64,000 bases of DNA from Bacteroidaceae bacterium (lineage in GTDB: Bacteria; Bacteroidota; Bacteroidia; Bacteroidales; Bacteroidaceae): the NCBI GenBank assembly GCA_017534535.1, contig JAFXVZ010000019.1, forward strand, positions 1-64,000, written 5' to 3'. Positions within the stretch are counted from its first letter, which is position 1. Every line of letters starts with the position of its first letter. A model generated the notes under the pieces. It ran no database searches and had not been told where the DNA came from. It saw only the letters and a list, made by a program, of their open reading frames with translations. This document shows, one piece after another, positions 1 through 64,000 of the stretch. The position numbers and the translations under genes were made by a program.

Positions 1-12
1 ATACGGCGCTAG

Positions 13-49
13 AAAGATGGTCTGTTGAGAAACACGCCATCTTTTTTTT
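13..49 (+). terminator. Intrinsic terminator, copy 1 of a repeated hairpin
   Basis: AAAGATGG (13-20) pairs with CCATCTTT (37-44), followed by a T run. Loop and stem match a second hairpin at 1773-1808 (ATGG-n-CTGTTG-n-GAAACAC-n-CCATC). It ends a transcript that enters from the left of the window. Confidence 0.75.
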
Positions 50-70
50 CGAAAATGAATACGATGAGTT

Positions 71-141
71 GTTAACCTTTCCATTATTTCTGTCATAAAG
101 GGTAGAAACAAGCATTAATAACAATTTAAATATTCATAGTT
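71..141 (+). promoter_or_regulatory. Promoter-leader, copy 1 of 3
   Basis: GTTAACCTTT at 71 resembles a Bacteroidetes -7 box. It is followed by the conserved leader TGTCATAAAGGGTAGAAACA (91-110) and ATTAATAACAATTTAAAT just before the ATG at 142. The same block recurs at 825-893, and a shorter form at 1840-1890, each directly ahead of a gene. The conservation is seen directly; the promoter role is inferred from position and the -7-like box. Confidence 0.6.
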
Positions 142-312
142 ATGGAAACAAAGACTCGTTACACAATGGTAAACAAGAGAGGAGAGGAAATCTATCATTC
201 TAACAGCTTCTTAGGTTTTATTGGATCAACAATCTTGGCACAAGTATTAGGAGTGATTATGTTCCTTCTTTTTGTAGCCATCATCAGTGGCATTGCTTCA
301 ATATTTAATTAG
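142..312 (+). CDS. 56-aa single-pass membrane protein
   Basis: An ATG at 142 opens a 56-residue frame ending in TAG at 310. A polar, charged N-terminus (about residues 1-25) is followed by one strongly hydrophobic segment (about 28-53) and a short tail, so it is probably anchored in the inner membrane by its C-terminal half. It follows the first copy of the repeated leader and is followed within 50 bases by another membrane-protein gene. I do not recognise a family. It has the same length as the micro-protein at 894-1064, which lies behind the second leader copy, but the sequences are not obviously alike. The start is supported by the leader position. Confidence 0.55.
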   Translation: METKTRYTMVNKRGEEIYHSNSFLGFIGSTILAQVLGVIMFLLFVAIISGIASIFN

Positions 313-361
313 CGAAAATGGATAATTCTATAGTATCATTCACTGATAATTCACCTAGGAA

Positions 362-808
362 ATGCGAAAATCGTGCATACTAGCATTAGTTCATCTTGGA
401 CTTCTTGGAATTCTCATATATTACGAGATGTGGACATGGTTGATAATAGTAATACTTATTGGAGGTGTTATTTACTTCCTATTGCTTTTTGCCATCCTCT
501 TAGAATTAGGATTCCGTTCGAAATACCCGTTTGATTTTCTCGTACATACCAGGTGGATTAACCGATATTTTGAGAATAAAGGATTTGAATTGGTTAAACA
601 TAACACTTACAATACGGATTTCCCTGAATCAATATACAGAAGAAATGAAGTCAATGTAATAGTAAGACTAAACGCCCCAATCACGGAGCACAAACCACTA
701 ACGATTACAGTGATAGCATCTGGCAAACAGAAGAAAGTATGGACTTTCCCTGCCAATAAGGATGAAAAGGTGTTTGAGAGTTTTGAGTTGTTTTTACAAT
801 CAAATTAA
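362..808 (+). CDS. Two-helix membrane protein with cytosolic domain
   Basis: The 148-residue protein begins with two hydrophobic segments (about residues 6-21 and 25-48). A soluble region of about 100 residues follows, ending in a beta-rich stretch. The topology suggests a hairpin anchor with a cytoplasmic domain. No catalytic motif is visible and I do not recognise the family. It lies between two copies of the repeated leader and is probably co-transcribed with the 56-aa gene upstream. The ribosome-binding site is weak, so the ATG at 362 is chosen mainly because it begins the first hydrophobic helix cleanly. A 21-codon frame at 318-383 overlaps the start; I see no reason to call it a gene. 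Confidence 0.55.
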   Translation: MRKSCILALVHLGLLGILIYYEMWTWLIIVILIGGVIYFLLLFAILLELGFRSKYPFDFLVHTRWINRYFENKGFELVKHNTYNTDFPESIYRRNEVNVIVRLNAPITEHKPLTITVIASGKQKKVWTFPANKDEKVFESFELFLQSN

Positions 809-824
809 AAAATTCATCTATACT

Positions 825-893
825 GTTAACCTTTTGCTTTTATATGTCATTAAGGGTAGAAACAAACATTAATAACAATTTAAATTTTGATTT
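825..893 (+). promoter_or_regulatory. Promoter-leader, copy 2 of 3
   Basis: GTTAACCTTTTG (825-836) is followed by TGTCATTAAGGGTAGAAAC from 845 and ATTAATAACAATTTAAAT (868-885). It is near-identical to 71-138 and again lies directly before a small membrane-protein gene. Confidence 0.6.
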
Positions 894-1064
894 ATGGAGA
901 CTATATTTTTCTTAGTTATTGCAGTATCATTAGCATACGCAGTTGGTTGCTGGGGTAGAACTCGCAAAATTGGTTTTGGACTGGCTTTTGTCCTTTCACT
1001 GGTTAATTTGCTTGTAGGCATTATAGCCGTAGCATGTTCAAAGAAGCTAGAAGATAACAAATAA
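894..1064 (+). CDS. 56-aa two-helix membrane protein
   Basis: An ATG at 894 opens a 56-residue frame ending in TAA at 1062-1064. Hydrophobic segments at about residues 3-18 and 27-48 are separated by a short basic loop (GRTRK), with a charged tail (KKLEDNK). This is the layout of a small helical-hairpin membrane protein. It stands 17 bases ahead of the next membrane-protein gene, so the two are probably co-transcribed from the leader at 825. The function is unknown. A longer frame on the opposite strand over the same bases lacks such features and was discarded. Confidence 0.55.
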   Translation: METIFFLVIAVSLAYAVGCWGRTRKIGFGLAFVLSLVNLLVGIIAVACSKKLEDNK

Positions 1065-1080
1065 ATAAAAGAAAAGAATT

Positions 1081-1713
1081 ATGAGAACAGCAGGTTGGGT
1101 ATTTATCGTAATTGGCGCACTGGCTTTCTTAGGTGCTGCATCAAAAGGTAATAGCGTATTTGGTCCACTTTTTTGGATAGGAATCGGTGGAGTATTACTT
1201 TATTTAAAGAGAGAACGTGAAGAAAACAAAGAAAATAGTTCCGGTTCAGTTCCTTCGGTAAAGAAGGAATCTATAAAACCAATAGAAAAAGAAATGAGCA
1301 TGGTTACAGAACCATTAGAGAAAACAACATCCGTTACTTTTGAGCAAAAAGAAGCGGCTCTCTGTTTAATAGCATTCTTCGCTGGTTATAATGACGACCT
1401 GACAACTGATGGAGCAGCTTACATGGTTTCATATCAATCAGCCATCTGGTTCGGAATTGGCAATTATAAAGAAACTCTTACAGCTGCCTTACCTAAATAT
1501 CAAGACGCAGACAAGCTAATAGACACCGTTTTGACCATCAAAGATACAAAATCAAGAGAGTTCATCCTCCTCACTTGCTATGATCTCACCAAGATGTCTG
1601 GCAAAGCGGAAGCTTATGAATTCTTATATAACATTGCAAATGATATGGGTTATAATAAGGAAAAGTTTCAAAAATTGATTGACCAATACTCGGATAGGCC
1701 ATCAATAAACTAA
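1081..1713 (+). CDS. Membrane-anchored hypothetical protein
   Basis: The 210-residue protein has two N-terminal hydrophobic segments (about 5-19 and 25-41), then a charged, Glu/Lys-rich linker (about 43-80). A helical C-terminal domain of about 120 residues follows and contains no recognisable catalytic motif. The arrangement suggests a cytosolic domain tethered to the membrane. It shares an upstream leader with the 56-aa gene at 894 and is terminated by the hairpin at 1773-1808. An AAAGAAAAG stretch just upstream is a plausible ribosome-binding site. I do not recognise the family. Confidence 0.6.
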   Translation: MRTAGWVFIVIGALAFLGAASKGNSVFGPLFWIGIGGVLLYLKREREENKENSSGSVPSVKKESIKPIEKEMSMVTEPLEKTTSVTFEQKEAALCLIAFFAGYNDDLTTDGAAYMVSYQSAIWFGIGNYKETLTAALPKYQDADKLIDTVLTIKDTKSREFILLTCYDLTKMSGKAEAYEFLYNIANDMGYNKEKFQKLIDQYSDRPSIN

Positions 1714-1772
1714 CAATTACAATAGAACACTTGTAGCCATAATATAAAGGTAATATTCATAGTTGTAAGATG

Positions 1773-1808
1773 GGATGGACTGTTGTGAAACACTCCATCC
1801 GCTTTTTT
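1773..1808 (+). terminator. Intrinsic terminator, copy 2 of the repeated hairpin
   Basis: GGATGGA (1773-1779) pairs with TCCATCC (1794-1800), followed by GCTTTTTT. Loop and stem match the hairpin at 13-49. It closes the small membrane-protein unit and precedes the third leader copy. Confidence 0.75.
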
Positions 1809-1839
1809 GTTAAATTTTGCAAACATCGAACGACATACT

Positions 1840-1890
1840 GTAACTTTTGGACTTGTTCTGTCATAAAGGGTAGAAACAAAAAAAAATAAT
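1840..1890 (+). promoter_or_regulatory. Promoter-leader, copy 3 of 3
   Basis: GTAACTTTTG (1840-1849) is followed by TGTCATAAAGGGTAGAAAC from 1859, 12 bases before the helicase ATG. It matches copies 1 and 2 over the TGTCATAAAGGGTAGAAAC block but lacks the ATTAATAACAATTTAAAT extension. Confidence 0.55.
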
Positions 1891-3948
1891 ATGGAAAGTT
1901 TAAACATTCAAATCGACAAGAACAACGTTGAACAGCAGAAGGCGTTCGACTTGGTAGCAAATACTAACACCTGCCTTTTTATCACAGGTAAGGCCGGTAC
2001 TGGTAAGACAACGTTCATCAAGCGCATACAGGCTGAGATCAGCAAGAATTTTTTAGTTCTTGCCCCCACTGGGATAGCTGCTATAGCTGTTGGTGGCCAG
2101 ACGATGCACTCATTCTTTGGATTTCCTTTCCAGACGATGGGACCACATACAAAATTAGAAGTTCTTCCTGAGAAAAAGATGCTTCTAAGGGAAGTAGACA
2201 CAATCATTGTAGACGAAGCATCTATGGTCAGAAGCGATATGGTTGACGGCATGGACAGATACCTCAGAATGGCATTTGAAACCAATATGGCTTTTGGTGG
2301 AAAGCAGGTAGTGTTTGTAGGCGATCTGTTCCAACTTCCTCCAGTAGTGAAGCAGGGATCAGCGGATGCAGAAATGCTTCGCGACCTGTATGGGCCAGGA
2401 CTCCCTTTTTTCTACAAGGCTTTCGTTCTGAAGAGAATGAACTTGCCAAAGATCGAGTTCCAAAAGGTTTATCGCCAAAGCGATGAGGATTTTCTAACGA
2501 TTCTCAACAAAATGCGGAATGGTGAGGTAAAATCAGAAGATCTCGCTTTGCTTAATAAGCACGTAGGAACAGAGGAGAATAATGAAGATTTCTCTGTAAC
2601 CCTTACCTCATTTAACTATATGGCAGAGAAGATAAATGAGCAGAAACTTAATGAGATTGAGGAAGAAGAGTTCCTGTATCGAGCAGAAATAAAGGATGAA
2701 TTCAAGAATAATGATGCTCCTGTTCCAGAAATACTCAGATTAAAGGTTGGTGCACAAGTCATTTTCTGTCGTAACAATCCAAATTCTGGTTACATGAATG
2801 GAACGATTGCAAAGGTCTCAGCCTTGGAAGAGAATAAGATTCTTGTCAGGCTTGAAAACGGTGGTGAGATTGAGGTGCATAAGGTAAGTTGGGAGAATGT
2901 CGAGAGCCAGTACAATCGCGACACTCGCAAGATGGAATCTACCATTATAGGCTCTTTCACTCAATATCCTATCAAGTTGGCTTGGGCTATCACTATTCAC
3001 AAGTCACAGGGTATGACGTTCGACCGCATGCATTTTGATCTGTCAAGAGGTACATTCCAAGCAGGACAGGCTTATGTGGCCATCAGCCGTATGCGCTCAT
3101 TAGAGGGTTTAACATTGAGTCATCCAATCATGCCACATCATATCATGCAGAATCCTGAAGTTCGTGCATTTGCCAATTCCTTCAATGATGCAGTCATGAT
3201 TGACGATGAAATAGAGATCGGCAAAATGGTATATAAACATCTGGCCAAGAAAGAATATGATTTGGCTGCAAAGGTTTGTTTAGACTTGGTTGTTGCAAAA
3301 TCAAAACGAAATGACCTGAGAAATGCAGCATTAATTGCCAAGAAAATGTTCGACATAATGCTTGATGACAAGAATTTGATGGGACGTACAAAGAAGGTGA
3401 AACTCCTTAAAGATTGCAGTATGACATGTAATTTTCTTAATGCAGTTTTCTGTCTGTATGGTAATCGTTATGAAGAGGCTATAGGTTATGCAGATATGGT
3501 ACTGAGTAGAAAAAATTGTTTGGAGGCGATGTTTGTCAAGGAACGTGCATTGTATGAATTATGTAGATACGACGAGGCTTTTGATATGAACTATCAGATT
3601 ATCAACACCTCTAAGGAGGCTGAGGAGAAGAAAGCCATTGATAAGAAATTGCTCCTTTTTGAGGCAAGGGTTAATGCTCAGATAGGAAATCCCAATATTT
3701 CAATTTGCAAACAACTGATTAATATCTGTCCAGAGTGTATTGATGCTTATTGTCTTCTGAGAAAGGATGCAATAAGGAATGGAAAATCCATCGAAGTGTC
3801 TGAGGATGAAGAAAATGCAAGCCTCATGCTATCATTCAATGACTCTAATGTTTCTGACGATGATTTCAGAAAGACACTTATGAAGGCAGATCTTTCTGGC
3901 AAGGAATGCTTAAAACTTAGGAGAAGGATTAATAAAATTACTATTTAA
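1891..3948 (+). CDS. Pif1/Dda-like superfamily 1 DNA helicase
   Basis: This 685-residue protein is an ATP-dependent DNA helicase of the RecD/Pif1/Dda group. Walker A is GKAGTGKT (33-40), the DEAS box is at 108-111, and VVFVGDLFQLPPV is the motif III region. The C-terminal half has the UvrD_C_2-type AITIHKSQGMTF and YVAISRMRSLEG motifs, typical of Pif1-like enzymes. About 250 further residues contain helical, repeat-like sequence that could be a TPR-type scaffold. Family members unwind DNA 5' to 3' in replication and repair. It follows the third leader copy and a terminator, so it is probably its own unit, perhaps with the small lipoprotein downstream. The helicase call is firm; its role in this accessory block is not known. 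Confidence 0.9.
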   Translation: MESLNIQIDKNNVEQQKAFDLVANTNTCLFITGKAGTGKTTFIKRIQAEISKNFLVLAPTGIAAIAVGGQTMHSFFGFPFQTMGPHTKLEVLPEKKMLLREVDTIIVDEASMVRSDMVDGMDRYLRMAFETNMAFGGKQVVFVGDLFQLPPVVKQGSADAEMLRDLYGPGLPFFYKAFVLKRMNLPKIEFQKVYRQSDEDFLTILNKMRNGEVKSEDLALLNKHVGTEENNEDFSVTLTSFNYMAEKINEQKLNEIEEEEFLYRAEIKDEFKNNDAPVPEILRLKVGAQVIFCRNNPNSGYMNGTIAKVSALEENKILVRLENGGEIEVHKVSWENVESQYNRDTRKMESTIIGSFTQYPIKLAWAITIHKSQGMTFDRMHFDLSRGTFQAGQAYVAISRMRSLEGLTLSHPIMPHHIMQNPEVRAFANSFNDAVMIDDEIEIGKMVYKHLAKKEYDLAAKVCLDLVVAKSKRNDLRNAALIAKKMFDIMLDDKNLMGRTKKVKLLKDCSMTCNFLNAVFCLYGNRYEEAIGYADMVLSRKNCLEAMFVKERALYELCRYDEAFDMNYQIINTSKEAEEKKAIDKKLLLFEARVNAQIGNPNISICKQLINICPECIDAYCLLRKDAIRNGKSIEVSEDEENASLMLSFNDSNVSDDDFRKTLMKADLSGKECLKLRRRINKITI

Positions 3949-3960
3949 ATTGTTTGGATC

Positions 3961-4209
3961 ATGAGAAAAAAGATTTTTGTTGTTCTGTTGTTAGTAGTGG
4001 TTTTGATCACTAGTGTTGGATGTAATCATGAATCTAATCCAAAAGCTTATCAATTGGATTATTACATGGATACAATTCAAGGTCATGTAATTATTTCTGC
4101 AGTCTGTGTGAAAAGTGATGGGAATGGAATAAGCGTAAGTTCTGTCAACGTTGGTACTACGAGGCAATCTAAAGAAAAGGGATATTATGGAGAAGAAACA
4201 GAGTTTTAA
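3961..4209 (+). CDS. Small lipoprotein
   Basis: The 82-residue frame has a basic N-terminus (MRKK), a long hydrophobic stretch and a lipobox-like TSVGC ending at Cys21, so it is probably exported and lipidated. The remaining 60 residues carry no motif I recognise. It begins 12 bases after the helicase gene and overlaps the next gene by 23 bases in another frame, suggesting one transcript. The signal peptide is clear; the function is unknown. Confidence 0.6.
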   Translation: MRKKIFVVLLLVVVLITSVGCNHESNPKAYQLDYYMDTIQGHVIISAVCVKSDGNGISVSSVNVGTTRQSKEKGYYGEETEF

Positions 4210-5392
4210 AATATTCGTAGTAATTGTAATCTTTGCAACAGTGATAGTATCATTATACAATGTTCAAGGGGGGCCTAGTCATAGTAAAACTCGAGCAGAA
4301 CTATCAGAAAAGGAAAACATTCCATCTTTATTTGGAATATCTATGCAAGGAGTAAATCAAGATGAGATTATTAAGAATATGGTAGAAAAAACTGAAGAAT
4401 TTGATTATTTCGGCAATGAAAGAGAAGGGATAAAGCGAGTGTTGTTTTGTGGTGTTCCTTGTGGTCTAAATATTCAATTTGAGCAGAAAAATGGGACAAC
4501 TGTTATTACACACGTCGTGCTTTTTACTTCGCTTCAGGACAAAGCAACTTTTGACAATCTCAAAAGCTCTATTTCTAAGAAATACGGTAATCCTGATTTA
4601 GAAGAATATGAGGAAGGAACTGAGGTAATCGACGGTAGATATTACGGAAAGTGCAGATGGAATAATGGAGAAATAATGCTACGTAATACACATCGTGATG
4701 AAGGTGGGTTTCTCGTTTTTTTATATCCAGTCACCAATATGGGACATTCGTCCCGAAAAACTGTAACCACTAAATCTGACAGCTGTATCAAGACTAAATT
4801 TACATGGGAAGATAGCCATGGTAATCTATTTCCTGTCTATATGACTAGCAAAGGCTCATGCTTTGTTATAAGAACTTCAAAAAACGGTGAGAACTATAGA
4901 GCTTATCTTGGGAAAGAAGTGTCTGAGCAAATTTGTAGGGAATTGGAACAAAAAATGACTCAAGCTAATGACAGCTTCTTATTTAATGAAGTAACGTTAG
5001 ATGATAATCGCACATATTACAATGATGTGGATTTTGACAACAATGTAGAAAAGATTGAGAGAAAAGATAATGGTGAGATCTTGGTATATAAAGCAGACAA
5101 CAAAGGGAAGTGTGTTATAGACGTGTCATCCGATATACCTTATTGTTGGATAAGAATTAATCTTTGTTGTCCAGCTCATAAAGCATATACGACCATCAAT
5201 TACAAGATGCAGACTATTTATGTAGAAGCTCATTATGGTTGTAATGATTGCCAGATTAATCAATACAAAAAAATAGGAGATACTTGGAGAGAGGTTTTGC
5301 CAGTAAAACCTCTCTCATTAATAAATCTAGATCTATTTCCAAAGGAACCCTTTTACTGGGATGAATATAAATGGTGCTGGCGGATACGATAA
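4187..5392 (+). CDS. Membrane-anchored or exported hypothetical protein
   Basis: The protein is 401 residues from the ATG at 4187. I chose this over an in-frame ATG at 4151 because AAAAGG sits about 7 bases upstream and the protein then begins with a basic stretch and one hydrophobic segment (about residues 8-24), as for an uncleaved signal or N-terminal anchor. The rest is polar, with several cysteines in the last third (near CCPAH and CNDCQ). No enzyme motif is visible. It follows and overlaps the small lipoprotein gene. The function is not recognised. Confidence 0.65.
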   Translation: MEKKQSFKIFVVIVIFATVIVSLYNVQGGPSHSKTRAELSEKENIPSLFGISMQGVNQDEIIKNMVEKTEEFDYFGNEREGIKRVLFCGVPCGLNIQFEQKNGTTVITHVVLFTSLQDKATFDNLKSSISKKYGNPDLEEYEEGTEVIDGRYYGKCRWNNGEIMLRNTHRDEGGFLVFLYPVTNMGHSSRKTVTTKSDSCIKTKFTWEDSHGNLFPVYMTSKGSCFVIRTSKNGENYRAYLGKEVSEQICRELEQKMTQANDSFLFNEVTLDDNRTYYNDVDFDNNVEKIERKDNGEILVYKADNKGKCVIDVSSDIPYCWIRINLCCPAHKAYTTINYKMQTIYVEAHYGCNDCQINQYKKIGDTWREVLPVKPLSLINLDLFPKEPFYWDEYKWCWRIR

Positions 5393-5568
5393 ATTATTAG
5401 GGATATTATTATTTGTGGAGAACACATTTCGTTCATAACCTAATGTGTTATTAATAACAACAGATCCACTCACGTTTTTCCTATACCCCCAAAACATGAC
5501 TTTATTAATAATCAGAGCCCGACCTGCAGATGCAAGCCGGGACTTCTTTGGGATTGTATGTAGAATGG

Positions 5569-5958
5569 CTATGCCATGAAGTGCTTGATATGACGAGCTG
5601 ATGTAACCTTGGCATCATAGATGACAGTTACTTCGCGAGTACGAGGATTCCACTTGGTGTCCATAACGCCCTTCATGTGCTCAACCTTAGCAACTACTTT
5701 CCTGTGTGAATCGTGACGGCTCACCATAAAGGTACAGGTCTTCACGTCAGGACGATAGGCATGCTTCTTATAAGCATCGAAGTGAGAGGTTCTATTATTC
5801 ATCTTGTCAAAGTGCGAAACCTTCTTGTCGTTAGTAACTACCACAACGGTTGTATTCTTGCCGTGATTTGTATGTTTCTTATTACCGGCCATTGCTGGCA
5901 TTGCGGTTGTGATAGCCATCATCATCATGGCTGCGATCACCTTATTCATTGTCTTCAT
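5569..5958 (-). CDS. Secreted HMA-like fold protein without metal motif
   Basis: The protein has 129 residues with a clear Sec signal peptide (about 1-24, ending AMPAMA). A His/Lys/Asn-rich linker follows, then a C-terminal domain of about 55 residues. That domain's spacing (FMVSRHDSHRKVVAKVEHMKGVMDTKWN, then TVIYDAKVTSARHIKHFM) resembles the beta-alpha-beta-beta-alpha-beta pattern of heavy-metal-associated domains. The usual CxxC is absent; a His-rich stretch (RHDSHRK) occupies that place. Upstream AGGAGA fits a ribosome-binding site, and a promoter lies at 6012-6042. It is probably periplasmic; metal binding is only a guess. Confidence 0.65.
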   Translation of the reverse strand: MKTMNKVIAAMMMMAITTAMPAMAGNKKHTNHGKNTTVVVVTNDKKVSHFDKMNNRTSHFDAYKKHAYRPDVKTCTFMVSRHDSHRKVVAKVEHMKGVMDTKWNPRTREVTVIYDAKVTSARHIKHFMA

Positions 5959-6011
5959 AATCTTGTCTCCTATTCTTTAAATGGTTCGACATTTGTTTCT
6001 TGTTTACGGTG

Positions 6012-6042
6012 CAAAGTTAGTGTAATTTGGTGAGGTTTGAAA
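6012..6042 (-). promoter_or_regulatory. Bacteroidetes-type promoter for the secreted protein gene
   Basis: On the minus strand TTTC (6039-6042), 19 bases and TAACTTTG (6012-6019) fit the TTTG/TAnnTTTG consensus with one mismatch in the -33 box. It lies about 55 bases upstream of the ATG at 5958. The rest of 5959-6239 shows no gene. Confidence 0.6.
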
Positions 6043-6239
6043 GAGAAATATCCTATTCAGCAAAGACGGATTCCCTAAAATGTTGTGGGGATTTTCCCTA
6101 TGAAACCCATATCACTTGTTGATTAGTACCTTACCACTTTTGCCATCAGTAGCCTCGGTATTCAGTACGGATTCCGTGAAATCTTCCTTTCCGACTCAAC
6201 TTTAATATACCACTATTTACAGGAAGATTACTAATCTGG

Positions 6240-8432
6240 CTATCTATGATAGCCTCGTTTGTGACTGCCAAGAACCATTGTCTTTGCTGCCTGATGGCAT
6301 CTGCGGGCAAAGGCCAAATCGTCCTCATCATCCTTCTTCCTTGGCAATTCATTGCCACATCCTCCTCCACCGCAGGATTGAGAGATAGTTGTAGCAGCAT
6401 CAACACAGCCAAAGAATAGACAGGCTGTAGTAGCAGCAACCTCTGCGGCTCTCTCCGCCACCCCTTCAGCCAGATTCAAGTCCATCTTCATCAGATAGTT
6501 TGTGGCAGACTCAGCTCCTATTTGATAGACTTCGGCCTTGGTTCCAACAGCAATGTCGCGTATCGCATCAACAGCTTTCAACATCCATCCTGCATTGGTC
6601 AGCCGCTCCTTGGGCTTGTCGCCGAGTGCCTTCCTCACTATTTCTTTCTCCCTATCATTCATGACGTATTTGTCGAGTCGGGGATTGATGATGACTTGAA
6701 CAGCATTCCAGAGCCCTGGCCAGATAGTTTCCAGTACGTTGGATATGTTGTCGTAGTTGGCGGCTTTCTCTTTAGCTTTCTCGTAGGAATCTATGGTAAT
6801 GCCCCGTTTGGCCATCTCATCGTATTGGTGTATCTTCTTGATGGCTATGGCATTCTGGCGCATTTCCTGCTTGACGATAGCGCGACTTCTGCGTGTCAAC
6901 TCGTCTTTGTGAACGGAAGCAAAACAGCGGAGGATAGTCTGCATGTCGGTCATCACGGACTTGATGTCTGCGTCACGCTTCTTTTTGACTTCTTTAGGAT
7001 CATCGAAGAAACCTATCTTCCGGGCTTTGATTTTGTCTATCTCCTCAAAAGCAGCGGTGATGACATCCATGATGGTGACATTAAGTTTGCCATTAGCTTT
7101 CAAGTTATCGATAATGGCTCCTTTGGTCTCTGGGTTATAAGCGAACACCATTTTGTCGAAACTCACCATGTCGGCCACTTCCTTGGGGTCGCCGACAGCA
7201 TTAACCAGCTCTTCGACTCTTTGTTCCAAAACAGTTTTCTCCTTTTGAACCTTGTCCTTCTCTGCTCTGGCATCACTCAGATCTATGCGGGCAGTTTCCA
7301 CCTGTGTGACTATCTTGGCCACCTGCTTACGTCCTTCTCGAATGTCGTCTTCGACCAGGGATTGTATACGTCCAGCCTGCTGGAGCTTATCTTGAATTAT
7401 GGCATACTCCTTAGTGGCAGATTCTGCTTTTTGTTCTGCTTCGTCAGCCTTTCTTAATGCCTCCAACCTCTCCTGCTCCAGCTTTCTCTTACTCTTCTTG
7501 CGATGTTCTTTGCGCTCTTCTGGTGTCATCAGCGATGTATCTTCACCTCGTGCCAATCCCCATTTACTGTTGACTTCCTCGTAGAGCATGGTATGCCAAT
7601 GTTTATATGATGTGTACGCCTGATACTTGGTCTTGCCAAAATAATGGGCATAGCTGACCATAGGAACCTTCTTCTTCACAGCAGGCTTATAAAAGCGTTT
7701 CTCTTCCTCGGTCAAACGCTCGTACTGACGGGTTATGATATGCTTGGGGCGCTCCTTGCCGTCTGGCTCAATATCAGGATCGAGGTCATAGCCACCAGTC
7801 CTGCCTTGAGGCTTCCGCTCTGCTACAGGAACCACCAAGGCATGGAAATGTGGGGTAGTCTCGTCCAAATGACATTCAAGTCCGAGTACGTTCTCTTCAC
7901 CAAATTTACGACAGAGGAACTTATAATACTCCAGTGCCAAGGTTTCGATTTGCTTGTAACCCGGATGATTTGGATCGTCTGCCAACGTGACGGAACTATT
8001 GTCCTCGCGCCAGTCAAAATCCATCGGTTTGCCGAAAGCAATCTCCGTCATGCGGTCATGGTCACCGTTGAGCACAAAATCAACACAAGTGTTTGGCTGG
8101 TTAGGTGCATCGGGCGACCACGGCTTGAACTTTAATTCTTTCAGCCGTTCGTCGTATCTCTCTTTCAATGACTTTTTCTGCGTACCGAGAGGGATGATAG
8201 TGGGACGGGCATAGATAGGCTTACCTTTTTTCTTGCCAATCTTCTTACCTCTTTTAATCTCAAAATTGAGATGACTTCTTGACCAGTCATACCGATTTCC
8301 CGGTTCTCTGTTCTTGGCATCGTATGTCTCCTTAGTCCATCCACGTCGCTCATTTTCCCGGCCTTGCGCTGTGACAAAGGACGGAGAAGCGGAGATATTG
8401 AGCGACTGGTATTGTTTCTCACATATTTGCAT
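6240..8432 (-). CDS. MobV/Pre-type relaxase
   Basis: This 730-residue mobilization protein nicks the element at its origin of transfer and pilots the strand. The N-terminal third carries the histidine motif HLDETTPHFH (about 188-197), followed by ALVVP, characteristic of MobV/Pre relaxases. A long, charged coiled-coil region follows (about 320-430), then a helical C-terminus with a Cys/Gly-rich stretch. I start at the ATG at 8432 rather than an upstream in-frame ATG because AATAAGG lies just before it and the upstream extension runs into the inverted repeats of the candidate oriT. It is last in a leftward set of element genes. Conjugation machinery is absent from the window, so transfer would need a helper. 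Confidence 0.9.
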   Translation of the reverse strand: MQICEKQYQSLNISASPSFVTAQGRENERRGWTKETYDAKNREPGNRYDWSRSHLNFEIKRGKKIGKKKGKPIYARPTIIPLGTQKKSLKERYDERLKELKFKPWSPDAPNQPNTCVDFVLNGDHDRMTEIAFGKPMDFDWREDNSSVTLADDPNHPGYKQIETLALEYYKFLCRKFGEENVLGLECHLDETTPHFHALVVPVAERKPQGRTGGYDLDPDIEPDGKERPKHIITRQYERLTEEEKRFYKPAVKKKVPMVSYAHYFGKTKYQAYTSYKHWHTMLYEEVNSKWGLARGEDTSLMTPEERKEHRKKSKRKLEQERLEALRKADEAEQKAESATKEYAIIQDKLQQAGRIQSLVEDDIREGRKQVAKIVTQVETARIDLSDARAEKDKVQKEKTVLEQRVEELVNAVGDPKEVADMVSFDKMVFAYNPETKGAIIDNLKANGKLNVTIMDVITAAFEEIDKIKARKIGFFDDPKEVKKKRDADIKSVMTDMQTILRCFASVHKDELTRRSRAIVKQEMRQNAIAIKKIHQYDEMAKRGITIDSYEKAKEKAANYDNISNVLETIWPGLWNAVQVIINPRLDKYVMNDREKEIVRKALGDKPKERLTNAGWMLKAVDAIRDIAVGTKAEVYQIGAESATNYLMKMDLNLAEGVAERAAEVAATTACLFFGCVDAATTISQSCGGGGCGNELPRKKDDEDDLAFARRCHQAAKTMVLGSHKRGYHR

Positions 8433-8468
8433 TGCCTTATTCTTTTCGTTAATTATATGGGGGTCTTG

Positions 8469-8580
8469 GGGGCGCAGCCCCTGAGCGGTGGTCCAGGAGA
8501 GGGTCACTCCTGGTCGGGTTCCAAGGGCAGACAGCCTTTGGCATATTGGGGTAAAATGGCAGAATTGTCATTATTACCCC
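8469..8580. other. Candidate oriT (inverted-repeat cluster)
   Basis: Three inverted repeats lie between the relaxase gene and the gene upstream of it: GGGGC/GCCCC (8469-8481), CCAGGAG/CTCCTGG with a 7-base loop (8493-8513), and GGGGTAA/TTACCCC (8548-8580). Mobilizable elements of this type usually place oriT just upstream of mob. The nic site cannot be assigned from sequence alone. Confidence 0.5.
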
Positions 8581-8597
8581 TAATATGTTGTGGACTA

Positions 8598-9185
8598 TTA
8601 TTGTAGTCCACCCTGCGGCACGCCCGTCTTGTTCCATTCCTTGTCGCGCAGATAGATGAACAGGTAAGAGCGAGATGCGAGGTCACCTTGCAATCGCTGT
8701 GCATGAGCGAATGCAGCAGTTCGTTCGTCTGCCGTCAATTGCTTCCAAGAATCGAATGCCTGCGCCTCGTTGTTACCCGTCTTGGCATAAACTTGCTTCA
8801 GGCGTTCAAAAGACGAGGTGGGGTCATTGGCGTTGAAATCGCTATCACTCCTGTCCTTCCTTTCGTTCGCTGATGAAGGAGATGGGTCGTCGATTGTCTT
8901 CTTTGTGACATTGGCAGACCGAGCGGTTGACTTGGCTGTCCTGCATTTTGCACTCTCGCTGCACTTACGGCTCTTCACCTCAGCTGCCATTCGCAGGGAA
9001 TCAAGATCCTGAGCAATCAAATCGAAGTATGTCTCCAAACGAAGGTCATCCATCGCAGGACGTGTGCCATCAGTAGCATACGTAACGACGGCCTTCACCA
9101 ACTTGCCCACATCACTGTTGTTCATACGTGTACATGCTACGATGAGCACGTTCGATAAAAACTGAATACGATCAATTGTCTTCAT
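8598..9185 (-). CDS. DUF6291-like element protein
   Basis: The protein has 195 residues. The N-terminal 75 resemble the N-terminus of the 292-aa protein at 34056 in element B: a short strand, then a GKLVKAVVTYATDGTRP stretch matching GKMVKAIFAYADEGMIP there. A Ser/Lys-rich low-complexity linker and a C-terminal helical segment (ERLKQVYAKTG to the end) follow. Proteins of this type are common beside replication and mobilization genes in Bacteroidetes elements; a DUF6291 assignment is from memory. It stands between the oriT-like repeats and the 242-aa gene, probably in one operon with it. Confidence 0.65.
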   Translation of the reverse strand: MKTIDRIQFLSNVLIVACTRMNNSDVGKLVKAVVTYATDGTRPAMDDLRLETYFDLIAQDLDSLRMAAEVKSRKCSESAKCRTAKSTARSANVTKKTIDDPSPSSANERKDRSDSDFNANDPTSSFERLKQVYAKTGNNEAQAFDSWKQLTADERTAAFAHAQRLQGDLASRSYLFIYLRDKEWNKTGVPQGGLQ

Positions 9186-9249
9186 AACTTAATAAATTAA
9201 AGGGTTATAAAATTATTCACATCATACATTACACTTCATCTTCTTGCTA

Positions 9250-9978
9250 TCAGAACACTCCCAAGGCGATCTCTTTTTCAATCTCATCAATCATCTCATC
9301 GGTGATGCTGTGAAAGACCTTGTATAAATCATGCTGCCGAAGGTCTTCACCATTCTCTATCCACCCACGTACAGTGAGTTTGAGAGCATCAAGGCCGCAG
9401 GGTTGTTTGTCATCAGTTTGAGGTTTCATCGTGGTATAGCCATACTTTGCCACCTGATTGCCCCACCATTCTTTAAACTTCTTGTTGTACTGGATGATAA
9501 TGTCCTCGGGGTCGAACTCTCGGAACGTGTCCTTGAATTCAGGATAGTTTGCGAAGTAACAGAGCAGTTTGACAGGCGTACATTCAGCACCATTGCGACC
9601 GAGGAATATTGCAGCAACATTCGTACAGACATCCTTCCCAAGTTCTTTGCCACTCCTTTCCACCATCAAGTAATATCCCAAGAAATGCTTCAAGAAAAGA
9701 GCCATATCTGCATCCTTGGTATTATAGATCAGATTAAGACGGTTTAATGTTGGAACGGCAGTATTCACAGCCTTATCAACATGCTCCAGTGCATATCTCC
9801 AAGAATCTGGACCGAAGGCCTTATAGACCTTATCCAGACTCGGAAACCTCTGCAAGAATATCTGCTCACTCTCCGTTAGCTGTCCTGAGGCTACGCTGTT
9901 CGAGTTCTTCAACAAAGTTTCTTGCTTCAGTCCGGTTATCAACCCGTCCACATTCCTTGCTACGTTTATCTGTTCCAT
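9250..9978 (-). CDS. Element protein of unknown function
   Basis: The 242-residue protein is mostly helical and has no catalytic motif I recognise. Its middle (LLCYFANYPEFKDTFREFDP, then DIIIQYNKKFKEW) lines up loosely with the 211-aa protein at 34795 in element B (FFYFCAAKYRHFYNYFDP, then IIILSLRDFL). The two are probably distant members of one element-borne family. Its start overlaps the 3' end of the upstream gene by 113 bases in another frame. The next internal ATG would remove 92 residues, so the long start is kept. The same kind of long overlap occurs at 34795. Confidence 0.65.
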   Translation of the reverse strand: MEQINVARNVDGLITGLKQETLLKNSNSVASGQLTESEQIFLQRFPSLDKVYKAFGPDSWRYALEHVDKAVNTAVPTLNRLNLIYNTKDADMALFLKHFLGYYLMVERSGKELGKDVCTNVAAIFLGRNGAECTPVKLLCYFANYPEFKDTFREFDPEDIIIQYNKKFKEWWGNQVAKYGYTTMKPQTDDKQPCGLDALKLTVRGWIENGEDLRQHDLYKVFHSITDEMIDEIEKEIALGVF

Positions 9979-10549
9979 CGTTCTTCTTTATTAAATTCTG
10001 TGAATCCTGTGTCCATTTATGGGCTGTGGCCTGCCAGTCGGTCATTCGACTGTTACCAACCATCCAATCCTTCGATGAGTAGTAGTCATGGAATCGCTGA
10101 GGAAGTCCATTCTTCAGCTCGTATCCATCGGGTATCACACATGCTGCCATGTAAGACTCGACATCAGCAACCGTCGGGACGACCTTCTCTCTCTCGGTTT
10201 GTCTGTCGTCTTTATCTTTAGTATTATATAGCGTCTGGCCATCCGTCCGCTTTACCGTCAAGTTATCCGTCCATTCCAAAAGGGTATATTTGGGCGGCAT
10301 ATGGCGTGAGCGACCATCAGTGAACTTGATGAGACCAGCATCAGCTAACTGCTTCCTGGCTGTAGTCAATGCCGTTTTGCACACATGCAACTTGTCGCAG
10401 ATTACAACCGTAGAACAAGGGAACGGCATCTTCCAATTCCGCCTGTTACACTCGTTGAGGAGGTAAGCATAGAGTGCTATTGCTGTTGAGGAGAACATGT
10501 ATTCCTCGTGAACACTCCAAAACCGATTTAGATAACCTATATATGTCAT
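9866..10549 (-). CDS. Winged-helix replication/regulatory protein
   Basis: The protein has 227 residues. The N-terminal 85 form a likely winged helix: SSTAIALYAYLLNECNRR, then CDKLHVCKTALTTARKQLADAGLI and a wing. This is the arrangement of replication-initiation and DnaD-like proteins carried by Bacteroidetes mobile elements. The C-terminal half is charged and poorly structured. The start ATG overlaps the stop of the upstream helix-turn-helix gene (ATGA), indicating translational coupling. The role in element replication or copy control is inferred from context. Confidence 0.7.
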   Translation of the reverse strand: MTYIGYLNRFWSVHEEYMFSSTAIALYAYLLNECNRRNWKMPFPCSTVVICDKLHVCKTALTTARKQLADAGLIKFTDGRSRHMPPKYTLLEWTDNLTVKRTDGQTLYNTKDKDDRQTEREKVVPTVADVESYMAACVIPDGYELKNGLPQRFHDYYSSKDWMVGNSRMTDWQATAHKWTQDSQNLIKKNDGTDKRSKECGRVDNRTEARNFVEELEQRSLRTANGE

Positions 10550-10848
10550 TTCTTACTCGGTTTATATTCTGCCAGCTTACCAGACTTTATCAGGTCATTG
10601 ACCTCCTGTTTAGAGTAGAGATTCTTCCGTCCCACCTTTTGGCTGCGAAGAAGCCCAGACTTCTCTATTCGCCATAGGGTAGGATAAGAGATGTGTAACT
10701 CACCGCAGACTTCGCTGCGATCATAGTAGCCCTCTTCAACAGGGCTATCCTCAAAGTTGCCGATGTTCTTCTCTGCGAGGCACCGGCTGACAGTCCGATA
10801 GATGATGTCTTCGAACTGCTGTTCATTAAGTACAACGATGTTCTCCAT
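10546..10848 (-). CDS. Excisionase-like helix-turn-helix protein
   Basis: The protein has 100 residues from the ATG at 10848, chosen because AGGATT lies just upstream; an in-frame extension to 10983 is AT-rich and looks like leader. The C-terminal half carries a MerR/excisionase-type helix-turn-helix (about residues 45-90: DRSEVCGELHISYPTLWRIE, then KVGRKNLYS). Such proteins are commonly directionality factors or regulators in integrative elements. It leads the operon that runs into the winged-helix gene through an ATGA overlap. A protein of the same family is at 33709 in element B. Confidence 0.8.
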   Translation of the reverse strand: MENIVVLNEQQFEDIIYRTVSRCLAEKNIGNFEDSPVEEGYYDRSEVCGELHISYPTLWRIEKSGLLRSQKVGRKNLYSKQEVNDLIKSGKLAEYKPSKK

Positions 10849-10972
10849 AATCCTAATATTTTTATTAATTTCTTGAAATTTTTTGCAAATTTCGGTGTTT
10901 TTTTTGATATTGATACGATGGAATATGTGGATTCGGATATTTGTGTAAACGGACTGAATATCAATATAATAC

Positions 10973-11000
10973 AAAAAATCCACACCCTTTTGAGGTGTGG
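10973..11000 (-). terminator. Intrinsic terminator
   Basis: On the minus strand CCACACC (10994-11000) pairs with GGTGTGG (10980-10986) and is followed by ATTTTTT. It ends the transcript of the 295-aa gene, separating it from the helix-turn-helix operon. Confidence 0.75.
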
Positions 11001-11027
11001 AAAAAGTGTGGTGTGGAGTGTGGATTT

Positions 11028-11915
11028 TTACTTTTTGAAGGTTAGGGACGGGAATGCTTTCCTGAAATTATCACTTGGTGGTCGTTGTGTTATATATTTC
11101 TCTGTAACATTGATGTTCTCACAGACTGCTTTTAGCCATCCCTCATCATAATAAACTTTTAGTTGAGCAATGGTATATCGGATATTAACTTTCTTACCGT
11201 TTAGATAAAGAGGAGAGAAATATGCGTGAGTGACATATTGGATAAATAGATTCTCATCGGCATTGGTAACGACTTTGCTTTCTCGAAGGAAACTATATAA
11301 ACACTGTAAATCTGGGCCATCATCCCTTATCGATTGATAGCTGGGCATTGTCGAGAAATCAATTTTTGGTGCTGGATTTGGAGCTGCTTTTTCTTCTGGA
11401 GTGTTGTTCTCAACGTCTATTGGAGCCTTAGCCTTGTCTTTCGGGCTGTCTTTCGTAGAAAGGGTTGTTTCTCTTTCAGCAATATAGAACAGAATTCCCT
11501 CATACCGACCGAGGCTTATAGTGTATTTACGGAATTTATCCTTATTCCAATTACCACTATCCAAATCCTCTACTGGCTTAAACTTTTTTGCCAGGGTCAA
11601 GTAATCGTGATGTTCAAGAGGATGTTTCAAGTCATTTCTTCGGCAGCCATTGTAAGTATCAGTAAAGCCGTTGACATACCAACGGCTTATTTGTGACTTG
11701 AACAGATTGGCTTCCCCTTTTGTCACCTCGCTGTATTTGACTTCTATGTTTTGCAGTAGTTCCAGAATATCTGCTCTGACCATAGCTTGCACATGCGGCT
11801 TCTTATACTCAGAGACAAAGAGAGAATAACCCTCGACCTTCTTTGAGCTGAAATCCTGATAGTCGCCCTTGACGATGGGTTTCACCCACTCATGGAGAAA
11901 ATCATATGCTTCCAT
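11028..11915 (-). CDS. Element protein of unknown function
   Basis: The 295-residue protein has two parts. Residues about 1-150 are helical and include a basic segment; about 185-295 are another helical part joined by an Ala/Pro/Lys-rich linker. I see no catalytic motif, signal peptide or membrane segment, so it is probably a cytoplasmic element protein. It follows a 57-codon frame and the DUF1016 nuclease gene with short gaps and ends at the terminator at 10973-11000, so the three probably form one transcript. I do not recognise the family. Confidence 0.6.
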   Translation of the reverse strand: MEAYDFLHEWVKPIVKGDYQDFSSKKVEGYSLFVSEYKKPHVQAMVRADILELLQNIEVKYSEVTKGEANLFKSQISRWYVNGFTDTYNGCRRNDLKHPLEHHDYLTLAKKFKPVEDLDSGNWNKDKFRKYTISLGRYEGILFYIAERETTLSTKDSPKDKAKAPIDVENNTPEEKAAPNPAPKIDFSTMPSYQSIRDDGPDLQCLYSFLRESKVVTNADENLFIQYVTHAYFSPLYLNGKKVNIRYTIAQLKVYYDEGWLKAVCENINVTEKYITQRPPSDNFRKAFPSLTFKK

Positions 11916-11935
11916 ATCACTTACATCCTCTTCTG

Positions 11936-12109
11936 TTAAATGGTTACATACCCCTGCTTACTTACTGCCTTTTCGCTATTACTTACTGCCAAATCTGTGT
12001 TACTCCCTGCTTCCGAGGCAGTAAGTGGACGGCTTATACGTACTGTAAACTGGCGTCCTTCCTTGCTATGATTACGGGCGCCCACTTTTACCTCTATAAA
12101 ACCCATCAT
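11936..12109 (-). CDS. Possible 57-aa protein
   Basis: A 57-residue frame starts two bases after the stop of the DUF1016 nuclease gene (tandem ATGATG, with AGAGAAG just upstream) and ends 20 bases before the next gene. It fills the gap between two co-directional genes. The sequence is polar with no hydrophobic segment or motif. Context and start signal favour a real gene; the short length keeps confidence moderate. Confidence 0.45.
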   Translation of the reverse strand: MMGFIEVKVGARNHSKEGRQFTVRISRPLTASEAGSNTDLAVSNSEKAVSKQGYVTI

Positions 12110-12111
12110 AA

Positions 12112-13257
12112 CTACTTCTCTTTCAATTCGTTTTCAATATCCTCGATAGAGGGGAGAGAACTCTTGAAATTCTCTGGGAATACCTTAGACAGTTCATATT
12201 CTGATATACCCAAAGGCTGGTTATAACCTTCAAGGGCATAACGTGCCATCACTTCATTCTTACTCTTGCAAATAAGCAACCCAATGGTATCATTGTCGCC
12301 TTCGCGTTTTAGAATGTGGTTAGCAAAGGAAACATATCCACTAAGTTGTCCGAGGAAAGATGGTTCAAATTTTTGGGTCTTGATCTCCGCAATGACGTAA
12401 CTATGGATATGAGTGTTATAAAACAGCATATCGCAGAAGAACTCTTCGCCCTCCACAACCATTCGATATTCTCTTCCCATAAAGGCAAAGCCGTTTCCCA
12501 ATTCGAGCAATAGCTTTTGTACATTGGTCATCAACGCATCTTTCAACTCTGTCTCATCGTATTTCCCACGAATCTGAGTATAATCGAATAAATACGGGTC
12601 ACGTGTGAGTTCTTGAGCAAGGTCACTTAATGGGGCAGGCAGTGCCGACTGAAAATTGGTAACAGCTTTTCCTTCACGTTCATACAGCATTGTATCGATG
12701 ACATTGTCAAGAACTGCACGGCTCCATCCATTTTCAACGGTCTTATGTACATAGAATATAGCTTTTTCTGGAGCTTTCAGGAATTTATCTATAAGCAACT
12801 TATGATGCCCCCATGGGGTAGAGAAAATATCGTGACACGCTTTTGCCATGATACCATCTTCAACATTCTGAACAATAGCATGTTTAGAATTACCCTCAAC
12901 TTGGGGGTAATTTTCAGAATCAACCGTTTGAGCGAATTTGCCCCCAAGTTGGGGGTGAAAGTCAAAAGCATTGGAATACAGCAAATAGAATCTTTTGATA
13001 TAGCCAAGATTGGTAGGCGAGAATCCTTTCACATCAGGGAACTCATCCTTCAGATCGAGACTTAGGTTCTTGAAGAATCCTGACCCATATTTGTTCTCCA
13101 TGTCACGCTCCACTATATCCTTGCCCAATGACCAGTAAAACTTCAACATTTCACTGTTCACCTTCACTGCCGCCTTAACCTGACTTTGACGGAAACGCAG
13201 GCTGAGAGACTTCACCCACTCAGCATACTCATTGTTTATATGTATCAACTTACTCAT
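12112..13257 (-). CDS. DUF1016 PD-(D/E)xK nuclease (YhcG-like)
   Basis: The protein has 381 residues. The N-terminal half matches DUF1016_N (KFYWSLGKDIVERDM, then SLDLKDEFPDVKGFSPTNL). The C-terminal half is the PD-(D/E)xK nuclease domain: LLELGNGFAFMGREYRM, then FFCDMLFYN and YVIAEIKTQKFEP, giving the D...ExK core. YhcG-like proteins are often found in or beside restriction and other defence loci and in mobile elements. Here the gene follows the integrase gene by 78 bases with no methyltransferase beside it. Its role in defence or element maintenance is unproved. Confidence 0.85.
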   Translation of the reverse strand: MSKLIHINNEYAEWVKSLSLRFRQSQVKAAVKVNSEMLKFYWSLGKDIVERDMENKYGSGFFKNLSLDLKDEFPDVKGFSPTNLGYIKRFYLLYSNAFDFHPQLGGKFAQTVDSENYPQVEGNSKHAIVQNVEDGIMAKACHDIFSTPWGHHKLLIDKFLKAPEKAIFYVHKTVENGWSRAVLDNVIDTMLYEREGKAVTNFQSALPAPLSDLAQELTRDPYLFDYTQIRGKYDETELKDALMTNVQKLLLELGNGFAFMGREYRMVVEGEEFFCDMLFYNTHIHSYVIAEIKTQKFEPSFLGQLSGYVSFANHILKREGDNDTIGLLICKSKNEVMARYALEGYNQPLGISEYELSKVFPENFKSSLPSIEDIENELKEK

Positions 13258-13335
13258 GTCTATACTAATTTACTGCAAAATTACTGCTTTTTTGTTAAAA
13301 CGGGTCAACAGGCCCGACATTTTTAATTGGCGTTG

Positions 13336-14838
13336 TCACTTAATTGACTTGGATAAGGCATCCAAAACCTTTCTCCGCTCTGTCTCGCTTAGGCCTTGAA
13401 GCTGTTCCAATAGCATTGCACTACTGCTCTTTCCTCCGTTTTCATTGAGAAGGTAGGCATTGTATTCCAACATCTTTTCCAATGGGTATGTTCCTATATA
13501 GTTTGAAGTGATGTCTCCACTGCTGCTGTGTCCCATACTATCACTTATATACTTATAAGGTACGCGACCAGAGTTGTTGAGATTCGTTGCAAAACTATGT
13601 CGTGCCCAGGTAGGTGTAGGCAGTTGTTCCAAGCCAAGAAGTTTGGCAACAATTTCCATATGTTTGCGGATGTATTTGTTGTAACGCTGAATGACCCAAA
13701 TCTCTTTATCGGGAGTGATGCCCTTGCTCATGATGGAGAAAACACGTTGTCCTTGTCTTGGCTTATTAGCATATTTATCGAGTATTTTCTTGATTTCAAG
13801 TGTAACGGGAAAGATGACCTCGCTGGCATCTTCATTGCGATCCATCGTCTTGTGACGCAGAAAACGCAGTTGCTTTCCATGAGTAGCAAAGTACCACTCG
13901 TCATATTCCAGTCGCAACGTGTCTGCCAGGTTCTGACCATCGCCGAGATACATAAAGAGAAATAGACCAAGGTCGCGAAAAAGAGCATGCTTCGCCTTTG
14001 GAGGGTAGAGCTCTCTACCTTCTTCATCTTTCGCCTCGTCGTTCTCCCAGAAGTCGTACAGTTGCTTCATGGTCGCCACATCAAGGAATTCGTGTTTTCG
14101 GCTCGCCTTCTTGTTGTAGCCGGAATCCTTGAACATCTCCTTAGTGCTGCCATTTATCAGATTTCTATTGATGGCGATGTTGACGATGGTACGGAACGTG
14201 CGCAGTACGATACCAATATAGGTCACGCTCAATTCGTCTTTCTTCATCGTTTCTGTCCATTTCTGTATGAACGAACTGTCAATGTCGCTAAATTCAACGT
14301 GCTCACCATTGTCTTTGACAAACCTGTTTCTTACATCCTTGCCTACTCTTGCGGTACCAGCCTTGCCACTGTCTATTTTCTCTTGAAGATATTCGTCCCA
14401 AATCAGGTAAATACTCGTTGTGTCATCTTTCTTTCCTTGATAGCGGTCTTGAAGCCGTTTGATAGAGAAAGTTCCTTCGCTGATAAGCTGATTAGTCAAG
14501 TCTTTTATTTTCTCCATCAACGCTTTCAGATTGTTCCGTTCTGCCATCTGGATTCTTCTTCCTGTTTTCTCATAATCGCAGAGTTGAATCCACTCTTCCA
14601 TCGTATATTTCTCGCCAAGTCTGAGAAAAACCTTCTTTCCCTCATAGGCAATCCTAACTGCAACGGGTAAGGGCTGACTATAATCGCCAGCCTTACGTAT
14701 ATCAAGAATCAATGAACCAAAAACACTTCCGTTGGAGGATGTGAATTTTGCCAAGCATTTTTCGCCTCGACTACCTTTAGACGTGGCGTTAGAATCCAAC
14801 TTTTGGTCTTTTACAGCCTTATTTTTCTCCAATTTCAT
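13336..14838 (-). CDS. int: Tyrosine recombinase (integrase of element A)
   Basis: The 500-residue site-specific recombinase integrates and excises element A. A core-binding SAM-like domain is followed by the catalytic domain with R413 (in WARHSFATNL), H437 (MGHSS) and the tyrosine nucleophile Y447 (SNYIGTYPLEK). An upstream arginine/lysine region (LGDGQNLADTLRLEYDEW and RHKTMDR) is also present. Length and motifs are normal for Bacteroidetes integrases. It lies 200 bases from the tRNA 3' fragment at 15038-15082, the usual place for an integrase next to its attachment site, and two candidate arm sites lie between them. Confidence 0.92.
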   Translation of the reverse strand: MKLEKNKAVKDQKLDSNATSKGSRGEKCLAKFTSSNGSVFGSLILDIRKAGDYSQPLPVAVRIAYEGKKVFLRLGEKYTMEEWIQLCDYEKTGRRIQMAERNNLKALMEKIKDLTNQLISEGTFSIKRLQDRYQGKKDDTTSIYLIWDEYLQEKIDSGKAGTARVGKDVRNRFVKDNGEHVEFSDIDSSFIQKWTETMKKDELSVTYIGIVLRTFRTIVNIAINRNLINGSTKEMFKDSGYNKKASRKHEFLDVATMKQLYDFWENDEAKDEEGRELYPPKAKHALFRDLGLFLFMYLGDGQNLADTLRLEYDEWYFATHGKQLRFLRHKTMDRNEDASEVIFPVTLEIKKILDKYANKPRQGQRVFSIMSKGITPDKEIWVIQRYNKYIRKHMEIVAKLLGLEQLPTPTWARHSFATNLNNSGRVPYKYISDSMGHSSSGDITSNYIGTYPLEKMLEYNAYLLNENGGKSSSAMLLEQLQGLSETERRKVLDALSKSIK

Positions 14839-14902
14839 GACGTTACTCTTTAAAAAGTCCTTATTTTATCGGGCTTACAGACTATAGTCGGTTGTTATTT
14901 AG

Positions 14903-14922
14903 GGTGACCTTCAGGTGACCTT
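14903..14922 (+). repeat. Candidate integrase arm-type sites of element A
   Basis: GGTGACCTT occurs twice in direct orientation, 11 bases apart (14903-14911 and 14914-14922), between the integrase gene and the tRNA fragment. Arm-type integrase sites are often short direct repeats in this position. A matching copy at the left end of the element would be outside the window. Confidence 0.4.
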
Positions 14923-15037
14923 TACGCCCGAAAACTGCTGCAAATTTACGAAATTCTTAGAAATCGTCAAACATGTTAAAGCGTTTATTTTCAGTGCTTT
15001 AACATTATTTGTAATTTCATGAAATATGTGCAAAACC

Positions 15038-15082
15038 GACTCATAATCTGGAGGTCCCAGGTTCAAGCCCTGGCTGGTCCAC
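15038..15082 (+). other. Attachment site: 3' fragment of a CAT-anticodon tRNA (junction of elements A and B)
   Basis: The sequence has the anticodon loop CTCATAA, the variable region, a T-arm (CCAGG-TTCAAGC-CCTGG) and the 3' acceptor strand CTGGTCC plus A. The D-arm and the matching 5' acceptor strand (GGACCAG) are absent upstream, so this is a fragment, not a gene. It matches 37908-37952 except in the T-stem. It marks the boundary between tandem elements. Confidence 0.85.
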
Positions 15083-15087
15083 GCTGA

Positions 15088-15127
15088 AAATCAGCAACTT
15101 AGAAGAAATTCGAGTTGCTGATTTTTT
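15088..15127 (+). terminator. tRNA-type terminator carried by element B
   Basis: AAATCAGCAACT (15088-15099) pairs with AGTTGCTGATTT (15113-15124), followed by more T residues. It lies directly after the tRNA fragment, so the element probably supplies both a new tRNA 3' end and its terminator on integration. Confidence 0.75.
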
Positions 15128-15132
15128 ATTTT

Positions 15133-15158
15133 GCGAAAACAATGCGAAAACAATCGGT
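15133..15158 (+). repeat. Left terminal repeat of element B (integrase arm site)
   Basis: Two tandem GCGAAAACAAT units followed by CGGT. The identical 26-base block occurs in the same orientation at 37773-37798 near the other end of the element. Both copies lie within about 110 bases of an attachment site, as expected for arm-type integrase binding sites. Confidence 0.7.
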
Positions 15159-15227
15159 TTGAGTTCGACACCATTTTAAGCAAGTTTTTGCAATCTCATG
15201 AGACTGCGAAAACATTTTTTGTCATAA

Positions 15228-17543
15228 CTATGTATGATTATTGACCGTTTCCCAGAATTTAAAAAGTGGAGAGGACTTGTTTTCCTCAGCTTTGAAAATT
15301 TCAGAAATGTCATAATGATTCAATGCCCATGCTCTTGACGATCGCTGCTGTGTGTTCTTATTATGTACCTCAGTTATGATACCATATTCCGTCATTAGTG
15401 GAATTATCTCTTCGACCAATGTCTTGTATGGCATAGAGTAATACTCTTGATCATCCCTGAAATTTTCCTCATATTGATGAGAAGATTTAATGAACTTATT
15501 CAAAAACCTCCGTACTAATTTTCTGAATTCCGAGTGTTTATTTATAGTTATTGTTGTAGCCTCACTATTCTTATGGATATGATGAATACCATATTTAATT
15601 AAAAAAGCATCAATATTTGCAGGTGAATACTCAGAATAACCATCATCGTTATCATCATCAACTTTTGTAACCTTATTAATAATCGAGCTTTCATCAATAC
15701 TTACATTACTGAAAGAGTTTGGTTTTTTTGTGTTGATTCTTATATCCGAGAAAGTGCATTTCTCAAATGAAATATCCGCAAGCTTAGTGTTACTAAAACT
15801 AATATTTATGAAATTACAATCGCGAAAAACAATACTGCTCAGTATTCGATTCTCAAATATAATACTAGAAAATGTAATATTATCGGCAAGGATAATATTT
15901 CCCGTATTGGTACAATTGTCTAATAAATATGGAAGTAGAATACCTAAATTCGATTGTAAATACGACGGACGCCACTCAGTGGATTTCATTTTTAAAAGAG
16001 AAGAAACCATATTGTTCTTGTCTATATAATCAACCATCTTTGTCAAATAACGTGCAACGGACTCTTGCATTTGTGACAGATACAAGAACGATTTTAGCCT
16101 GTCGAATCTTTGTGTTTTACAAGATTCTTTCAATATATGTGAAAGATAACATGCTATAAAATAATCTTTAAACTCCTCATGATCAAATCGTCTGAAGTTG
16201 TCTCCATTTTCAGAAATGACCAAAAAAGCATGAGATTCGACTATTCGTAATATTTGTGGCCTCAATTGAGTCTCTACATTCCATGTTTCCATCAAAATTG
16301 TTACAATATATTGAATAGTTTCCACAGAAATATAATCCTTCTGGGAGTGCCACATTTCCTGAGCTATCTCTGTTAAAAGTTCAACATGTTGTTCAAAGGT
16401 CAAATATGGTTTACCTGTATGCTTATCAAAATAAGTCCATTTTTGAACCTCCCTACGAATAAACGCTTCTATAATTTTATTAATGCTATCAAATTGACTT
16501 CCACCAGAAACAAGGAACTCCGATGGAGTTATTATCGGTTCACTTTTGGCTGCATAATTTACTAGTTTGGTGAAAAGGAAGGGGCGCTCGATTACAGGAT
16601 GGCTTTCTGTATCACGTAACATTGAAGCCATTTTGTCAAATTCTTTGTCTGCTACATCCTTGTCATAAAAATATGTAAGATATTGGACACATTGCTCTTT
16701 TTTCCAGTTATGTAATTTAATCTCGTTAAACTCACATGCTTGTCCAATATTTCCTTGTAACAGTTTGGACCTTTTCAGATAATCTTGGGTGTTAAAGAAT
16801 GTTCTCCTTGAAGCAGCAATTATGGTGCCCTGTCCATCTAATTCTGCAACCAAATTTGTTAAAGAGCCCAATACTTTCTCGCCGCCAATTTCTGCTGCAA
16901 GTTCATCAAAGCCATCTATTGCTAATACAATTAATCCGTTTCGAATTAAAGTAATAATTGAATTATAATAAAGTCCTGACAATCTTAGTACACCGATTTC
17001 ATACATCATTGCCTCGTTAAGTCTAAGCAAATCACGCCCATGCAGATCAATATGCCACAATATATGATTTGATTGGCTCTTCTGGTATAAAAGGGCATTT
17101 ACATATTGCATATGTCTTAAAAGAACTGTTTTCCCATGACCAGCATCTGCAGTTACGAAACAAATACGTGTATCAAAATTATTATTATTGATACATTCTT
17201 CATTCAACAATTTCTCTGCTCCACCATCGTATCTCTTAGCATTATGAAAAACTGTTGCTTGGGCATCAACATAAATTCTTTCATCTTCATTAGCGTATTT
17301 TTGTACAATTTTGGAGGCCATTATATCCAAATGCGCCAATTCCTTCGCAAGAAAAGTTCTATACGGATATCGTGAATTGTTGTAGATGATGAATACCGCA
17401 TCATCTATGGTTTCTATTTGAACTGAAATAATCTGATTTAGTCGTTCAAACGTTATCTTGTTTGATTCAATCACAACATCCTCTTCATCATCTGCAAATG
17501 TGAGGATTTCTTGAATGTACTGATTAAGAAGTGACTTTCTCAT
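15228..17543 (-). CDS. NACHT-type STAND NTPase with pentapeptide-like repeats
   Basis: The protein has 771 residues. A short N-terminal domain (1-120) has no recognised fold. A NACHT NTPase follows, with Walker A ADAGHGKT (132-139) and the NACHT-style Walker B LAIDGFDEL (207-215). The winged-helix signature FDHEEFKDYFIACYL lies downstream. A stretch of pentapeptide-like repeats (NITFSSIIFENRILSSIVF and following) and a C-terminal, possibly winged-helix, domain complete it. STAND NTPases in bacteria commonly sense phage products and trigger an effector. No nuclease or membrane effector is visible in this chain, and the gene overlaps the NYN nuclease gene by 4 bases (ATGA), so the partner is the likely effector. 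Both genes are more A/T-rich than the BREX genes; 15541-15600 has 15 G/C of 60. Confidence 0.8.
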   Translation of the reverse strand: MRKSLLNQYIQEILTFADDEEDVVIESNKITFERLNQIISVQIETIDDAVFIIYNNSRYPYRTFLAKELAHLDIMASKIVQKYANEDERIYVDAQATVFHNAKRYDGGAEKLLNEECINNNNFDTRICFVTADAGHGKTVLLRHMQYVNALLYQKSQSNHILWHIDLHGRDLLRLNEAMMYEIGVLRLSGLYYNSIITLIRNGLIVLAIDGFDELAAEIGGEKVLGSLTNLVAELDGQGTIIAASRRTFFNTQDYLKRSKLLQGNIGQACEFNEIKLHNWKKEQCVQYLTYFYDKDVADKEFDKMASMLRDTESHPVIERPFLFTKLVNYAAKSEPIITPSEFLVSGGSQFDSINKIIEAFIRREVQKWTYFDKHTGKPYLTFEQHVELLTEIAQEMWHSQKDYISVETIQYIVTILMETWNVETQLRPQILRIVESHAFLVISENGDNFRRFDHEEFKDYFIACYLSHILKESCKTQRFDRLKSFLYLSQMQESVARYLTKMVDYIDKNNMVSSLLKMKSTEWRPSYLQSNLGILLPYLLDNCTNTGNIILADNITFSSIIFENRILSSIVFRDCNFINISFSNTKLADISFEKCTFSDIRINTKKPNSFSNVSIDESSIINKVTKVDDDNDDGYSEYSPANIDAFLIKYGIHHIHKNSEATTITINKHSEFRKLVRRFLNKFIKSSHQYEENFRDDQEYYSMPYKTLVEEIIPLMTEYGIITEVHNKNTQQRSSRAWALNHYDISEIFKAEENKSSPLFKFWETVNNHT

Positions 17544-18283
17544 ATTAGTGTTTTGACTTTAGCGTTACAATTGGATAAAATATTTGAATATAGTGGTTCT
17601 TGCAAACCATTTTTCATGAGAAGCGTTATTTCCTTGTCTACATTACGAACTTTACTTATTGCTATACAAGGAAAAAGGTCAACATCATCACTAGCTATGT
17701 ATATAGCTTTTACTGTTGGCTCTGAACTATAAGTTATAACATCGCATGTCATCATTGTGTCAACCATCTTTTGCTCTTTCCTGTATAATATTTCTTGATG
17801 TTTTGTTGTACAACCGATATTATTACACAGCCGTTCTTTATTCTTAATGAATTTTTGCAAAATCCGAACAGGGCATAGTCCAGAATTTGAAGAACAGGTT
17901 AGGCTTTCTTTTGAATGATCAATAAGAACTTTTTGAAGTCCGGCCTTTTTCTGAAATGTATTATACCATACGAAATCCAGTCCAAATTGTTGTTCTGCAA
18001 TAACAATACTTCCATCTATTTTTCCAGAATTTATGATTATTGGGAAGATATTTATTTGTTGTAAATATGTAGCAAGCAGTGATGCCTTTTGAGTATATAC
18101 ATATTCTTGATACCAGCCACCATATAGTCTAATACAGATATTATTTGTATCGTTATGCTCATTAAATATCACATTAATGATTTTTGTGAAAAACGATTCA
18201 AGGTCTTGAATTGTATAATTTTGCAACTGCCCAGGAAAATAGTTATCAAAATCCACTATCACAACTACTTCTTTATCACTCAT
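17540..18283 (-). CDS. NYN-domain (PIN-like) nuclease
   Basis: The protein has 247 residues. VVVIVDFDNYF (D11, D13, N14) is the first NYN motif. KMVDTMMTCD (D175, D181) and IYIASDDVDLFP (D199, D200, D202) complete the acidic cluster of a PIN-like, metal-dependent RNase. An insertion between them (about 110-170) has four cysteines (C130, C137, C153, C158) that could bind zinc. All acidic positions expected for activity are present. It starts 39 bases after brxL ends and overlaps the NACHT gene by ATGA, so the two are translationally coupled. RNase activity is inferred from the family; the target is unknown. Confidence 0.8.
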   Translation of the reverse strand: MSDKEVVVIVDFDNYFPGQLQNYTIQDLESFFTKIINVIFNEHNDTNNICIRLYGGWYQEYVYTQKASLLATYLQQINIFPIIINSGKIDGSIVIAEQQFGLDFVWYNTFQKKAGLQKVLIDHSKESLTCSSNSGLCPVRILQKFIKNKERLCNNIGCTTKHQEILYRKEQKMVDTMMTCDVITYSSEPTVKAIYIASDDVDLFPCIAISKVRNVDKEITLLMKNGLQEPLYSNILSNCNAKVKTLI

Positions 18284-18322
18284 ATTGTTATCTTCATTTA
18301 TCTGTGATAAACTATGAATCGT

Positions 18323-20356
18323 CTAAATCATCTTCTGTATCAACATTTGAGTATTCGCATAGAAGGGAATGTCAGTCTTGCCAAGGATAGTTGCTGGAAG
18401 TGTTGCCATTTCTGTAAGATTATCCATCGGGACAAGTACATTCTTTGCACCATTCTCAGATAACATTGATACACGGTCATTGAAGTTTAGAGCACGTTCA
18501 ATAGCACCTCCAATGCTAATATTGCCGATGACGCCAAGGCCTGATTTCAGATTTCGTCCGAACACAGAAGATACAATAGCCGCGAATACCGCACCACCAA
18601 TTCCCTTATGAACACCAACGCCCAACAACACAGTCACTTGAACTGTTACGTCAAGGTGCATCAACGAGTGCTTTTGAGACAGTATAGCCCTTTCATTGGC
18701 TCGAATATAGTTGTATGTATTCTTTATATCCTCTTTGGCTTCTGTGGAGCTGCTACCAGTCACTGTAAGTCTGCCGTTGCCAGGCATAGTAATGACCTCA
18801 ATTTTTACGAGAGATACCTTGTCGCTGTCACTTGTTGCCGTGTAACAAGTGCCTGGTTGAAGTGGAGCATCCTCAATCAGATTGGTACCTCGTTCCTCTG
18901 GCACGGACACGAAATGTTCTTCCTGGGTTTCTTTGTCTATGTAAGAGAAGTTGGTGTCCCAGAACTCCATGCCACCTATACGTTTTAACTGTTCTTTAAC
19001 ACGACGACGCATTTCAATAGCCCATACCAGATACTTGCGGACATCCTCTTTTGTAAACTCACCATCAGGATGCATCAATTTAATAAGACCTGAGACTGTC
19101 TTGCGCACAGGTTTAGTATCACGTTGTTTCATCTGCGCACCAAGCGTGAAATACTTATCAATGGCATCTGTGTAGGTCATCTTCCGTTGAGAATGTAGAA
19201 ACTCGCTGAAGAAGTCTGTACTGAAGCCAAAATGATTGGTAAAATTGGATGGTGCAAATTTCATTACTTCCCAACCTGGCAGGAAGAAACCGATACGATC
19301 CAAAAAGGCTGTATCATTGCATATCTTATCTGAGAATGGCGAGAAAAGATGTGATGTCTGAAGAACGGTCTCAACTGGCTGGTTAATATTACCATTCAGC
19401 ACAATGGAGGCATTAGCAGCTTTTTCGCCGGCTTTTCCTGCACGTGAGAAACTACCACTTTCCATATAGTCTTTCATCAAAGGAACCACCTCTTTGTCTT
19501 TGAACAATTCATCTGTAGATTCATCGAAACAAATAGCATCCCATCTGCCTACGGCACCTATCTGTCCACTGGAGTTATTAACGAAGAGTGATGCTGCCGT
19601 ACCTTGTCCACCACTCACAAGCATTGAGTATGGCGAAAGTTCCTTGAATACAAAAGATTTTCCGGAAGAGCGAGGTCCGAGCTCTGCCATGTTGAAATTC
19701 GCTTCAACTAATGGTATGAAGCGCGAAAGCAACAGCATCTTCATTCTTTCGGTCATGCCTTCTGACTCTGGCTCATAACCGCCACTACGTAATAGGACGT
19801 TGAGCCATTCTTCGTTGGAGAATATGCCACGTGCTCTCGCAATCCGATCTTCTTCAAAGTTGGATAGCTGAATTGGGCGTACCTTGCTGATGACGAAAGG
19901 AAATATCTTTTTCCCTATCATCTGTGTTGAATCATAGTCAATATCGATAATTGCCCAGATACCGCCAGTCATCATTTTCTCATGCTGACTGATTATCTCT
20001 TCCGAGATATTGGCATCACGAATAGCAAGGTTTGAAAGCTCTGCCCAATACTTGTCTTTGGAAGGGTCAAGACGTACGCTTATCTTATCTATGATTTTGT
20101 ATGTACCTTGTTCACGTATCTTGGCTTGAACAAGAGTAGCTTCATCAGGATTGACGTAGTGGTCATGAAGAACGCGCTTCACGTTTTCTATACCTTCCTG
20201 AATCTTTTCCTCATCATCGGTACTGCATGAATTGGCAAGTAAATATTCCAGCACAAAAACAGGGACATTCGCTCCTCCTTTTACAGAACGTACAACGTCC
20301 TTACGAACTACATAGCCCTTGAACTGGTCTAATAATTTTGAATCAAGTTCTATCAT
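18323..20356 (-). CDS. brxL: BREX protein BrxL (AAA+ with Lon-like domain)
   Basis: The 677-residue AAA+ protein is diagnostic of type 1 BREX. Walker A is GPRSSGKS (227-234) and Walker B is DAICFDES (273-280). The C-terminal 150 residues have a Lon-protease-like fold signature (HKGIGGAVFAAIVSSVFGR, then IGNISIGGAIERALNF). The Ser of the canonical Lon motif (DGPSAG) is not seen; GIGGAV stands there, so peptidase activity is doubtful. BrxL acts in phage restriction. It is the last canonical BREX gene, 21 bases after pglZ. Confidence 0.93.
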   Translation of the reverse strand: MIELDSKLLDQFKGYVVRKDVVRSVKGGANVPVFVLEYLLANSCSTDDEEKIQEGIENVKRVLHDHYVNPDEATLVQAKIREQGTYKIIDKISVRLDPSKDKYWAELSNLAIRDANISEEIISQHEKMMTGGIWAIIDIDYDSTQMIGKKIFPFVISKVRPIQLSNFEEDRIARARGIFSNEEWLNVLLRSGGYEPESEGMTERMKMLLLSRFIPLVEANFNMAELGPRSSGKSFVFKELSPYSMLVSGGQGTAASLFVNNSSGQIGAVGRWDAICFDESTDELFKDKEVVPLMKDYMESGSFSRAGKAGEKAANASIVLNGNINQPVETVLQTSHLFSPFSDKICNDTAFLDRIGFFLPGWEVMKFAPSNFTNHFGFSTDFFSEFLHSQRKMTYTDAIDKYFTLGAQMKQRDTKPVRKTVSGLIKLMHPDGEFTKEDVRKYLVWAIEMRRRVKEQLKRIGGMEFWDTNFSYIDKETQEEHFVSVPEERGTNLIEDAPLQPGTCYTATSDSDKVSLVKIEVITMPGNGRLTVTGSSSTEAKEDIKNTYNYIRANERAILSQKHSLMHLDVTVQVTVLLGVGVHKGIGGAVFAAIVSSVFGRNLKSGLGVIGNISIGGAIERALNFNDRVSMLSENGAKNVLVPMDNLTEMATLPATILGKTDIPFYANTQMLIQKMI

Positions 20357-20377
20357 AATTTTGGTTATCTTTAATCG

Positions 20378-22579
20378 TTAAAACAAGTCATCAATGTCTC
20401 TTGACAAAGACCTACTGATTTCGCAACTGTCTATCTGTGCAGAAGTTTCCTTATCTATAAGGACAACTTTGTCTATGCCATTTGACATTTCAAACTCCAC
20501 ATTGATAGTTTCGCCTGGCTTCATGGAATAAATCATATTTCCTATGACCATCTTGTTTCCTGCATAAAGGAGCAATTTAATTTTTCTCTCACTGCGGAAC
20601 AAATCCGATTCACACCCCTCTGCAAGTAGTTTCACTGTAAAGTAATTGCCGGTTACTGCTTTCAGCTCCTTCTTATTAGAAATCATCACCCCAAGAGCCA
20701 TATCATTTGAATCGATGTTCAACTCGTAGGCTGGTATAATGCACTCTTGTGGTGTGAATCCACCATGAGCATAACCATACGCACCTTTAGTAACGAATGG
20801 TTTATCAGTCTTAGCATAATATTGGTAGTTGCTGTCGAAATAACGTCCCGTTCTCTCTATTAAGTTTGGTGCATTCAACGGTTCTTCCGTTAAGACATAT
20901 CGTTCATCCAACTTAAGCAGAGTTCCATCTGGACGTGGCTCTTTGTCAGCCTCGTCTAAGATACCTGTAAGTACAAAACCGTGGTCGGTAGTAAGAACTA
21001 TCTTGCGGTAGCCAAGACGGAATAGCATCGCTATCTTTTCCCTCAACTCCTGTTCATAGTTGTTGATGTCCTTCAATCCATTCAACTGTTTCTTTTCGCC
21101 AACTTGATCAATATCACCATAGTTCAGCACAAGATGCTGAGCAGTAGTTCCTTCATTTAGCATATCAAGCGGCATTATGACCACATCCCCACAAACAGCT
21201 TTCAGAGAGTTGAATCTGGCTTGGGCATTCACTGTCGGTTCCGAGCATCCAAACAATGCACTCATTCCGTTCTCCGTAACCGATGGCAACACTGCGAATG
21301 CAGTGTTCCGCTCGATTTTCACGTTCTTGTCAGTGATACCACCCACAATGGCTTCTGCTATCTCTAAGCGCAAACCGTCACACACAATAATGGCGGTTCG
21401 TTTATCATCTGAAAGAGCCTTTACCACAAGACCTTTCTGTGTTGGTTCATACTTGCCTTTTATCCCATACCAACAGGTCAGCAACTCATTATTTAAAATG
21501 GTATAGTGCTCCTGTAAAGGACGAAGAGTATCTTGATCATTCAACCAAGCAACGAATATCTTTCGCATGGCTGTGTCAAGTTTGGCAAAGTGCTGTGAAT
21601 AATACTTTGCTATATCCTCATAACTGGTTATGCTATTCAGGCCTTTTATGGCAAAAGTGCTGAGCAGCAAGACACTTTCCAACCACTCTGGCTTAAATGC
21701 TTTCGCCTTCCTGCTTTTTGTCCGCTGTTTGATGAAATCAACGATAGTCGATGTTTCATTATGGAACTTCATAGCATTACTAAGCAGTTTCAACACTCGT
21801 TGATCGAACAATAAGAAAGGATGATCCTGATGCACCTTCAATGGATCTATGTCATCCGGAAGAGCATAGTTATCTACATACTTACGTAACGTTTCTGCTT
21901 TCTCTGTGCTATCTGCCCACTGATAATACACTTCCAACAATAATCCCTCTATGGAGTTGTCTATCAGTCTTTCCAGAATGACATTCACCACTTCCTGTGC
22001 CATTGTCTCAGCAGATTGGTCCGTCTGTGGTTTATCAATCAGTCGATAGACTTCACCTCGGAACACATTCCATACAGTGCCATCCATCTTCAGCCGTGTA
22101 GATGCTGGTGCATGGAGAAAATTGAGTAGCCAATCTTCGAGTTTCAATGGTTCTGTGATGCCATCTGCTACAGACTGCCACCAGTTCTTATTCTTGCCCT
22201 CACTTAGTTTTGCGGCAAGTAGAAGCCGGTCTTTGGTCAGATTGGTGTTTTTACCTGTAGCTTCAAACAGTTTCTGCTTGATGTACGCCTCCATGTCGTC
22301 AAGCACCAACAATCCTCCTGTTTGTACGTATTCCTGCAAAAAGGTTAACTGTATAGCCTTTTTCCTGGCATAGAAGAGTACAGAAGTATCTGCAAACTTC
22401 GACTCTGCAAGATATTTTGCCTCTATCTCACTGTACTCATTGCTGATGGGTAACTGTTTGATATCTTCTGGAAGATATTTCAGAAGAAACTCACCTTCAC
22501 CATTGGCATCTGTCACCACCAAATAGCGATGTTCTCTCAGGATGCGTCCTATGTCTTCATTAAACCAAAATCCTATCAT
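20378..22579 (-). CDS. pglZ: BREX protein PglZ
   Basis: The 733-residue PglZ contains an alkaline-phosphatase-superfamily core. IIVCDGLRLEIAEAI has the metal Asp, FAVLPSVTENGMSALF the nucleophile region, VLTTDHGFV the Asp-His pair, and YGYAHGGFTPQECIIP the final metal His. The N-terminal 330 residues are a helical region typical of the family. PglZ is the defining BREX protein and acts with PglX in host modification and phage exclusion. It starts 83 bases after the Schlafen-AlbA gene and is followed by brxL after 21 bases. All expected metal-ligand motifs are visible. Confidence 0.95.
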   Translation of the reverse strand: MIGFWFNEDIGRILREHRYLVVTDANGEGEFLLKYLPEDIKQLPISNEYSEIEAKYLAESKFADTSVLFYARKKAIQLTFLQEYVQTGGLLVLDDMEAYIKQKLFEATGKNTNLTKDRLLLAAKLSEGKNKNWWQSVADGITEPLKLEDWLLNFLHAPASTRLKMDGTVWNVFRGEVYRLIDKPQTDQSAETMAQEVVNVILERLIDNSIEGLLLEVYYQWADSTEKAETLRKYVDNYALPDDIDPLKVHQDHPFLLFDQRVLKLLSNAMKFHNETSTIVDFIKQRTKSRKAKAFKPEWLESVLLLSTFAIKGLNSITSYEDIAKYYSQHFAKLDTAMRKIFVAWLNDQDTLRPLQEHYTILNNELLTCWYGIKGKYEPTQKGLVVKALSDDKRTAIIVCDGLRLEIAEAIVGGITDKNVKIERNTAFAVLPSVTENGMSALFGCSEPTVNAQARFNSLKAVCGDVVIMPLDMLNEGTTAQHLVLNYGDIDQVGEKKQLNGLKDINNYEQELREKIAMLFRLGYRKIVLTTDHGFVLTGILDEADKEPRPDGTLLKLDERYVLTEEPLNAPNLIERTGRYFDSNYQYYAKTDKPFVTKGAYGYAHGGFTPQECIIPAYELNIDSNDMALGVMISNKKELKAVTGNYFTVKLLAEGCESDLFRSERKIKLLLYAGNKMVIGNMIYSMKPGETINVEFEMSNGIDKVVLIDKETSAQIDSCEISRSLSRDIDDLF

Positions 22580-22662
22580 ATCTAACGATGTCTTGTGATA
22601 ATTCTATTTTCCTTTCTATTTTCCAAAATTGGTTTTCGACGCATTTTTGTGGAAAATAGAAA

Positions 22663-24315
22663 TTAAAGAAGCTTCTCTGTAATTTGATATTTTTGCCATC
22701 TATTCTTTCCGATTTTTTGAACAGTTCCATTTGTAACAAGCTTTTGTAACTGGTTCCATATCTTTTTTGATGGAATCTCCTCTCCAATTCTTTTTTGTAT
22801 TTCTGCCAGAGAGGCTATCTTGTATATCTTCAAATCTTCAAGAATCAATTCCTTCAAACGATAATCCTCAATTCTTTTCAAAGAAGTTTTTCCTTTATAT
22901 TCGCTTCCCCTAAGAATATTAGGATTGACTCTGTATTCCTTGGCTTTTGAACGGTCATCTGTTGAAACGACAATATCCTTGTCAATTAACAAACGTAACC
23001 AAGAGCGGAGTGCATCTGCATCTTTCAAGTTAAGAATCTTTATCAATTCAGATGCAGTGAGACTTTCATGCAATGCAATCAGCCCCAGACAGATGAGCTG
23101 TTTTTGCTTTACGTCATATCGTTGGTCTGCATGTTGCATAACCTTAATAACCTCTTCATTGATGATGCGACGATCAACCCGCACCGAAACGCTGTCGTCA
23201 CCTTCTGTTACTACCGGGATGGGCTTTCCATTTGCCAATAGCGTTTCGTACATCATGTCGTAGCCTGAACCTTCGCGCTCCATCAAGTGCAGGGCGTAGA
23301 AAACTGCTGCCATGTGCTCATTCCTCTTTTTTGTAGTATGCAGGATATTCTTCACCGTTACGCCCAATGGCAATCGACCTGGATTAACTACATCAATATG
23401 GTCAGGATGAATGTTGATGAAGATGTCACCTCTGACCGTATAGGGTCTGTGTACCAGGGCGTTGGATAGTAACTCTCGGACAACCTTCTCCGGATAGGCA
23501 AGAATGTTACGCCTGAACATGCCCTCCGTGATTTCGGAACTTTCTTTCCATTCAGGGATTCTTTCCCACACGTCGCTTATCATTTCATATGGGTTCATCA
23601 TATAGTCATCCCACAGCCATTTGTTCACCTTTTCCCCTTCTTGGTCGTACTTGATACACTGAATGACTGGAGCGTTCTGTATTCTGCCTCTTTGTGTCTG
23701 CTTACCGATAAAGAGTACACCAAGGTTAGTCATCTTGTCTGAGTCCGGATCTGTAAGATAATAGAAGTCCAATACTTCCTTTGTTTCCTTCTGCTTAACA
23801 AAACTCGACACGCGGTCTGACTTCTTAAGTAGCTTGATAAACGCAGACAGCTTTTCTGGGTCTGCATCCTCCCAGCTATACTTTGTCTCGGTATCTTCCC
23901 AACTGATACATCCTTTATCTTCTGCCAAGCGAGAAATATCCTCAGGACCAACAGGAACACTGTTGTCACCTACACGGAGGAAGAACTTGCCCGATGTGGT
24001 TGCCGATGGTGAGTTGGCATTCCTTAGTACATGCAGTCTGATGTACTCTCCACCGTTTTCTGCAATCTGAGTTTCTGCAGAAAGGACTACGCCTTGTGTT
24101 TTACCAGTCACCTTGTTTACGATTTCTGTAGCAAGACCATCTGGTATCTTTTGTTCTTTTGGTGGTAAAGTTTGGTTATCTTCGATACCTATGTCTATGC
24201 TGCCACCTTCAGCGTTGCTGAATGCCACGCAGTCTTTAGCTAATTCATTGAAGTCTGCGTTCTTGCCCCACACCGTACGGAGCGATTTCTTGTCGTATAT
24301 GCTGTTTTCTTTCAT
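22663..24315 (-). CDS. Schlafen AlbA_2 / HATPase-like regulator (COG2865)
   Basis: The protein has 550 residues. The N-terminal region (about 10-110) is an AlbA_2/Schlafen divergent AAA domain (DFNELAKDCVAFSNAEGGSI, then DIGIEDN). The middle (about 270-385) matches HATPase_c_4 (VVRELLSNALVHRPYTVRGD and INIHPDHIDVVNPGRLP, then EREGSGYDMMYE). The C-terminal 150 residues are winged-helix-like. Such COG2865 proteins are called ATP-binding putative regulators or helicase-related. Here it is inserted between pglX and pglZ in the canonical BREX order, 12 bases after pglX. A BREX accessory or regulatory role is inferred from position only. Confidence 0.85.
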   Translation of the reverse strand: MKENSIYDKKSLRTVWGKNADFNELAKDCVAFSNAEGGSIDIGIEDNQTLPPKEQKIPDGLATEIVNKVTGKTQGVVLSAETQIAENGGEYIRLHVLRNANSPSATTSGKFFLRVGDNSVPVGPEDISRLAEDKGCISWEDTETKYSWEDADPEKLSAFIKLLKKSDRVSSFVKQKETKEVLDFYYLTDPDSDKMTNLGVLFIGKQTQRGRIQNAPVIQCIKYDQEGEKVNKWLWDDYMMNPYEMISDVWERIPEWKESSEITEGMFRRNILAYPEKVVRELLSNALVHRPYTVRGDIFINIHPDHIDVVNPGRLPLGVTVKNILHTTKKRNEHMAAVFYALHLMEREGSGYDMMYETLLANGKPIPVVTEGDDSVSVRVDRRIINEEVIKVMQHADQRYDVKQKQLICLGLIALHESLTASELIKILNLKDADALRSWLRLLIDKDIVVSTDDRSKAKEYRVNPNILRGSEYKGKTSLKRIEDYRLKELILEDLKIYKIASLAEIQKRIGEEIPSKKIWNQLQKLVTNGTVQKIGKNRWQKYQITEKLL

Positions 24316-24327
24316 CTTTCTTCTTAT

Positions 24328-27300
24328 TTACCAATCTGCATTCAAATATTTTTTCAGCTGCCCGGCATTGAGCACCTCGTAGCTGAGCATCTTTCGCTTC
24401 TGTAGTGGAGCAATATTCTTGCCAACACCGTCATCGAGTTTCGGGTCATAGCCGCTGGCAAGCAGGTCATCTACCTTTTGACAGAATTCTTGCAACTCTG
24501 TCAGCATGGCTCGCAGTTCGTTTGCTTCAAGTCTGCCTTCGGTGTTGCTGGTGTCAATGGAGTTTAGGCGGTCACGGATAGCCGCTTCGCGATTGGCAGC
24601 ATAGATACTGCGCACACGGAACAGCGCATCACGATTCCATTTATAGATGCTGATGTATAATTCTATGGCATGATGCTCGCCACTGGTCAGATGCCAAATG
24701 AACGGAGTCTTGGGCAGATACATGAAGAGGTTCAGATGGTCGCTGAGTTGTTGGAAGAATCGCTCTTGCAGGTATTTCTCCAACGGACAGCCCAACAGGT
24801 TGCATACCTGAGCAAACTGTGCCGCAGTGTAGCCACGCTCCATCATCTCACGCTCTATGCGGATTGCTAAGCGCTCTTCACCCACTTTGTCACCAAGTGG
24901 GATGATTCCGTCATCATCCTTTGCCAATACAGTACGGATAACATCTGTTAAAAGTTCAAAGATAATGATTTGCGTTCGTTGAGAAGGATTTATATTAGAA
25001 CCTTTGAACTGATACCATAACTCAATCGGGCTTATAGAATGGAGAATACAAAACTCTTCCCAACCCTTGTTGTTTTGATAAAGAGAATCAAAGTCATCAA
25101 TAGACTCCTGCTGTTCTTCTGTTCCCAAATTATTTATAAATTCCAATAATCGTTCAGATGGTTTATATACAGTTTGTTGTTGTAGCCATTGCATATAAGC
25201 ATTCTTGGCCTTTTCCGAAGGAGAAAGCAAACCAACGGGTATTCCTTCTTTATCAAAAACCATCTTCTGATCTTTTTCATTTAAGTCGTAAATAGAAAAA
25301 ATAAGAAGGTTTATCAAAGCCTCGTTCAACAGTATATGAGTATTAAGAGCATTCTCATACACATAATAATCTGTTATTGAATTAGGTACAGTTTTCTCTC
25401 TTGATATTGGGGACGAAACAAACTCTTTTTCTATTAAAGAGAATGTGTTTATCTTTTCTTTTATATGGATATTACATTTCGCTAAATCAGTTATTATTTG
25501 CTCATTTTCCGCATCAGGTTTTACAAATGGTACACGCTGAATATCTCCAACTTGTGTATTAACAGTTGGATTTAGGCTATTGGCAAGATAGAAACACGTC
25601 TTTGTATTTAAAAATGCCAATATATAGTAACGGTTAGAGTATTTTCCTGTGGGGAAAATACAAGAACCACCTACGTCAAATAAACAATCCTTTGGGAAAA
25701 TTCGGAATGATGTACCCTTTTCGCCACTACTACCTGAATATGTGATGCCTTCCTTAAAATAGTACTGTTTGTTTTGGAGTCGACCTTTCTTTTCAATATA
25801 CTTTTTCGCCGAATCACTCCAGTCAACATATAACCATAGATTGCCATACCATTTATTGTAATCACCGCCTTTTGAATATGGGTAGTAAGTTCTTGTTGAG
25901 CCTAATACTTCCCACCAAAAACGGCAAAATCTATTATTATTACTTGTCGCAATTCCCTGCTTTACATCTACAATGTCACTGAGAGATAAATCTGTGAATT
26001 TCTCTCTGAATTCATCCGAAATCCAAAATATAATTGGCATTGATTTGATTTTTTCTAACTTTTTTTGCTCCAAATAATACACGCGATTATTTGGAAGATT
26101 TAGACACACATCGTCTAATGCTTTTAATAATGAGTCTTTCTTAAACTTTTCTTGTTGACCAACCGTAATGTGGAAATAAACACCATCTTCGTGTTCATTA
26201 TATATGGATTTGTCAAATGTATAAAAAGCAGCATTTAAAAGAATTCCCGGGCCAAATAAATTCACACGATCGAGTCCATAATCTACAAGAACATTAATAT
26301 GGGTCTTCTTAACCAAGAACTCTCTAACATCCTCAAAAGTTTTGATATACATAAAAGTATGAGGATGTATTATTCCTACCTTACCATCATCAGCGGATAG
26401 CTCATAACAGCGTTTAATAAAACACGAATATAGATTACCTGAAAATTTATAAGGTTTTTTATAGTTACCTTCTATGAAAGTTTTAAGTTCTGGCCCAAAG
26501 TCGGCACTATCTGTATATGGTGGATTAGCTACAACAACGTCATAGTTATGGGAGATAATATCAAGGAAAGAAATGGCATCATTGGTCTTGGACAATGTAT
26601 AAGCATTACTTCCTTGTCCTCCCCATTTATTTACATTATTTCGAAGTTGAGTAATGACATTGTTCTTGTAATCAAAGAGGCTCTCCATTTCGAACTCTTT
26701 GAATAAAGAATGGTTTGTGTCATTAGGCATCATCTCGTTCAGACGTTCCTCTACACGCACAAGTGAGCCAAACTTATATGCGGAACACAAATCATTCCAT
26801 ATATTTTCAATGGCTTGAATTTGCTTATTTGACCATGAGCCAAGAATCTCAAAAGTTCCTTGCAATTCTTCATATTCTGGAAGGAAGAAATGGGTGCTTA
26901 CCACATTGGTATATTCTGGCCAATGACTGCGATGACCGCCAAGCACACGCGCTTTTATGAAAAGGGCTATCTGCGAAATCTGGGCAGCACGTTCATCCAA
27001 ATCAACACCAAAAAGGTTGTTCTCCACAATCATCTTTGGAATATCCCGACGGCTGTAGTCACGTTCGTAGTTCTCCATTTGATCTATGTAAAGGTCATAG
27101 AACAACGAGAAAGCGTAAATCAGGAAGTTGCCCGAACCACAAGCAGGATCGAGCAGGCGCATCTGCCTGATGTCTTTCGGATGTCGCACTTGTTCTTTAG
27201 GTGCATTGGCAATCTGATATTTCTCCTTGATACGGCTATCTGGGAACATTTCCAGATATGCCTTGCCAAGCGTGTTGTCAACCAAGAACTTTACCACCCA

Positions 27301-27978
27301 CTGCGGTGTATATACCTGACTCTGGAGAGAAACCTTGTTATATTCTGTCTTCTCGCCACTCTGCTTTAACACCTCTTTCTCCACAGTATTGAAATTCTCG
27401 TATAGCCAACCAAGGATGTCATCACCTCGCCATACATCTGCTCCACAGTCAGCATCCTCTTCCACTGCATTGAATTGTTCGATGATTTCATTCAGTTCAT
27501 CGGCTGTTGGCATCAGTGCGTATGGGTAGTCTTTACGATAAAGCGGGATGTGTTCTCCCAATTTATCGAATTGGTCGGTGAGGAAATGCTTCAATCCTTC
27601 ACGCTCAGCATTACGTTCCTCTGGATGTTCCTCCAACCATGCATTGTGCTCAAACGAACGTCCAGCATTCTCTTTCCGTCGGGTAATGATTTCTGGAAAA
27701 AGTTCCTTCGATTCCATTACCTTGATGGCAGCTATACGGTTGAAGAGCGTAAAGACACACTCATTGATAGCAGCTTGACGAGCCTCTGTATAGCCCCCCA
27801 ACTCGCTTAGATGGCTCTGCATGATGTCGTCCAACTGGCGACGCCGTGGCTGTTGGTCTGCCGACAATTGTTCTGCTGGTACAGGTTCCGATGCACGAAG
27901 TCCCATGCGTGAGAAACGGTTGTCAAATGCCTGTTGTATAAGGCGGCGTATGTCGAGAACGTGATTGATAAGTTTCAT
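24328..27978 (-). CDS. pglX: BREX adenine-specific methyltransferase PglX
   Basis: The 1216-residue protein has a SAM-binding DPACGSGNF motif (277-285) and catalytic NPPY (485-488), as in N6-adenine methyltransferases, with the PglX N-terminal helical domain. PglX methylates a short non-palindromic site to mark host DNA; phage lacking the mark is blocked. Length is normal and I see no frameshift. The start overlaps the brxC stop by one base (TAATG). The region around 25,000-26,600, coding the central target-recognition part, is visibly more A/T-rich than the two ends (19 of 60 G/C at 25381-25440 against 33 of 60 at 24421-24480). Confidence 0.95.
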   Translation of the reverse strand: MKLINHVLDIRRLIQQAFDNRFSRMGLRASEPVPAEQLSADQQPRRRQLDDIMQSHLSELGGYTEARQAAINECVFTLFNRIAAIKVMESKELFPEIITRRKENAGRSFEHNAWLEEHPEERNAEREGLKHFLTDQFDKLGEHIPLYRKDYPYALMPTADELNEIIEQFNAVEEDADCGADVWRGDDILGWLYENFNTVEKEVLKQSGEKTEYNKVSLQSQVYTPQWVVKFLVDNTLGKAYLEMFPDSRIKEKYQIANAPKEQVRHPKDIRQMRLLDPACGSGNFLIYAFSLFYDLYIDQMENYERDYSRRDIPKMIVENNLFGVDLDERAAQISQIALFIKARVLGGHRSHWPEYTNVVSTHFFLPEYEELQGTFEILGSWSNKQIQAIENIWNDLCSAYKFGSLVRVEERLNEMMPNDTNHSLFKEFEMESLFDYKNNVITQLRNNVNKWGGQGSNAYTLSKTNDAISFLDIISHNYDVVVANPPYTDSADFGPELKTFIEGNYKKPYKFSGNLYSCFIKRCYELSADDGKVGIIHPHTFMYIKTFEDVREFLVKKTHINVLVDYGLDRVNLFGPGILLNAAFYTFDKSIYNEHEDGVYFHITVGQQEKFKKDSLLKALDDVCLNLPNNRVYYLEQKKLEKIKSMPIIFWISDEFREKFTDLSLSDIVDVKQGIATSNNNRFCRFWWEVLGSTRTYYPYSKGGDYNKWYGNLWLYVDWSDSAKKYIEKKGRLQNKQYYFKEGITYSGSSGEKGTSFRIFPKDCLFDVGGSCIFPTGKYSNRYYILAFLNTKTCFYLANSLNPTVNTQVGDIQRVPFVKPDAENEQIITDLAKCNIHIKEKINTFSLIEKEFVSSPISREKTVPNSITDYYVYENALNTHILLNEALINLLIFSIYDLNEKDQKMVFDKEGIPVGLLSPSEKAKNAYMQWLQQQTVYKPSERLLEFINNLGTEEQQESIDDFDSLYQNNKGWEEFCILHSISPIELWYQFKGSNINPSQRTQIIIFELLTDVIRTVLAKDDDGIIPLGDKVGEERLAIRIEREMMERGYTAAQFAQVCNLLGCPLEKYLQERFFQQLSDHLNLFMYLPKTPFIWHLTSGEHHAIELYISIYKWNRDALFRVRSIYAANREAAIRDRLNSIDTSNTEGRLEANELRAMLTELQEFCQKVDDLLASGYDPKLDDGVGKNIAPLQKRKMLSYEVLNAGQLKKYLNADW

Positions 27979-30900
27979 TATTCGTCGAATTTAAGAATGT
28001 CATTTATATCAAATTGGTTGACCATAGCCAACTGCTGCTTCAACCACTGCTTATATTCGGCAACGCTAAGCTGACCCGTCGGCAACTGGCTACGCAGCTT
28101 GCGCTCCTTGGGCTGTGGCTTCGGTTGTGGCTGTGGGTTGGGTGTGCTAGGATTGGGCTGTGGCTGAGGTTGTGGTTGCGGAGTTGAATCTGTGGTACAG
28201 ATTTCCGTTTCCATTACATCCACATCCACAAGCAACTGAGGCAACATGTTTATTGCACTAACGATGTCGCGAAGCTGAAGATGACATCTGGAGCATCGAA
28301 TCTCGTAGTCCTTCAATTGGATTTTTGAAATGATGTATTTTTTGCATACCTCTTCCTTTTCCCTAATCTTGGAAAAGAGGCGTGTATTCCACTCTTTCGG
28401 GTACTTGTCTGCTTCGTTCTTGACCGCTTCCATGCGGTTGAGTAGGTCGCCATAGCCGTTAAGCATCTGTTCTGCCTGCTGCTCCATATTCTGGCAGTAG
28501 AGATCCTTGACCTTCTGGTACTCCTGTTTCATCTGCTGATAGTTGCGAACAGGGTCGCTGTCAAGCATCTGGAAATAGGCTTCATGTATCTGGTCGAATG
28601 TCTGCATTGGCGAAGCCACAAACTCTAGTTCATTCTTCACATCATTGAAGTATTCCTTCTGATATTCAATCTCACGCATGTTGGTGTCGATGAAGCGAAT
28701 GTCAGCTTCAATCTTCTCAACAGCCTTGCAAAACTCTTCGTTCTCGTTGTCGCCGAGGAACGTTCTAGCAGTATTGAAGTAATTATACTCCGTGACAGTT
28801 CCAGCATACTGGCGAAGTACATCCTTGGCCGCAAGAGAACGACGGAAGATACGCTCACGCTCATCATCGTTACAAATCCTGTCGTTGACTTTATGAATCT
28901 CAGTAACAGCGAGTGACTGGATGGCGGCAACAAGCTCAAAGTCGTTCATGTTGTAACTGAGGTTGCCGCCAGTCAGCTCCTTATATCGACAATCTTTCAA
29001 CGTATCAACAATATCACGTTTCTCGTTGTAGGAAAGACTCTTGGTGATGGCTTTGAACGAAGCTCGCTGAAAGTTGCGGCTGTTGGCAAACGGTTCCTTT
29101 GCGCCATCCTGTTGCCAAGAATGGTATTCCTGATTGTTGTACTTGATGATGACCTTACTTGCACGGAACAAAGCGGCCAAGGTGGAGAAAACCGTACCAA
29201 AGTTATATCCAGTAGGAGCTGCAGCGAGATCTCGTTCAAGGTCGGCACCATTCTTGTAAGCAGCAGTCTGAGCCATAATCTCTGTAATAACAGGCAACTG
29301 GTCTCCAATAAACTGACCGCTGGTATCGAAGAACAGAAAATCAGGGAGTTGCCCGATGACATTCTGAAGCTGGTTCTGGTTTACTTTCAATAGTTGAAGC
29401 GCAATGCTGTCTTTCAAATACCCGCCCAGACGCTTGGTATAGATATTGCCGTACATCTTCAGTTCAGCCTCTTTGATGAGCGTAGCGGCATTCTGAGTTG
29501 TCAAAATACTGGTGTTGTAAAGATAGACGAGCACACCACTCGTATATGACTTAATGACGGCCTGTTCAAGTTGTACCGTTTTAGCCTCCAAGGAACTTGC
29601 AATCTCATCTACCACTTTCTTTTCTTCAGGTGTGAGGTTCGGCACCTCCTTGATGTAGTTGATGCGCAAGATGCTTTCAACTATCGTTTGTATCTCTGAG
29701 GCATAATCAGCGGAAGGAATAATGCTGATAACGTTTTTCTGGGATTGTGTATCTTCCTTGATGCGATCAACATACTCATTCAGCGATGGCTTTACGCTGA
29801 GAATGTCATGGAAAACAACCTTCATCCCTTGGTCACCACCTGTGGAGAATGTTTCACCACTATCTGATTGCACGGAGAAACCGATGTTCATGCCATCAAC
29901 GGTTATGTTCTGCGCTCCACGGACAAGTGCCATCTGTTTAACCTGTTTGGTAATCTCACCTTTAATACGATATGAGGCAATGCCATCATAGTTGTTCATC
30001 ATCTCAAAGATGCGCTGCTGCGTTTCGCTGGTGATTCGATACTCATCACCCGAAAGGATTAGAATCTCGTCATCTGCCAGTTTCTTACATGCTTTCTTCA
30101 CTTCATCGAGAACCGTGAAATAATCGTCAGGACAGTTCACGTACGCACGGCTGATATTCTCGACTGTTGTCTTTGCTCCAGATTCAGTTAGGAAATGGAT
30201 GGTTTGAAGCATATCATGACCGACGACAAAGCGTAGGTTCATTCCTTTCAGATGTTCATCTGCCTGATCGTAACGAATGCGCAGCGACTCAGCCACAGCT
30301 TCCTCCGCCTGGCGACAAAGCTGTGAGGCATTGACATGGATGGGGAGATCTCTGTCTGAAAGTGCCTCTTTCTTCAATACATCGAAGGCAGAAATCAGCA
30401 TACCACGGGTACCGACCTGCGTCTTGACCAGTTTCTGTGTTCCAAACAGGAAGTATTGGAGCATCTTGAACTGATGTTCGTAGAAGGGATAGTAGTCTGC
30501 GTATGTCTTCGCATCTGTGGTCTTATTGAGACCTGTTCCGATAATATTGGTAATATCGGAAATCTGCCCACTCTTCTTTTTGTAATAATCCTGCAAAAGT
30601 TCGTCACCTTCTGCTGTCTTAGCAAGAAGTCGTTTGCGAATAATCATATCAACCTCCTCGGCAGCGATAGGAATACGCTTCTTAAAACGGTCGATAATCT
30701 TTGTCAACAAACTGCGATTCACATTCGTACCGTTAATCACATCATCAAGTTGTAGCTGTGCGATAGCGATAGTCCACACCTTACGGCCAAGAGCTGCAAT
30801 AGCCTCTGCCATACCTTCAAGGTCAAGAATGTTTATTTTTTGCTGTGCAATTGCCTCGCTCACTTCGTCTATCATAAAGACGATTCGGATGTCTGGATTC

Positions 30901-31628
30901 TTTTCAAGATAGCGATTCAAGTCATCTTGAAGTTTTGTTGCATCATAGTCCTGAATACGCAATTTTGCAGCATCGCTCATCTCGTCGTAAGCACGCTGAG
31001 AGCAGAAACCGTCGAGCATAGTGTCTTCCAGCGTGTCATAAACCTCATCCATGTTTTTACGACGCTGTAGCCATGATTCGCCAAATTTCTGTTGCACTTT
31101 GTCGCAGAATGCTTGGTAACGTCCACTCATCAGTAGGTTAAACTCAATGATGCCTACCCAATCGTCATTTAGATTGAGGGATTTGAGAAACGCACCCATC
31201 ATCATATAGCTGATGCCGTGATTTCCTGTCGTCTTGGCAGCATCAAACAGGACAACATGATTATTGGTGCGTCCCAATTCGTTGATGCTGTTCTGGAGAA
31301 GACCTGCATTCGGCAAACCAATGAGTTTGTTCTTGAATCGTTCACGTATAGACGTTCCCTTAATGGTAGGATTCTTCAAGAGGAAGCCTATCATTTTGGA
31401 GAAATAAGACTTACCAGAACCATAGAAGCCACTCAACCATAGGCCTGGCTGTGCGGTGTTGGAGGTAAAAAAGTCGCAAAAGTCGGCTAAATGCTTAGCC
31501 AAACTATCTGTCAAAATGAAACCATCCAACTCGTCGATGATACTCTGATCATCTTGCTGGTTGAGGTCAATCACACTCTTGATGTCATCTTCAAGACGTA
31601 TTGAAAGTATATCTTTTATCTTTGTCAT
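27978..31628 (-). CDS. brxC: BREX ATPase BrxC
   Basis: The 1216-residue large P-loop protein has Walker A GFYGSGKS (67-74) and Walker B IVFMIDE (249-255) in the N-terminal AAA domain. Long helical regions and a Pro/Gln repeat linker (PQPQPQPQ..., about residues 1145-1175) precede a short C-terminal segment. BrxC (PglY) is required for both restriction and modification in type 1 BREX. It begins 19 bases after brxB and overlaps pglX by one base. The linker repeat is an unusually regular PQ/PK tract; length is otherwise normal. Confidence 0.95.
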   Translation of the reverse strand: MTKIKDILSIRLEDDIKSVIDLNQQDDQSIIDELDGFILTDSLAKHLADFCDFFTSNTAQPGLWLSGFYGSGKSYFSKMIGFLLKNPTIKGTSIRERFKNKLIGLPNAGLLQNSINELGRTNNHVVLFDAAKTTGNHGISYMMMGAFLKSLNLNDDWVGIIEFNLLMSGRYQAFCDKVQQKFGESWLQRRKNMDEVYDTLEDTMLDGFCSQRAYDEMSDAAKLRIQDYDATKLQDDLNRYLEKNPDIRIVFMIDEVSEAIAQQKINILDLEGMAEAIAALGRKVWTIAIAQLQLDDVINGTNVNRSLLTKIIDRFKKRIPIAAEEVDMIIRKRLLAKTAEGDELLQDYYKKKSGQISDITNIIGTGLNKTTDAKTYADYYPFYEHQFKMLQYFLFGTQKLVKTQVGTRGMLISAFDVLKKEALSDRDLPIHVNASQLCRQAEEAVAESLRIRYDQADEHLKGMNLRFVVGHDMLQTIHFLTESGAKTTVENISRAYVNCPDDYFTVLDEVKKACKKLADDEILILSGDEYRITSETQQRIFEMMNNYDGIASYRIKGEITKQVKQMALVRGAQNITVDGMNIGFSVQSDSGETFSTGGDQGMKVVFHDILSVKPSLNEYVDRIKEDTQSQKNVISIIPSADYASEIQTIVESILRINYIKEVPNLTPEEKKVVDEIASSLEAKTVQLEQAVIKSYTSGVLVYLYNTSILTTQNAATLIKEAELKMYGNIYTKRLGGYLKDSIALQLLKVNQNQLQNVIGQLPDFLFFDTSGQFIGDQLPVITEIMAQTAAYKNGADLERDLAAAPTGYNFGTVFSTLAALFRASKVIIKYNNQEYHSWQQDGAKEPFANSRNFQRASFKAITKSLSYNEKRDIVDTLKDCRYKELTGGNLSYNMNDFELVAAIQSLAVTEIHKVNDRICNDDERERIFRRSLAAKDVLRQYAGTVTEYNYFNTARTFLGDNENEEFCKAVEKIEADIRFIDTNMREIEYQKEYFNDVKNELEFVASPMQTFDQIHEAYFQMLDSDPVRNYQQMKQEYQKVKDLYCQNMEQQAEQMLNGYGDLLNRMEAVKNEADKYPKEWNTRLFSKIREKEEVCKKYIISKIQLKDYEIRCSRCHLQLRDIVSAINMLPQLLVDVDVMETEICTTDSTPQPQPQPQPNPSTPNPQPQPKPQPKERKLRSQLPTGQLSVAEYKQWLKQQLAMVNQFDINDILKFDE

Positions 31629-31647
31629 AATCGTAAATTTATCAAAG

Positions 31648-32199
31648 TTATATGACTACCACACAGCGATACTTGGAGGCTGGCTGTTGATTGAGGAAAT
31701 ATATCGTCTCATTTCTTAATACCGCTGGATAGAAGAACACCAGCGGCTTCTGGAACTTCATTACATGGGGATCTTCCATGATGTTCTGGTTGGAGAACCC
31801 CATTTTATAGATAACTCCAGTATGTATTAAAATGGGGGAGACACCTTTTTCTGCAGCATTGACAATTCGTTGCATGAGGAAGCTGTAAAACGTTCCCTCT
31901 GTGTAGTTCTGGCTGACGAACACCTCTGTACCCATGTTCTTGAACTGACGCTTGAATTTATCAAGTCCCTTTGAATCGACAAATTCAACGAACAATTGGC
32001 GAAGGTCTATAAACTCATACCCATCAGTATATCTGCGTTTTGCCTCTTCTATGTACTTTTCTTCATCAACAGGAGGATATACGAATAAGATACTCCTTCC
32101 CCCATTCGCGTCAGAAGACAAATGGGCAAGGTCACGTCCCATTGCTGCAGTGAGGTCGTTGAACAGCCTGTTATGTTCTTGTATAAATGTTGATGCCAT
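31648..32199 (-). CDS. brxB: BREX protein BrxB (DUF1788)
   Basis: The 183-residue protein matches the BrxB/DUF1788 family. Visible features include GGRSILFVYPPVDEEKYI near residue 35, YEFIDLRQLFVEF, and the C-terminal HTGVIYKMGFSNQ and KPLVFFYPAVL. BrxB is a small core component of type 1 BREX with no known enzymatic activity. It starts one base after brxA ends, and brxC follows after 19 bases, so translation is probably coupled throughout. Confidence 0.92.
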   Translation of the reverse strand: MASTFIQEHNRLFNDLTAAMGRDLAHLSSDANGGRSILFVYPPVDEEKYIEEAKRRYTDGYEFIDLRQLFVEFVDSKGLDKFKRQFKNMGTEVFVSQNYTEGTFYSFLMQRIVNAAEKGVSPILIHTGVIYKMGFSNQNIMEDPHVMKFQKPLVFFYPAVLRNETIYFLNQQPASKYRCVVVI

Positions 32200-32200
32200 A

Positions 32201-32929
32201 TTACTTCAAGTCTATCGTCAGTTCATTCCCAATCTGAGTTACGTCCCAGTATTGGATATTTTCTATTTTCTTTAATCGAGTGATAATATTCTGTTCTTCA
32301 CTGAACGAGAATATCATATATGGATTATGTAGGGTCTTGTCGTCTGTTATTGTCTGAATGAATCGGATGTAATAGACAAACAAGTTATTTGTAATGACCG
32401 GGTGGAGGATGGTTTTCTTGATAGCACCATCTGCAAGCCCCAATTTCTTCATAATAGTCAGATACTTGCTTCCTGAGATTTTGATCGTATCTTCGCTCCA
32501 ATCTAATTCTCCCTTCTCAGTTTCTTTTATGTGGCGGAGAAAACTTGTTATTTCTTCTGCTGTAATGGTAACCCTTCCGGCATAAACCGCCTTCATGAAC
32601 ACCTCTGCTGTGATTCTAGAAAAAAGAAGATTGGAATATGTCAACTGCCAAAACAGAATAACCAATCTTTCCTGTACGGAGAATTCTTTATTGGCTAAAG
32701 CATCAAAGAACATGTTCTTGTGAATTTCACTTTTGAACTTAAGAATACAAGATTCAATGGCAGAAATGAATCGCTGTAAAGACTTCTCTGTCCTGAACTC
32801 AAAAGCTCCCGTACTTTCTTTAGTGAAACCGTAAGTGTCACTGATGTAGTCAAGCATCACATTGTAGTTGGGTACACTACCCATAATGTTGACTCCAGAA
32901 TCATATTTACCGTTATTCTTCTTCGCCAT
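32201..32929 (-). CDS. brxA: BREX protein BrxA (DUF1819)
   Basis: The 242-residue all-helical protein matches BrxA/DUF1819 in length, place and sequence character (NYNVMLDYISDTYGF, LVILFWQLTYSNLLF, then EVFMKAVYAGR). BrxA is a DNA-binding core component of type 1 BREX. Its start overlaps the 3' end of the XRE regulator gene by 17 bases, so regulator and BREX genes share a transcript. Confidence 0.9.
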   Translation of the reverse strand: MAKKNNGKYDSGVNIMGSVPNYNVMLDYISDTYGFTKESTGAFEFRTEKSLQRFISAIESCILKFKSEIHKNMFFDALANKEFSVQERLVILFWQLTYSNLLFSRITAEVFMKAVYAGRVTITAEEITSFLRHIKETEKGELDWSEDTIKISGSKYLTIMKKLGLADGAIKKTILHPVITNNLFVYYIRFIQTITDDKTLHNPYMIFSFSEEQNIITRLKKIENIQYWDVTQIGNELTIDLK

Positions 32930-33140
32930 GAATACGCTTAATTCTTACAAGTTCTGTATAATCAACCCTTAAGGCTTCTGCTATTTTACTTAACATATCC
33001 AAAGATGGCTGTGAGGAATTGGTACACCACTTACTTACAGTGGCAGCATTAACACCAAGTTGCTCTGCAAGCCACTTGTTTGTTCGTTTCTTCTCCGCCA
33101 ACATTACCTTAATCCGATTTAAATCTTTGTTCTCTTCCAT
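32913..33140 (-). CDS. XRE-family regulator heading the BREX operon
   Basis: The 75-residue protein from the ATG at 33140 is almost entirely a Cro/CI-type helix-turn-helix: KWLAEQLGVNAATVSKW, then CTNSSQPSLDMLSKIAEAL. The longer in-frame start at 33182 would cover the promoter, so the shorter one is preferred. Many BREX loci are controlled by a WYL-domain regulator (BrxR); here a bare XRE protein takes the first place and overlaps brxA by 17 bases. Autoregulation of the operon is likely but inferred. Confidence 0.85.
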   Translation of the reverse strand: MEENKDLNRIKVMLAEKKRTNKWLAEQLGVNAATVSKWCTNSSQPSLDMLSKIAEALRVDYTELVRIKRIHGEEE

Positions 33141-33160
33141 CGTATATAGTTTTAATGCTA

Positions 33161-33196
33161 CAAAGATACAAAAACTTTTCACATAGACCCCAACAA
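33161..33196 (-). promoter_or_regulatory. Predicted BREX operon promoter
   Basis: On the minus strand TATCTTTG (33161-33168) is a perfect Bacteroidetes -7 box. A TTG-type -33 element (33191-33193) lies 22 bases upstream. It is 20 bases ahead of the regulator ATG, and no other promoter is evident before the end of the NACHT gene. Confidence 0.65.
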
Positions 33197-33348
33197 TTCG
33201 TAAAATTAATAAATAATAACGTCAAAAATTGAAAATAATTCATTTTTTAAGTCAAATTTTAGCATGCAAATGACAAAACTTTACAGTGAATGAAATAAAA
33301 ACGTGTCATGTCCAAGTCAAATTCAATTTTTCTCCTTTGGCATAAATG

Positions 33349-33380
33349 TTGGTTCTAATTGCTATCATCGTTAGAACCAA
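33349..33380. repeat. Perfect inverted repeat in the BREX/excisionase intergenic region
   Basis: TTGGTTCTAA (33349-33358) and TTAGAACCAA (33371-33380) form a 10-base perfect inverted repeat with a 12-base centre, in the 570-base gap between the divergent regulator genes. It could be an operator or hairpin. The rest of 33183-33708 holds no convincing gene; the one frame of 85 codons there is without start signal or features. Confidence 0.5.
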
Positions 33381-33708
33381 ATTTGAAATATGGAGTTGAA
33401 AAGGGCTGGTTTCAGAGTCATTTTTCGGTTGATGGCATAGCATGGAGTAACTTTGCAGAGCGTTTCGGGTGAAAGAGCGATGATGCCACCTTATGCATAA
33501 TACGAGTATGATTTTTTCTGCAATTTCATACTCAAAGTTTAATAAGGTTGAAAAAGAGCCCATCTGTAAAAGGATTCATCGTTTAGCCCCGGAATAGCTC
33601 ATAACTTTGCATCGGCATTCAGGGACAACATTCGTCACCAGCCGATCAGAAATACATAAAAGTACACGCGAAAGATAGAACATTAAAATAATAAAAACGA
33701 AATTGACA

Positions 33709-34041
33709 ATGAATAGTGAGAATCAAATTTTAGGCAACCAGTTGGTTGTAATGAGCAGAGCTGATTTGGAGGCTCTGGTTGAGAAGGCGGCAAACACAAA
33801 GGCCGCGAGTGAAGTTGAGGAAAACATCTGTAATGATGTTCATTCTGCTGTGAACGATAATGAGCGTTTCCTTTCCCGTAAAGAAGTGGCGGAATTGCTG
33901 CATGTAGACTTATCCACGCTTTGGCGGTGGAACAGGGATAAACTTCTCTGTTGTAAGAAAGTAGGACCACGTCGAGTGTTGTATTCATACAACGACGTGA
34001 TGGAGAAGCTTAATGGTGAGGAAAGTGAGGAAACTAAATAG
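33709..34041 (+). CDS. Excisionase-like helix-turn-helix protein of element B
   Basis: The protein has 110 residues from the ATG at 33709; an in-frame TTG just upstream is not used. The C-terminal half is a MerR/excisionase-type helix-turn-helix (SRKEVAELLHVDLSTLWRWN, then KVGPRRVLYSYNDV). It is the counterpart of the 100-aa protein at 10546 in element A and probably controls excision or regulates the small operon that follows. Confidence 0.85.
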   Translation: MNSENQILGNQLVVMSRADLEALVEKAANTKAASEVEENICNDVHSAVNDNERFLSRKEVAELLHVDLSTLWRWNRDKLLCCKKVGPRRVLYSYNDVMEKLNGEESEETK

Positions 34042-34055
34042 GGAAGGAGGTATTT

Positions 34056-34934
34056 ATGACAAACAAAAAGTCAAAAAAAATATCACCCCATGACAAAGAG
34101 AACTCATTTTTGCTGTTCACGGATGAACGAGCAGCCGTTGAAAGTATGAGTGATGAAGATGCCGGAAAGATGGTCAAAGCAATTTTTGCATACGCAGACG
34201 AAGGCATGATTCCTCCGTTCAAAGGTTTGATGCTGGCCATCTTCAACTTGTTCAAGGGGCAGATAAATCGCTGCCAGAAGAATTACAAAGAGACTTGTGA
34301 ACGGAATCGGCAAAATGCAGAAAAACGATGGGGACAAAATAAAGCCGCAAAAGAACAGGAGATAAGGGAGATGGTATTAGCGGAACTAGAGAAAAAAGGT
34401 GTGTTCCTATCAAAAGCAGACGCATACGACCGCATACCAGCGGATGCGACCGCATGCCTTCCTAATCCTAATCCAAGTTCTAATCCTGAACCAGACATTG
34501 ATGATGGTGTTAACACTCCCATCATCAATGATAATAAAGATGTGGTGGAGGTGATAGTGGAAGAAGACTTCCCATTTGATAAGATTTGGGAGATGTATGA
34601 CAAGAAGGTTGGCAATGTGGCAGCTTTACGGGAAACATGGAAGGCGTTGTCTGCCGACGAAAAAAGAAAGATCTTCAAGTATGTGCCAATCTATGTGCAT
34701 GTACGACCAGATAGGAAATACAGGAAGAACTTCGAGAATTTCCTCGCATGTCGCACCTGGGAAACGGAACCAATAACCCTAAATGAATTGAATAATGGAA
34801 GCAACTATCGGAACAGTCCTCAAACAAATGAAACAAGAAGGGCAATTGCAGAGCAAAACACAATGTTACTTGCCTCAAAATTCTTTGGAGAGCAGGAAGA
34901 ACCTGGCTCCAGCTTTTATGGAGTGGAAGAATAG
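34056..34934 (+). CDS. DUF6291-like element protein
   Basis: The 292-residue protein has an N-terminal block (about 12-95) containing GKMVKAIFAYADEGMIPPF, then FKGQINRCQKNYKETCERNR. It resembles the 195-aa protein of element A. A low-complexity middle (Asn/Pro/Asp-rich) and a C-terminal helical segment (EMYDKKVGNVAALRETWKAL) follow. A very strong ribosome-binding site (GGAAGGAGG) precedes the ATG, unusual for this phylum. The family name is from memory; a role in element DNA metabolism is inferred from its neighbours. Confidence 0.75.
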   Translation: MTNKKSKKISPHDKENSFLLFTDERAAVESMSDEDAGKMVKAIFAYADEGMIPPFKGLMLAIFNLFKGQINRCQKNYKETCERNRQNAEKRWGQNKAAKEQEIREMVLAELEKKGVFLSKADAYDRIPADATACLPNPNPSSNPEPDIDDGVNTPIINDNKDVVEVIVEEDFPFDKIWEMYDKKVGNVAALRETWKALSADEKRKIFKYVPIYVHVRPDRKYRKNFENFLACRTWETEPITLNELNNGSNYRNSPQTNETRRAIAEQNTMLLASKFFGEQEEPGSSFYGVEE

Positions 34935-35430
34935 GTATCCTGCAATTAAGGATTTCTTGGTTGGTTTCAGCCCTAACCGGCAACTACAAGTGTGTAATAA
35001 TCCTGAAGAATGTTTCTTTGGTAATTCACCAACACTGGCATCGATAAACATAATCTACGAGAAAGGAACAGCAGAGATATGGCTTTCTGCTGAAATTCAG
35101 GAGGCATGTTTGTTCATGGGAGTGAGGGAGATGCCAGACATCAATCAAATTGAGAAGTTGGTCAAGATCATCGTAGTCCAATACGGCTATCTGAAAGTCG
35201 ACGAGCTTCAGCTATTCTTCTTCTATTTCTGTGCTGCCAAGTATCGCCACTTCTACAATTACTTTGACCCGTCCATCATCATTCTTAGTCTTCGTGATTT
35301 CTTGAACGACCGGAGTCGTGCTTACGAAGAACATGAACGAAGGGAAAGAGAACGTGAATATGAGGAGTGGAAGAAGAACGCTATCACATACGAAGAATAC
35401 CAAAAGTTGAAGAGAGAGAATCAACTGTGA
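34795..35430 (+). CDS. Element protein, homologue-like of the 9250 gene
   Basis: The 211-residue protein overlaps the 3' end of the previous gene by 140 bases in another frame. The central part (LQLFFFYFCAAKYRHFYNYF) loosely matches the 242-aa protein at 9250, which overlaps its own upstream neighbour by 113 bases. The C-terminus is a highly charged helix (EEHERREREREYEEWKK). No enzyme motif is visible. The shared long overlap in two separate elements supports both as real genes. Confidence 0.65.
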   Translation: MEATIGTVLKQMKQEGQLQSKTQCYLPQNSLESRKNLAPAFMEWKNRYPAIKDFLVGFSPNRQLQVCNNPEECFFGNSPTLASINIIYEKGTAEIWLSAEIQEACLFMGVREMPDINQIEKLVKIIVVQYGYLKVDELQLFFFYFCAAKYRHFYNYFDPSIIILSLRDFLNDRSRAYEEHERREREREYEEWKKNAITYEEYQKLKRENQL

Positions 35431-35445
35431 GAAAACATTGGCATC

Positions 35446-35540
35446 GGGCTTGCCAGTGCCACCTCTTACCATGAAGAGGTAGCCTAATACCCCAAGCGAA
35501 CGTTTTCGTTGGGAGTCATGCCACTTCAATAGCAAGCTCA
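35446..35540 (+). repeat. Structured repeat, outer copy 1
   Basis: This 95-base block contains two hairpins: ACCTCTT/AAGAGGT (35461-35480) and CCCAA-CGAA/TTCG-TTGGG (35491-35513). It has a close copy at 36112-36205 that keeps both hairpins despite base changes. It lies in the 780-base non-coding tract between the small element genes and the integrase. Confidence 0.65.
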
Positions 35541-35672
35541 GGAACCATTATCGATTCATCAAAGCCCCTCCAAAATAAACGTTATAGACTGATATCTGCA
35601 ATGTACAACAAACACCTGCTGTGTCGTAATTCGATGGATAGAGGCGAGATGTCAATTCGCTGTTTTCGTTCC

Positions 35673-35715
35673 ACAAAAACGCTAAGCCTAATTAGCGTTA
35701 ACTTCCATTAACGTG
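35673..35715 (+). repeat. Structured repeat, inner copy 1
   Basis: AACGCTAA (35678-35685) pairs with TTAGCGTT (35692-35699) around GCCTAA. CGTTAA/TTAACG form a second inverted repeat. The block recurs exactly 120 bases downstream. Confidence 0.6.
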
Positions 35716-35792
35716 TAAAACGTCCACCTCCATCGAGCTTGCTCGTTGCCTCATGAAGTGAGGCTTCTTGAAAGTCAAAAGAAGTGAGTTTT

Positions 35793-35835
35793 ACAAAAAC
35801 TCTAAGCCTAATAAGAGTTAACCTCCGTTAACACA
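35793..35835 (+). repeat. Structured repeat, inner copy 2
   Basis: AACTCT (35798-35803) pairs with AGAGTT (35814-35819). Compared with inner copy 1, the G-C pair 35681/35696 has become T-A at 35801/35816, a compensatory change. GTTAA/TTAAC follows as in copy 1. Confidence 0.6.
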
Positions 35836-36111
35836 TTTTCGGCTTCTCGAAGTCGGGCTTTGATGGAGCAAGCTCAGCCTAGGAATGGGTGTAAAATAGG
35901 GGTATAACGTACCCCACCTCAAAAATGTGATTTCAAATCAAAAAAACAATAGCGAAATTGAAAATCTTGGGAATTTTATATTGAAAATTCTGGGATTTTA
36001 CAACTTCTATTAAAGGTGAGATGGTGTGTTTGTCGCACCCATCAATTTGCTGAAACCATAGTAGAAGGGTGGCAGCAGCCACAAAGCCGTTCAAGCGTTA
36101 AATGAAACACA

Positions 36112-36205
36112 GGGCTTGCCCGTGCCACTTCTTTTTGTGAAGGGGCAGCCTAATACCCCAATCGAATATATTCATTGGGAGGCATGCCACTTCATGAGCA
36201 AGCTT
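36112..36205 (+). repeat. Structured repeat, outer copy 2
   Basis: This copy of 35446-35540 has its second hairpin rebuilt as CCCAAT/ATTGGG and GAATA/TATTC (36157-36179). It ends 6 bases from the integrase stop codon, so it could also act as the end of that transcript. Confidence 0.65.
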
Positions 36206-36211
36206 CAGCCC

Positions 36212-37624
36212 TCACTTTTCCATCAGTTCCATGAGCAATGCAGCCATTTCCACTTTGCTCATCTTCTTGATGTCACTTTTTGTGATAGTGCGCTCTGGGG
36301 TCAGGTTCAGCAGTTTGGAATTGTATTCCATTTGCTTCTCCAAGGGGTAAGTTGCTATGTAGCGGTCGGTAACGGACATCGCTTCTGAGTGCCCCATGCT
36401 CTCTTTAATATAAGAACGGCTGATGCCAGCGTGGTCAAGGTTGGTTGCAAAGCTATGGCGACACCAAGTTCCTGATGGTCTCACCTCCCAATGGAGAACA
36501 TCTTGACAGACTTTTATAACTCGGTCCTGAATATTTGAGTTCTCATTGCTTACACGCTCTCTGATTTCGTTTTCCTTAGTCACGCCATTTAATATCTGAG
36601 GGAAAACGGGAGCATTTAGTTTTGGCGGGGCACCTATTTCTTCAACAATTCGACGAAGAGGCTCAATGATGGGTATAATTACCTCTGAGCTATTTTTGCT
36701 GCGCAACCGAGTCTTCTTTCGATAAAACCTAAAGGCGCGACGCTCGGTATCGAAAAAGTACTGTGAATAGGTTAACTGTGCGACATCAACAAGATTGCAG
36801 CCATTGCCCAAGTATTGTACCAAGAACAGGCCCAAAGATTCATGGACATTTTTTACATAATTACGTTTCCATGTAGCAGGATAGTTCTTGTTAATGAAAA
36901 CGTTGTACAACTGAGTCATTCTCTCCACGTCCAAGTAACAATCCTTTCGAGATGCAGGTGCAGGTATTGCGACCAACCCTGGCTCACTATTTGAAAAGGG
37001 GTATTTTGTTTGCAACAGATACCCCCTACGGCGACACTCATTCCATACGGCACGGCATTGGCGAAGGTTGATACCGCGAGTAGTGTCAGATTTTTCTCTT
37101 AACTGCTCACCGTTCTTTCCTATACCTCCATTAATCATTCCACACTCCCATTTCTTGATGTGTTCAATTGTTACCCCAAACCCTTGAATGTTCTCATTCC
37201 ATAGAAATTTCTTGAATGACTTTAGTGCAGTTTCATATGGCTCAGCCGTAGTATATCTGGCTCCATTGTTTTCTGTGCGTAAGTTATGGATTATCTCTTC
37301 CCAAATGCCAATAAAAGACTCTTGGGAATGCGAAGCCACTTTCCCCTCAACGACCATACGAACCGCATCCAATGTCAGCTCATGGCCAGGATTGAGGTTG
37401 ACAAGCATCTCTTTGTACTTGTCAACAATTTCCAACAAGCGCTTCTTCTCTTCGTATTTGGGCGACTTGCTTTTCTGAACATTGCAAATCTCAGAGAAGT
37501 CCTGTTTGGAGTAGCTACCACCAACAGGATAATAGTACGAACGACGATCAATGGTGAAGCGAGCCTTCACTGGATATTCAGTCACGTCCTTACGATTACT
37601 ACGTATGTCAAGGACGATTGCCAT
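36212..37624 (-). CDS. int: Tyrosine recombinase (integrase of element B)
   Basis: The 470-residue integrase has an N-terminal arm-binding domain and a SAM-like core domain, then the catalytic domain with R389 (WCRHSFATNL), H412 (SMGHSE) and nucleophile Y422 (DRYIATYPLEK). An LVQYLGNGCNLVDVAQLTY region carries the first catalytic-arginine segment context. It lies about 280 bases from the attachment site at 37908, with the right-hand GCGAAAAC repeat between. It is related to, but clearly distinct from, the element A integrase, so the two elements are separate arrivals that use the same tRNA target. Confidence 0.93.
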   Translation of the reverse strand: MAIVLDIRSNRKDVTEYPVKARFTIDRRSYYYPVGGSYSKQDFSEICNVQKSKSPKYEEKKRLLEIVDKYKEMLVNLNPGHELTLDAVRMVVEGKVASHSQESFIGIWEEIIHNLRTENNGARYTTAEPYETALKSFKKFLWNENIQGFGVTIEHIKKWECGMINGGIGKNGEQLREKSDTTRGINLRQCRAVWNECRRRGYLLQTKYPFSNSEPGLVAIPAPASRKDCYLDVERMTQLYNVFINKNYPATWKRNYVKNVHESLGLFLVQYLGNGCNLVDVAQLTYSQYFFDTERRAFRFYRKKTRLRSKNSSEVIIPIIEPLRRIVEEIGAPPKLNAPVFPQILNGVTKENEIRERVSNENSNIQDRVIKVCQDVLHWEVRPSGTWCRHSFATNLDHAGISRSYIKESMGHSEAMSVTDRYIATYPLEKQMEYNSKLLNLTPERTITKSDIKKMSKVEMAALLMELMEK

Positions 37625-37772
37625 TGTGCACTGGCGCTCTTTTGAAACCAGTTAGCGAAGTTGTGAGTTTCTTTGCCATATTCCCATCAATGTTTTCGCG
37701 AATTGTCTTCGCAATTTTATCCAACTATTTTCAACCATACAGACTCTTTCCCGTTATTTTCGTTCAGTTTTC

Positions 37773-37798
37773 GCGAAAACAATGCGAAAACAATCGGT
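37773..37798 (+). repeat. Right terminal repeat of element B
   Basis: Identical in sequence and orientation to 15133-15158 (two GCGAAAACAAT units, then CGGT), with GAGTT shared two bases further on. Similar GCGAA motifs lie nearby (around 37695). It is a candidate arm site for the adjacent integrase. Confidence 0.7.
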
Positions 37799-37907
37799 GC
37801 GAGTTACGGGGTATTTTAACATTTCGTTTGATGGTGCAAATTTACTAAACATCTGTGTATCAACCAAATTTCAAACAAAGAAAATTTCATAAAATTGTAT
37901 TCTCTCA

Positions 37908-37952
37908 GACTCATAATCTGGAGGTCCTTGGTTCAAGCCCAAGCTGGTCCAC
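37908..37952 (+). other. Attachment site: displaced tRNA 3' end (right end of element B)
   Basis: Same fragment as at 15038-15082 (anticodon loop CTCATAA through acceptor CTGGTCC-A), but with T-stem CTTGG/CCAAG instead of CCAGG/CCTGG. No D-arm or 5' acceptor is present upstream. It is the chromosomal 3' end displaced by integration. Confidence 0.85.
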
Positions 37953-37958
37953 ATATTG

Positions 37959-37988
37959 AAAGAGGGTGTGTGAAAACACCCTCTTTTT
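37959..37988. terminator. Bidirectional terminator (original tRNA terminator)
   Basis: AAAGAGGGTGT (37959-37969) pairs with ACACCCTCTTT (37976-37986), followed by TT. It lies between the tRNA fragment and the converging phosphatase gene, so it can serve both strands. Confidence 0.7.
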
Positions 37989-38439
37989 ATTTACAAGCCT
38001 CCAACAACCCTTGACAACCTTCTAGAACATCTTGCCAAGTAGCTTCGAAATCACCTGTGTACCAAGGGTCAGCCACATCGCCAGGGCGACTGGTATAATC
38101 CATCAACATCACAATCTTGCCCTGAGGGTCGCCTCCACAAATATTCCTCATGTTGCGGATGTTCCACTTGTCCATCCCCACCAGCAAATCGAAGCGTTCA
38201 TAATCCCTACGAGTCATCTGCCGAGCCGTTTTCCCCAAGCACGATATGCCATGCTCCGCCAATTTGCGTTTGGCAGGCGGATAAACACTATTGCCTATCT
38301 CCTCTGTCGAAGTAGCAGCCGATTCAATATAGAAATCATCTTCTACACCGGCTTTCCTCACCAACTCTTTCATCACAAACTCCGCCATCGGACTCCTGCA
38401 AATATTCCCATGACACACAAACAATATCCTCTGTTTCAT
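37987..38439 (-). CDS. Low-molecular-weight protein-tyrosine phosphatase
   Basis: The 150-residue cytoplasmic phosphatase hydrolyses phosphotyrosine through a cysteinyl intermediate. The P-loop CHGNICRS (C9 nucleophile, R15) lies at the N-terminus, and the general-acid loop DVADPWYTGDF near residue 123. Length and motifs are normal. It converges on the tRNA fragment and is the first chromosomal gene right of element B; the rhamnosidase gene ends 13 bases upstream of its start, so the two may be co-transcribed. Substrate is unknown. Confidence 0.93.
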   Translation of the reverse strand: MKQRILFVCHGNICRSPMAEFVMKELVRKAGVEDDFYIESAATSTEEIGNSVYPPAKRKLAEHGISCLGKTARQMTRRDYERFDLLVGMDKWNIRNMRNICGGDPQGKIVMLMDYTSRPGDVADPWYTGDFEATWQDVLEGCQGLLEACK

Positions 38440-38452
38440 AGCTCATTCTTTT

Positions 38453-40606
38453 TTATTCAATAGTCAAATCCCAATCTCCCGACTCAACATTTCGTTCCTG
38501 AGGGGTATTGGGGAAGATTGTGGCAGTAGTACCCTCAGGAACACTGATATGCAGTCGTTTGCCATTTATCTCAACCTGAATGGTTCCATAAATTGTAGGC
38601 TTCGAGGCACGAACCCAATTGACACCCTCAACAGGTTGCGGATCAATAAAGAAATGCCTATAGCCCGGAGCCTTAGGGTCTGGACAAATGCCAGCCAAAG
38701 CCTGATAGAACCAGATACCAATGCCATTATAGCAATTGTGAATATGACTACGGTCACCATTCCACGCCTCCCATGTTGTAGTTGCCCCATTCTCAATCAT
38801 ATAGAGGTAACCAGGATAATCAGATTGACGAAGAATTGTAGCCATCAAGTCGCTTTGTCTTTCTCGAATCACCCACTCAGTAAAGATGGGAACACCCATC
38901 AGTCCTACAGCAATGTGGTCTTTATATTTGCGATGTGAATCCTCCAAAAGCTGTTCCCTTATTGCCTCTTTAATCACATCATTGGGTGGAATATTTGTCA
39001 GCAACGCATAACAAAGGTCAAGGGGAGTACCATTGGCATAGGTCTGACTCTCTGGATGATAATATGCATGATGGATATTTGCAACCAGACGCGTTCTCCA
39101 CTCAGCAAATCTTTGTGCATCAGCATTTTGACCCTTCATCATAGCCATCTGCTCCATATCTGACAAGCACTCGGCAATGAAACAATTGCTCACAAACAAA
39201 GCCGACTCACCACCCACATCTATACTATCTGGTGCCAGCCAATCTCCCAAGAACCACGTGCGACCCTCCTCTGGCCAAGGCTCCAGCAAACCATCGGGGC
39301 TATATCGCTCCACATAGCTCAACCAAAGCTTCATCTGCTCATAATGACGGTCGATGAGCGTCCTATCACCATAATTCAGATAAGTACGCCAAGGAGCCTT
39401 GATGATAAAGCCACTCCAATATGGACCTCCACCTGTACGGAAAGCAGGAGCCACGTATGGCAATGAACCAATGCTATCTATCGCATCCTCCCAAGCAGTC
39501 AGCCAGTTACAATAAGTATCCCGCACATCCCAAAGGGTCTGCAAGGTCATCGTAGATGAATTGCCATCGCCTCCATAACCCATGCGCTCCAGATGCGGGC
39601 AATCCACCATATACCCACTGAAAGTAAGGCATTGAAGCGTATATCTAATCAAGTTGTGCACAGCATTCAGGCGTTCATCGGAACACTCGAAAGTAGCACC
39701 TTCCTGCGGATTGAGAGCACTGATTTGCAAAGCCTTAGCCTCACAAATAACTTTACATCCCGTCAATCTGACAAAGCGAAACGAATGCGTATGAAAGCGA
39801 TTGCTGAAATGCCCCTTTTCAGTCCCATCTGAGATAAAGATGTCACTCTCCGTGTCTGTTGATTTCAGATGGTCGAGATACTCCATCTTCACCTCGTCGC
39901 CTTCATTCATAGGCATGAAATCCACTTGAAACCAACCAGTTAAATCACGCCCGAAATCAAGTAGCAAAGTGCTGTCCGTCTCTTGTGTGATGCTGACAGG
40001 CTTGAGTGTATCGATAATGTGATTGCCCTTAAACTCTTGGTGCGTCACCACAACATCCTTCACCTCCAGTGTCTTAGCAGGTTTCCAATCATCCTGAATA
40101 CGAGCATCATATCGCTCGCCACCAAACTGCAGAGGTTGCCAACTGCCTGTGTAGCTATAGCCACTGGGCGAGGCCTCCCAGGTGCCATCCGTCCGAACAA
40201 TCTTAGTGCCGATATCCGTCGATATTTCAGCCATCACAACCGCAGGCGTATTGTAAATGCGACCCCATCCCTGTCCTATCCACAACAAAATCTCATTCTC
40301 CCCCTCATGCAAATATCGCTTCACATCGTATGTCACCGTCATCGCCCGCTTATTAAGTTGCGACACAGCAGGTTGCATCACCTCTTCACCCACCTTCTCT
40401 CCATTGACATACACCTCATGATAGCCAAGCGAAGTAACCTCCAGCCTCATCGCCTCCTGCTTGCTCTCCTTCTTTGAAAGCACAAACCTCTTCCGAAGCT
40501 TAGGTGTCTCTCCCCATCCTCCATCCACCTGGCACCCGATAAACTCCTGTGCCACTGCAGTCAGCACCAGCATCAGCACCCAAAGAATCACAACAACTCT
40601 TTTCAT
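38453..40606 (-). CDS. GH78-type alpha-L-rhamnosidase
   Basis: The protein has 717 residues from the ATG at 40606, which gives a clean signal peptide (about 1-19, ending TAVAQ); an in-frame start 24 bases upstream would overlap the Nudix gene. N-terminal beta-sandwich regions precede the (alpha/alpha)6 barrel with the family signature DCPHLERMGYGGDGN, FLGDWLAPDS and TTWEAWNGD. GH78 enzymes release L-rhamnose from plant or microbial glycans, here probably in the periplasm. No SusCD pair lies next to it in the window, so it is not visibly part of a polysaccharide-utilisation locus. Confidence 0.88.
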   Translation of the reverse strand: MKRVVVILWVLMLVLTAVAQEFIGCQVDGGWGETPKLRKRFVLSKKESKQEAMRLEVTSLGYHEVYVNGEKVGEEVMQPAVSQLNKRAMTVTYDVKRYLHEGENEILLWIGQGWGRIYNTPAVVMAEISTDIGTKIVRTDGTWEASPSGYSYTGSWQPLQFGGERYDARIQDDWKPAKTLEVKDVVVTHQEFKGNHIIDTLKPVSITQETDSTLLLDFGRDLTGWFQVDFMPMNEGDEVKMEYLDHLKSTDTESDIFISDGTEKGHFSNRFHTHSFRFVRLTGCKVICEAKALQISALNPQEGATFECSDERLNAVHNLIRYTLQCLTFSGYMVDCPHLERMGYGGDGNSSTMTLQTLWDVRDTYCNWLTAWEDAIDSIGSLPYVAPAFRTGGGPYWSGFIIKAPWRTYLNYGDRTLIDRHYEQMKLWLSYVERYSPDGLLEPWPEEGRTWFLGDWLAPDSIDVGGESALFVSNCFIAECLSDMEQMAMMKGQNADAQRFAEWRTRLVANIHHAYYHPESQTYANGTPLDLCYALLTNIPPNDVIKEAIREQLLEDSHRKYKDHIAVGLMGVPIFTEWVIRERQSDLMATILRQSDYPGYLYMIENGATTTWEAWNGDRSHIHNCYNGIGIWFYQALAGICPDPKAPGYRHFFIDPQPVEGVNWVRASKPTIYGTIQVEINGKRLHISVPEGTTATIFPNTPQERNVESGDWDLTIE

Positions 40607-40610
40607 ATAA

Positions 40611-40997
40611 TCAGAAAAAGCCACATTCATTTATCGTATCTATCACCTGCTTATCAGCAGGCAACCACTTCACACCATCAAGTTCATCTTTTGATAACCA
40701 CTTGGCAGCCTCGTGCTCATTGAGGTGTAATGCTTCCGTCTGCAATGAGCAGATATAACAATGCATCGTTAGGTGAAACTTTGGGTAGTCATATTCAACG
40801 GTGCAAAGAAACTCATCCACATTGATCTCGGTAGATAACTCTTCCCTTATTTCACGTTTCAAAGCCTCCTCAGGTGTTTCCCCTTCCTCCATCTTACCTC
40901 CAGGGAACTCCCACCAATCCTTCCATTCGCCATACCCTCTCTGGGTGGCAAATATCATATTATCCTTACGAATAATTGCTGCAACTACTTCAATCAT
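40611..40997 (-). CDS. Nudix hydrolase (MutT/NudG-like)
   Basis: The protein has 128 residues from the ATG at 40997; a longer in-frame start overlaps the next gene. The Nudix box GGKMEEGETPEEALKREIRE, then EL, is complete and preceded by WWEFPG, as in nucleotide-sanitising enzymes that hydrolyse oxidised or methylated (d)NTPs. The rhamnosidase gene starts 4 bases after it, so the two are co-transcribed. Exact substrate cannot be read from sequence. Confidence 0.88.
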   Translation of the reverse strand: MIEVVAAIIRKDNMIFATQRGYGEWKDWWEFPGGKMEEGETPEEALKREIREELSTEINVDEFLCTVEYDYPKFHLTMHCYICSLQTEALHLNEHEAAKWLSKDELDGVKWLPADKQVIDTINECGFF

Positions 40998-41026
40998 AGT
41001 GGTTTGAAAAAATGCTATTGAATGAT

Positions 41027-41227
41027 TTATATTCCTCCATAAGGGCCCCATCCATCATCGGGCAACTTATTGTATAGATGGCAAGCAAAAGCTACACTTA
41101 TTATGATAAATACAATCGTTGAGACAGCAAGAAGAAATGGGCTTAAATAAAACGATATGATCATCGCAATAAATGATACTATCAGAATAGCACCATATGG
41201 AAACCCTGTTTTCTTTTCAGCTTTCAT
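41027..41227 (-). CDS. Small two-helix membrane protein
   Basis: The 66-residue protein has a basic N-terminus, hydrophobic segments at about 11-29 and 31-49, and a Gly/Trp/Pro-rich tail (PDDGWGPYGGI). It is probably an inner-membrane hairpin. It stands 29 bases ahead of the Nudix gene and 46 after vsr. The family is not recognised. Confidence 0.6.
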   Translation of the reverse strand: MKAEKKTGFPYGAILIVSFIAMIISFYLSPFLLAVSTIVFIIISVAFACHLYNKLPDDGWGPYGGI

Positions 41228-41273
41228 AACTCACTTGCTTTGTTTATGTTGCAAATATTAAGAATAAAAAACA

Positions 41274-41804
41274 TTAAACGGGTTCAGCAGCTATATTTTT
41301 TTGAGGCTTCTGCTCTCTATAAGCTCTAACCCGATATCTGTTTAGGAAAATCTCATTCAGGGTAAATGCCAACGATTTAAGCGTTTCCTCCCTTTTTGCA
41401 GGCTTCAACTCACACTCCCAAACCGTGATGCAGTTCCATCCCATTGCAGTCAGTTTGTGCTTTACCTCCAAGTCACGCTCTTGGTTCCTAACAATCTTCT
41501 GTACCCAGAACTCCGTGTTTGTTTTGGGAATCTTGCAGCAAGCAGAATTCTCTATTATCCATTCATCCTTATTCATTTTTGGTAAAGTCACATTGTGTCC
41601 ATGCCAGAAGCACCCATTCACAAAGATGCAAGTACGGTACTTCGTAAGCACCAAGTCAGGATGCCCCGGCAATCGCTTGTGATTAAGTCGATATCTGAAC
41701 CCCATCCTCCACAAGCCACGCCTCACCACCATCTCAGGCTTCGTGTCCTTGCCACGAATAGCCGCCATCGTTTTATGCCGTTGTTGTGGAGTGAGTTTAT
41801 CCAT
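41274..41804 (-). CDS. vsr: Very short patch repair endonuclease Vsr
   Basis: The 176-residue enzyme nicks DNA at T:G mismatches left by deamination of 5-methylcytosine. The Vsr signature is clear: MAAIRGKDTKPEMVVRRGL, then FRYRLNHKRLPGHPDLVLTK, and FVNGCFWHGHN with catalytic/zinc residues. It begins 2 bases after the cytosine methyltransferase stop, as expected for a repair partner of that enzyme. The C-terminal 25 residues are a basic tail. Confidence 0.93.
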   Translation of the reverse strand: MDKLTPQQRHKTMAAIRGKDTKPEMVVRRGLWRMGFRYRLNHKRLPGHPDLVLTKYRTCIFVNGCFWHGHNVTLPKMNKDEWIIENSACCKIPKTNTEFWVQKIVRNQERDLEVKHKLTAMGWNCITVWECELKPAKREETLKSLAFTLNEIFLNRYRVRAYREQKPQKNIAAEPV

Positions 41805-41806
41805 TT

Positions 41807-43546
41807 CTACATCCTTTTTTCTTTTTGTTTGAAGATTCTTCCCAACAATGTGTCCTTATACCAATACCTTGAAAGGCTCAACATCTGATATGCAGGCAAA
41901 CTCTCTAAGTATTCCAATTCAAACACAAGACGAGGCTCTTCATCATTTGAATTTGGATGAATCTCTGCCTTGTTCCCAATGCGTGCTATTCGAATCAGAT
42001 ACAAATCGCGTACTCCTTTTCCCTTAATATAAGGCATGAAGTAGTATAACTTGTTAATGGCAACTGTCGATGGGAAGGTCTTAGTTTTGCCTGTATAGTA
42101 AATCTTGGTAGGTTCTTCCTTCAAAAAATAATCTTCATTGTCCTTCTTTACTAAACCAATTAACAAATGTTTTGCAGGGTCAAGTGTATATTGCTTCTTG
42201 GGACGATTAACCACCAGAGGCTTTTCCTCGTCAGCAAACAATCCCAAATCGAGCATCGGTTTAGCATCACGGCTTGTATAGATAGGACGAGATGATACAG
42301 GGGTTTCATTATATATAAACTGATAGAGAGTCTTTCCTATTTGCTCTACAATCCCACAAACCAATGCATTACCCATCAGGAAAGCACGTCTTCCATCTGA
42401 AACTTCAGGATGCAATGTGTGATTATCTGGGAACATATTCATGCGTTCCAACTCGATTGGTAGCAAACGACGATAGCGACCTGATTTAGTCTTTACTACA
42501 TGTTTGAAACGAGAAGGAGCTGTACCACCTTCGCCTGTTATGATTGTTCGAGAAGGTTGGTCTAGATAGTCAGGGAAAGCCATACCCCCCTCTGAGAACA
42601 TATATTTAAATCCTCCCTTTGAAACTCGTTCAATCTTCTTGGCACCTTTCTCATATTCCCATTTAGGGAGTTCATCCTCAGAAATAAAGAAGTCTTCTGG
42701 CACAAGGTTTTCATCCACAAGGTTACCACCAAGTGTCTGACGAGGGCCTTCATAGACAGCTTCTGCATCAACAGAATAAACATAACGGTCCCTCATCATG
42801 CCTGCATTACCAAACGGACTATCTTTTTTGTCTTTATTGAATCCGTCCGAAACTTCCTTGATAGAACCTTCGATATTAAACTGCGAGATGGTACCTGCCT
42901 TTGGTCTGAACTCAAAAGCTTTAGCCATCACGCCATCATATTCCACCCAATCTTCCAATGTCTCAATCTTTTGAGCGACAACAGAGTCTTTTTGATAGCC
43001 AACTATATATGTCCTACGCCTACGCTGAGGCATACCATAATCAGCAGCGTTAATGATACGCCATTCCACCACATAGCCAAGATCAGCCAATGAGGCAAGG
43101 ATGATTGCAAAATCGCGTCCACGTTGTGTGGCTGGGGAATTAAGCAAACGGTCAACATTTTCAAAGAAAATGTACTTAGGTTTATTTTCTCCTTTCTCAG
43201 AAAGAATGCGATAAATCTGCCACCAAAGTACACCTTTCTTTCCCTCAATACCTCCAGACTTACTCAATGTAGCAGCTACAGAATAGTCCTGACAAGGGAA
43301 TCCTCCAACTAGCAAATCGTGGTCTGGGATATCCTTTGTTGGAACTAGATTGATATCTCTATTTGAATGTCCTTTTGAACCAAACCTTGCTCTATAAACC
43401 AATGATGCATCCTGATGCTGAGTCGATGGCTCCCACTGGTTATTCCAAATGGTATCATAAGCATCAGAAGCTCCTTCAAGGCCAATGCGGAAACCTCCAA
43501 CACCAGCAAATAATTCTACTACTTTTATATGATGTCTCTTACTCAT
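41807..43546 (-). CDS. DNA (cytosine-5) methyltransferase
   Basis: The protein has 579 residues. Motif I ELFAGVGGFRIGL (11-23), catalytic GGFPCQDYSV (Cys85), IFFENVDRLL (motif VI) and PQRRRRTYIVGY (motif VIII) are present, then LLPIELERMNMFP (motif X side). An extra C-terminal region of about 170 residues (from YTLDPAKHLLIGLV) is longer than in a typical Dcm and could help in target recognition. It protects host DNA from the upstream-encoded endonuclease. It overlaps the endonuclease stop by one base and is followed by vsr. Confidence 0.93.
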   Translation of the reverse strand: MSKRHHIKVVELFAGVGGFRIGLEGASDAYDTIWNNQWEPSTQHQDASLVYRARFGSKGHSNRDINLVPTKDIPDHDLLVGGFPCQDYSVAATLSKSGGIEGKKGVLWWQIYRILSEKGENKPKYIFFENVDRLLNSPATQRGRDFAIILASLADLGYVVEWRIINAADYGMPQRRRRTYIVGYQKDSVVAQKIETLEDWVEYDGVMAKAFEFRPKAGTISQFNIEGSIKEVSDGFNKDKKDSPFGNAGMMRDRYVYSVDAEAVYEGPRQTLGGNLVDENLVPEDFFISEDELPKWEYEKGAKKIERVSKGGFKYMFSEGGMAFPDYLDQPSRTIITGEGGTAPSRFKHVVKTKSGRYRRLLPIELERMNMFPDNHTLHPEVSDGRRAFLMGNALVCGIVEQIGKTLYQFIYNETPVSSRPIYTSRDAKPMLDLGLFADEEKPLVVNRPKKQYTLDPAKHLLIGLVKKDNEDYFLKEEPTKIYYTGKTKTFPSTVAINKLYYFMPYIKGKGVRDLYLIRIARIGNKAEIHPNSNDEEPRLVFELEYLESLPAYQMLSLSRYWYKDTLLGRIFKQKEKRM

Positions 43547-44991
43547 TACTTTATAAGTTCTTGCACATACTTTTTATCAAGCCAAACAAATTGCGGCAAC
43601 ATCTTTAGCCCATTTATCTCAAGAGTCTTGTATTTATCTAAAGATTTGGAAGCACCACCTCTAATAAACACTTTGTGTGTAGATAGCTTTGGGAAGTTGG
43701 GTGATTCCATGAAAGATCCAGACTTATTAACCCTTACGGTTCCATCTTTCTTTGTTTTTCTCTCTATCTTAAGCTTCTTGTTTGTAATAAGGTCACGCAC
43801 GTAATCCCAAGTCTTCTTTACATTATCCATTATAAACTTCTCGTCAAAGAAGACTCTCTTGAAACCTTCAAAAACAACATCATTGCCAACATGTTTATAA
43901 ATGATTAGAAGGAAATGATGTCCTGCAAAATAATCATAGATTGCAGATTCTTCAAATTCTGTTTCTTTTGTCCAATCAACAAGATTTGGCAAAAAGAGTT
44001 TCATATCTTCCTTCCCTTTGCCATCTGACAACAAAGGTACACTTTTAGCAATGATGCCTATCTTAGCGAAGTCCTCAATATCATTCAATTTCGAAACATG
44101 CCCTCCAAACATCTTAACTACGGCACTTTCAGCAAAGTTTTTCACATCAAGCTTAATGTCAACTTTCAGTTCTTTGGCTATTTGTTTAAACGTTTTGCCC
44201 TTATACTTTAGAGTCATTAATTGGCATTTTGTGTCTATGTCGGTATATTTACTGATGGCTTCACCAAGTTTCTCAAAATGTTTCTTCGAGAAATATTGAT
44301 CTGAAATAACAGTAGCATAAGCACGTTTCAAACGGAAACGAGGATTATTGGGGAATTTGGGTGCAGTATCTATCAGCATTAACTGGCCACGCAATTCATG
44401 AGAAAGGCGTGGGTACTGTTCTTCTCGTTTATTTTGGGAATGGTATTCACGATGAATCATAATCAGAAAATCACGAACCAATAGCCAGTCCTGCCTCAAC
44501 AACAGTTTGTCATCATCACTAAACTCGTAAAATTGGAATCCAAGAATAGGGAAATCCTTATACCCTTCAAGCTTCACCGTTACGGGCGACTTATACCAAT
44601 AATAGACCCAAAGCATATGCGCCAACTTATGCCAAAAGTTGGAGGTCTCAAACTCCTCATTCACAATGACAGGAATTGAGACAGCTGTTATGCTAACAGG
44701 CTCCTTACACTCATAGACATAGGGGGAGTCTTTCTTCTTCGGTTCAATCATACCGGTAGTTTTCAACTCCGTCAAGACGCCATCCACAAGAATGTCAGGA
44801 TCCTGCCTGCTGTCCTTTTTACAACCAAGAACCGACACCTCAATGATATCGCCAGCAATTCCTTTTACCTTGTCGCGACCTTCGTGGTGTGCAAACAATT
44901 GTTCGGCATCTACTTGCAACAACGTTTTGCCTATAGTAGCAGTAAGCAGACGTTCGACCTGCTCCCTTGTGAATATTCTGCTTGAATCCAT
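43546..44991 (-). CDS. Type II endonuclease, MutH/Sau3AI-like
   Basis: The 481-residue protein carries the MutH/Sau3AI signature near the N-terminus: GIAGDIIEVSVLG, then DSRQDPDI and VDGVLTELKTTG, giving the D64/D66 and E75-x-K77 metal site. The length is about that of Sau3AI, which has two related halves and cleaves GATC. The neighbouring enzyme is a cytosine-5 methyltransferase, matching a Sau3AI-type pair. GATC as target is an inference from family; the C-terminal half was not assigned motif by motif. Confidence 0.85.
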   Translation of the reverse strand: MDSSRIFTREQVERLLTATIGKTLLQVDAEQLFAHHEGRDKVKGIAGDIIEVSVLGCKKDSRQDPDILVDGVLTELKTTGMIEPKKKDSPYVYECKEPVSITAVSIPVIVNEEFETSNFWHKLAHMLWVYYWYKSPVTVKLEGYKDFPILGFQFYEFSDDDKLLLRQDWLLVRDFLIMIHREYHSQNKREEQYPRLSHELRGQLMLIDTAPKFPNNPRFRLKRAYATVISDQYFSKKHFEKLGEAISKYTDIDTKCQLMTLKYKGKTFKQIAKELKVDIKLDVKNFAESAVVKMFGGHVSKLNDIEDFAKIGIIAKSVPLLSDGKGKEDMKLFLPNLVDWTKETEFEESAIYDYFAGHHFLLIIYKHVGNDVVFEGFKRVFFDEKFIMDNVKKTWDYVRDLITNKKLKIERKTKKDGTVRVNKSGSFMESPNFPKLSTHKVFIRGGASKSLDKYKTLEINGLKMLPQFVWLDKKYVQELIK

Positions 44992-44998
44992 CTCGTTT

Positions 44999-45259
44999 TC
45001 ATTTATTTACGATTTCATAACTCCTTTTCCTACCTCTATTTGTTGCCTTAGTATAAATATCTCCCTTGCGGATTTCGCAAACTGCATTGCGATACACTTT
45101 GGGGGCATCACCGCATTTACTGAAATAGTTGTTCAGAGACTTCTGGGAAATCAGCAATTCCTCTGAAGAATGCAAATCATAAAGTGCTGCTGGGGAACCA
45201 AAGAATTCATATTCATTGGTAGCTAAGATATGAAGTTGAATGATGCTTCTACTCGCCAT
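44999..45259 (-). CDS. Small protein leading the restriction-modification operon
   Basis: The protein has 86 residues from the ATG at 45259; an upstream in-frame start adds a hydrophobic stretch that looks like leader. The sequence SPAALYDLHSSEELLISQKS, then LNNYFSKCG, reads like a small DNA-binding helix-turn-helix, but no known controller family is evident. It ends 7 bases before the endonuclease gene. A role as a regulator is a guess. Confidence 0.55.
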   Translation of the reverse strand: MASRSIIQLHILATNEYEFFGSPAALYDLHSSEELLISQKSLNNYFSKCGDAPKVYRNAVCEIRKGDIYTKATNRGRKRSYEIVNK

Positions 45260-45503
45260 AATTATAGTTTTTTTATCAAAACAATTACAAAGAAAAGAAA
45301 ATATGACTTGTTTTAAAAACAAACCAAAAACCTTAACAGAAAATATGGACGGACTTAAAATCGAATAATATTTGTTAAAATCATATTATAAAAAAGTAAG
45401 ACTTCCTTTGGAGGCTTTGCGCCTTCAGCCGCTTGGCAAACCACCGCAGTATTTTTCATGATATTACGGCTTCGCCTAAATCAAGTGTCAAGTTTTAGAA
45501 AAA

Positions 45504-45607
45504 TGTCAACGGTATCAGGAACGCTGTCAACTATGTCAGGAAGACTGTCAACCTATCCAGTAAAATGGCTGTCAACCACATTAGGTAATAAGCAAAAAAC
45601 CGTCAAC
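45504..45607 (+). repeat. Degenerate TGTCAAC repeats
   Basis: TGTCAAC recurs at 45504, 45525, 45546 and 45570, with CGTCAAC at 45601 (spacings 21, 21, 24, 31), in the 1.38-kb gap between the restriction genes and the alkylation-repair cluster. The first four spacings keep one reading frame, so the repeat may derive from a short repetitive peptide-coding sequence. Confidence 0.5.
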
Positions 45608-45799
45608 CGAAATTAGGAAAAGACATCTGCATAATTTAACATAATATAGGAATAAAAAAGGCTTCGAAGTTTGCTCAATTCATAGGAAATGAATTGCGGT
45701 AATAAAAAAAACAATAGAAAATTTCAAAAACCACCTACATAACTACACTGATTTCATGTAAATATCATATTTTCAGTATAATATCACCTCTCCAATAAA

Positions 45800-46139
45800 C
45801 ATGTAAACTACACTGAAACTACACTGAAACTACATAGCTACTACAAGCGTTACTTGCTTCGTCCTCACGAGTATGATGCTTATATCAAGCCGATTCTCTA
45901 CTTATGGAATACTGCAAAATTCTCGAGAGAATTTTGTCATCAGCTACGTTATCGCAGGCCTTTTACTATAAGTAAACGATTAAATTCTCTCGAGAATTTT
46001 CAAGGTTACTTATAACTTCAAACCCTGTAACAAATTGGGAAACATCGCTTTGGTTGAGGATGAACAGTGGTTTACATACCGCATCAATACTGGATGCGAT
46101 CAGGCTTATGCCTATATATGTAGGTGTAGTGTAGGTTGA
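45800..46139 (+). pseudogene. Possible decayed coding remnant
   Basis: Two plus-strand open stretches in different frames (45800-46014 and about 46016-46139) read as protein-like sequence (YKRYLLRPHEYDAYIKPILY and VEDEQWFTYRINTGCDQAYA) without start codons. They could be pieces of a broken gene. I cannot name the parent. Confidence 0.25.
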
Positions 46140-46167
46140 GTGTAGTTATAATGTAGTTTCAGTGTAG
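45819..46167. repeat. Inverted-repeat-flanked unit (MITE-like candidate)
   Basis: A perfect 17-base inverted repeat, CTACACTGAAACTACAT (45819-45835) and its complement (46151-46167), encloses 315 bases. Inside, a second exact inverted pair lies at 45917-45934 and 45982-45999 (AAATTCTCGAGAGAATTT and its complement), each also a hairpin. No transposase is present. Whether it is a miniature element or chance decay is open. Confidence 0.4.
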
Positions 46168-46547
46168 GTAGCTGTTTTTGCAGGATGTTAATTTACAATA
46201 ACTTATGACGATTTGTGTAGTTATGTAGGTAGTTTTCACTTTTTTGCATAAAAAAATTGGAGCATTCCAACATCCACACAACTGAGATTAATGCCGACGT
46301 GGTGATGGATAGCAAAGTTGATGAATAATCATTCACTTGCGAAAGTTTAATGTATTCATATATTAATATATAAATAAAGAAATTGGTCACCCACTTCCTT
46401 ACCGCGCGAAAGAGAAAATCAAAAATGCTAATGTAAGATTGCTCGATAATGCAATGTGCACCTCCGATTGCAATTACTTGAAGCGAATGGCTTGATTGCT
46501 TGAAGCGAATAGATGTATCTAAAATCATGGCACGTGTTTAGATTGAG

Positions 46548-46608
46548 AAGTCGCTTCGCGACTTTGAGAAATCGATAACGCGATTATGAGAAACTTGCTG
46601 TGCAAGTT
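46548..46608. repeat. Three consecutive small hairpins with GAGA spacers
   Basis: AAGTCGC/GCGACTT (46548-46564), AATCG/CGATT (46570-46585) and AACTTGC/GCAAGTT (46592-46608) are separated by TGAGA motifs. The stems differ in sequence while the spacer is constant, so the repeat unit is structural. It lies 30 bases downstream of the AlkZ-like gene end and may shape its transcript end. The rest of 46168-46547 shows no gene. Confidence 0.55.
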
Positions 46609-46638
46609 ATGAGAAGCTTTTTATTTGATTTGTTTAAA

Positions 46639-47322
46639 CTACTTTATCAACCTCATAATCTGCTTGTTGTTGGCTTGTGGCAAAAGGGACTTGAAATGAT
46701 GGAAGAGTCTGTCAAAGGACTCTTGAGGGGTTCTGGGGCATCTACAAGCCTCACGACCCAACAATTGTTCAGGTGTGGTGAGCAGAGACCAACCCCAACC
46801 ATACTCATGACCATGCTTATCGGTGGGATAGACAAAGTCCTCCGTTACAATGCGACAAGCCATCTGCAAGCGTGTGACATAGCCATCGAACTTACCACGC
46901 ATATTGGGACCCGTGAAGCCACAAGCAGCACGAAGCTCACGGGTAATCATACTGCCTTCCTCATGCAAAGTCAACAGAATGGCTTCCTCGATGGAGCCCT
47001 CTTGAGGAGCAGGATGAACACTGCGACGATAGTTGCAGAAATCTGGCCACCACTCCATACTGATGAAGCCTGCCTTGCCTGCAAAGAACTTGCCATACAC
47101 GCAGTTGCCATCCGTCACAATGGGTCCTTTCCACTTCCACAAAGGCCAATCCCATCCACCATCTGGAAGCATCACATAGCGACAATCGTCATCTACCACT
47201 GCCTCAGCAGAATAGCCCCATATCCCACTATCCAACAAAGGCAGAAATCCTACTTGCTGGATAAATTCCATCAACTCGCTACAGGAGCCAATGCGGGGAG
47301 AAGGAGAATTTATAGTCGTCAT
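46639..47322 (-). CDS. AlkZ-related winged-helix protein
   Basis: The 227-residue protein is commonly annotated AlkZ-related. It has a Trp-rich N-terminal half (WDWPLWKWKG, then FFAGKAGFISMEWWPDF) followed by a winged-helix-like part (EEAILLTLHEEGSMITRELR, then FDGYVTRLQM). AlkZ proteins are DNA glycosylases acting on crosslinks or alkylated bases, but this relative is much shorter than full AlkZ, so glycosylase activity is uncertain. It is divergent from alkD, sharing a 60-base promoter region, which supports a link to alkylation repair. Confidence 0.65.
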   Translation of the reverse strand: MTTINSPSPRIGSCSELMEFIQQVGFLPLLDSGIWGYSAEAVVDDDCRYVMLPDGGWDWPLWKWKGPIVTDGNCVYGKFFAGKAGFISMEWWPDFCNYRRSVHPAPQEGSIEEAILLTLHEEGSMITRELRAACGFTGPNMRGKFDGYVTRLQMACRIVTEDFVYPTDKHGHEYGWGWSLLTTPEQLLGREACRCPRTPQESFDRLFHHFKSLLPQANNKQIMRLIK

Positions 47323-47348
47323 CTTTTCAGTATTCTGTTAGTTTAGAG

Positions 47349-47388
47349 CAAAGATATGAAATAAATCTCAAAATATTGTGTAAATTTG
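47349..47388. promoter_or_regulatory. Divergent promoter region of AlkZ-like gene and alkD
   Basis: A minus-strand TATCTTTG (47349-47356) and a plus-strand TAAATTTG (47381-47388) are perfect -7 boxes facing away from each other. The plus box overlaps an in-frame TTG that could be mistaken for the alkD start. No clear -33 boxes were found. Confidence 0.5.
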
Positions 47389-47406
47389 AGGTCAAAAATA
47401 GAAAGT

Positions 47407-48189
47407 ATGGGGAAGAAAGGGTATAATTTGGTGACGGATCAGGAAATCATCGCATATATGGAGTCACTTCAAAACGAGGAACAACGGAAGGTGCTGATGG
47501 GGTTCTTCAAGACGGGACCAGGTGAGTATGGTGAGGGCGATGAGTTTCTGGGACTGAAGGTGCCACAAACTCGCGAGGTGGTGAAGGCGGTGATGAAAGA
47601 CCTGCCGTTGCACGAGATACCTACACTGCTGATGAACCATTGGCATGAGGTGAGGCTTTGCGGTCTATTGCTTTTGGTGGACAGGTTTGAGAAGATGGCC
47701 ACCAAGCGATTAGAGAACGATGAAAAGGCTATGAAAGGTCGTGATGAGATTCTGACTATGTATCTGCAATACGCCAAACAAGCCAATAACTGGGACTTGG
47801 TGGACCTGTCTGTTCCCAAGATTCTTGGTCATTGGCTATTGTTACCCTCTTTCCTCGGTGACAAGGATTATAAGATGCAAGTGGTTGATGAACTGGCACA
47901 TAGCGACAATCTCTGGAAGCAACGTATGAGTATGGTGTGCACATGGAAGACTTCACAAATGGGTGATCCATCATGGTGCCTGAGATATGCCGAGATGCAT
48001 CTGCACCATCCACACGACCTGATGCACAAGGCAGTAGGATGGATGCTTAGAGAGATGGGTAAGCGAGTATCGATGGACTTGCTTCGTGATTTCCTGCACC
48101 AACATGCCCACGAAATGCCACGAACTACCCTTCGTTATGCCATAGAAAAGATGTCGGAAACAGAAAGGAAACATTGGATGAGCACATAG
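47407..48189 (+). CDS. alkD: DNA alkylation repair protein (AlkD-like glycosylase)
   Basis: The 260-residue HEAT-like repeat protein has AlkD family motifs, including LKVPQTREVVKAVMKDL near residue 50 and AKQANNWDLVDLSVPKILG with the Trp/Asp pair characteristic of the family. AlkD excises cationic alkylated bases. I start at the ATG at 47407 because the earlier in-frame TTG overlaps the -7 box. The alkyltransferase gene begins 3 bases after its stop, so the two are co-translated. Confidence 0.88.
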   Translation: MGKKGYNLVTDQEIIAYMESLQNEEQRKVLMGFFKTGPGEYGEGDEFLGLKVPQTREVVKAVMKDLPLHEIPTLLMNHWHEVRLCGLLLLVDRFEKMATKRLENDEKAMKGRDEILTMYLQYAKQANNWDLVDLSVPKILGHWLLLPSFLGDKDYKMQVVDELAHSDNLWKQRMSMVCTWKTSQMGDPSWCLRYAEMHLHHPHDLMHKAVGWMLREMGKRVSMDLLRDFLHQHAHEMPRTTLRYAIEKMSETERKHWMST

Positions 48190-48192
48190 CCT

Positions 48193-48528
48193 ATGAAAGA
48201 CTACTTAGACAAAATGACACCAGAGCAGGCACGGGCTTTTCGTGACGATGTGCTGAATATCGTGAGCCAAATACCCCGTGGTAGCGTGACAACCTACGGA
48301 ATTATCGCCGCATTAGCAGGTTGGCCAAGTCATGCTCGCATGGTAGGTAGGACACTGCACTATACACCGGGAGCAGAGAAAGTACCTTGTCATCGTGTGG
48401 TCAATAAGGAAGGGCGTACAGCTCCTGGATGGAGTCAACATCGTGCTTTACTGGAAGCTGAGGGTGTAAGTTTCCGTTCAAACGGCTATGTGGATATGGC
48501 TAAACACCTGTGGGTGCCACCCGTCTGA
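48193..48528 (+). CDS. Small MGMT/Ogt-fold alkyltransferase with active-site Cys
   Basis: The 111-residue protein consists of the O6-alkylguanine-DNA alkyltransferase C-terminal domain: PRGSVTTYGIIAALAGWP, then HARMVGRTL and PCHRVVNKEG. The Cys of PCHRV is present, whereas alkyltransferase-like (Atl) proteins of this size carry Trp or another residue there, so direct methyl transfer is possible. It lacks the usual N-terminal domain of Ogt/Ada. It follows alkD at 3 bases. Confidence 0.85.
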   Translation: MKDYLDKMTPEQARAFRDDVLNIVSQIPRGSVTTYGIIAALAGWPSHARMVGRTLHYTPGAEKVPCHRVVNKEGRTAPGWSQHRALLEAEGVSFRSNGYVDMAKHLWVPPV

Positions 48529-48543
48529 TAGTCCTGTATTCCT

Positions 48544-49407
48544 TTATACATTCCCCAAATAGACATACTGAATGCCCTCTTCCTCTGCCACTTGCTTGGC
48601 AGCTTTCAGCGTTTGAAGAGGAGTAGGAGAAATATCCATCATTTTATAACGAGGGAAGAAACGGCTGAAATGCAAGGGGTTGTCGGCAAGGTTGTTATCC
48701 ACCATCCAACGACACATCTGCCGAATCATATCCAAATCGTCATTGACACCAGGAATGACAAGGTTGGTGATTTCCACCCAAACACCAGCATCTCGCATCG
48801 CCAAGATGGTGTCGAGTACGGGTTGCAGATGGCCACCACTGATGCGTCTGTAGATATCATCGCTGAAGGATTTGAGGTCTATGTTGGCAGCATCGAGGTA
48901 AGGGAGTAAGTCGTTTAGTGGCTCCTGACAGACATAGCCAGCAGAGACAAGGATATTCCAAAGTCCTGCTTCATGCGCCAAACGCGCACAATCCGTGATG
49001 TATTCTAAATAGGTAAGTGGCTCAGTATAAGTATAGGCGATGCCTGGACAATGGTGCTTCTGGCAGAGCCTTACCACTTCCTCGGGAGAAAGTTCATAGT
49101 GCGGCACATCAGACAGCGAGACCTGTGAGATGTCGTGATTCTGGCAATTCAGACAGCGGAAATTGCAACCTGTACAAGCAAGGGACAAGCATTGAGTGCC
49201 AGGGTGGAAATGATAAAGAGGCTTCTTCTCAATGGGGTCGATAGCCAAAGCACAGGGCTTGCCATAGACCTCGCTGACCAACAGACCTCCATCATTGCGA
49301 CGGCTTCGGCAAATGCCTGTCTTGCCCTCGGCAATATGACAATGATGAGGGCAGAGCTGGCACTCTACCCTCTTATCTTCCAATGTCTTATAATACTTAC
49401 ACTCCAT
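48544..49407 (-). CDS. amrS: AmmeMemoRadiSam radical SAM enzyme AmrS
   Basis: The protein has 287 residues from the ATG at 49407. The radical SAM cluster motif is CNFRCLNC, and an N-terminal CQLCPHHC, then GICRSR, carries extra cysteines as in PflA-like AmrS proteins. It is the radical SAM member of the AmmeMemoRadiSam trio; the next gene upstream encodes the other two members fused. The reaction is not established for the family as far as I know. Confidence 0.88.
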   Translation of the reverse strand: MECKYYKTLEDKRVECQLCPHHCHIAEGKTGICRSRRNDGGLLVSEVYGKPCALAIDPIEKKPLYHFHPGTQCLSLACTGCNFRCLNCQNHDISQVSLSDVPHYELSPEEVVRLCQKHHCPGIAYTYTEPLTYLEYITDCARLAHEAGLWNILVSAGYVCQEPLNDLLPYLDAANIDLKSFSDDIYRRISGGHLQPVLDTILAMRDAGVWVEITNLVIPGVNDDLDMIRQMCRWMVDNNLADNPLHFSRFFPRYKMMDISPTPLQTLKAAKQVAEEEGIQYVYLGNV

Positions 49408-49408
49408 T

Positions 49409-49470
49409 ATCAATTGTCAATCGTCAATCGTCAATTGTCAATTATCAATTGTCAATCGTCAATTGTCATT
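49409..49470. repeat. Tandem CAATTGTCAAT-type repeats
   Basis: The gap between the two AmmeMemoRadiSam genes consists of repeated TCAATTGTCAAT / TCAATCGTCAAT units of about 7-10 bases. It leaves no room for a promoter of normal form, so the downstream gene is probably read through. Confidence 0.7.
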
Positions 49471-50950
49471 AAAACACGATTGCTTCATATACATAAAGCT
49501 CGGCATCCTTCCAGCCATCCCAACCCAATCTGGCTTTGTCCTGCGAGCAATGACTCACAAACTCCTCTTTAGTCCAATTCACCTCATCAGCCACCTGGGG
49601 CAAGTAGGTGCCACTACGGTGACCTTTGCGGATATAGATGCCGTGACGATGCAACTCAAACTCATCCAAACTCTGGATGCGACGCATTGGAGTAAGCACA
49701 GAAATCTCTATCTTAATGTCATCCAACTCATTTCTGCTAAGAGGCGAGAATCGTGGGTCGTGGAAAGCAGCTGAACGAGCCATCTCTTTCACAACCTCAT
49801 ACAACGGATAATCTTCACCAAAATGACCTATGCAACCACGCAAACGACCGTTCTTGTAGAGTGAGACAAAGGCTCCGCATTTTTGGTTAAGCGTTAAGCG
49901 TTGAGTGGTGATCGTTGAAGGTTTACCATTGAGTATTTGAGAAATGGGGTTGCTCTCCAATACATCTTTGATGCTCTGAAGGGCAATCTCTTTCAGTAAC
50001 TTTTTATCTTCATCAGAGAGTGCGAAGCTTACATTGTCATGGCGAAGGAAGGCAAATGAATGATAGCCCACCACACGTGAATGGTCGTGATTATCAATGT
50101 CACCCGAATTCTGATACATCAGGTGCTTCACCTCGCAATGGCCATCCAGCATTAGCATCAATGTGATGATGGGGAACTCGCCACAGGCACTTGTCGCCAG
50201 ATTCTTCTTCTTCAGTTTGGCATTCGCCTCAAGGACTTTGATGAACTCCTCCACTTCACCCGTTTCAATGGCTTTTCCCGTCAGGGAATCCACCTCATTA
50301 GCATCCTCATAGGAGGGATAGTGAGAGAAATCGCTACTGATAATAAAGAGGTTATCATCGGTGAAATAAGGCTTCAACGCCTCTGCCATCCGCTTTAGCT
50401 TCAGGAAATTATTGGTGGAAATGATGATGGGAACAATGGGAGGAACCTCGCCAAATTTCCTCTGTAGGAAAGGCAATTGCACCTCCAGGCAATGCTCACG
50501 GTCATGGGCTTTTGGGAGGTAAGAGAATACACCACCCTTGGTAAGTTCCTTTGCCATCTCTTTATCCACCTTCACATAGCCCAAAGGTGTGGCGTAATAG
50601 TCGGCCTCCGTATTCACTGAAGCCCCATCGAGCCATTCCTGATGACTAGGTCCCAGCAGGAAAATCCGCTTGTAGGTCTTATTGGCATCCAGCGTCATAT
50701 AGGCAGATGCTGCTACATTGCCAGAGAAATAATAGCCTGCATGGGGCACGATAAGTGCTGCAACATTCTGATACTGAGCACATCCTTGATGCAACTTCAA
50801 GAATCCGTCCACCTCCTGCTTCAGCGAATCTGCATTCCCTGTGTAGAAGTGGTTGGCCTGCGTGGCAGGTCTTACCACAGGCTCTTTTGAAAGTCCGTTA
50901 AACAAGTTCATCATCATAACAATTACTAAGATTATCCTCACGCCTTTCAT
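49469..50950 (-). CDS. AmmeMemoRadiSam protein: Memo-AMMECR1 fusion, exported
   Basis: The protein has 493 residues. A likely signal peptide or anchor (1-21) is followed by a MEMO domain (LIVPHAGYYFSGNVAASAY, then FLLGPSHQ and IISSDFSHY, the metal-site region). A C-terminal AMMECR1 domain follows, with the signature LRGCIGHF and RSAAFHDPRFSPLSRNEL. AmrB and AmrA are usually separate proteins; here they are one chain. The signal peptide contrasts with the cytosolic radical SAM partner encoded downstream. It starts 5 bases after the histidine phosphatase stop. Confidence 0.88.
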   Translation of the reverse strand: MKGVRIILVIVMMMNLFNGLSKEPVVRPATQANHFYTGNADSLKQEVDGFLKLHQGCAQYQNVAALIVPHAGYYFSGNVAASAYMTLDANKTYKRIFLLGPSHQEWLDGASVNTEADYYATPLGYVKVDKEMAKELTKGGVFSYLPKAHDREHCLEVQLPFLQRKFGEVPPIVPIIISTNNFLKLKRMAEALKPYFTDDNLFIISSDFSHYPSYEDANEVDSLTGKAIETGEVEEFIKVLEANAKLKKKNLATSACGEFPIITLMLMLDGHCEVKHLMYQNSGDIDNHDHSRVVGYHSFAFLRHDNVSFALSDEDKKLLKEIALQSIKDVLESNPISQILNGKPSTITTQRLTLNQKCGAFVSLYKNGRLRGCIGHFGEDYPLYEVVKEMARSAAFHDPRFSPLSRNELDDIKIEISVLTPMRRIQSLDEFELHRHGIYIRKGHRSGTYLPQVADEVNWTKEEFVSHCSQDKARLGWDGWKDAELYVYEAIVF

Positions 50951-50955
50951 ATACC

Positions 50956-52233
50956 TTACTTATCCAGTATTCCCTGGAAGTAATTGCGCACGTCACTCCA
51001 CTTATAATAAGGGAACATATCTGTCTGAACAGGAATGTGAACCTCTTTTTCGCAATGCAGCACCTTCACGAGGATGTCATTGGGGTTCTTGTCGTTACGG
51101 AAGAACACCAGTTGCACATTAGCCGCCATAGGGGTGACCTTGTAGTTTGCCCACACCTTATATAGCTCGCGAGGGTCGCTGATGGCTACTCCAAAGTTCT
51201 CAATCTGCATCAGGGCACAGAGGTTGATGACATTGCCATCGTGGCCAAAACGCAGGGTAGCAGCCTCATCGCCAGTGGCGATGGCTTTGTCGGCACTCTC
51301 CACAATATTTTGCAACAAATGCTTGGCATTAGCAGCCACAATTCCATGACCATCAGCGTGGTTAGCTGCACCTACATAGAAGCTGAAGTTACCTATTTGC
51401 CAAAGGTCGAAGAGCTCCTGAGGTTGCCATAGGTCATAGAACGATACCTTGGTCTCGATATTCTGCATGCCTATGGTAATCTGATAGAGATCGTACATCA
51501 AAGTGCTGGGGTTTACCTTCTTCAACACAAAGTCGTTGTCAGTAAAGAGGATTGATATCAAACGATCCGGATGAATCATTGATTCCCTGAACTTGCGGTA
51601 TTCCTCCACCCAAGGACCATTGCGGGAGTCAGTAAACTTATTAGCCTCAGGAGTTTGGTAGTTCAGATAAGACATATACTTGGGACTTGCCTCATAGGCG
51701 ATGTGCAAAGTGGGATTTAGCTCTTTAAGCCTATCGCAAAACGCCACCATACTCATGGTGCATCGCAAAACCACAGTTGAACGAGCCGAGAGGTTGGCAT
51801 TATTCTTGAATACCTCAGGGAAGTTCTGGTACATACGCTCGGCAATGCCCCGATGCTGGCGAACACCCAAAGGACTCAAGTCGCCTCCATGACCATCAGC
51901 CTCAGCAAAGACTTGTTGCAAACGCTGAAGGACATCCTCGCCTAAAGACGTCAAGGCATGTTGCTCATGGGCTTCCTGAAGCAGGTTCAGGGCACGAGTA
52001 TAGTCTTCGTTAGAGATGAGATAGCGAGAGCCGTGACGACTGTAGTGACTGATGTAGAATGGTTTGTATCCCTTCGGGGCTTTGGTTTGAGCCTCAATCT
52101 GCGTGGGATAAACCAAATAGACACCACCTGCTTTTGCTGGATTGGCAGTGATCTCCTCTAAGGATGACTGTGCATAAACTCCTAAGCAAAGAAGAGATGC
52201 CAGCAATGTAGTTATTAATTTCTTGGTTTTCAT
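50956..52233 (-). CDS. Histidine-type acid phosphatase, secreted
   Basis: The 425-residue protein has a signal peptide (about 1-21, ending GVYAQ). The catalytic HYSRHGSRYL contains RHGxR, and RFGHDGNVINL supplies the C-terminal His-Asp pair of branch 2 histidine acid phosphatases (phytase and multiple inositol polyphosphate phosphatase type). It probably hydrolyses phosphate esters, such as inositol phosphates, in the periplasm. It overlaps the folK stop by ATGA. Confidence 0.87.
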   Translation of the reverse strand: MKTKKLITTLLASLLCLGVYAQSSLEEITANPAKAGGVYLVYPTQIEAQTKAPKGYKPFYISHYSRHGSRYLISNEDYTRALNLLQEAHEQHALTSLGEDVLQRLQQVFAEADGHGGDLSPLGVRQHRGIAERMYQNFPEVFKNNANLSARSTVVLRCTMSMVAFCDRLKELNPTLHIAYEASPKYMSYLNYQTPEANKFTDSRNGPWVEEYRKFRESMIHPDRLISILFTDNDFVLKKVNPSTLMYDLYQITIGMQNIETKVSFYDLWQPQELFDLWQIGNFSFYVGAANHADGHGIVAANAKHLLQNIVESADKAIATGDEAATLRFGHDGNVINLCALMQIENFGVAISDPRELYKVWANYKVTPMAANVQLVFFRNDKNPNDILVKVLHCEKEVHIPVQTDMFPYYKWSDVRNYFQGILDK

Positions 52234-52694
52234 GGTAAATTCATAGAATTATAGATTTGGCAAATGGTTTTCCCCAACATAGGATGCACCACTGTGGGGG
52301 CTATTTCAACCATAGGCTTCAGGACAAAGAGACGCTCGTGCATCAGGGGATGAGGAATCGTCAGATTTGCTGTGCGAATCGCCCATTCACCCATCAAGAG
52401 CAAATCGATATCAATGAGGCGGTCAGTGTAACCACCCTCGGTAGATTTGGTGGTTCTGCCCAACTCACGCTCTATTTCCTGGGTAACGGATAGCACCTGA
52501 AATGGTGAGAGCGAAGTCTCTACCCCCAAAGCAGCATTCAGATATGTATTAGGAGAGGCATAGCCCCAAGGCTCTGTCACATAAAAGTTTGACACGCAGA
52601 CGATTCTACCAATCCTCTGCCCAATCAAAGAGATAGCCTGTTTGAGATTAGCCGGCTTATCCCCCAAGTTAGTGCCTAAGCCCAAGTACAGCAT
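52230..52694 (-). CDS. folK: 2-amino-4-hydroxy-6-hydroxymethyldihydropteridine pyrophosphokinase
   Basis: The 154-residue enzyme transfers pyrophosphate to 6-hydroxymethyl-dihydropterin in folate synthesis. Motifs: YLGLGTNLGD at the N-terminus, TEPWGY, and DRLIDIDLLLMG with the metal-binding Asp pair, then IPHPLMHERLFVLKPM. The start is the ATG overlapping the queA stop as TGATG, in preference to a GTG three bases upstream. It is followed by the phosphatase gene through ATGA. Confidence 0.94.
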   Translation of the reverse strand: MLYLGLGTNLGDKPANLKQAISLIGQRIGRIVCVSNFYVTEPWGYASPNTYLNAALGVETSLSPFQVLSVTQEIERELGRTTKSTEGGYTDRLIDIDLLLMGEWAIRTANLTIPHPLMHERLFVLKPMVEIAPTVVHPMLGKTICQIYNSMNLP

Positions 52695-53752
52695 CACTTA
52701 TCAGTTATCAACATCGCATCGCCGTAAGTGCCAAAGCGATAGCCTTCCTTCAGTGCTACATGGTAGGCTTCCATTACCTGCTCATAACCTCCAAAAGCAG
52801 CCACCACCATCAATAGGGTGGATAATGGCATGTGGAAGTTTGACACCATAGCATTTGCCACAGAGAACTGGTAAGGAGGGAAGATGAACTTGTTGGTCCA
52901 TCCCGAGAATGGCTTCATGTGAGCATCAGTGCTGACACTGCTTTCGATAGCACGCATAGTAGTGGTACCTACTGCACAAATCTGGCGACCTGCATCCTTT
53001 GCCTTATTGACGATATCAGCAGCTTCCTGGGTGATAAACATCTGTTCAGAATCTGTCTTGTGCTTCGTCAGGTCTTCCACATCCACTCCACGGAAATTGC
53101 CCAAGCCTGCATGCAGGGTAATAAAAGAGAAATCCACGCCCTTGATTTCCAGACGTTTCATCAATTCACGACTGAAATGCAGATTGGCTGTAGGAGCAGT
53201 TACTGCACCTTCGTTCTTGGCGAAGATAGATTGGAAACGCTCGGCATCCTCAGGTACAGGAGCACGCTTAATCATCTCATGAGGCAGAGGCGTCTCACCC
53301 AAAGAATAAAGCACACGCTTGAACTCATCGTGTGGACCATCATACAAAAAACGCAAGGTACGACCTCGAGAAGTGGTGTTGTCAATCACCTCGGCCACCA
53401 TCGACTCGTCTTCGCCGAAATAAAGCTTATTACCAATACGAATCTTGCGAGCAGGATCAACCAACACATCCCAAAGGCGTTGCTCTTCGTTTAGTTCTCT
53501 AAGCAGGAACACCTCGATGCGTGCTCCAGTCTTCTCTTTGTTACCATACAAACGGGCAGGGAAGACCTTGGTGTCATTGAAAACAAATACATCTTTGTCA
53601 TCGAAATAATCGATGATTTCCTTAAACACCCGATGCTCAATCTCACCTGTCTTGCGATGGAGCACCAACAAACGGCTTTCGTCACGATACTCTGTAGGGA
53701 ACTGAGCTACTCTATCCCCTGACAGACGGAAATTAAACTGAGAAAGTTTCAT
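52694..53752 (-). CDS. queA: S-adenosylmethionine:tRNA ribosyltransferase-isomerase
   Basis: The 352-residue enzyme makes epoxyqueuosine on tRNA from preQ1 and SAM. Family features: [33 protein letters not shown], and [13 protein letters not shown] toward the middle, with [10 protein letters not shown] and [16 protein letters not shown] near the C-terminus. Length is normal. It starts 3 bases after truB and is coupled to folK. Confidence 0.95.
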
Positions 53753-53755
53753 ATA

Positions 53756-54547
53756 CTAATTAATAATTATTTGCTCTTTTAGCCAAGCTTCAAACTGTTC
53801 TGGGTCAAGGCACTGCTCCACCCTAACATCTCCCACCCTGGTTCGACGCAATGCAGTAAGGTGAGCACCACAGTGCAAAGCTTCGCCAATGTCTCTCGCC
53901 AAAGCACGGATATAGGTGCCTTTGCTACATACCACCCTGATTTTCATTTGATAGAATACTCCACTCTTCATCAGTTGGAGTTCTTCTTCATCAGGTTCTC
54001 TTCTTCGATGAGGAGAAGGCCTATATTCATCTAAGTTCTTAAAGTCAAGCAGTTCAATCTCGTCAATTACCAGCAATTTGGGCTTCAGTTCCACCTCCTG
54101 GCCTTTGCGGGCATAGAGGTAGGCACGTTTGCCATCTACATTGCAAGCAGAATAGACAGGTGGTACTTGCCATATCTCGCCCTTGAACTGCTGCAAGGTT
54201 TCCTCTACCAACTCACGGGTGATTTGATCCGTAGGATAGATGGCGTCAATGGGATGCTCCTGGTCGAATGAGGGCGTGGTGGCACCTAAACACAACGTCG
54301 CCTCATATTCCTTGGTGTGGTATTGCAATTGTTCTATCTGCTTGGTAGCTCGACCTGTACAGATTGTCATCACACCTGTTGCCAAAGGGTCGAGGGTACC
54401 AGAATGACCCACTTTGAGTTTCTTAACCCCCAATCGCTCACAGATGAAATGCCTCACATGATTCACTACACGAAAAGATGTCCACCCATAAGGCTTGTCG
54501 AAATGCAATATCTCTCCCTCCTGGAAATTCAGTTGACCGTTGACCAT
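53756..54547 (-). CDS. truB: tRNA pseudouridine(55) synthase
   Basis: The 263-residue enzyme isomerises U55 in the T-loop of tRNAs. The catalytic Asp lies in GTLDPLATG (D53), preceded by KVGHSG, and KRAYLYARKG and CSKGTYIRALARDIG are family motifs. The first six residues come from a repeat-like GTCAACGG stretch and may not be conserved; the next Met is too far in to be the start. Encoded between uppP and queA. Confidence 0.95.
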   Translation of the reverse strand: MVNGQLNFQEGEILHFDKPYGWTSFRVVNHVRHFICERLGVKKLKVGHSGTLDPLATGVMTICTGRATKQIEQLQYHTKEYEATLCLGATTPSFDQEHPIDAIYPTDQITRELVEETLQQFKGEIWQVPPVYSACNVDGKRAYLYARKGQEVELKPKLLVIDEIELLDFKNLDEYRPSPHRRREPDEEELQLMKSGVFYQMKIRVVCSKGTYIRALARDIGEALHCGAHLTALRRTRVGDVRVEQCLDPEQFEAWLKEQIIIN

Positions 54548-54560
54548 TGACCGTTAATAA

Positions 54561-55361
54561 TTAAAACAAACTGAAAGCCAAAGTTGCCAAACCTACAATC
54601 GCACAATAAATGGCGAAGTATATCAGCTTACCTTTCTTCACAATGTCAATCATCCACTTACAAGCCAGACAACCAAAGACAAAAGCTGAGAGGAAGCCCA
54701 CGATGAGTGCCATCAGTGACACATCAGTATTAGCCTCTGCAGCTCCTTTCACAATCTTCATGCCATCCAACAGGGCTTCGCCCAAGATGGGAGGAATGAC
54801 CATCAGGAAAGAGAATTGTGCCAACTTCTCTTTCTTATCTCCCAACAGCAAACCTGTGGCAATGGTACTTCCACTGCGACTTAAGCCCGGCAGTACGGCA
54901 CAAGCTTGTGCCAAACCGATGATGAAAGCATCTTTCATGCTGATGTGTTCTTTGGTGCGAGGTTTAGCGAAATAGGAGAAGGCCAACAAGGTAGCTGTAA
55001 CCAACAGCATCAAACCCACAATTACCAAACCTGAGCCGAAAATCTCCTCTACCTTATCCTTAAAAAACAAACCAACAATGCCTATGGGAATCATGGAAAT
55101 TAAGATGTTGATAACATATTTCATCTCATCGTTCATCTTAAACTTGAAAAGTCCTCGGAAAATCCAGCCTATCTCTTTCCAAAGGATGACCAAAGTGCTC
55201 AACACTGTGGCAATGTGCACCACGATGGTGAATGTAAGGTTATCTTCGCCATTAATCCCAAACAAAGCTGAACCAATGGCCAAATGACCACTGCTGCTCA
55301 CTGGCAGATACTCGGTCAAACCTTGAATCATACCTAATATGAAAGCTTCTAACCAATCCAT
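54561..55361 (-). CDS. uppP: Undecaprenyl-diphosphatase
   Basis: The 266-residue integral membrane enzyme (BacA/UppP) recycles the lipid carrier of peptidoglycan synthesis. Motifs: [16 protein letters not shown] near the N-terminus and [20 protein letters not shown] in the second half, with about seven to eight hydrophobic segments. It lies 13 bases upstream of truB and 3 downstream of the DUF3098 gene in the leftward operon. Confidence 0.95.
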
Positions 55362-55364
55362 TAC

Positions 55365-55592
55365 TTAGTCCTCCTTGGGTTTCTTAATCACAGCATAAAT
55401 CATCATCACGAAGCCAATGAGACAAATCACTGGTGCAATTCTGACACGCCTTACACTGAAGATGTCAGCCTCAAAATGGTCAACTGTAGTACTGGGACCC
55501 GTCATCAACAGGAAGCCGATGATGACCACCACCATCCCGATGGCTATCAGTATCAGATTGTTCTTGCCAAATGCGAAATTTCTTTTATCCAT
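55365..55592 (-). CDS. DUF3098 small membrane protein
   Basis: The 75-residue protein has two hydrophobic helices (about 12-30 and 51-67) separated by VDHFEADIFSVRRVRIAP. DUF3098 proteins are regularly found between ftsX and uppP in Bacteroidetes; the placement here matches. Function is unknown, but the neighbours point to the cell envelope and division. Confidence 0.85.
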   Translation of the reverse strand: MDKRNFAFGKNNLILIAIGMVVVIIGFLLMTGPSTTVDHFEADIFSVRRVRIAPVICLIGFVMMIYAVIKKPKED

Positions 55593-55600
55593 ATCTTATT

Positions 55601-56467
55601 TTAAACGTAATACAATTTACTAGCCTTCATCTTCAGGAAACGATTCACTGACCAGTAGGCACAAAGCAATGTCATGCTGACACCCGTAATCAGTACTATC
55701 ACGCTGACAATCAGCAATACTTCAGGTGAAATTACTTCTATCAGATGGGGCTCATTCATCACCAACCAGAAAGCAGCTCCCCATAAGGCAATGTTAGCCA
55801 ACAAACTCGCCATAATGCCTATCCAGAAATTGCGTACCATGAAAGGCCGTCGGATGAACGAACGGCTTGCTCCCACCAATTTCATGGTGTAGATGAGGAA
55901 TCGTTGTGAATACACCGTGAGGCGTATTGTGTTGTTTATGAGGGCAAACGATATCAACGCCAATACCAAGGCCAAAGCTATCAACATCAATTCCAGTTGG
56001 GCGACATGACGATTCATACTCTCAATCAAGTTCTTCTGGTAGAGTACCTCTTGGATGTTGATGTTGGTACTCAATTGCTGTTCTATCTTCGCGATACTAT
56101 CGTTGTTTGCATAGTCAGCTTGCAACTTGATTTTCACAGAAGCAGGGAAGGGGTTATATCCTTGGAATTCCTCTGGATCAGTGTTCAATTCTGCCTTCAT
56201 CTCCTCTAAAGCCTGAGCCTTCGAGATAAACTCGGCACTCTTGACAAAGGGCTCTGCATTCAGTTCGTCCAACAACTTGGTTATCTCGGTCTCAGGCATA
56301 TCATCGCTAATAAGCAAAGAGAAATTCACGTTTTCCTTCACATATACCGAGACACTCCTTGCGGCCAAAGCGAAGAACACCACCACCCCTAACACAATCA
56401 ATACCAAAGTGGTACTAACTGTAGATGTAGCCGTCTGCAAATTGAAAAATCTTGCCCTCTTCGCCAT
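55601..56467 (-). CDS. ftsX: Cell division protein FtsX
   Basis: The 288-residue membrane protein has one N-terminal helix (about 17-40), a periplasmic domain, and three C-terminal helices. This is the FtsX topology, with the permease-type core (KLVGASRSFIRRPFMVRN). FtsX works with FtsE to activate peptidoglycan hydrolases at division; ftsE is not in the window. It starts 4 bases after the methyltransferase stop. Confidence 0.92.
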   Translation of the reverse strand: MAKRARFFNLQTATSTVSTTLVLIVLGVVVFFALAARSVSVYVKENVNFSLLISDDMPETEITKLLDELNAEPFVKSAEFISKAQALEEMKAELNTDPEEFQGYNPFPASVKIKLQADYANNDSIAKIEQQLSTNINIQEVLYQKNLIESMNRHVAQLELMLIALALVLALISFALINNTIRLTVYSQRFLIYTMKLVGASRSFIRRPFMVRNFWIGIMASLLANIALWGAAFWLVMNEPHLIEVISPEVLLIVSVIVLITGVSMTLLCAYWSVNRFLKMKASKLYYV

Positions 56468-56471
56468 AGTC

Positions 56472-57371
56472 TTATTGCTTCTTCAAAACATATATCAATG
56501 AGCTGCTTCGCTCTTTATGTCCCCAACTGCTCACCCAAGCACACAAACCTTGCCAAAAACCTCGTAAGAAGCTTACCTTATGACCCATACGTTGCTCCGA
56601 GAGCATGCTCACATAGAAGCCATCAAGGGGCATCGGGATGGTCTTAATTACCTTAAACCCATGTTTCTCTGCAAAACGTTTCATGGTTTCAGGAGTGAAG
56701 TGCCACAAATGACGAGGCACATCCCATGCAGCCCAGTCAGCACCATAATGCTTAGCATCGGTAGAAATCTGATTAGGTACAGCTATCAACAAAGCACCTT
56801 CATCCTTCAACCAGCGATAGAATTTGTCACCCATGATATTGAGATGTTGCAGATGCTCTAACACATGCCACAAGGTTATACAGTCGAATGACTTGTCTTG
56901 CAGGGTATTGAAAGCCTCTTCACCATCACTCTTCAGACCAAAATGCTGTTGGGCAAAATCTCTGGCTTCAGCGCTTTTCTCAATGGCACGGACCGTCCAT
57001 CCCCATTCTGTCATAAGGTGGGCAAAATAGCCGGTACCTGAACCTATGTCTAGCAACCAGCCTTGACGCAGGCCTGTAGCTCTTGTCACATGACCAGCCT
57101 TAGCGGTGAGCATCATGTTTCGAGCTATATGGTAGAGCCTATTCATCAAACCTTGCTCCGTATCAGAATGAGAGATATAGTCAGGCGATTCATAATACCT
57201 GCCAATCTCTTGTTCATCAGGCACATCTTGTGTGAACTTGAAGCCACACTCCTCACATTGCCACACGTCAAAAGTCTCTTTGCTTACCAAGTGGTCAACA
57301 GCAGAAAAAGCTTGCTTGAGGTTCTTTCCACCACATATCGGACAACTATCTGTATGTACTATACTACTCAT
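56472..57371 (-). CDS. Zinc-ribbon class I SAM methyltransferase
   Basis: The protein has 299 residues from the ATG at 57371; the earlier in-frame ATG at 57401 lies within the -7 promoter box. A zinc ribbon (CPICGG and CEECGF) precedes a Rossmann methyltransferase with LLDIGSGTGYF (motif I) and CITLWHVLEHL (motif IV region). The family methylates small molecules or lipid carriers in many Bacteroidetes; the substrate is unknown. First gene of the leftward ftsX-uppP-truB-queA-folK operon. Confidence 0.87.
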   Translation of the reverse strand: MSSIVHTDSCPICGGKNLKQAFSAVDHLVSKETFDVWQCEECGFKFTQDVPDEQEIGRYYESPDYISHSDTEQGLMNRLYHIARNMMLTAKAGHVTRATGLRQGWLLDIGSGTGYFAHLMTEWGWTVRAIEKSAEARDFAQQHFGLKSDGEEAFNTLQDKSFDCITLWHVLEHLQHLNIMGDKFYRWLKDEGALLIAVPNQISTDAKHYGADWAAWDVPRHLWHFTPETMKRFAEKHGFKVIKTIPMPLDGFYVSMLSEQRMGHKVSFLRGFWQGLCAWVSSWGHKERSSSLIYVLKKQ

Positions 57372-57398
57372 AAGTGCACAATCCACCTTAAATTGATG

Positions 57399-57406
57399 CA
57401 AAAATA
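57399..57406 (-). promoter_or_regulatory. -7 box of the methyltransferase-ftsX operon
   Basis: On the minus strand TATTTTTG matches TAnnTTTG and lies 28 bases upstream of the chosen ATG. No good -33 box was found at the usual distance, so the promoter is only partly supported. Confidence 0.45.
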
Positions 57407-57463
57407 CAAAATAGATTGCAAATTGCTTCTCTTTTTAAGGAGTTTTAAGAATTGAAGACTTTA

Positions 57464-57494
57464 TAAAAAAGGAGGGCTGACAGCATCAGCCCTC
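57464..57494 (-). terminator. Intrinsic terminator of the ispG operon
   Basis: On the minus strand GAGGGCTGA (57486-57494) pairs with TCAGCCCTC (57472-57480), loop TGCTG, followed by CTTTTTT. It separates the gcvH-purE-ispG unit from the methyltransferase promoter. Confidence 0.85.
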
Positions 57495-57529
57495 AGCCCT
57501 CATACATTTTCCATCTTACTTCTTGCTTT

Positions 57530-59362
57530 TCACATCTGCCTATCAGCCTCGATAAACTCTAAGAGACGTTCAACGGCTTGCTCCTCAGGGATGTTCTTCT
57601 CGATGCATTGTTTCTGTTTATAAAGACTCACTTTGCCACGACCAGCACCGACATAGCCATAATCAGCATCAGCCATCTCTCCAGGACCATTAACAATGCA
57701 TCCCATAATGCCAATCTTAAGGCCTTTCAGATGAGAGGTGGCAGCTTTAATGCGGGCTATGGTTTCCTCTAAGTTATAAAGTGTACGCCCGCAACCTGGG
57801 CAAGAGATGTATTCCGTTTTAACCATACGCAAACGTCCAGCCTGGAGGATACTGAAAGCGGTCTGATCTACCAAAGCATCTGCCAATCGACCATTGTTAT
57901 AAAGCATAATGCCATCGCAAAGACCATCAAAGATAAGTGGTCCCATATCAGCAGCAGCTCGAATCTGTAGGTCTTCAGCATATTGCTCGGCATAGTGCTG
58001 GATGAATACCAACGGATTCTGCAATCCTTTGACCATCAGTTTATGAGCCACAGCACGTTGTTCTCCCACACGATTGATATGGTTGCTCTGGCTAATAACT
58101 ACCACCTCAGGATGATATTTCAGACAAGCCAGTACCTCGTCATTCAAATCACGATAAGTGATAAAGAGGAATTTCAACGTAGCTGGGTTCATGCTGATAA
58201 AAGGCAAGAACTCTTTCTTATATGCGGGATAGGTATTTGGCAAACCCGTCCAAGCATCGGCATCTACAATATATGGTACATTCTCAAGCCTCTCAGCTGG
58301 AAGATTATGACCTACATACACATAATCAGGCATGAAATCGGGATTATATTCCTGTGTTTCACCAAAGCGAGCAGCAATGACTATAGGTACTTGTTCGCCA
58401 CCTATGTTGTGTACAGCCTTAGTCATGCGACGCACAGGATGCAGGTAGTCAAAAACAGGAGCGACCTCTGCATTAATAGGTAAATGCATCTCGCGAGCCA
58501 CCACATAATCACGCAGTTTCTTAGCTACAGGTATCTCAGCCTCAGGAGCTTCACTAAGAGACACGCGGATGGTATCGCCATAGCCATCAGCCAGTAGGGC
58601 ACCGATACCCAATGCCGATTTGATGCGACCATCCTCTCCTTCGCCAGCTTCAGTAACACCCAAATGCAAGGGGAAGTTCATACCTTCACGATTCATCACA
58701 TCCACCAACAGACGTACAGTTCGCACCATCACGGATGCATTGGATGCCTTGATGGATATCACCACATCCTTGAACTGTTCCTCCACACAGATGCGCAAGT
58801 ATTCCATACATGACTCTACCATACCCTCGGGGGTATCGCCATAACGAGACATGATGCGATCGGACAACGAACCGTGGTTCACTCCAATGCGGATGGCAGT
58901 ATGCTGTTCTTTGCAGATATTCAAGAACTGAACAAATCTTTCACGAAGACGTCCCAGTTCTTGGGCATATTCCTCATCGGTATATTCCAAATGCTCAAAC
59001 TTACGGGCAGGATCCACATAATTGCCTGGGTTGATGCGTACCTTCTCGGCATAGAGAGCTGCCACATCTGCCACAGCAGGGTTGAAATGCACATCTGCCA
59101 CCAAAGGCACCATACATCCCTCCTGACGCAGGGCAGCATTGATATATTGCAGATTCTCAGCCTCCGCCACGCCTTGTGTTGTAAGACGCACATACTCTCC
59201 CCCAGCCTCTACAATGCGTTTAATTTGCGCCACACTGCCCTCTGTATCACGGGTGGAAGTGTTGGTCATGCTCTGTAGGCGTATAGGATAAGAGCCGCCC
59301 AAAGGGGTGGCTCCTATATTCACTGTGCCGGTCTTGCGGCGCTGGTAGTTAAACAAGTCCAT
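57530..59362 (-). CDS. ispG: 4-hydroxy-3-methylbut-2-enyl-diphosphate synthase (long form)
   Basis: The 610-residue [4Fe-4S] enzyme is the penultimate step of the MEP isoprenoid pathway. The N-terminal TIM-barrel (GGSYPIRLQSMTNTST, then VPLVADVHFNPAVA) and the C-terminal cluster domain (SCPGCGRTLYNLEETI and GIMGCIVNGPGEMADADYGY, three cysteines) flank an insertion typical of Bacteroidetes and plant forms. The start is the ATG overlapping the purE stop as TGATG; an earlier in-frame ATG at 59377 is possible. The operon is closed by the terminator at 57464. Confidence 0.95.
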   Translation of the reverse strand: MDLFNYQRRKTGTVNIGATPLGGSYPIRLQSMTNTSTRDTEGSVAQIKRIVEAGGEYVRLTTQGVAEAENLQYINAALRQEGCMVPLVADVHFNPAVADVAALYAEKVRINPGNYVDPARKFEHLEYTDEEYAQELGRLRERFVQFLNICKEQHTAIRIGVNHGSLSDRIMSRYGDTPEGMVESCMEYLRICVEEQFKDVVISIKASNASVMVRTVRLLVDVMNREGMNFPLHLGVTEAGEGEDGRIKSALGIGALLADGYGDTIRVSLSEAPEAEIPVAKKLRDYVVAREMHLPINAEVAPVFDYLHPVRRMTKAVHNIGGEQVPIVIAARFGETQEYNPDFMPDYVYVGHNLPAERLENVPYIVDADAWTGLPNTYPAYKKEFLPFISMNPATLKFLFITYRDLNDEVLACLKYHPEVVVISQSNHINRVGEQRAVAHKLMVKGLQNPLVFIQHYAEQYAEDLQIRAAADMGPLIFDGLCDGIMLYNNGRLADALVDQTAFSILQAGRLRMVKTEYISCPGCGRTLYNLEETIARIKAATSHLKGLKIGIMGCIVNGPGEMADADYGYVGAGRGKVSLYKQKQCIEKNIPEEQAVERLLEFIEADRQM

Positions 59363-59871
59363 CAGATTACTCTGCAATCATACTTGACATTTGCCAGCAC
59401 CTCATTAGCCTGTGTTACCTTAGAGGCAGACTTCTTCTTATAGTCCTCCAATTTGCCTGCCAACTTAGCGTCACTCAACGCCAAAATTTCAGCAACCATC
59501 AAGGCTGCGTTCTGACCACCATTGACAGCCATAGTTGCTACAGGAACACCTGGAGGCATCTGCACCATAGAATAAAGGGCATCAACACCCATCAGTGGAC
59601 CGCTGTTGATTGGAACACCAATAACTGGCAGCGTGGTATTCGCTGCGATAACACCTGGCAGAGCAGCAGCCATACCTGCTCCTGCGATGATAACCTGAAT
59701 GCCACGACCTTTAGCCTGCTGAGCGAATTCAGCCACAGCACCTGGGGTGCGATGAGCAGAGAGTGTGCACATCTCAAATGGTACTTCCAGTTCATTCAGG
59801 AAATCGGCAGCCTTCTCCATTACGGGCAGGTCACTGATGCTGCCCATCACGATACTTACCAATGCTTTCAT
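59362..59871 (-). CDS. purE: N5-carboxyaminoimidazole ribonucleotide mutase
   Basis: The 169-residue enzyme interconverts N5-CAIR and CAIR in purine synthesis. Signature motifs: GSISDLPVMEKAADFL, SAHRTPGAV (catalytic His), IIAGAGMAAALPGV and NSGPLMGVDALYSMVQMPPG. Length is normal. It starts 12 bases after gcvH and its stop overlaps ispG (TGATG), so the three genes form one transcript. Confidence 0.96.
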   Translation of the reverse strand: MKALVSIVMGSISDLPVMEKAADFLNELEVPFEMCTLSAHRTPGAVAEFAQQAKGRGIQVIIAGAGMAAALPGVIAANTTLPVIGVPINSGPLMGVDALYSMVQMPPGVPVATMAVNGGQNAALMVAEILALSDAKLAGKLEDYKKKSASKVTQANEVLANVKYDCRVI

Positions 59872-59883
59872 GTGAATTTAGAT

Positions 59884-60264
59884 TTATACGTTAATTAATT
59901 TCTTATATCCTTCTGCGTCTAATAGCGCATCATAATCAGCTGCTTCATCAGGCTTAATCTTGATGAGCCAGCCCTCGCCGTATGGGTCTTTATTCACCAA
60001 TTCTGGCTGTTCTTCTAAAGCCTCGTTCTGTTCGAGCACCTCACCACCTACAGGCATGAAGATGTCAGAGATGGTCTTTACCACCTCAATGGTGCCAAAC
60101 ACTTCACCGGCTTCGAGTGTCTCGCCCACAGCCTGGATATCGACGAACACGATGTCGCCCAACTGATCTTGCGCATAGTCAGTAATGCCTACATAGGCTA
60201 CGTCACCCTCAACACGAATCCACTCGTGTTCACTGGTGTACTTGATGTTTTCAGGAAAATTCAT
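59884..60264 (-). CDS. gcvH: Glycine cleavage system H protein
   Basis: The 126-residue lipoyl carrier of the glycine cleavage system moves the aminomethyl group between P and T proteins. The lipoylated lysine is K63 in [15 protein letters not shown], preceded by [20 protein letters not shown]. The start at 60264 is preferred over an in-frame extension to 60330 because the promoter lies within that extension. The P and T protein genes are not in the window. Confidence 0.95.
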
Positions 60265-60299
60265 ATCAATTGTTTTTAGGTTATACAAATAGCAACTCG

Positions 60300-60331
60300 C
60301 AAATATATCAAAAAAGGAAATAATTTGCAAA
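60300..60331 (-). promoter_or_regulatory. Promoter of the gcvH-purE-ispG operon
   Basis: On the minus strand TTTG (60328-60331), 20 bases, then TATATTTG (60300-60307): both boxes and spacing match the Bacteroidetes consensus exactly. It lies 36 bases upstream of the gcvH ATG. Confidence 0.85.
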
Positions 60332-60342
60332 TATTTGGTGGG

Positions 60343-61005
60343 TTAAAAGAGCAGAAACCTAACTAAATCGTTGTAAAAGGGATGTAAGACCATAAAAGAG
60401 CAGGCTAAACCGACAGCAAAACCCACCAACACCTCACCCAGGGAGTGGTGCCCCAACACAATTCGAGCAGAGCCCACCACACCCGTCACGAGTATCAGGG
60501 CACAGAGCCACCACACAGGATTATAGCCAAAAAGCATGCTGAATGCCACCAGTCCGCCAATGGTAGCACCAGCTCCTGCCATGTGCTCACTAATTCGCCA
60601 TCGCAAGTTTAGGATAAGACAAACGGTCATCAGAAGCAAAGCTGTGAAAATGATACCTGTCATATACCAAGGGATGTTGAGTCGACGCATGATGATCAAA
60701 CAAAATACATATGAAATCAAATAGAGGAACAGGGGCACATAACGTTGACGACGCAATGCCATATCATCGGGGGTATAACCATTCACCTTCCTAAAAATAT
60801 ATATGGTGAGATGGGGAATGAGGATGGTAAAGGCATAGACTACACCCAACACGATAAGTTTGTATTGCAGGGGCATAATGCGAAGGTAGGAGAAGATGAA
60901 CAGAATGAGGAAAGCCACAAAGGCAATGTAATACGGCGAGAAAAACGCCGATATCACTCTGGCCATCCGCTTTAACACCAACTCAGTCTTGCTATGTTCT
61001 TCCAT
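60343..61005 (-). CDS. PAP2-family membrane phosphatase
   Basis: The 220-residue membrane protein has about six hydrophobic segments. The PAP2 region is RWRISEHMAGAGATIGGLVA and the final motif SARIVLGHHSLGEVLVGF, where Arg, His and an acidic residue (Glu where Asp is more usual) form the active-site set. It probably dephosphorylates a lipid or isoprenoid phosphate. It follows rpoN by 34 bases on the same strand. Confidence 0.82.
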   Translation of the reverse strand: MEEHSKTELVLKRMARVISAFFSPYYIAFVAFLILFIFSYLRIMPLQYKLIVLGVVYAFTILIPHLTIYIFRKVNGYTPDDMALRRQRYVPLFLYLISYVFCLIIMRRLNIPWYMTGIIFTALLLMTVCLILNLRWRISEHMAGAGATIGGLVAFSMLFGYNPVWWLCALILVTGVVGSARIVLGHHSLGEVLVGFAVGLACSFMVLHPFYNDLVRFLLF

Positions 61006-61039
61006 TCTTAGTAATACTATTCTCTCAAAACTCTTTTCT

Positions 61040-62521
61040 CTACTCTTTACGCAACCTTGCCACTGGGATATTCAATTGCGTACGATATTTAGCCACCGTA
61101 CGCCTTGCCATTGGGAATCCCTTTCCCTCCATCAGCTTCGTCAACTCATCGTCTGTCAACGGATTAGATTTATCCTCTTGGTCAATCACTTCCTTTAGAA
61201 TCTTCTTTACCTCACGAGCAGACATCTCTTCACCATCCTGCCTCATAAAACTCTCGGTAAAGAAATGACGCAGTGGGAAGATGCCAAAGCGAGTCTGCGC
61301 ATACTTGCTGTTGCAGACACGCGAAACTGTGGAGATGTCAAGCTTGGTGCGTTCTGCCACATCTTTCAAAATCATAGGCTTTAACAACGACTCGTCCCCC
61401 TCTTGGAAATAAGGTAACTGTAGGTCAATGATTGCCTGCATCACACTAATCATGGTGGTCTGACGCTGACGGATGGCATCAATGAAACCCTGTGCAGCAT
61501 CTATCTTCTGCTTGAGGAAGACTGCCGCCTCCTTCTGTTGGCGTGTCTGTTTCGGACTCCCTTCAGCCTGTTCTTGCAACTGGCGACGGAAGTCGCTGTT
61601 CAAACGCAATTCGGGTAAGTTGGGATTATTGAGGCTAAAAGTCACATGCCCATCATCATCTGTATCAACCAGAAAATCAGGTGTTATCTGTTGTAGGTTT
61701 TTACCCATAGCCTCGCCCATCGATGCTCCAGGGCGAGGATTAAGACGAGTAATTTCCCTGATGGCTTGCTGACAATCACCCTCACTTACCTCCAATTGCT
61801 GGCAAATCTTATCCCAATGCTTGGTAGAAAACTCCTTGTAGAAGTCACTGACAATTCTCTCCTCTAACGGCAACCAAGCATCATGCTTACCCTCAGCCGT
61901 CTGAGCCTTACGCCTGATTTGCAACAACAGACACTCTTGTAAATCGCGAGCACCAATGCCAGCAGGGTCGAATTCCTGGATGATGTGCAATACATCCTCT
62001 AACTCCTGCACCGAGGTTTCTACACCATTATATATTAATAGCTCGTCGGCAATAGCATCAAGTGGCTTGCGTAACAAACCGTCATCGTCCAACGAACCAA
62101 TCAAATACTCTGCCAATTGATGTTGATGATCATCCAACTCATGCTCACCCAACTGATCCTTTAGCGTTTCATAAAAAGAAGTAGTGTCACTGAAAGGAAT
62201 CTCCTCCATTCGTTCATTCCGAGAGTAATTATGCTCCTGCAAACGGTAGTCAGGGATATCGTCGTCATTGCGATAGTCGTCCAAGGCATTGTAACTGGTA
62301 TCTCCCTCATCCTCAGGTGCAGCCAACTCATCAGCCACATTCTCTGGCGTTTCTTCCTTTCCTTCTTCCAAGGCAGGGTTATCCAGCAGTTCCGACTTAA
62401 CACGATCCTCCAACTCCAAAGTTGGAAGTTCCAGCAGTTTCACTGCCAGAATCTGCATCGGGGAGAGGGTCTGCAACTGCTGTTGCGACTGCACTTGAAT
62501 CTGATTAGAGTTCTGAGCCAT
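61040..62521 (-). CDS. rpoN: RNA polymerase sigma-54 factor
   Basis: The protein has 493 residues. A Gln-rich N-terminus (QIQVQSQQQLQTLSPMQILAVKLLELPTLEL) forms the activator-interaction region I, then an acidic linker, the core-binding domain, the helix-turn-helix (ILKDVAERTKLDISTVSRV) and a C-terminal RpoN box (ARRTVAKYR). Sigma-54 directs polymerase to -24/-12 promoters opened by AAA+ activators. Divergent from pepP across a 79-base region. Confidence 0.96.
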   Translation of the reverse strand: MAQNSNQIQVQSQQQLQTLSPMQILAVKLLELPTLELEDRVKSELLDNPALEEGKEETPENVADELAAPEDEGDTSYNALDDYRNDDDIPDYRLQEHNYSRNERMEEIPFSDTTSFYETLKDQLGEHELDDHQHQLAEYLIGSLDDDGLLRKPLDAIADELLIYNGVETSVQELEDVLHIIQEFDPAGIGARDLQECLLLQIRRKAQTAEGKHDAWLPLEERIVSDFYKEFSTKHWDKICQQLEVSEGDCQQAIREITRLNPRPGASMGEAMGKNLQQITPDFLVDTDDDGHVTFSLNNPNLPELRLNSDFRRQLQEQAEGSPKQTRQQKEAAVFLKQKIDAAQGFIDAIRQRQTTMISVMQAIIDLQLPYFQEGDESLLKPMILKDVAERTKLDISTVSRVCNSKYAQTRFGIFPLRHFFTESFMRQDGEEMSAREVKKILKEVIDQEDKSNPLTDDELTKLMEGKGFPMARRTVAKYRTQLNIPVARLRKE

Positions 62522-62538
62522 CTTTTTATCTATTCAAC

Positions 62539-62570
62539 TTGCAAATTTACGAATAAACTTTGTATCTTTG
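62539..62570 (+). promoter_or_regulatory. Promoter of the aminopeptidase P gene
   Basis: TTG (62539-62541), 21 bases, then TATCTTTG (62563-62570), a perfect -7 box. It overlaps an in-frame TTG at 62568, which is therefore not the start codon. A TAAATTTG on the opposite strand in the same gap could serve rpoN, without a clear -33. Confidence 0.75.
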
Positions 62571-62600
62571 CCCATTATAACTAAAAAAAACTTGAATAAT

Positions 62601-63974
62601 ATGTTCGCAAAAGAAACCTACATGCAGCGCAGAGCCCTGCTGAAGAAAACCGTTGGCTCTGGTGTGTTGCTTTTTTTAGGCAATGACGACATGGGACTAA
62701 ATTACGAGGATAATGCTTTCCGCTATCGCCAAGACTCCTCATTCCTCTATTTTTTTGGCATCTCTCAGGCAGGTCTGGCAGCAATCATTGACATAGACAA
62801 TGACAAGGAGATCATCTTTGGCGATGAGGCATCCATCGACTTCATCGTATGGGCTGGTATCCTTCCAACCATCCACGACAAGGCAGCTGAGGTAGGCATC
62901 AGCGATACCCGCCCATATTTACAAGTGGTTGATTATCTGCAGCAGGCAAAAGCGAAAGGACAACAGATTCATTACCTGCCTCCTTATCGCCCTGAGCACA
63001 AGTTGAAGCTGATGGATTGGTTGTGCATTGCTCCAAGTCAGCAAGAAGGTTCTGTGCCTTTCATCCGCGCCATCGTGCAGCAGCGTAACATCAAGACAGC
63101 AGAGGAGATTGCTGAGATTGAAAAGGCTTGTAACGTGACAGCCGATATGCATATTGCTGCCATCAAGTGCCTCCGCCCTGGTATGCATGAGTATGATGTA
63201 GCAGCTGAGATTGAGCGCATTGCATCTTTAAACAACTGCGAACTGTCATTCCCTACCATCGCCACCATCCACGGTGAGACTTTACATAACCATTATCACG
63301 GAAATCTGGTAAAGCCAGGAGACTTGTTCCTAATTGATGCCGGTGCTGAATTGGAGAGTGGATATTGTGGAGATATGTCATCCACCTTCCCTGCCGACAA
63401 AAAGTTCACGCAGAAGCAAAAGGATGTGTATGTGATTCAAAACGCCATGCATGTAGAGAGTGTAAAAGCTTTGCGTCCAGGCGTTCCTTATATGGATGTG
63501 TATGACCTCTCTGCACGAGTAATGGTAGAAGGCATGAAAGATCTGGGCTTGATGAAGGGAAATGCCGAAGATGCTGTACGCGAGGGTGCCCATGCTTTGT
63601 TCTATCCACACGGATTGGGCCACATGATGGGTTTGGATGTACATGATATGGAAAACCTGGGTGAAATCTGGGTAGGTTATGATGGCAAACCAAAGAGTAC
63701 ACAATTTGGGCGCAAGAGTCAACGTTTGGCCATTCCTCTCCAACCAGGCTTCGTACATACCGTGGAGCCAGGTATCTACTTCATTCCTGAATTAATTGAC
63801 CGCTGGCGCAAAGAAAACAAGTTTACAGATTTCATCAACTACGACAAGGTAGAGGATTATCGCCACTTCGGTGGTATCCGCAATGAGGAAGATTACTTGA
63901 TTACCAAAACTGGTGCACGACGTTTAGGTAAGAAGATTCCACTTACTCCAGAAGAGGTTGAAGAACTGAGATAA
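62601..63974 (+). CDS. pepP: Xaa-Pro aminopeptidase (M24B)
   Basis: The 457-residue enzyme removes N-terminal residues that precede proline. The N-terminal domain (about 1-165) is the aminopeptidase P type. The C-terminal pita-bread fold holds the five metal ligands: Asp in LIDAGAELESG, Asp in GDMSSTFP, His in HGLGHMMGLDVHD, Glu in TVEPGIYF and Glu in RNEEDYLI. The start at the ATG at 62601 follows the promoter at the usual distance; the frame remains open upstream only through a TTG inside the -7 box. Confidence 0.94.
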   Translation: MFAKETYMQRRALLKKTVGSGVLLFLGNDDMGLNYEDNAFRYRQDSSFLYFFGISQAGLAAIIDIDNDKEIIFGDEASIDFIVWAGILPTIHDKAAEVGISDTRPYLQVVDYLQQAKAKGQQIHYLPPYRPEHKLKLMDWLCIAPSQQEGSVPFIRAIVQQRNIKTAEEIAEIEKACNVTADMHIAAIKCLRPGMHEYDVAAEIERIASLNNCELSFPTIATIHGETLHNHYHGNLVKPGDLFLIDAGAELESGYCGDMSSTFPADKKFTQKQKDVYVIQNAMHVESVKALRPGVPYMDVYDLSARVMVEGMKDLGLMKGNAEDAVREGAHALFYPHGLGHMMGLDVHDMENLGEIWVGYDGKPKSTQFGRKSQRLAIPLQPGFVHTVEPGIYFIPELIDRWRKENKFTDFINYDKVEDYRHFGGIRNEEDYLITKTGARRLGKKIPLTPEEVEELR

Positions 63975-63975
63975 A

Positions 63976-64000
63976 ATGATTATCCCCGACCAACAGGTCG
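63976..64000 (+). CDS. Possible start of a further gene (cut by window end)
   Basis: An ATG two bases after the pepP stop opens a frame that runs to the window end (MIIPDQQV). CGACC/GGTCG in the same bases could alternatively form a small hairpin. Too little is visible to name. Confidence 0.25.

What the first reader, a model, noticed from the sequence alone, without database searches (positions are those of the whole stretch)
15228..18283. Translationally coupled NYN nuclease and NACHT NTPase appended to a BREX operon
Seen: a 247-aa NYN protein with all acidic active-site residues (D11, D13, D175, D181, D199, D202) and a four-cysteine insertion overlaps by ATGA a 771-aa NACHT protein. The NACHT protein has a Walker A, a GFDEL Walker B, a FDHEEFKDYF winged-helix signature, pentapeptide-like repeats and no effector domain of its own. 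The pair follows brxL by 39 bases and is more A/T-rich than the BREX genes (15 of 60 G/C at 15541-15600). Known: bacterial NACHT proteins act in phage defence, and NYN/PIN domains are RNases. Inferred: a two-component system in which the NTPase senses infection and the NYN protein cuts RNA. I do not recognise this pair as a named system.
Basis: partly seen in the sequence, partly recalled or inferred. Interest (0 to 1): 0.85.

Follow-up and report, generated by a model that had tools for sequence, protein, structure and literature searches.

The report
Two-gene NYN nuclease–NACHT defence cassette
Next to a known anti-phage system sits a compact pair of genes, a probable RNA-cutting enzyme and a sensor-like ATPase, which recurs together in unrelated bacteria and looks like an uncatalogued bacterial immune module.

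Summary
Two overlapping genes (NYN nuclease 17540-18283, 247 aa; NACHT/STAND-type NTPase 15228-17543, 771 aa, minus strand) follow brxL by 39 bases. One detail is wrong: the invariant acids are D200/D202; D199 is kept in 2 of 10 homologues. NYN and NTPase searches of the same 395 genomes converge on the same loci. BREX is incidental: no BREX gene is detectable at the other nine, and six related brxL loci lack the pair. One copy follows a Druantia-like helicase, one a type I R-M/OLD locus. The pair has lower G+C than its flanks in 9 of 9 loci measured. NYN acids, a four-Cys module and NTPase motifs are conserved. No library or paper that I searched names the pair. Best reading: a split NLR-like system whose NTPase senses infection and activates a trans-acting NYN RNase; protection and RNase activity are untested. 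New variant of a known kind.

The parts
17540..18283 (-). NYN-domain protein, 247 aa, predicted metal-dependent RNase effector
17678..17773 (-). NYN catalytic block QKMVD...D181...D200,D202 (residues 171-202)
   Evidence: Q171, K172, V174, D175, D181, D200, D202 invariant in 10 of 10
17810..17896 (-). four-Cys module CX6C-X15-CX4C (residues 130-158), probable zinc ribbon (inference)
   Evidence: CX4-6C...CX4C pattern in 10 of 10 NYN homologues; C137, C153, C158 invariant
15228..17543 (-). NACHT/STAND-type NTPase, 771 aa
   Evidence: ORF; Pfam NACHT/nSTAND/pentapeptide below cut-off for the window protein, NACHT at E <= 0.01 in 3 of 8 members, best E 1.6e-8
17127..17153 (-). Walker A, TADAGHGKT (residues 131-139)
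   Evidence: A134, G135, G137, K138, T139 invariant in 10 of 10
16902..16931 (-). Walker B with D210-G211-F-D-E (residues 205-214)
   Evidence: D210, G211 invariant in 10 of 10
16170..16187 (-). winged-helix motif FDHEEF (residues 453-458)
   Evidence: F453, H455, F458 invariant in 10 of 10
15639..15908 (-). pentapeptide-repeat-like beta-helix (residues about 546-635)
15273..15539 (-). possible C-terminal winged helix (residues about 669-757)
18323..32929 (-). adjacent BREX type 1 operon (brxA-brxB-brxC-pglX-AlbA_2/HATPase-pglZ-brxL); context, not part of the module
   Evidence: Pfam, PADLOC, NCBIfam
15040..37952 (.). integrated island bounded by two copies of the 3' end of tRNA-Met; the pair lies at its left end
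   Evidence: att copies and end repeats; tyrosine recombinase 36212-37624

Best explanation
It is a self-contained, horizontally moving two-gene defence module of the NLR (STAND/NACHT) type whose effector is a separate protein. Likely working: the NTPase protein rests in an ADP-bound closed state; its variable C-terminal half (helical region, pentapeptide beta-helix, possible winged helix) recognises a sign of phage or plasmid invasion; ATP exchange and oligomerisation through the NACHT and winged-helix parts follow; its N-terminal about 118 residues, present in all ten but diverged and matching no effector family, recruit or unlock the NYN protein, which cuts RNA (tRNA or mRNA) and stops the cell or the invader. 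Shown here: constant pairing, conserved catalytic and nucleotide-binding residues, scattered low-G+C occurrence, defence neighbours at 3 of 10 loci. Inferred: sensing, complex formation, RNA as target, abortive infection.
Against: No phage test, no RNase test, no demonstrated contact. At 7 of 10 loci no defence gene was recognised beside the pair (Maribacter has no neighbours on its contig, Rhodanobacter's were not scanned against families, and at the other five only part of the neighbours was). The N-terminal part of the NTPase (24.5% mean identity) varies as much as the C-terminal parts, so variability alone does not mark the sensor. Foldseek alone gave no match at E <= 0.001 for the NYN model; both models are of low confidence (pLDDT 60.5 and 62.3). 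Pfam NACHT and NYN are under their cut-offs for the window proteins. One NYN (G161) has F instead of D13. In G362 the NTPase frame is interrupted near its end and in G537 only a broken remnant is left.
Confidence: 0.66

Rival explanations
1. Toxin-antitoxin-like pair: the NYN protein is a constitutively active RNase toxin and the NTPase protein is its restraint, lost or inactivated on infection.
For: NYN gene first, tight spacing, not seen apart where decidable; PIN-fold RNases are common toxins (recalled).
Against: The partner is a 752-771 aa protein (667 in the interrupted copy) with conserved Walker A/B, R246 and winged-helix His, unlike a small antitoxin; a published two-gene PIN system (DS-5) needed both genes and was judged likely not a toxin-antitoxin (PMC13092281, passages).
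Confidence: 0.15
2. A BREX accessory: the pair is a backup effector wired to this BREX operon.
For: 39-base gap and same strand; nuclease 'backup effectors' next to BREX cores are described, including PIN RNases (PMC12839542, section 35 part 1).
Against: No BREX protein of the window detectable at the other nine pair loci; six related brxL loci without the pair; lower G+C than the BREX genes.
Confidence: 0.06
3. The NYN protein is a DNA (flap-type) nuclease or RNA-processing enzyme with a non-defence role, and the NTPase regulates it.
For: PIN/FEN folds are related (recalled); the NTPase may carry a DNA-binding winged helix (tentative); no defence neighbour recognised at 7 of 10 loci.
Against: Sporadic occurrence (1 of 148 relatives, the window's own genome), low G+C, defence neighbours at 3 loci.
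Confidence: 0.1
4. Chance neighbours.
For: None found.
Against: Ten of ten NYN homologues with E <= 9.4e-15 are followed by the NTPase within 11 nt, in diverged lineages.
Confidence: 0.01

Closest known systems
Bacterial NACHT (bNACHT / NLR-related) antiphage proteins, e.g. bNACHT25 and effector-less clade 14
   Same: Central NACHT/STAND NTPase with C-terminal putative sensor; clade 14 lacks a readily discernible effector (PMC12169576, passages).
   Different: Here a separate NYN protein, the likely effector, is encoded just upstream, and the C-terminal part is pentapeptide-like. Whether clade 14 proteins have partners was not examined; no bNACHT sequence was compared directly.
NYN ribonucleases (MARF1, CRISPR-associated NYN)
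   Different: Inserted four-Cys module and constant NTPase partner; for the window the Pfam NYN match is under its cut-off.
PARIS and OLD-ABC + nuclease dyads (incl. OLD-ABC with PIN RNase near BREX)
   Same: ATPase sensor plus separate nuclease effector, found with BREX (PMC12839542, section 35 part 1).
   Different: Here the ATPase is STAND/NACHT-like, not OLD-ABC, and the nuclease is NYN, not TOPRIM.
DefensePredictor DS-5 (PIN RNase + partner)
   Same: Two-gene PIN RNase defence needing both genes (PMC13092281, passages).
   Different: Partner has DUF5830 and an AcrIF4-like domain; no NACHT is mentioned for it.
Hailong HalA
   Same: Only the pentapeptide-like stretch resembles HalA (NCBIfam E 2.3e-8, 33.6 bits vs cut-off 250; PDB 9nyi E 3.6e-4).
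   Different: No other shared stretch reported; far under the family cut-off.

Membership tests
Bacterial NACHT/STAND NTPase proteins | Walker A and Walker B with small residue after the Asp and acidic pair (definition recalled) | tested here: met
   G135, G137, K138, T139, D210, G211 invariant, [DE]-[DE] at 213-214 in 10 of 10
Bacterial NACHT/STAND NTPase proteins | Match to the Pfam NACHT model | tested here: inconclusive
   Window protein 16.6 bits vs cut-off 26.7; 3 of 8 members at E <= 0.01, best 1.6e-8; 4 of 8 match nSTAND_NTPase5
Bacterial NACHT antiphage proteins (bNACHT) | N-terminal effector domain in the same chain | tested here: inconclusive
   No Pfam family at E <= 1 within residues 1-118 of the window protein; no fold search of that part alone was run
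Bacterial NACHT antiphage proteins (bNACHT) | Protection against phage | not testable with these tools
   needs wet work
NYN RNases | NYN/PIN-like fold and conserved acids | tested here: met
NYN RNases | Metal-dependent RNA cleavage | not testable with these tools
   needs assay
BREX component | Conserved association with BREX core genes | tested here: not met
   BREX at 1 of 10 pair loci: tblastn of seven window BREX proteins finds nothing at E <= 1e-3 at the other nine (or at the cut G391 locus), but does find them in related brxL loci; 0 of 6 brxL loci have the pair
PADLOC-catalogued systems (2023) | Model match for either protein | tested here: not met
   Window NYN: none; window NTPase: mad8 E 0.017; among 8 NTPases one RecD model E 0.0012; G314 NYN to HEC-09 E 5.6e-4, 17.6 bits. 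The other eight NYN proteins were not scanned
Type II toxin-antitoxin | Small antitoxin partner | tested here: not met
   Partner is 752-771 aa (667 in the interrupted copy) with an NTPase core

The most novel reading that the evidence does not exclude
A previously undescribed family of split bacterial NLRs: the NTPase senses infection through a pentapeptide/winged-helix C-terminus and licenses a zinc-ribbon NYN RNase supplied in trans, a bacterial parallel to eukaryotic antiviral NYN proteins, moving as a plug-in cassette into BREX, Druantia and restriction-modification islands as a second line when those fail.
Probability: 0.4. Interest if true: 0.75.

Novelty: new variant of a known kind. 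Interest (0 to 1): 0.62.

Why it matters
Bacterial NACHT proteins are described as carrying their effector in the same chain, and one group has no discernible effector (PMC12169576, passages). A constant partner nuclease shows one way such receptors may act, gives a clear test (two genes, two active sites), and adds NYN RNases as a candidate effector class for STAND immunity. The cassette's arrival beside three different restriction-type systems is material for the question of layered defence.

Full report
What is there. On the minus strand, a 247-aa ORF (17540-18283) and a 771-aa ORF (15228-17543) overlap by ATGA and begin 39 bases after brxL. Upstream is a BREX type 1 operon: brxA, brxB, brxC, pglX, an AlbA_2/HATPase_c_4 protein, pglZ, brxL. 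Pfam finds NYN in the first protein (E 3.5e-4, 21.5 bits against a cut-off of 24.2), and pentapeptide, nSTAND_NTPase5 and NACHT models in the second, all under cut-off. PADLOC-DB and NCBIfam give neither window protein a system name.

Homologues are paired. A scan of genome contigs with the NYN protein gave three loci: two contigs of one Maribacter MAG with the same pair, and Rhodanobacter sp. FW104-R8. In both the next gene is the NTPase. By BLASTP, window versus Maribacter is 38% (NYN) and 39% (NTPase) identical, window versus Rhodanobacter 25% and 23%. A profile of these three NYN proteins searched against 395 genomes of the window's phylum hit 7: the window and five others are directly followed by the NTPase; the seventh, G384, is a weak hit (E 7.5e-4) to a generic NYN protein (Pfam NYN E 1.5e-8) with an amidohydrolase-family gene downstream. 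An eight-row profile against 398 genomes of the phylum of the Rhodanobacter genome gave 32 hits at E <= 0.001, of which three, including the centre genome, are near full length (E <= 1.8e-49); all three are followed by the NTPase. The other 29 match over 45-68 residues and were not followed up. Total: ten distinct pairs, intergenic distance -11 to +11 nt; in one of them, G362, the NTPase frame is interrupted near its C-terminus.

The reverse test. The NTPase profile searched in the same 395 genomes (E <= 1e-10, at most two candidates scored per genome in the rows shown) hit 8: the six paired ones, G391, and G537. In G391 the contig ends 196 bases upstream of the match, and those bases encode the end of a NYN homologue (64.7 bits). 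In G537 there is only a C-terminal remnant about 200 bases from a contig start, with stops in each frame around it, so nothing can be said about a partner. Thus no NTPase hit with enough sequence upstream lacked the NYN gene. In 369 genomes of the class of the Rhodanobacter genome only that genome has the NTPase; among 148 relatives of the window only the window has the NYN. In these draws the module is rare and scattered.

Conserved parts. Invariant in ten NYN proteins: M1, D11, N14, R52, Y54-G55-G56-W57, P81, A96, T109, C137, C153, C158, Q171, K172, V174, D175, D181, D200, D202, P205. All ten have a CX4-6C...CX4C pattern, probably a zinc ribbon (inference). In the NTPases A134, G135, G137, K138, T139, D210, G211, R246, F453, H455, F458 are among the invariant residues. 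Mean pairwise identity is 42% in residues 119-275, 38% in 276-400, 31% in 401-470, 18-24% in the four stretches of 471-771, and 24.5% in 1-118: the NTPase core is held; the C-terminal half drifts, as for a sensor (inference), but so does the N-terminal part.

Surroundings. Beside known defence genes: the window (BREX), G314 (DruE-like helicase ending 200 bases upstream), G161 (type I R-M specificity and restriction subunits around an OLD-type ATPase/TOPRIM protein, with a 184-aa ORF of no family before the pair). Others, among the neighbours scanned: sulfotransferase and adenylosuccinate synthetase (G286), short-chain dehydrogenase and Na/Pi cotransporter (G362), OstA/ABC and release-factor genes (G415), transposase downstream (G581; the upstream ORF looks the same kind by eye), polyketide synthase upstream (G594). 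Rhodanobacter neighbours were not scanned against families; on the Maribacter contig no further ORF of 60 aa or more is listed. The pair has lower G+C than the DNA on either side in 9 of 9 loci measured, by 4 to 17 points against the left-hand flank (Maribacter not measured; the Rhodanobacter right flank is 109 bases).

BREX is not the partner. tblastn of the seven window BREX proteins against the other nine pair loci and the cut G391 locus finds nothing at E <= 1e-3; flanks held run from 228-466 bases (Maribacter) to 16 kb, and the same queries do find BREX genes in related brxL loci. Of eight relatives with BrxL hits at E <= 4.3e-40 besides the window, I fetched six (G108, G111, G101, G136, G005, G032; G104 and G058 left out); no ORF in the fetched stretches matches either profile at E <= 0.01. 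In G108, whose BrxL pieces on two contigs are 62 and 67% identical, the first same-strand ORF called downstream is AbiH. So the place after brxL can hold other extra genes.

Mobility. The BREX operon and the pair lie between two copies of the 3' end of tRNA-Met (15040-15082 and 37910-37952); an intact tRNA-Met is on contig C6. A repeat inside each end (15133 and 37773) and a tyrosine recombinase at 36212-37624 fit one 22.9-kb island. The integrase at 13336-14838 lies outside it; another end repeat (14903) also occurs beside the intact tRNA, which fits a second island in tandem (inference).

How it works. The anatomy is that of an NLR-like receptor without a recognisable killing domain plus a separate nuclease always beside it. 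The most likely mechanism is sensor-triggered NTP-dependent activation of a trans-acting NYN RNase. PARIS is a precedent in kind: an OLD-ABC ATPase activates a tRNA-cutting nuclease (PMC12839542, section 35 part 1). The same text describes HEPN, PIN and Schlafen RNases as backup effectors beside BREX, and OLD-ABC paired with PIN RNases; its main text has no occurrence of NACHT, and it was not among the two papers that hold both BREX and NYN as whole words.

Novelty. NACHT phage defence, NYN RNases and two-gene ATPase-nuclease systems are known kinds. This combination, with its four-Cys NYN and pentapeptide-bearing NTPase, has no name in Pfam, NCBIfam (window proteins) or PADLOC-DB 2023 (window proteins, eight NTPases, one further NYN with a weak HEC-09 match) and was not found in ten paper searches. 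Newer defence catalogues could not be checked. I file it as a new variant of a known kind.

Noticed in passing
window 15040-15082, 37910-37952; L074 1488-1562: Probable tandem islands at tRNA-Met: two 3'-end copies in the window, the intact tRNA-Met on contig C6, different end repeats and two tyrosine recombinases. Contigs C6 and C31 may adjoin.
   Followed up: partly
window 22663-24315: AlbA_2 (Schlafen-like) plus HATPase_c_4 protein inside the BREX operon, like the Schlafen/minimal histidine kinase backup effectors described beside BREX (PMC12839542, section 35 part 1).
   Followed up: no
L102 6999-7895 (G108): AbiH family protein near the 3' end of a related brxL, where the window has the NYN-NTPase pair, followed by an HTH gene and a BrxA-like gene.
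   Followed up: partly
L023 1469-9267 (G314): A 959-aa protein without a Pfam or PADLOC match directly before a DruE-like helicase: perhaps a diverged Druantia locus upstream of the pair.
   Followed up: partly
window 32913-33182: Small HTH-like protein (89 aa) upstream of brxA on the same strand, possibly the BREX regulator (by eye).
   Followed up: no
L021 9731-11979 (G362); L073 1-620 (G537): NTPase frame interrupted near its C-terminus (667 aa plus a 75-aa piece), and a broken C-terminal remnant in another genome: decay or assembly error.
   Followed up: no
window 6240-13257 and 41274-41804: Mob_Pre relaxase-like protein and YhcG/DUF1016 nuclease left of the island, and a Vsr endonuclease to the right.
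   Followed up: no
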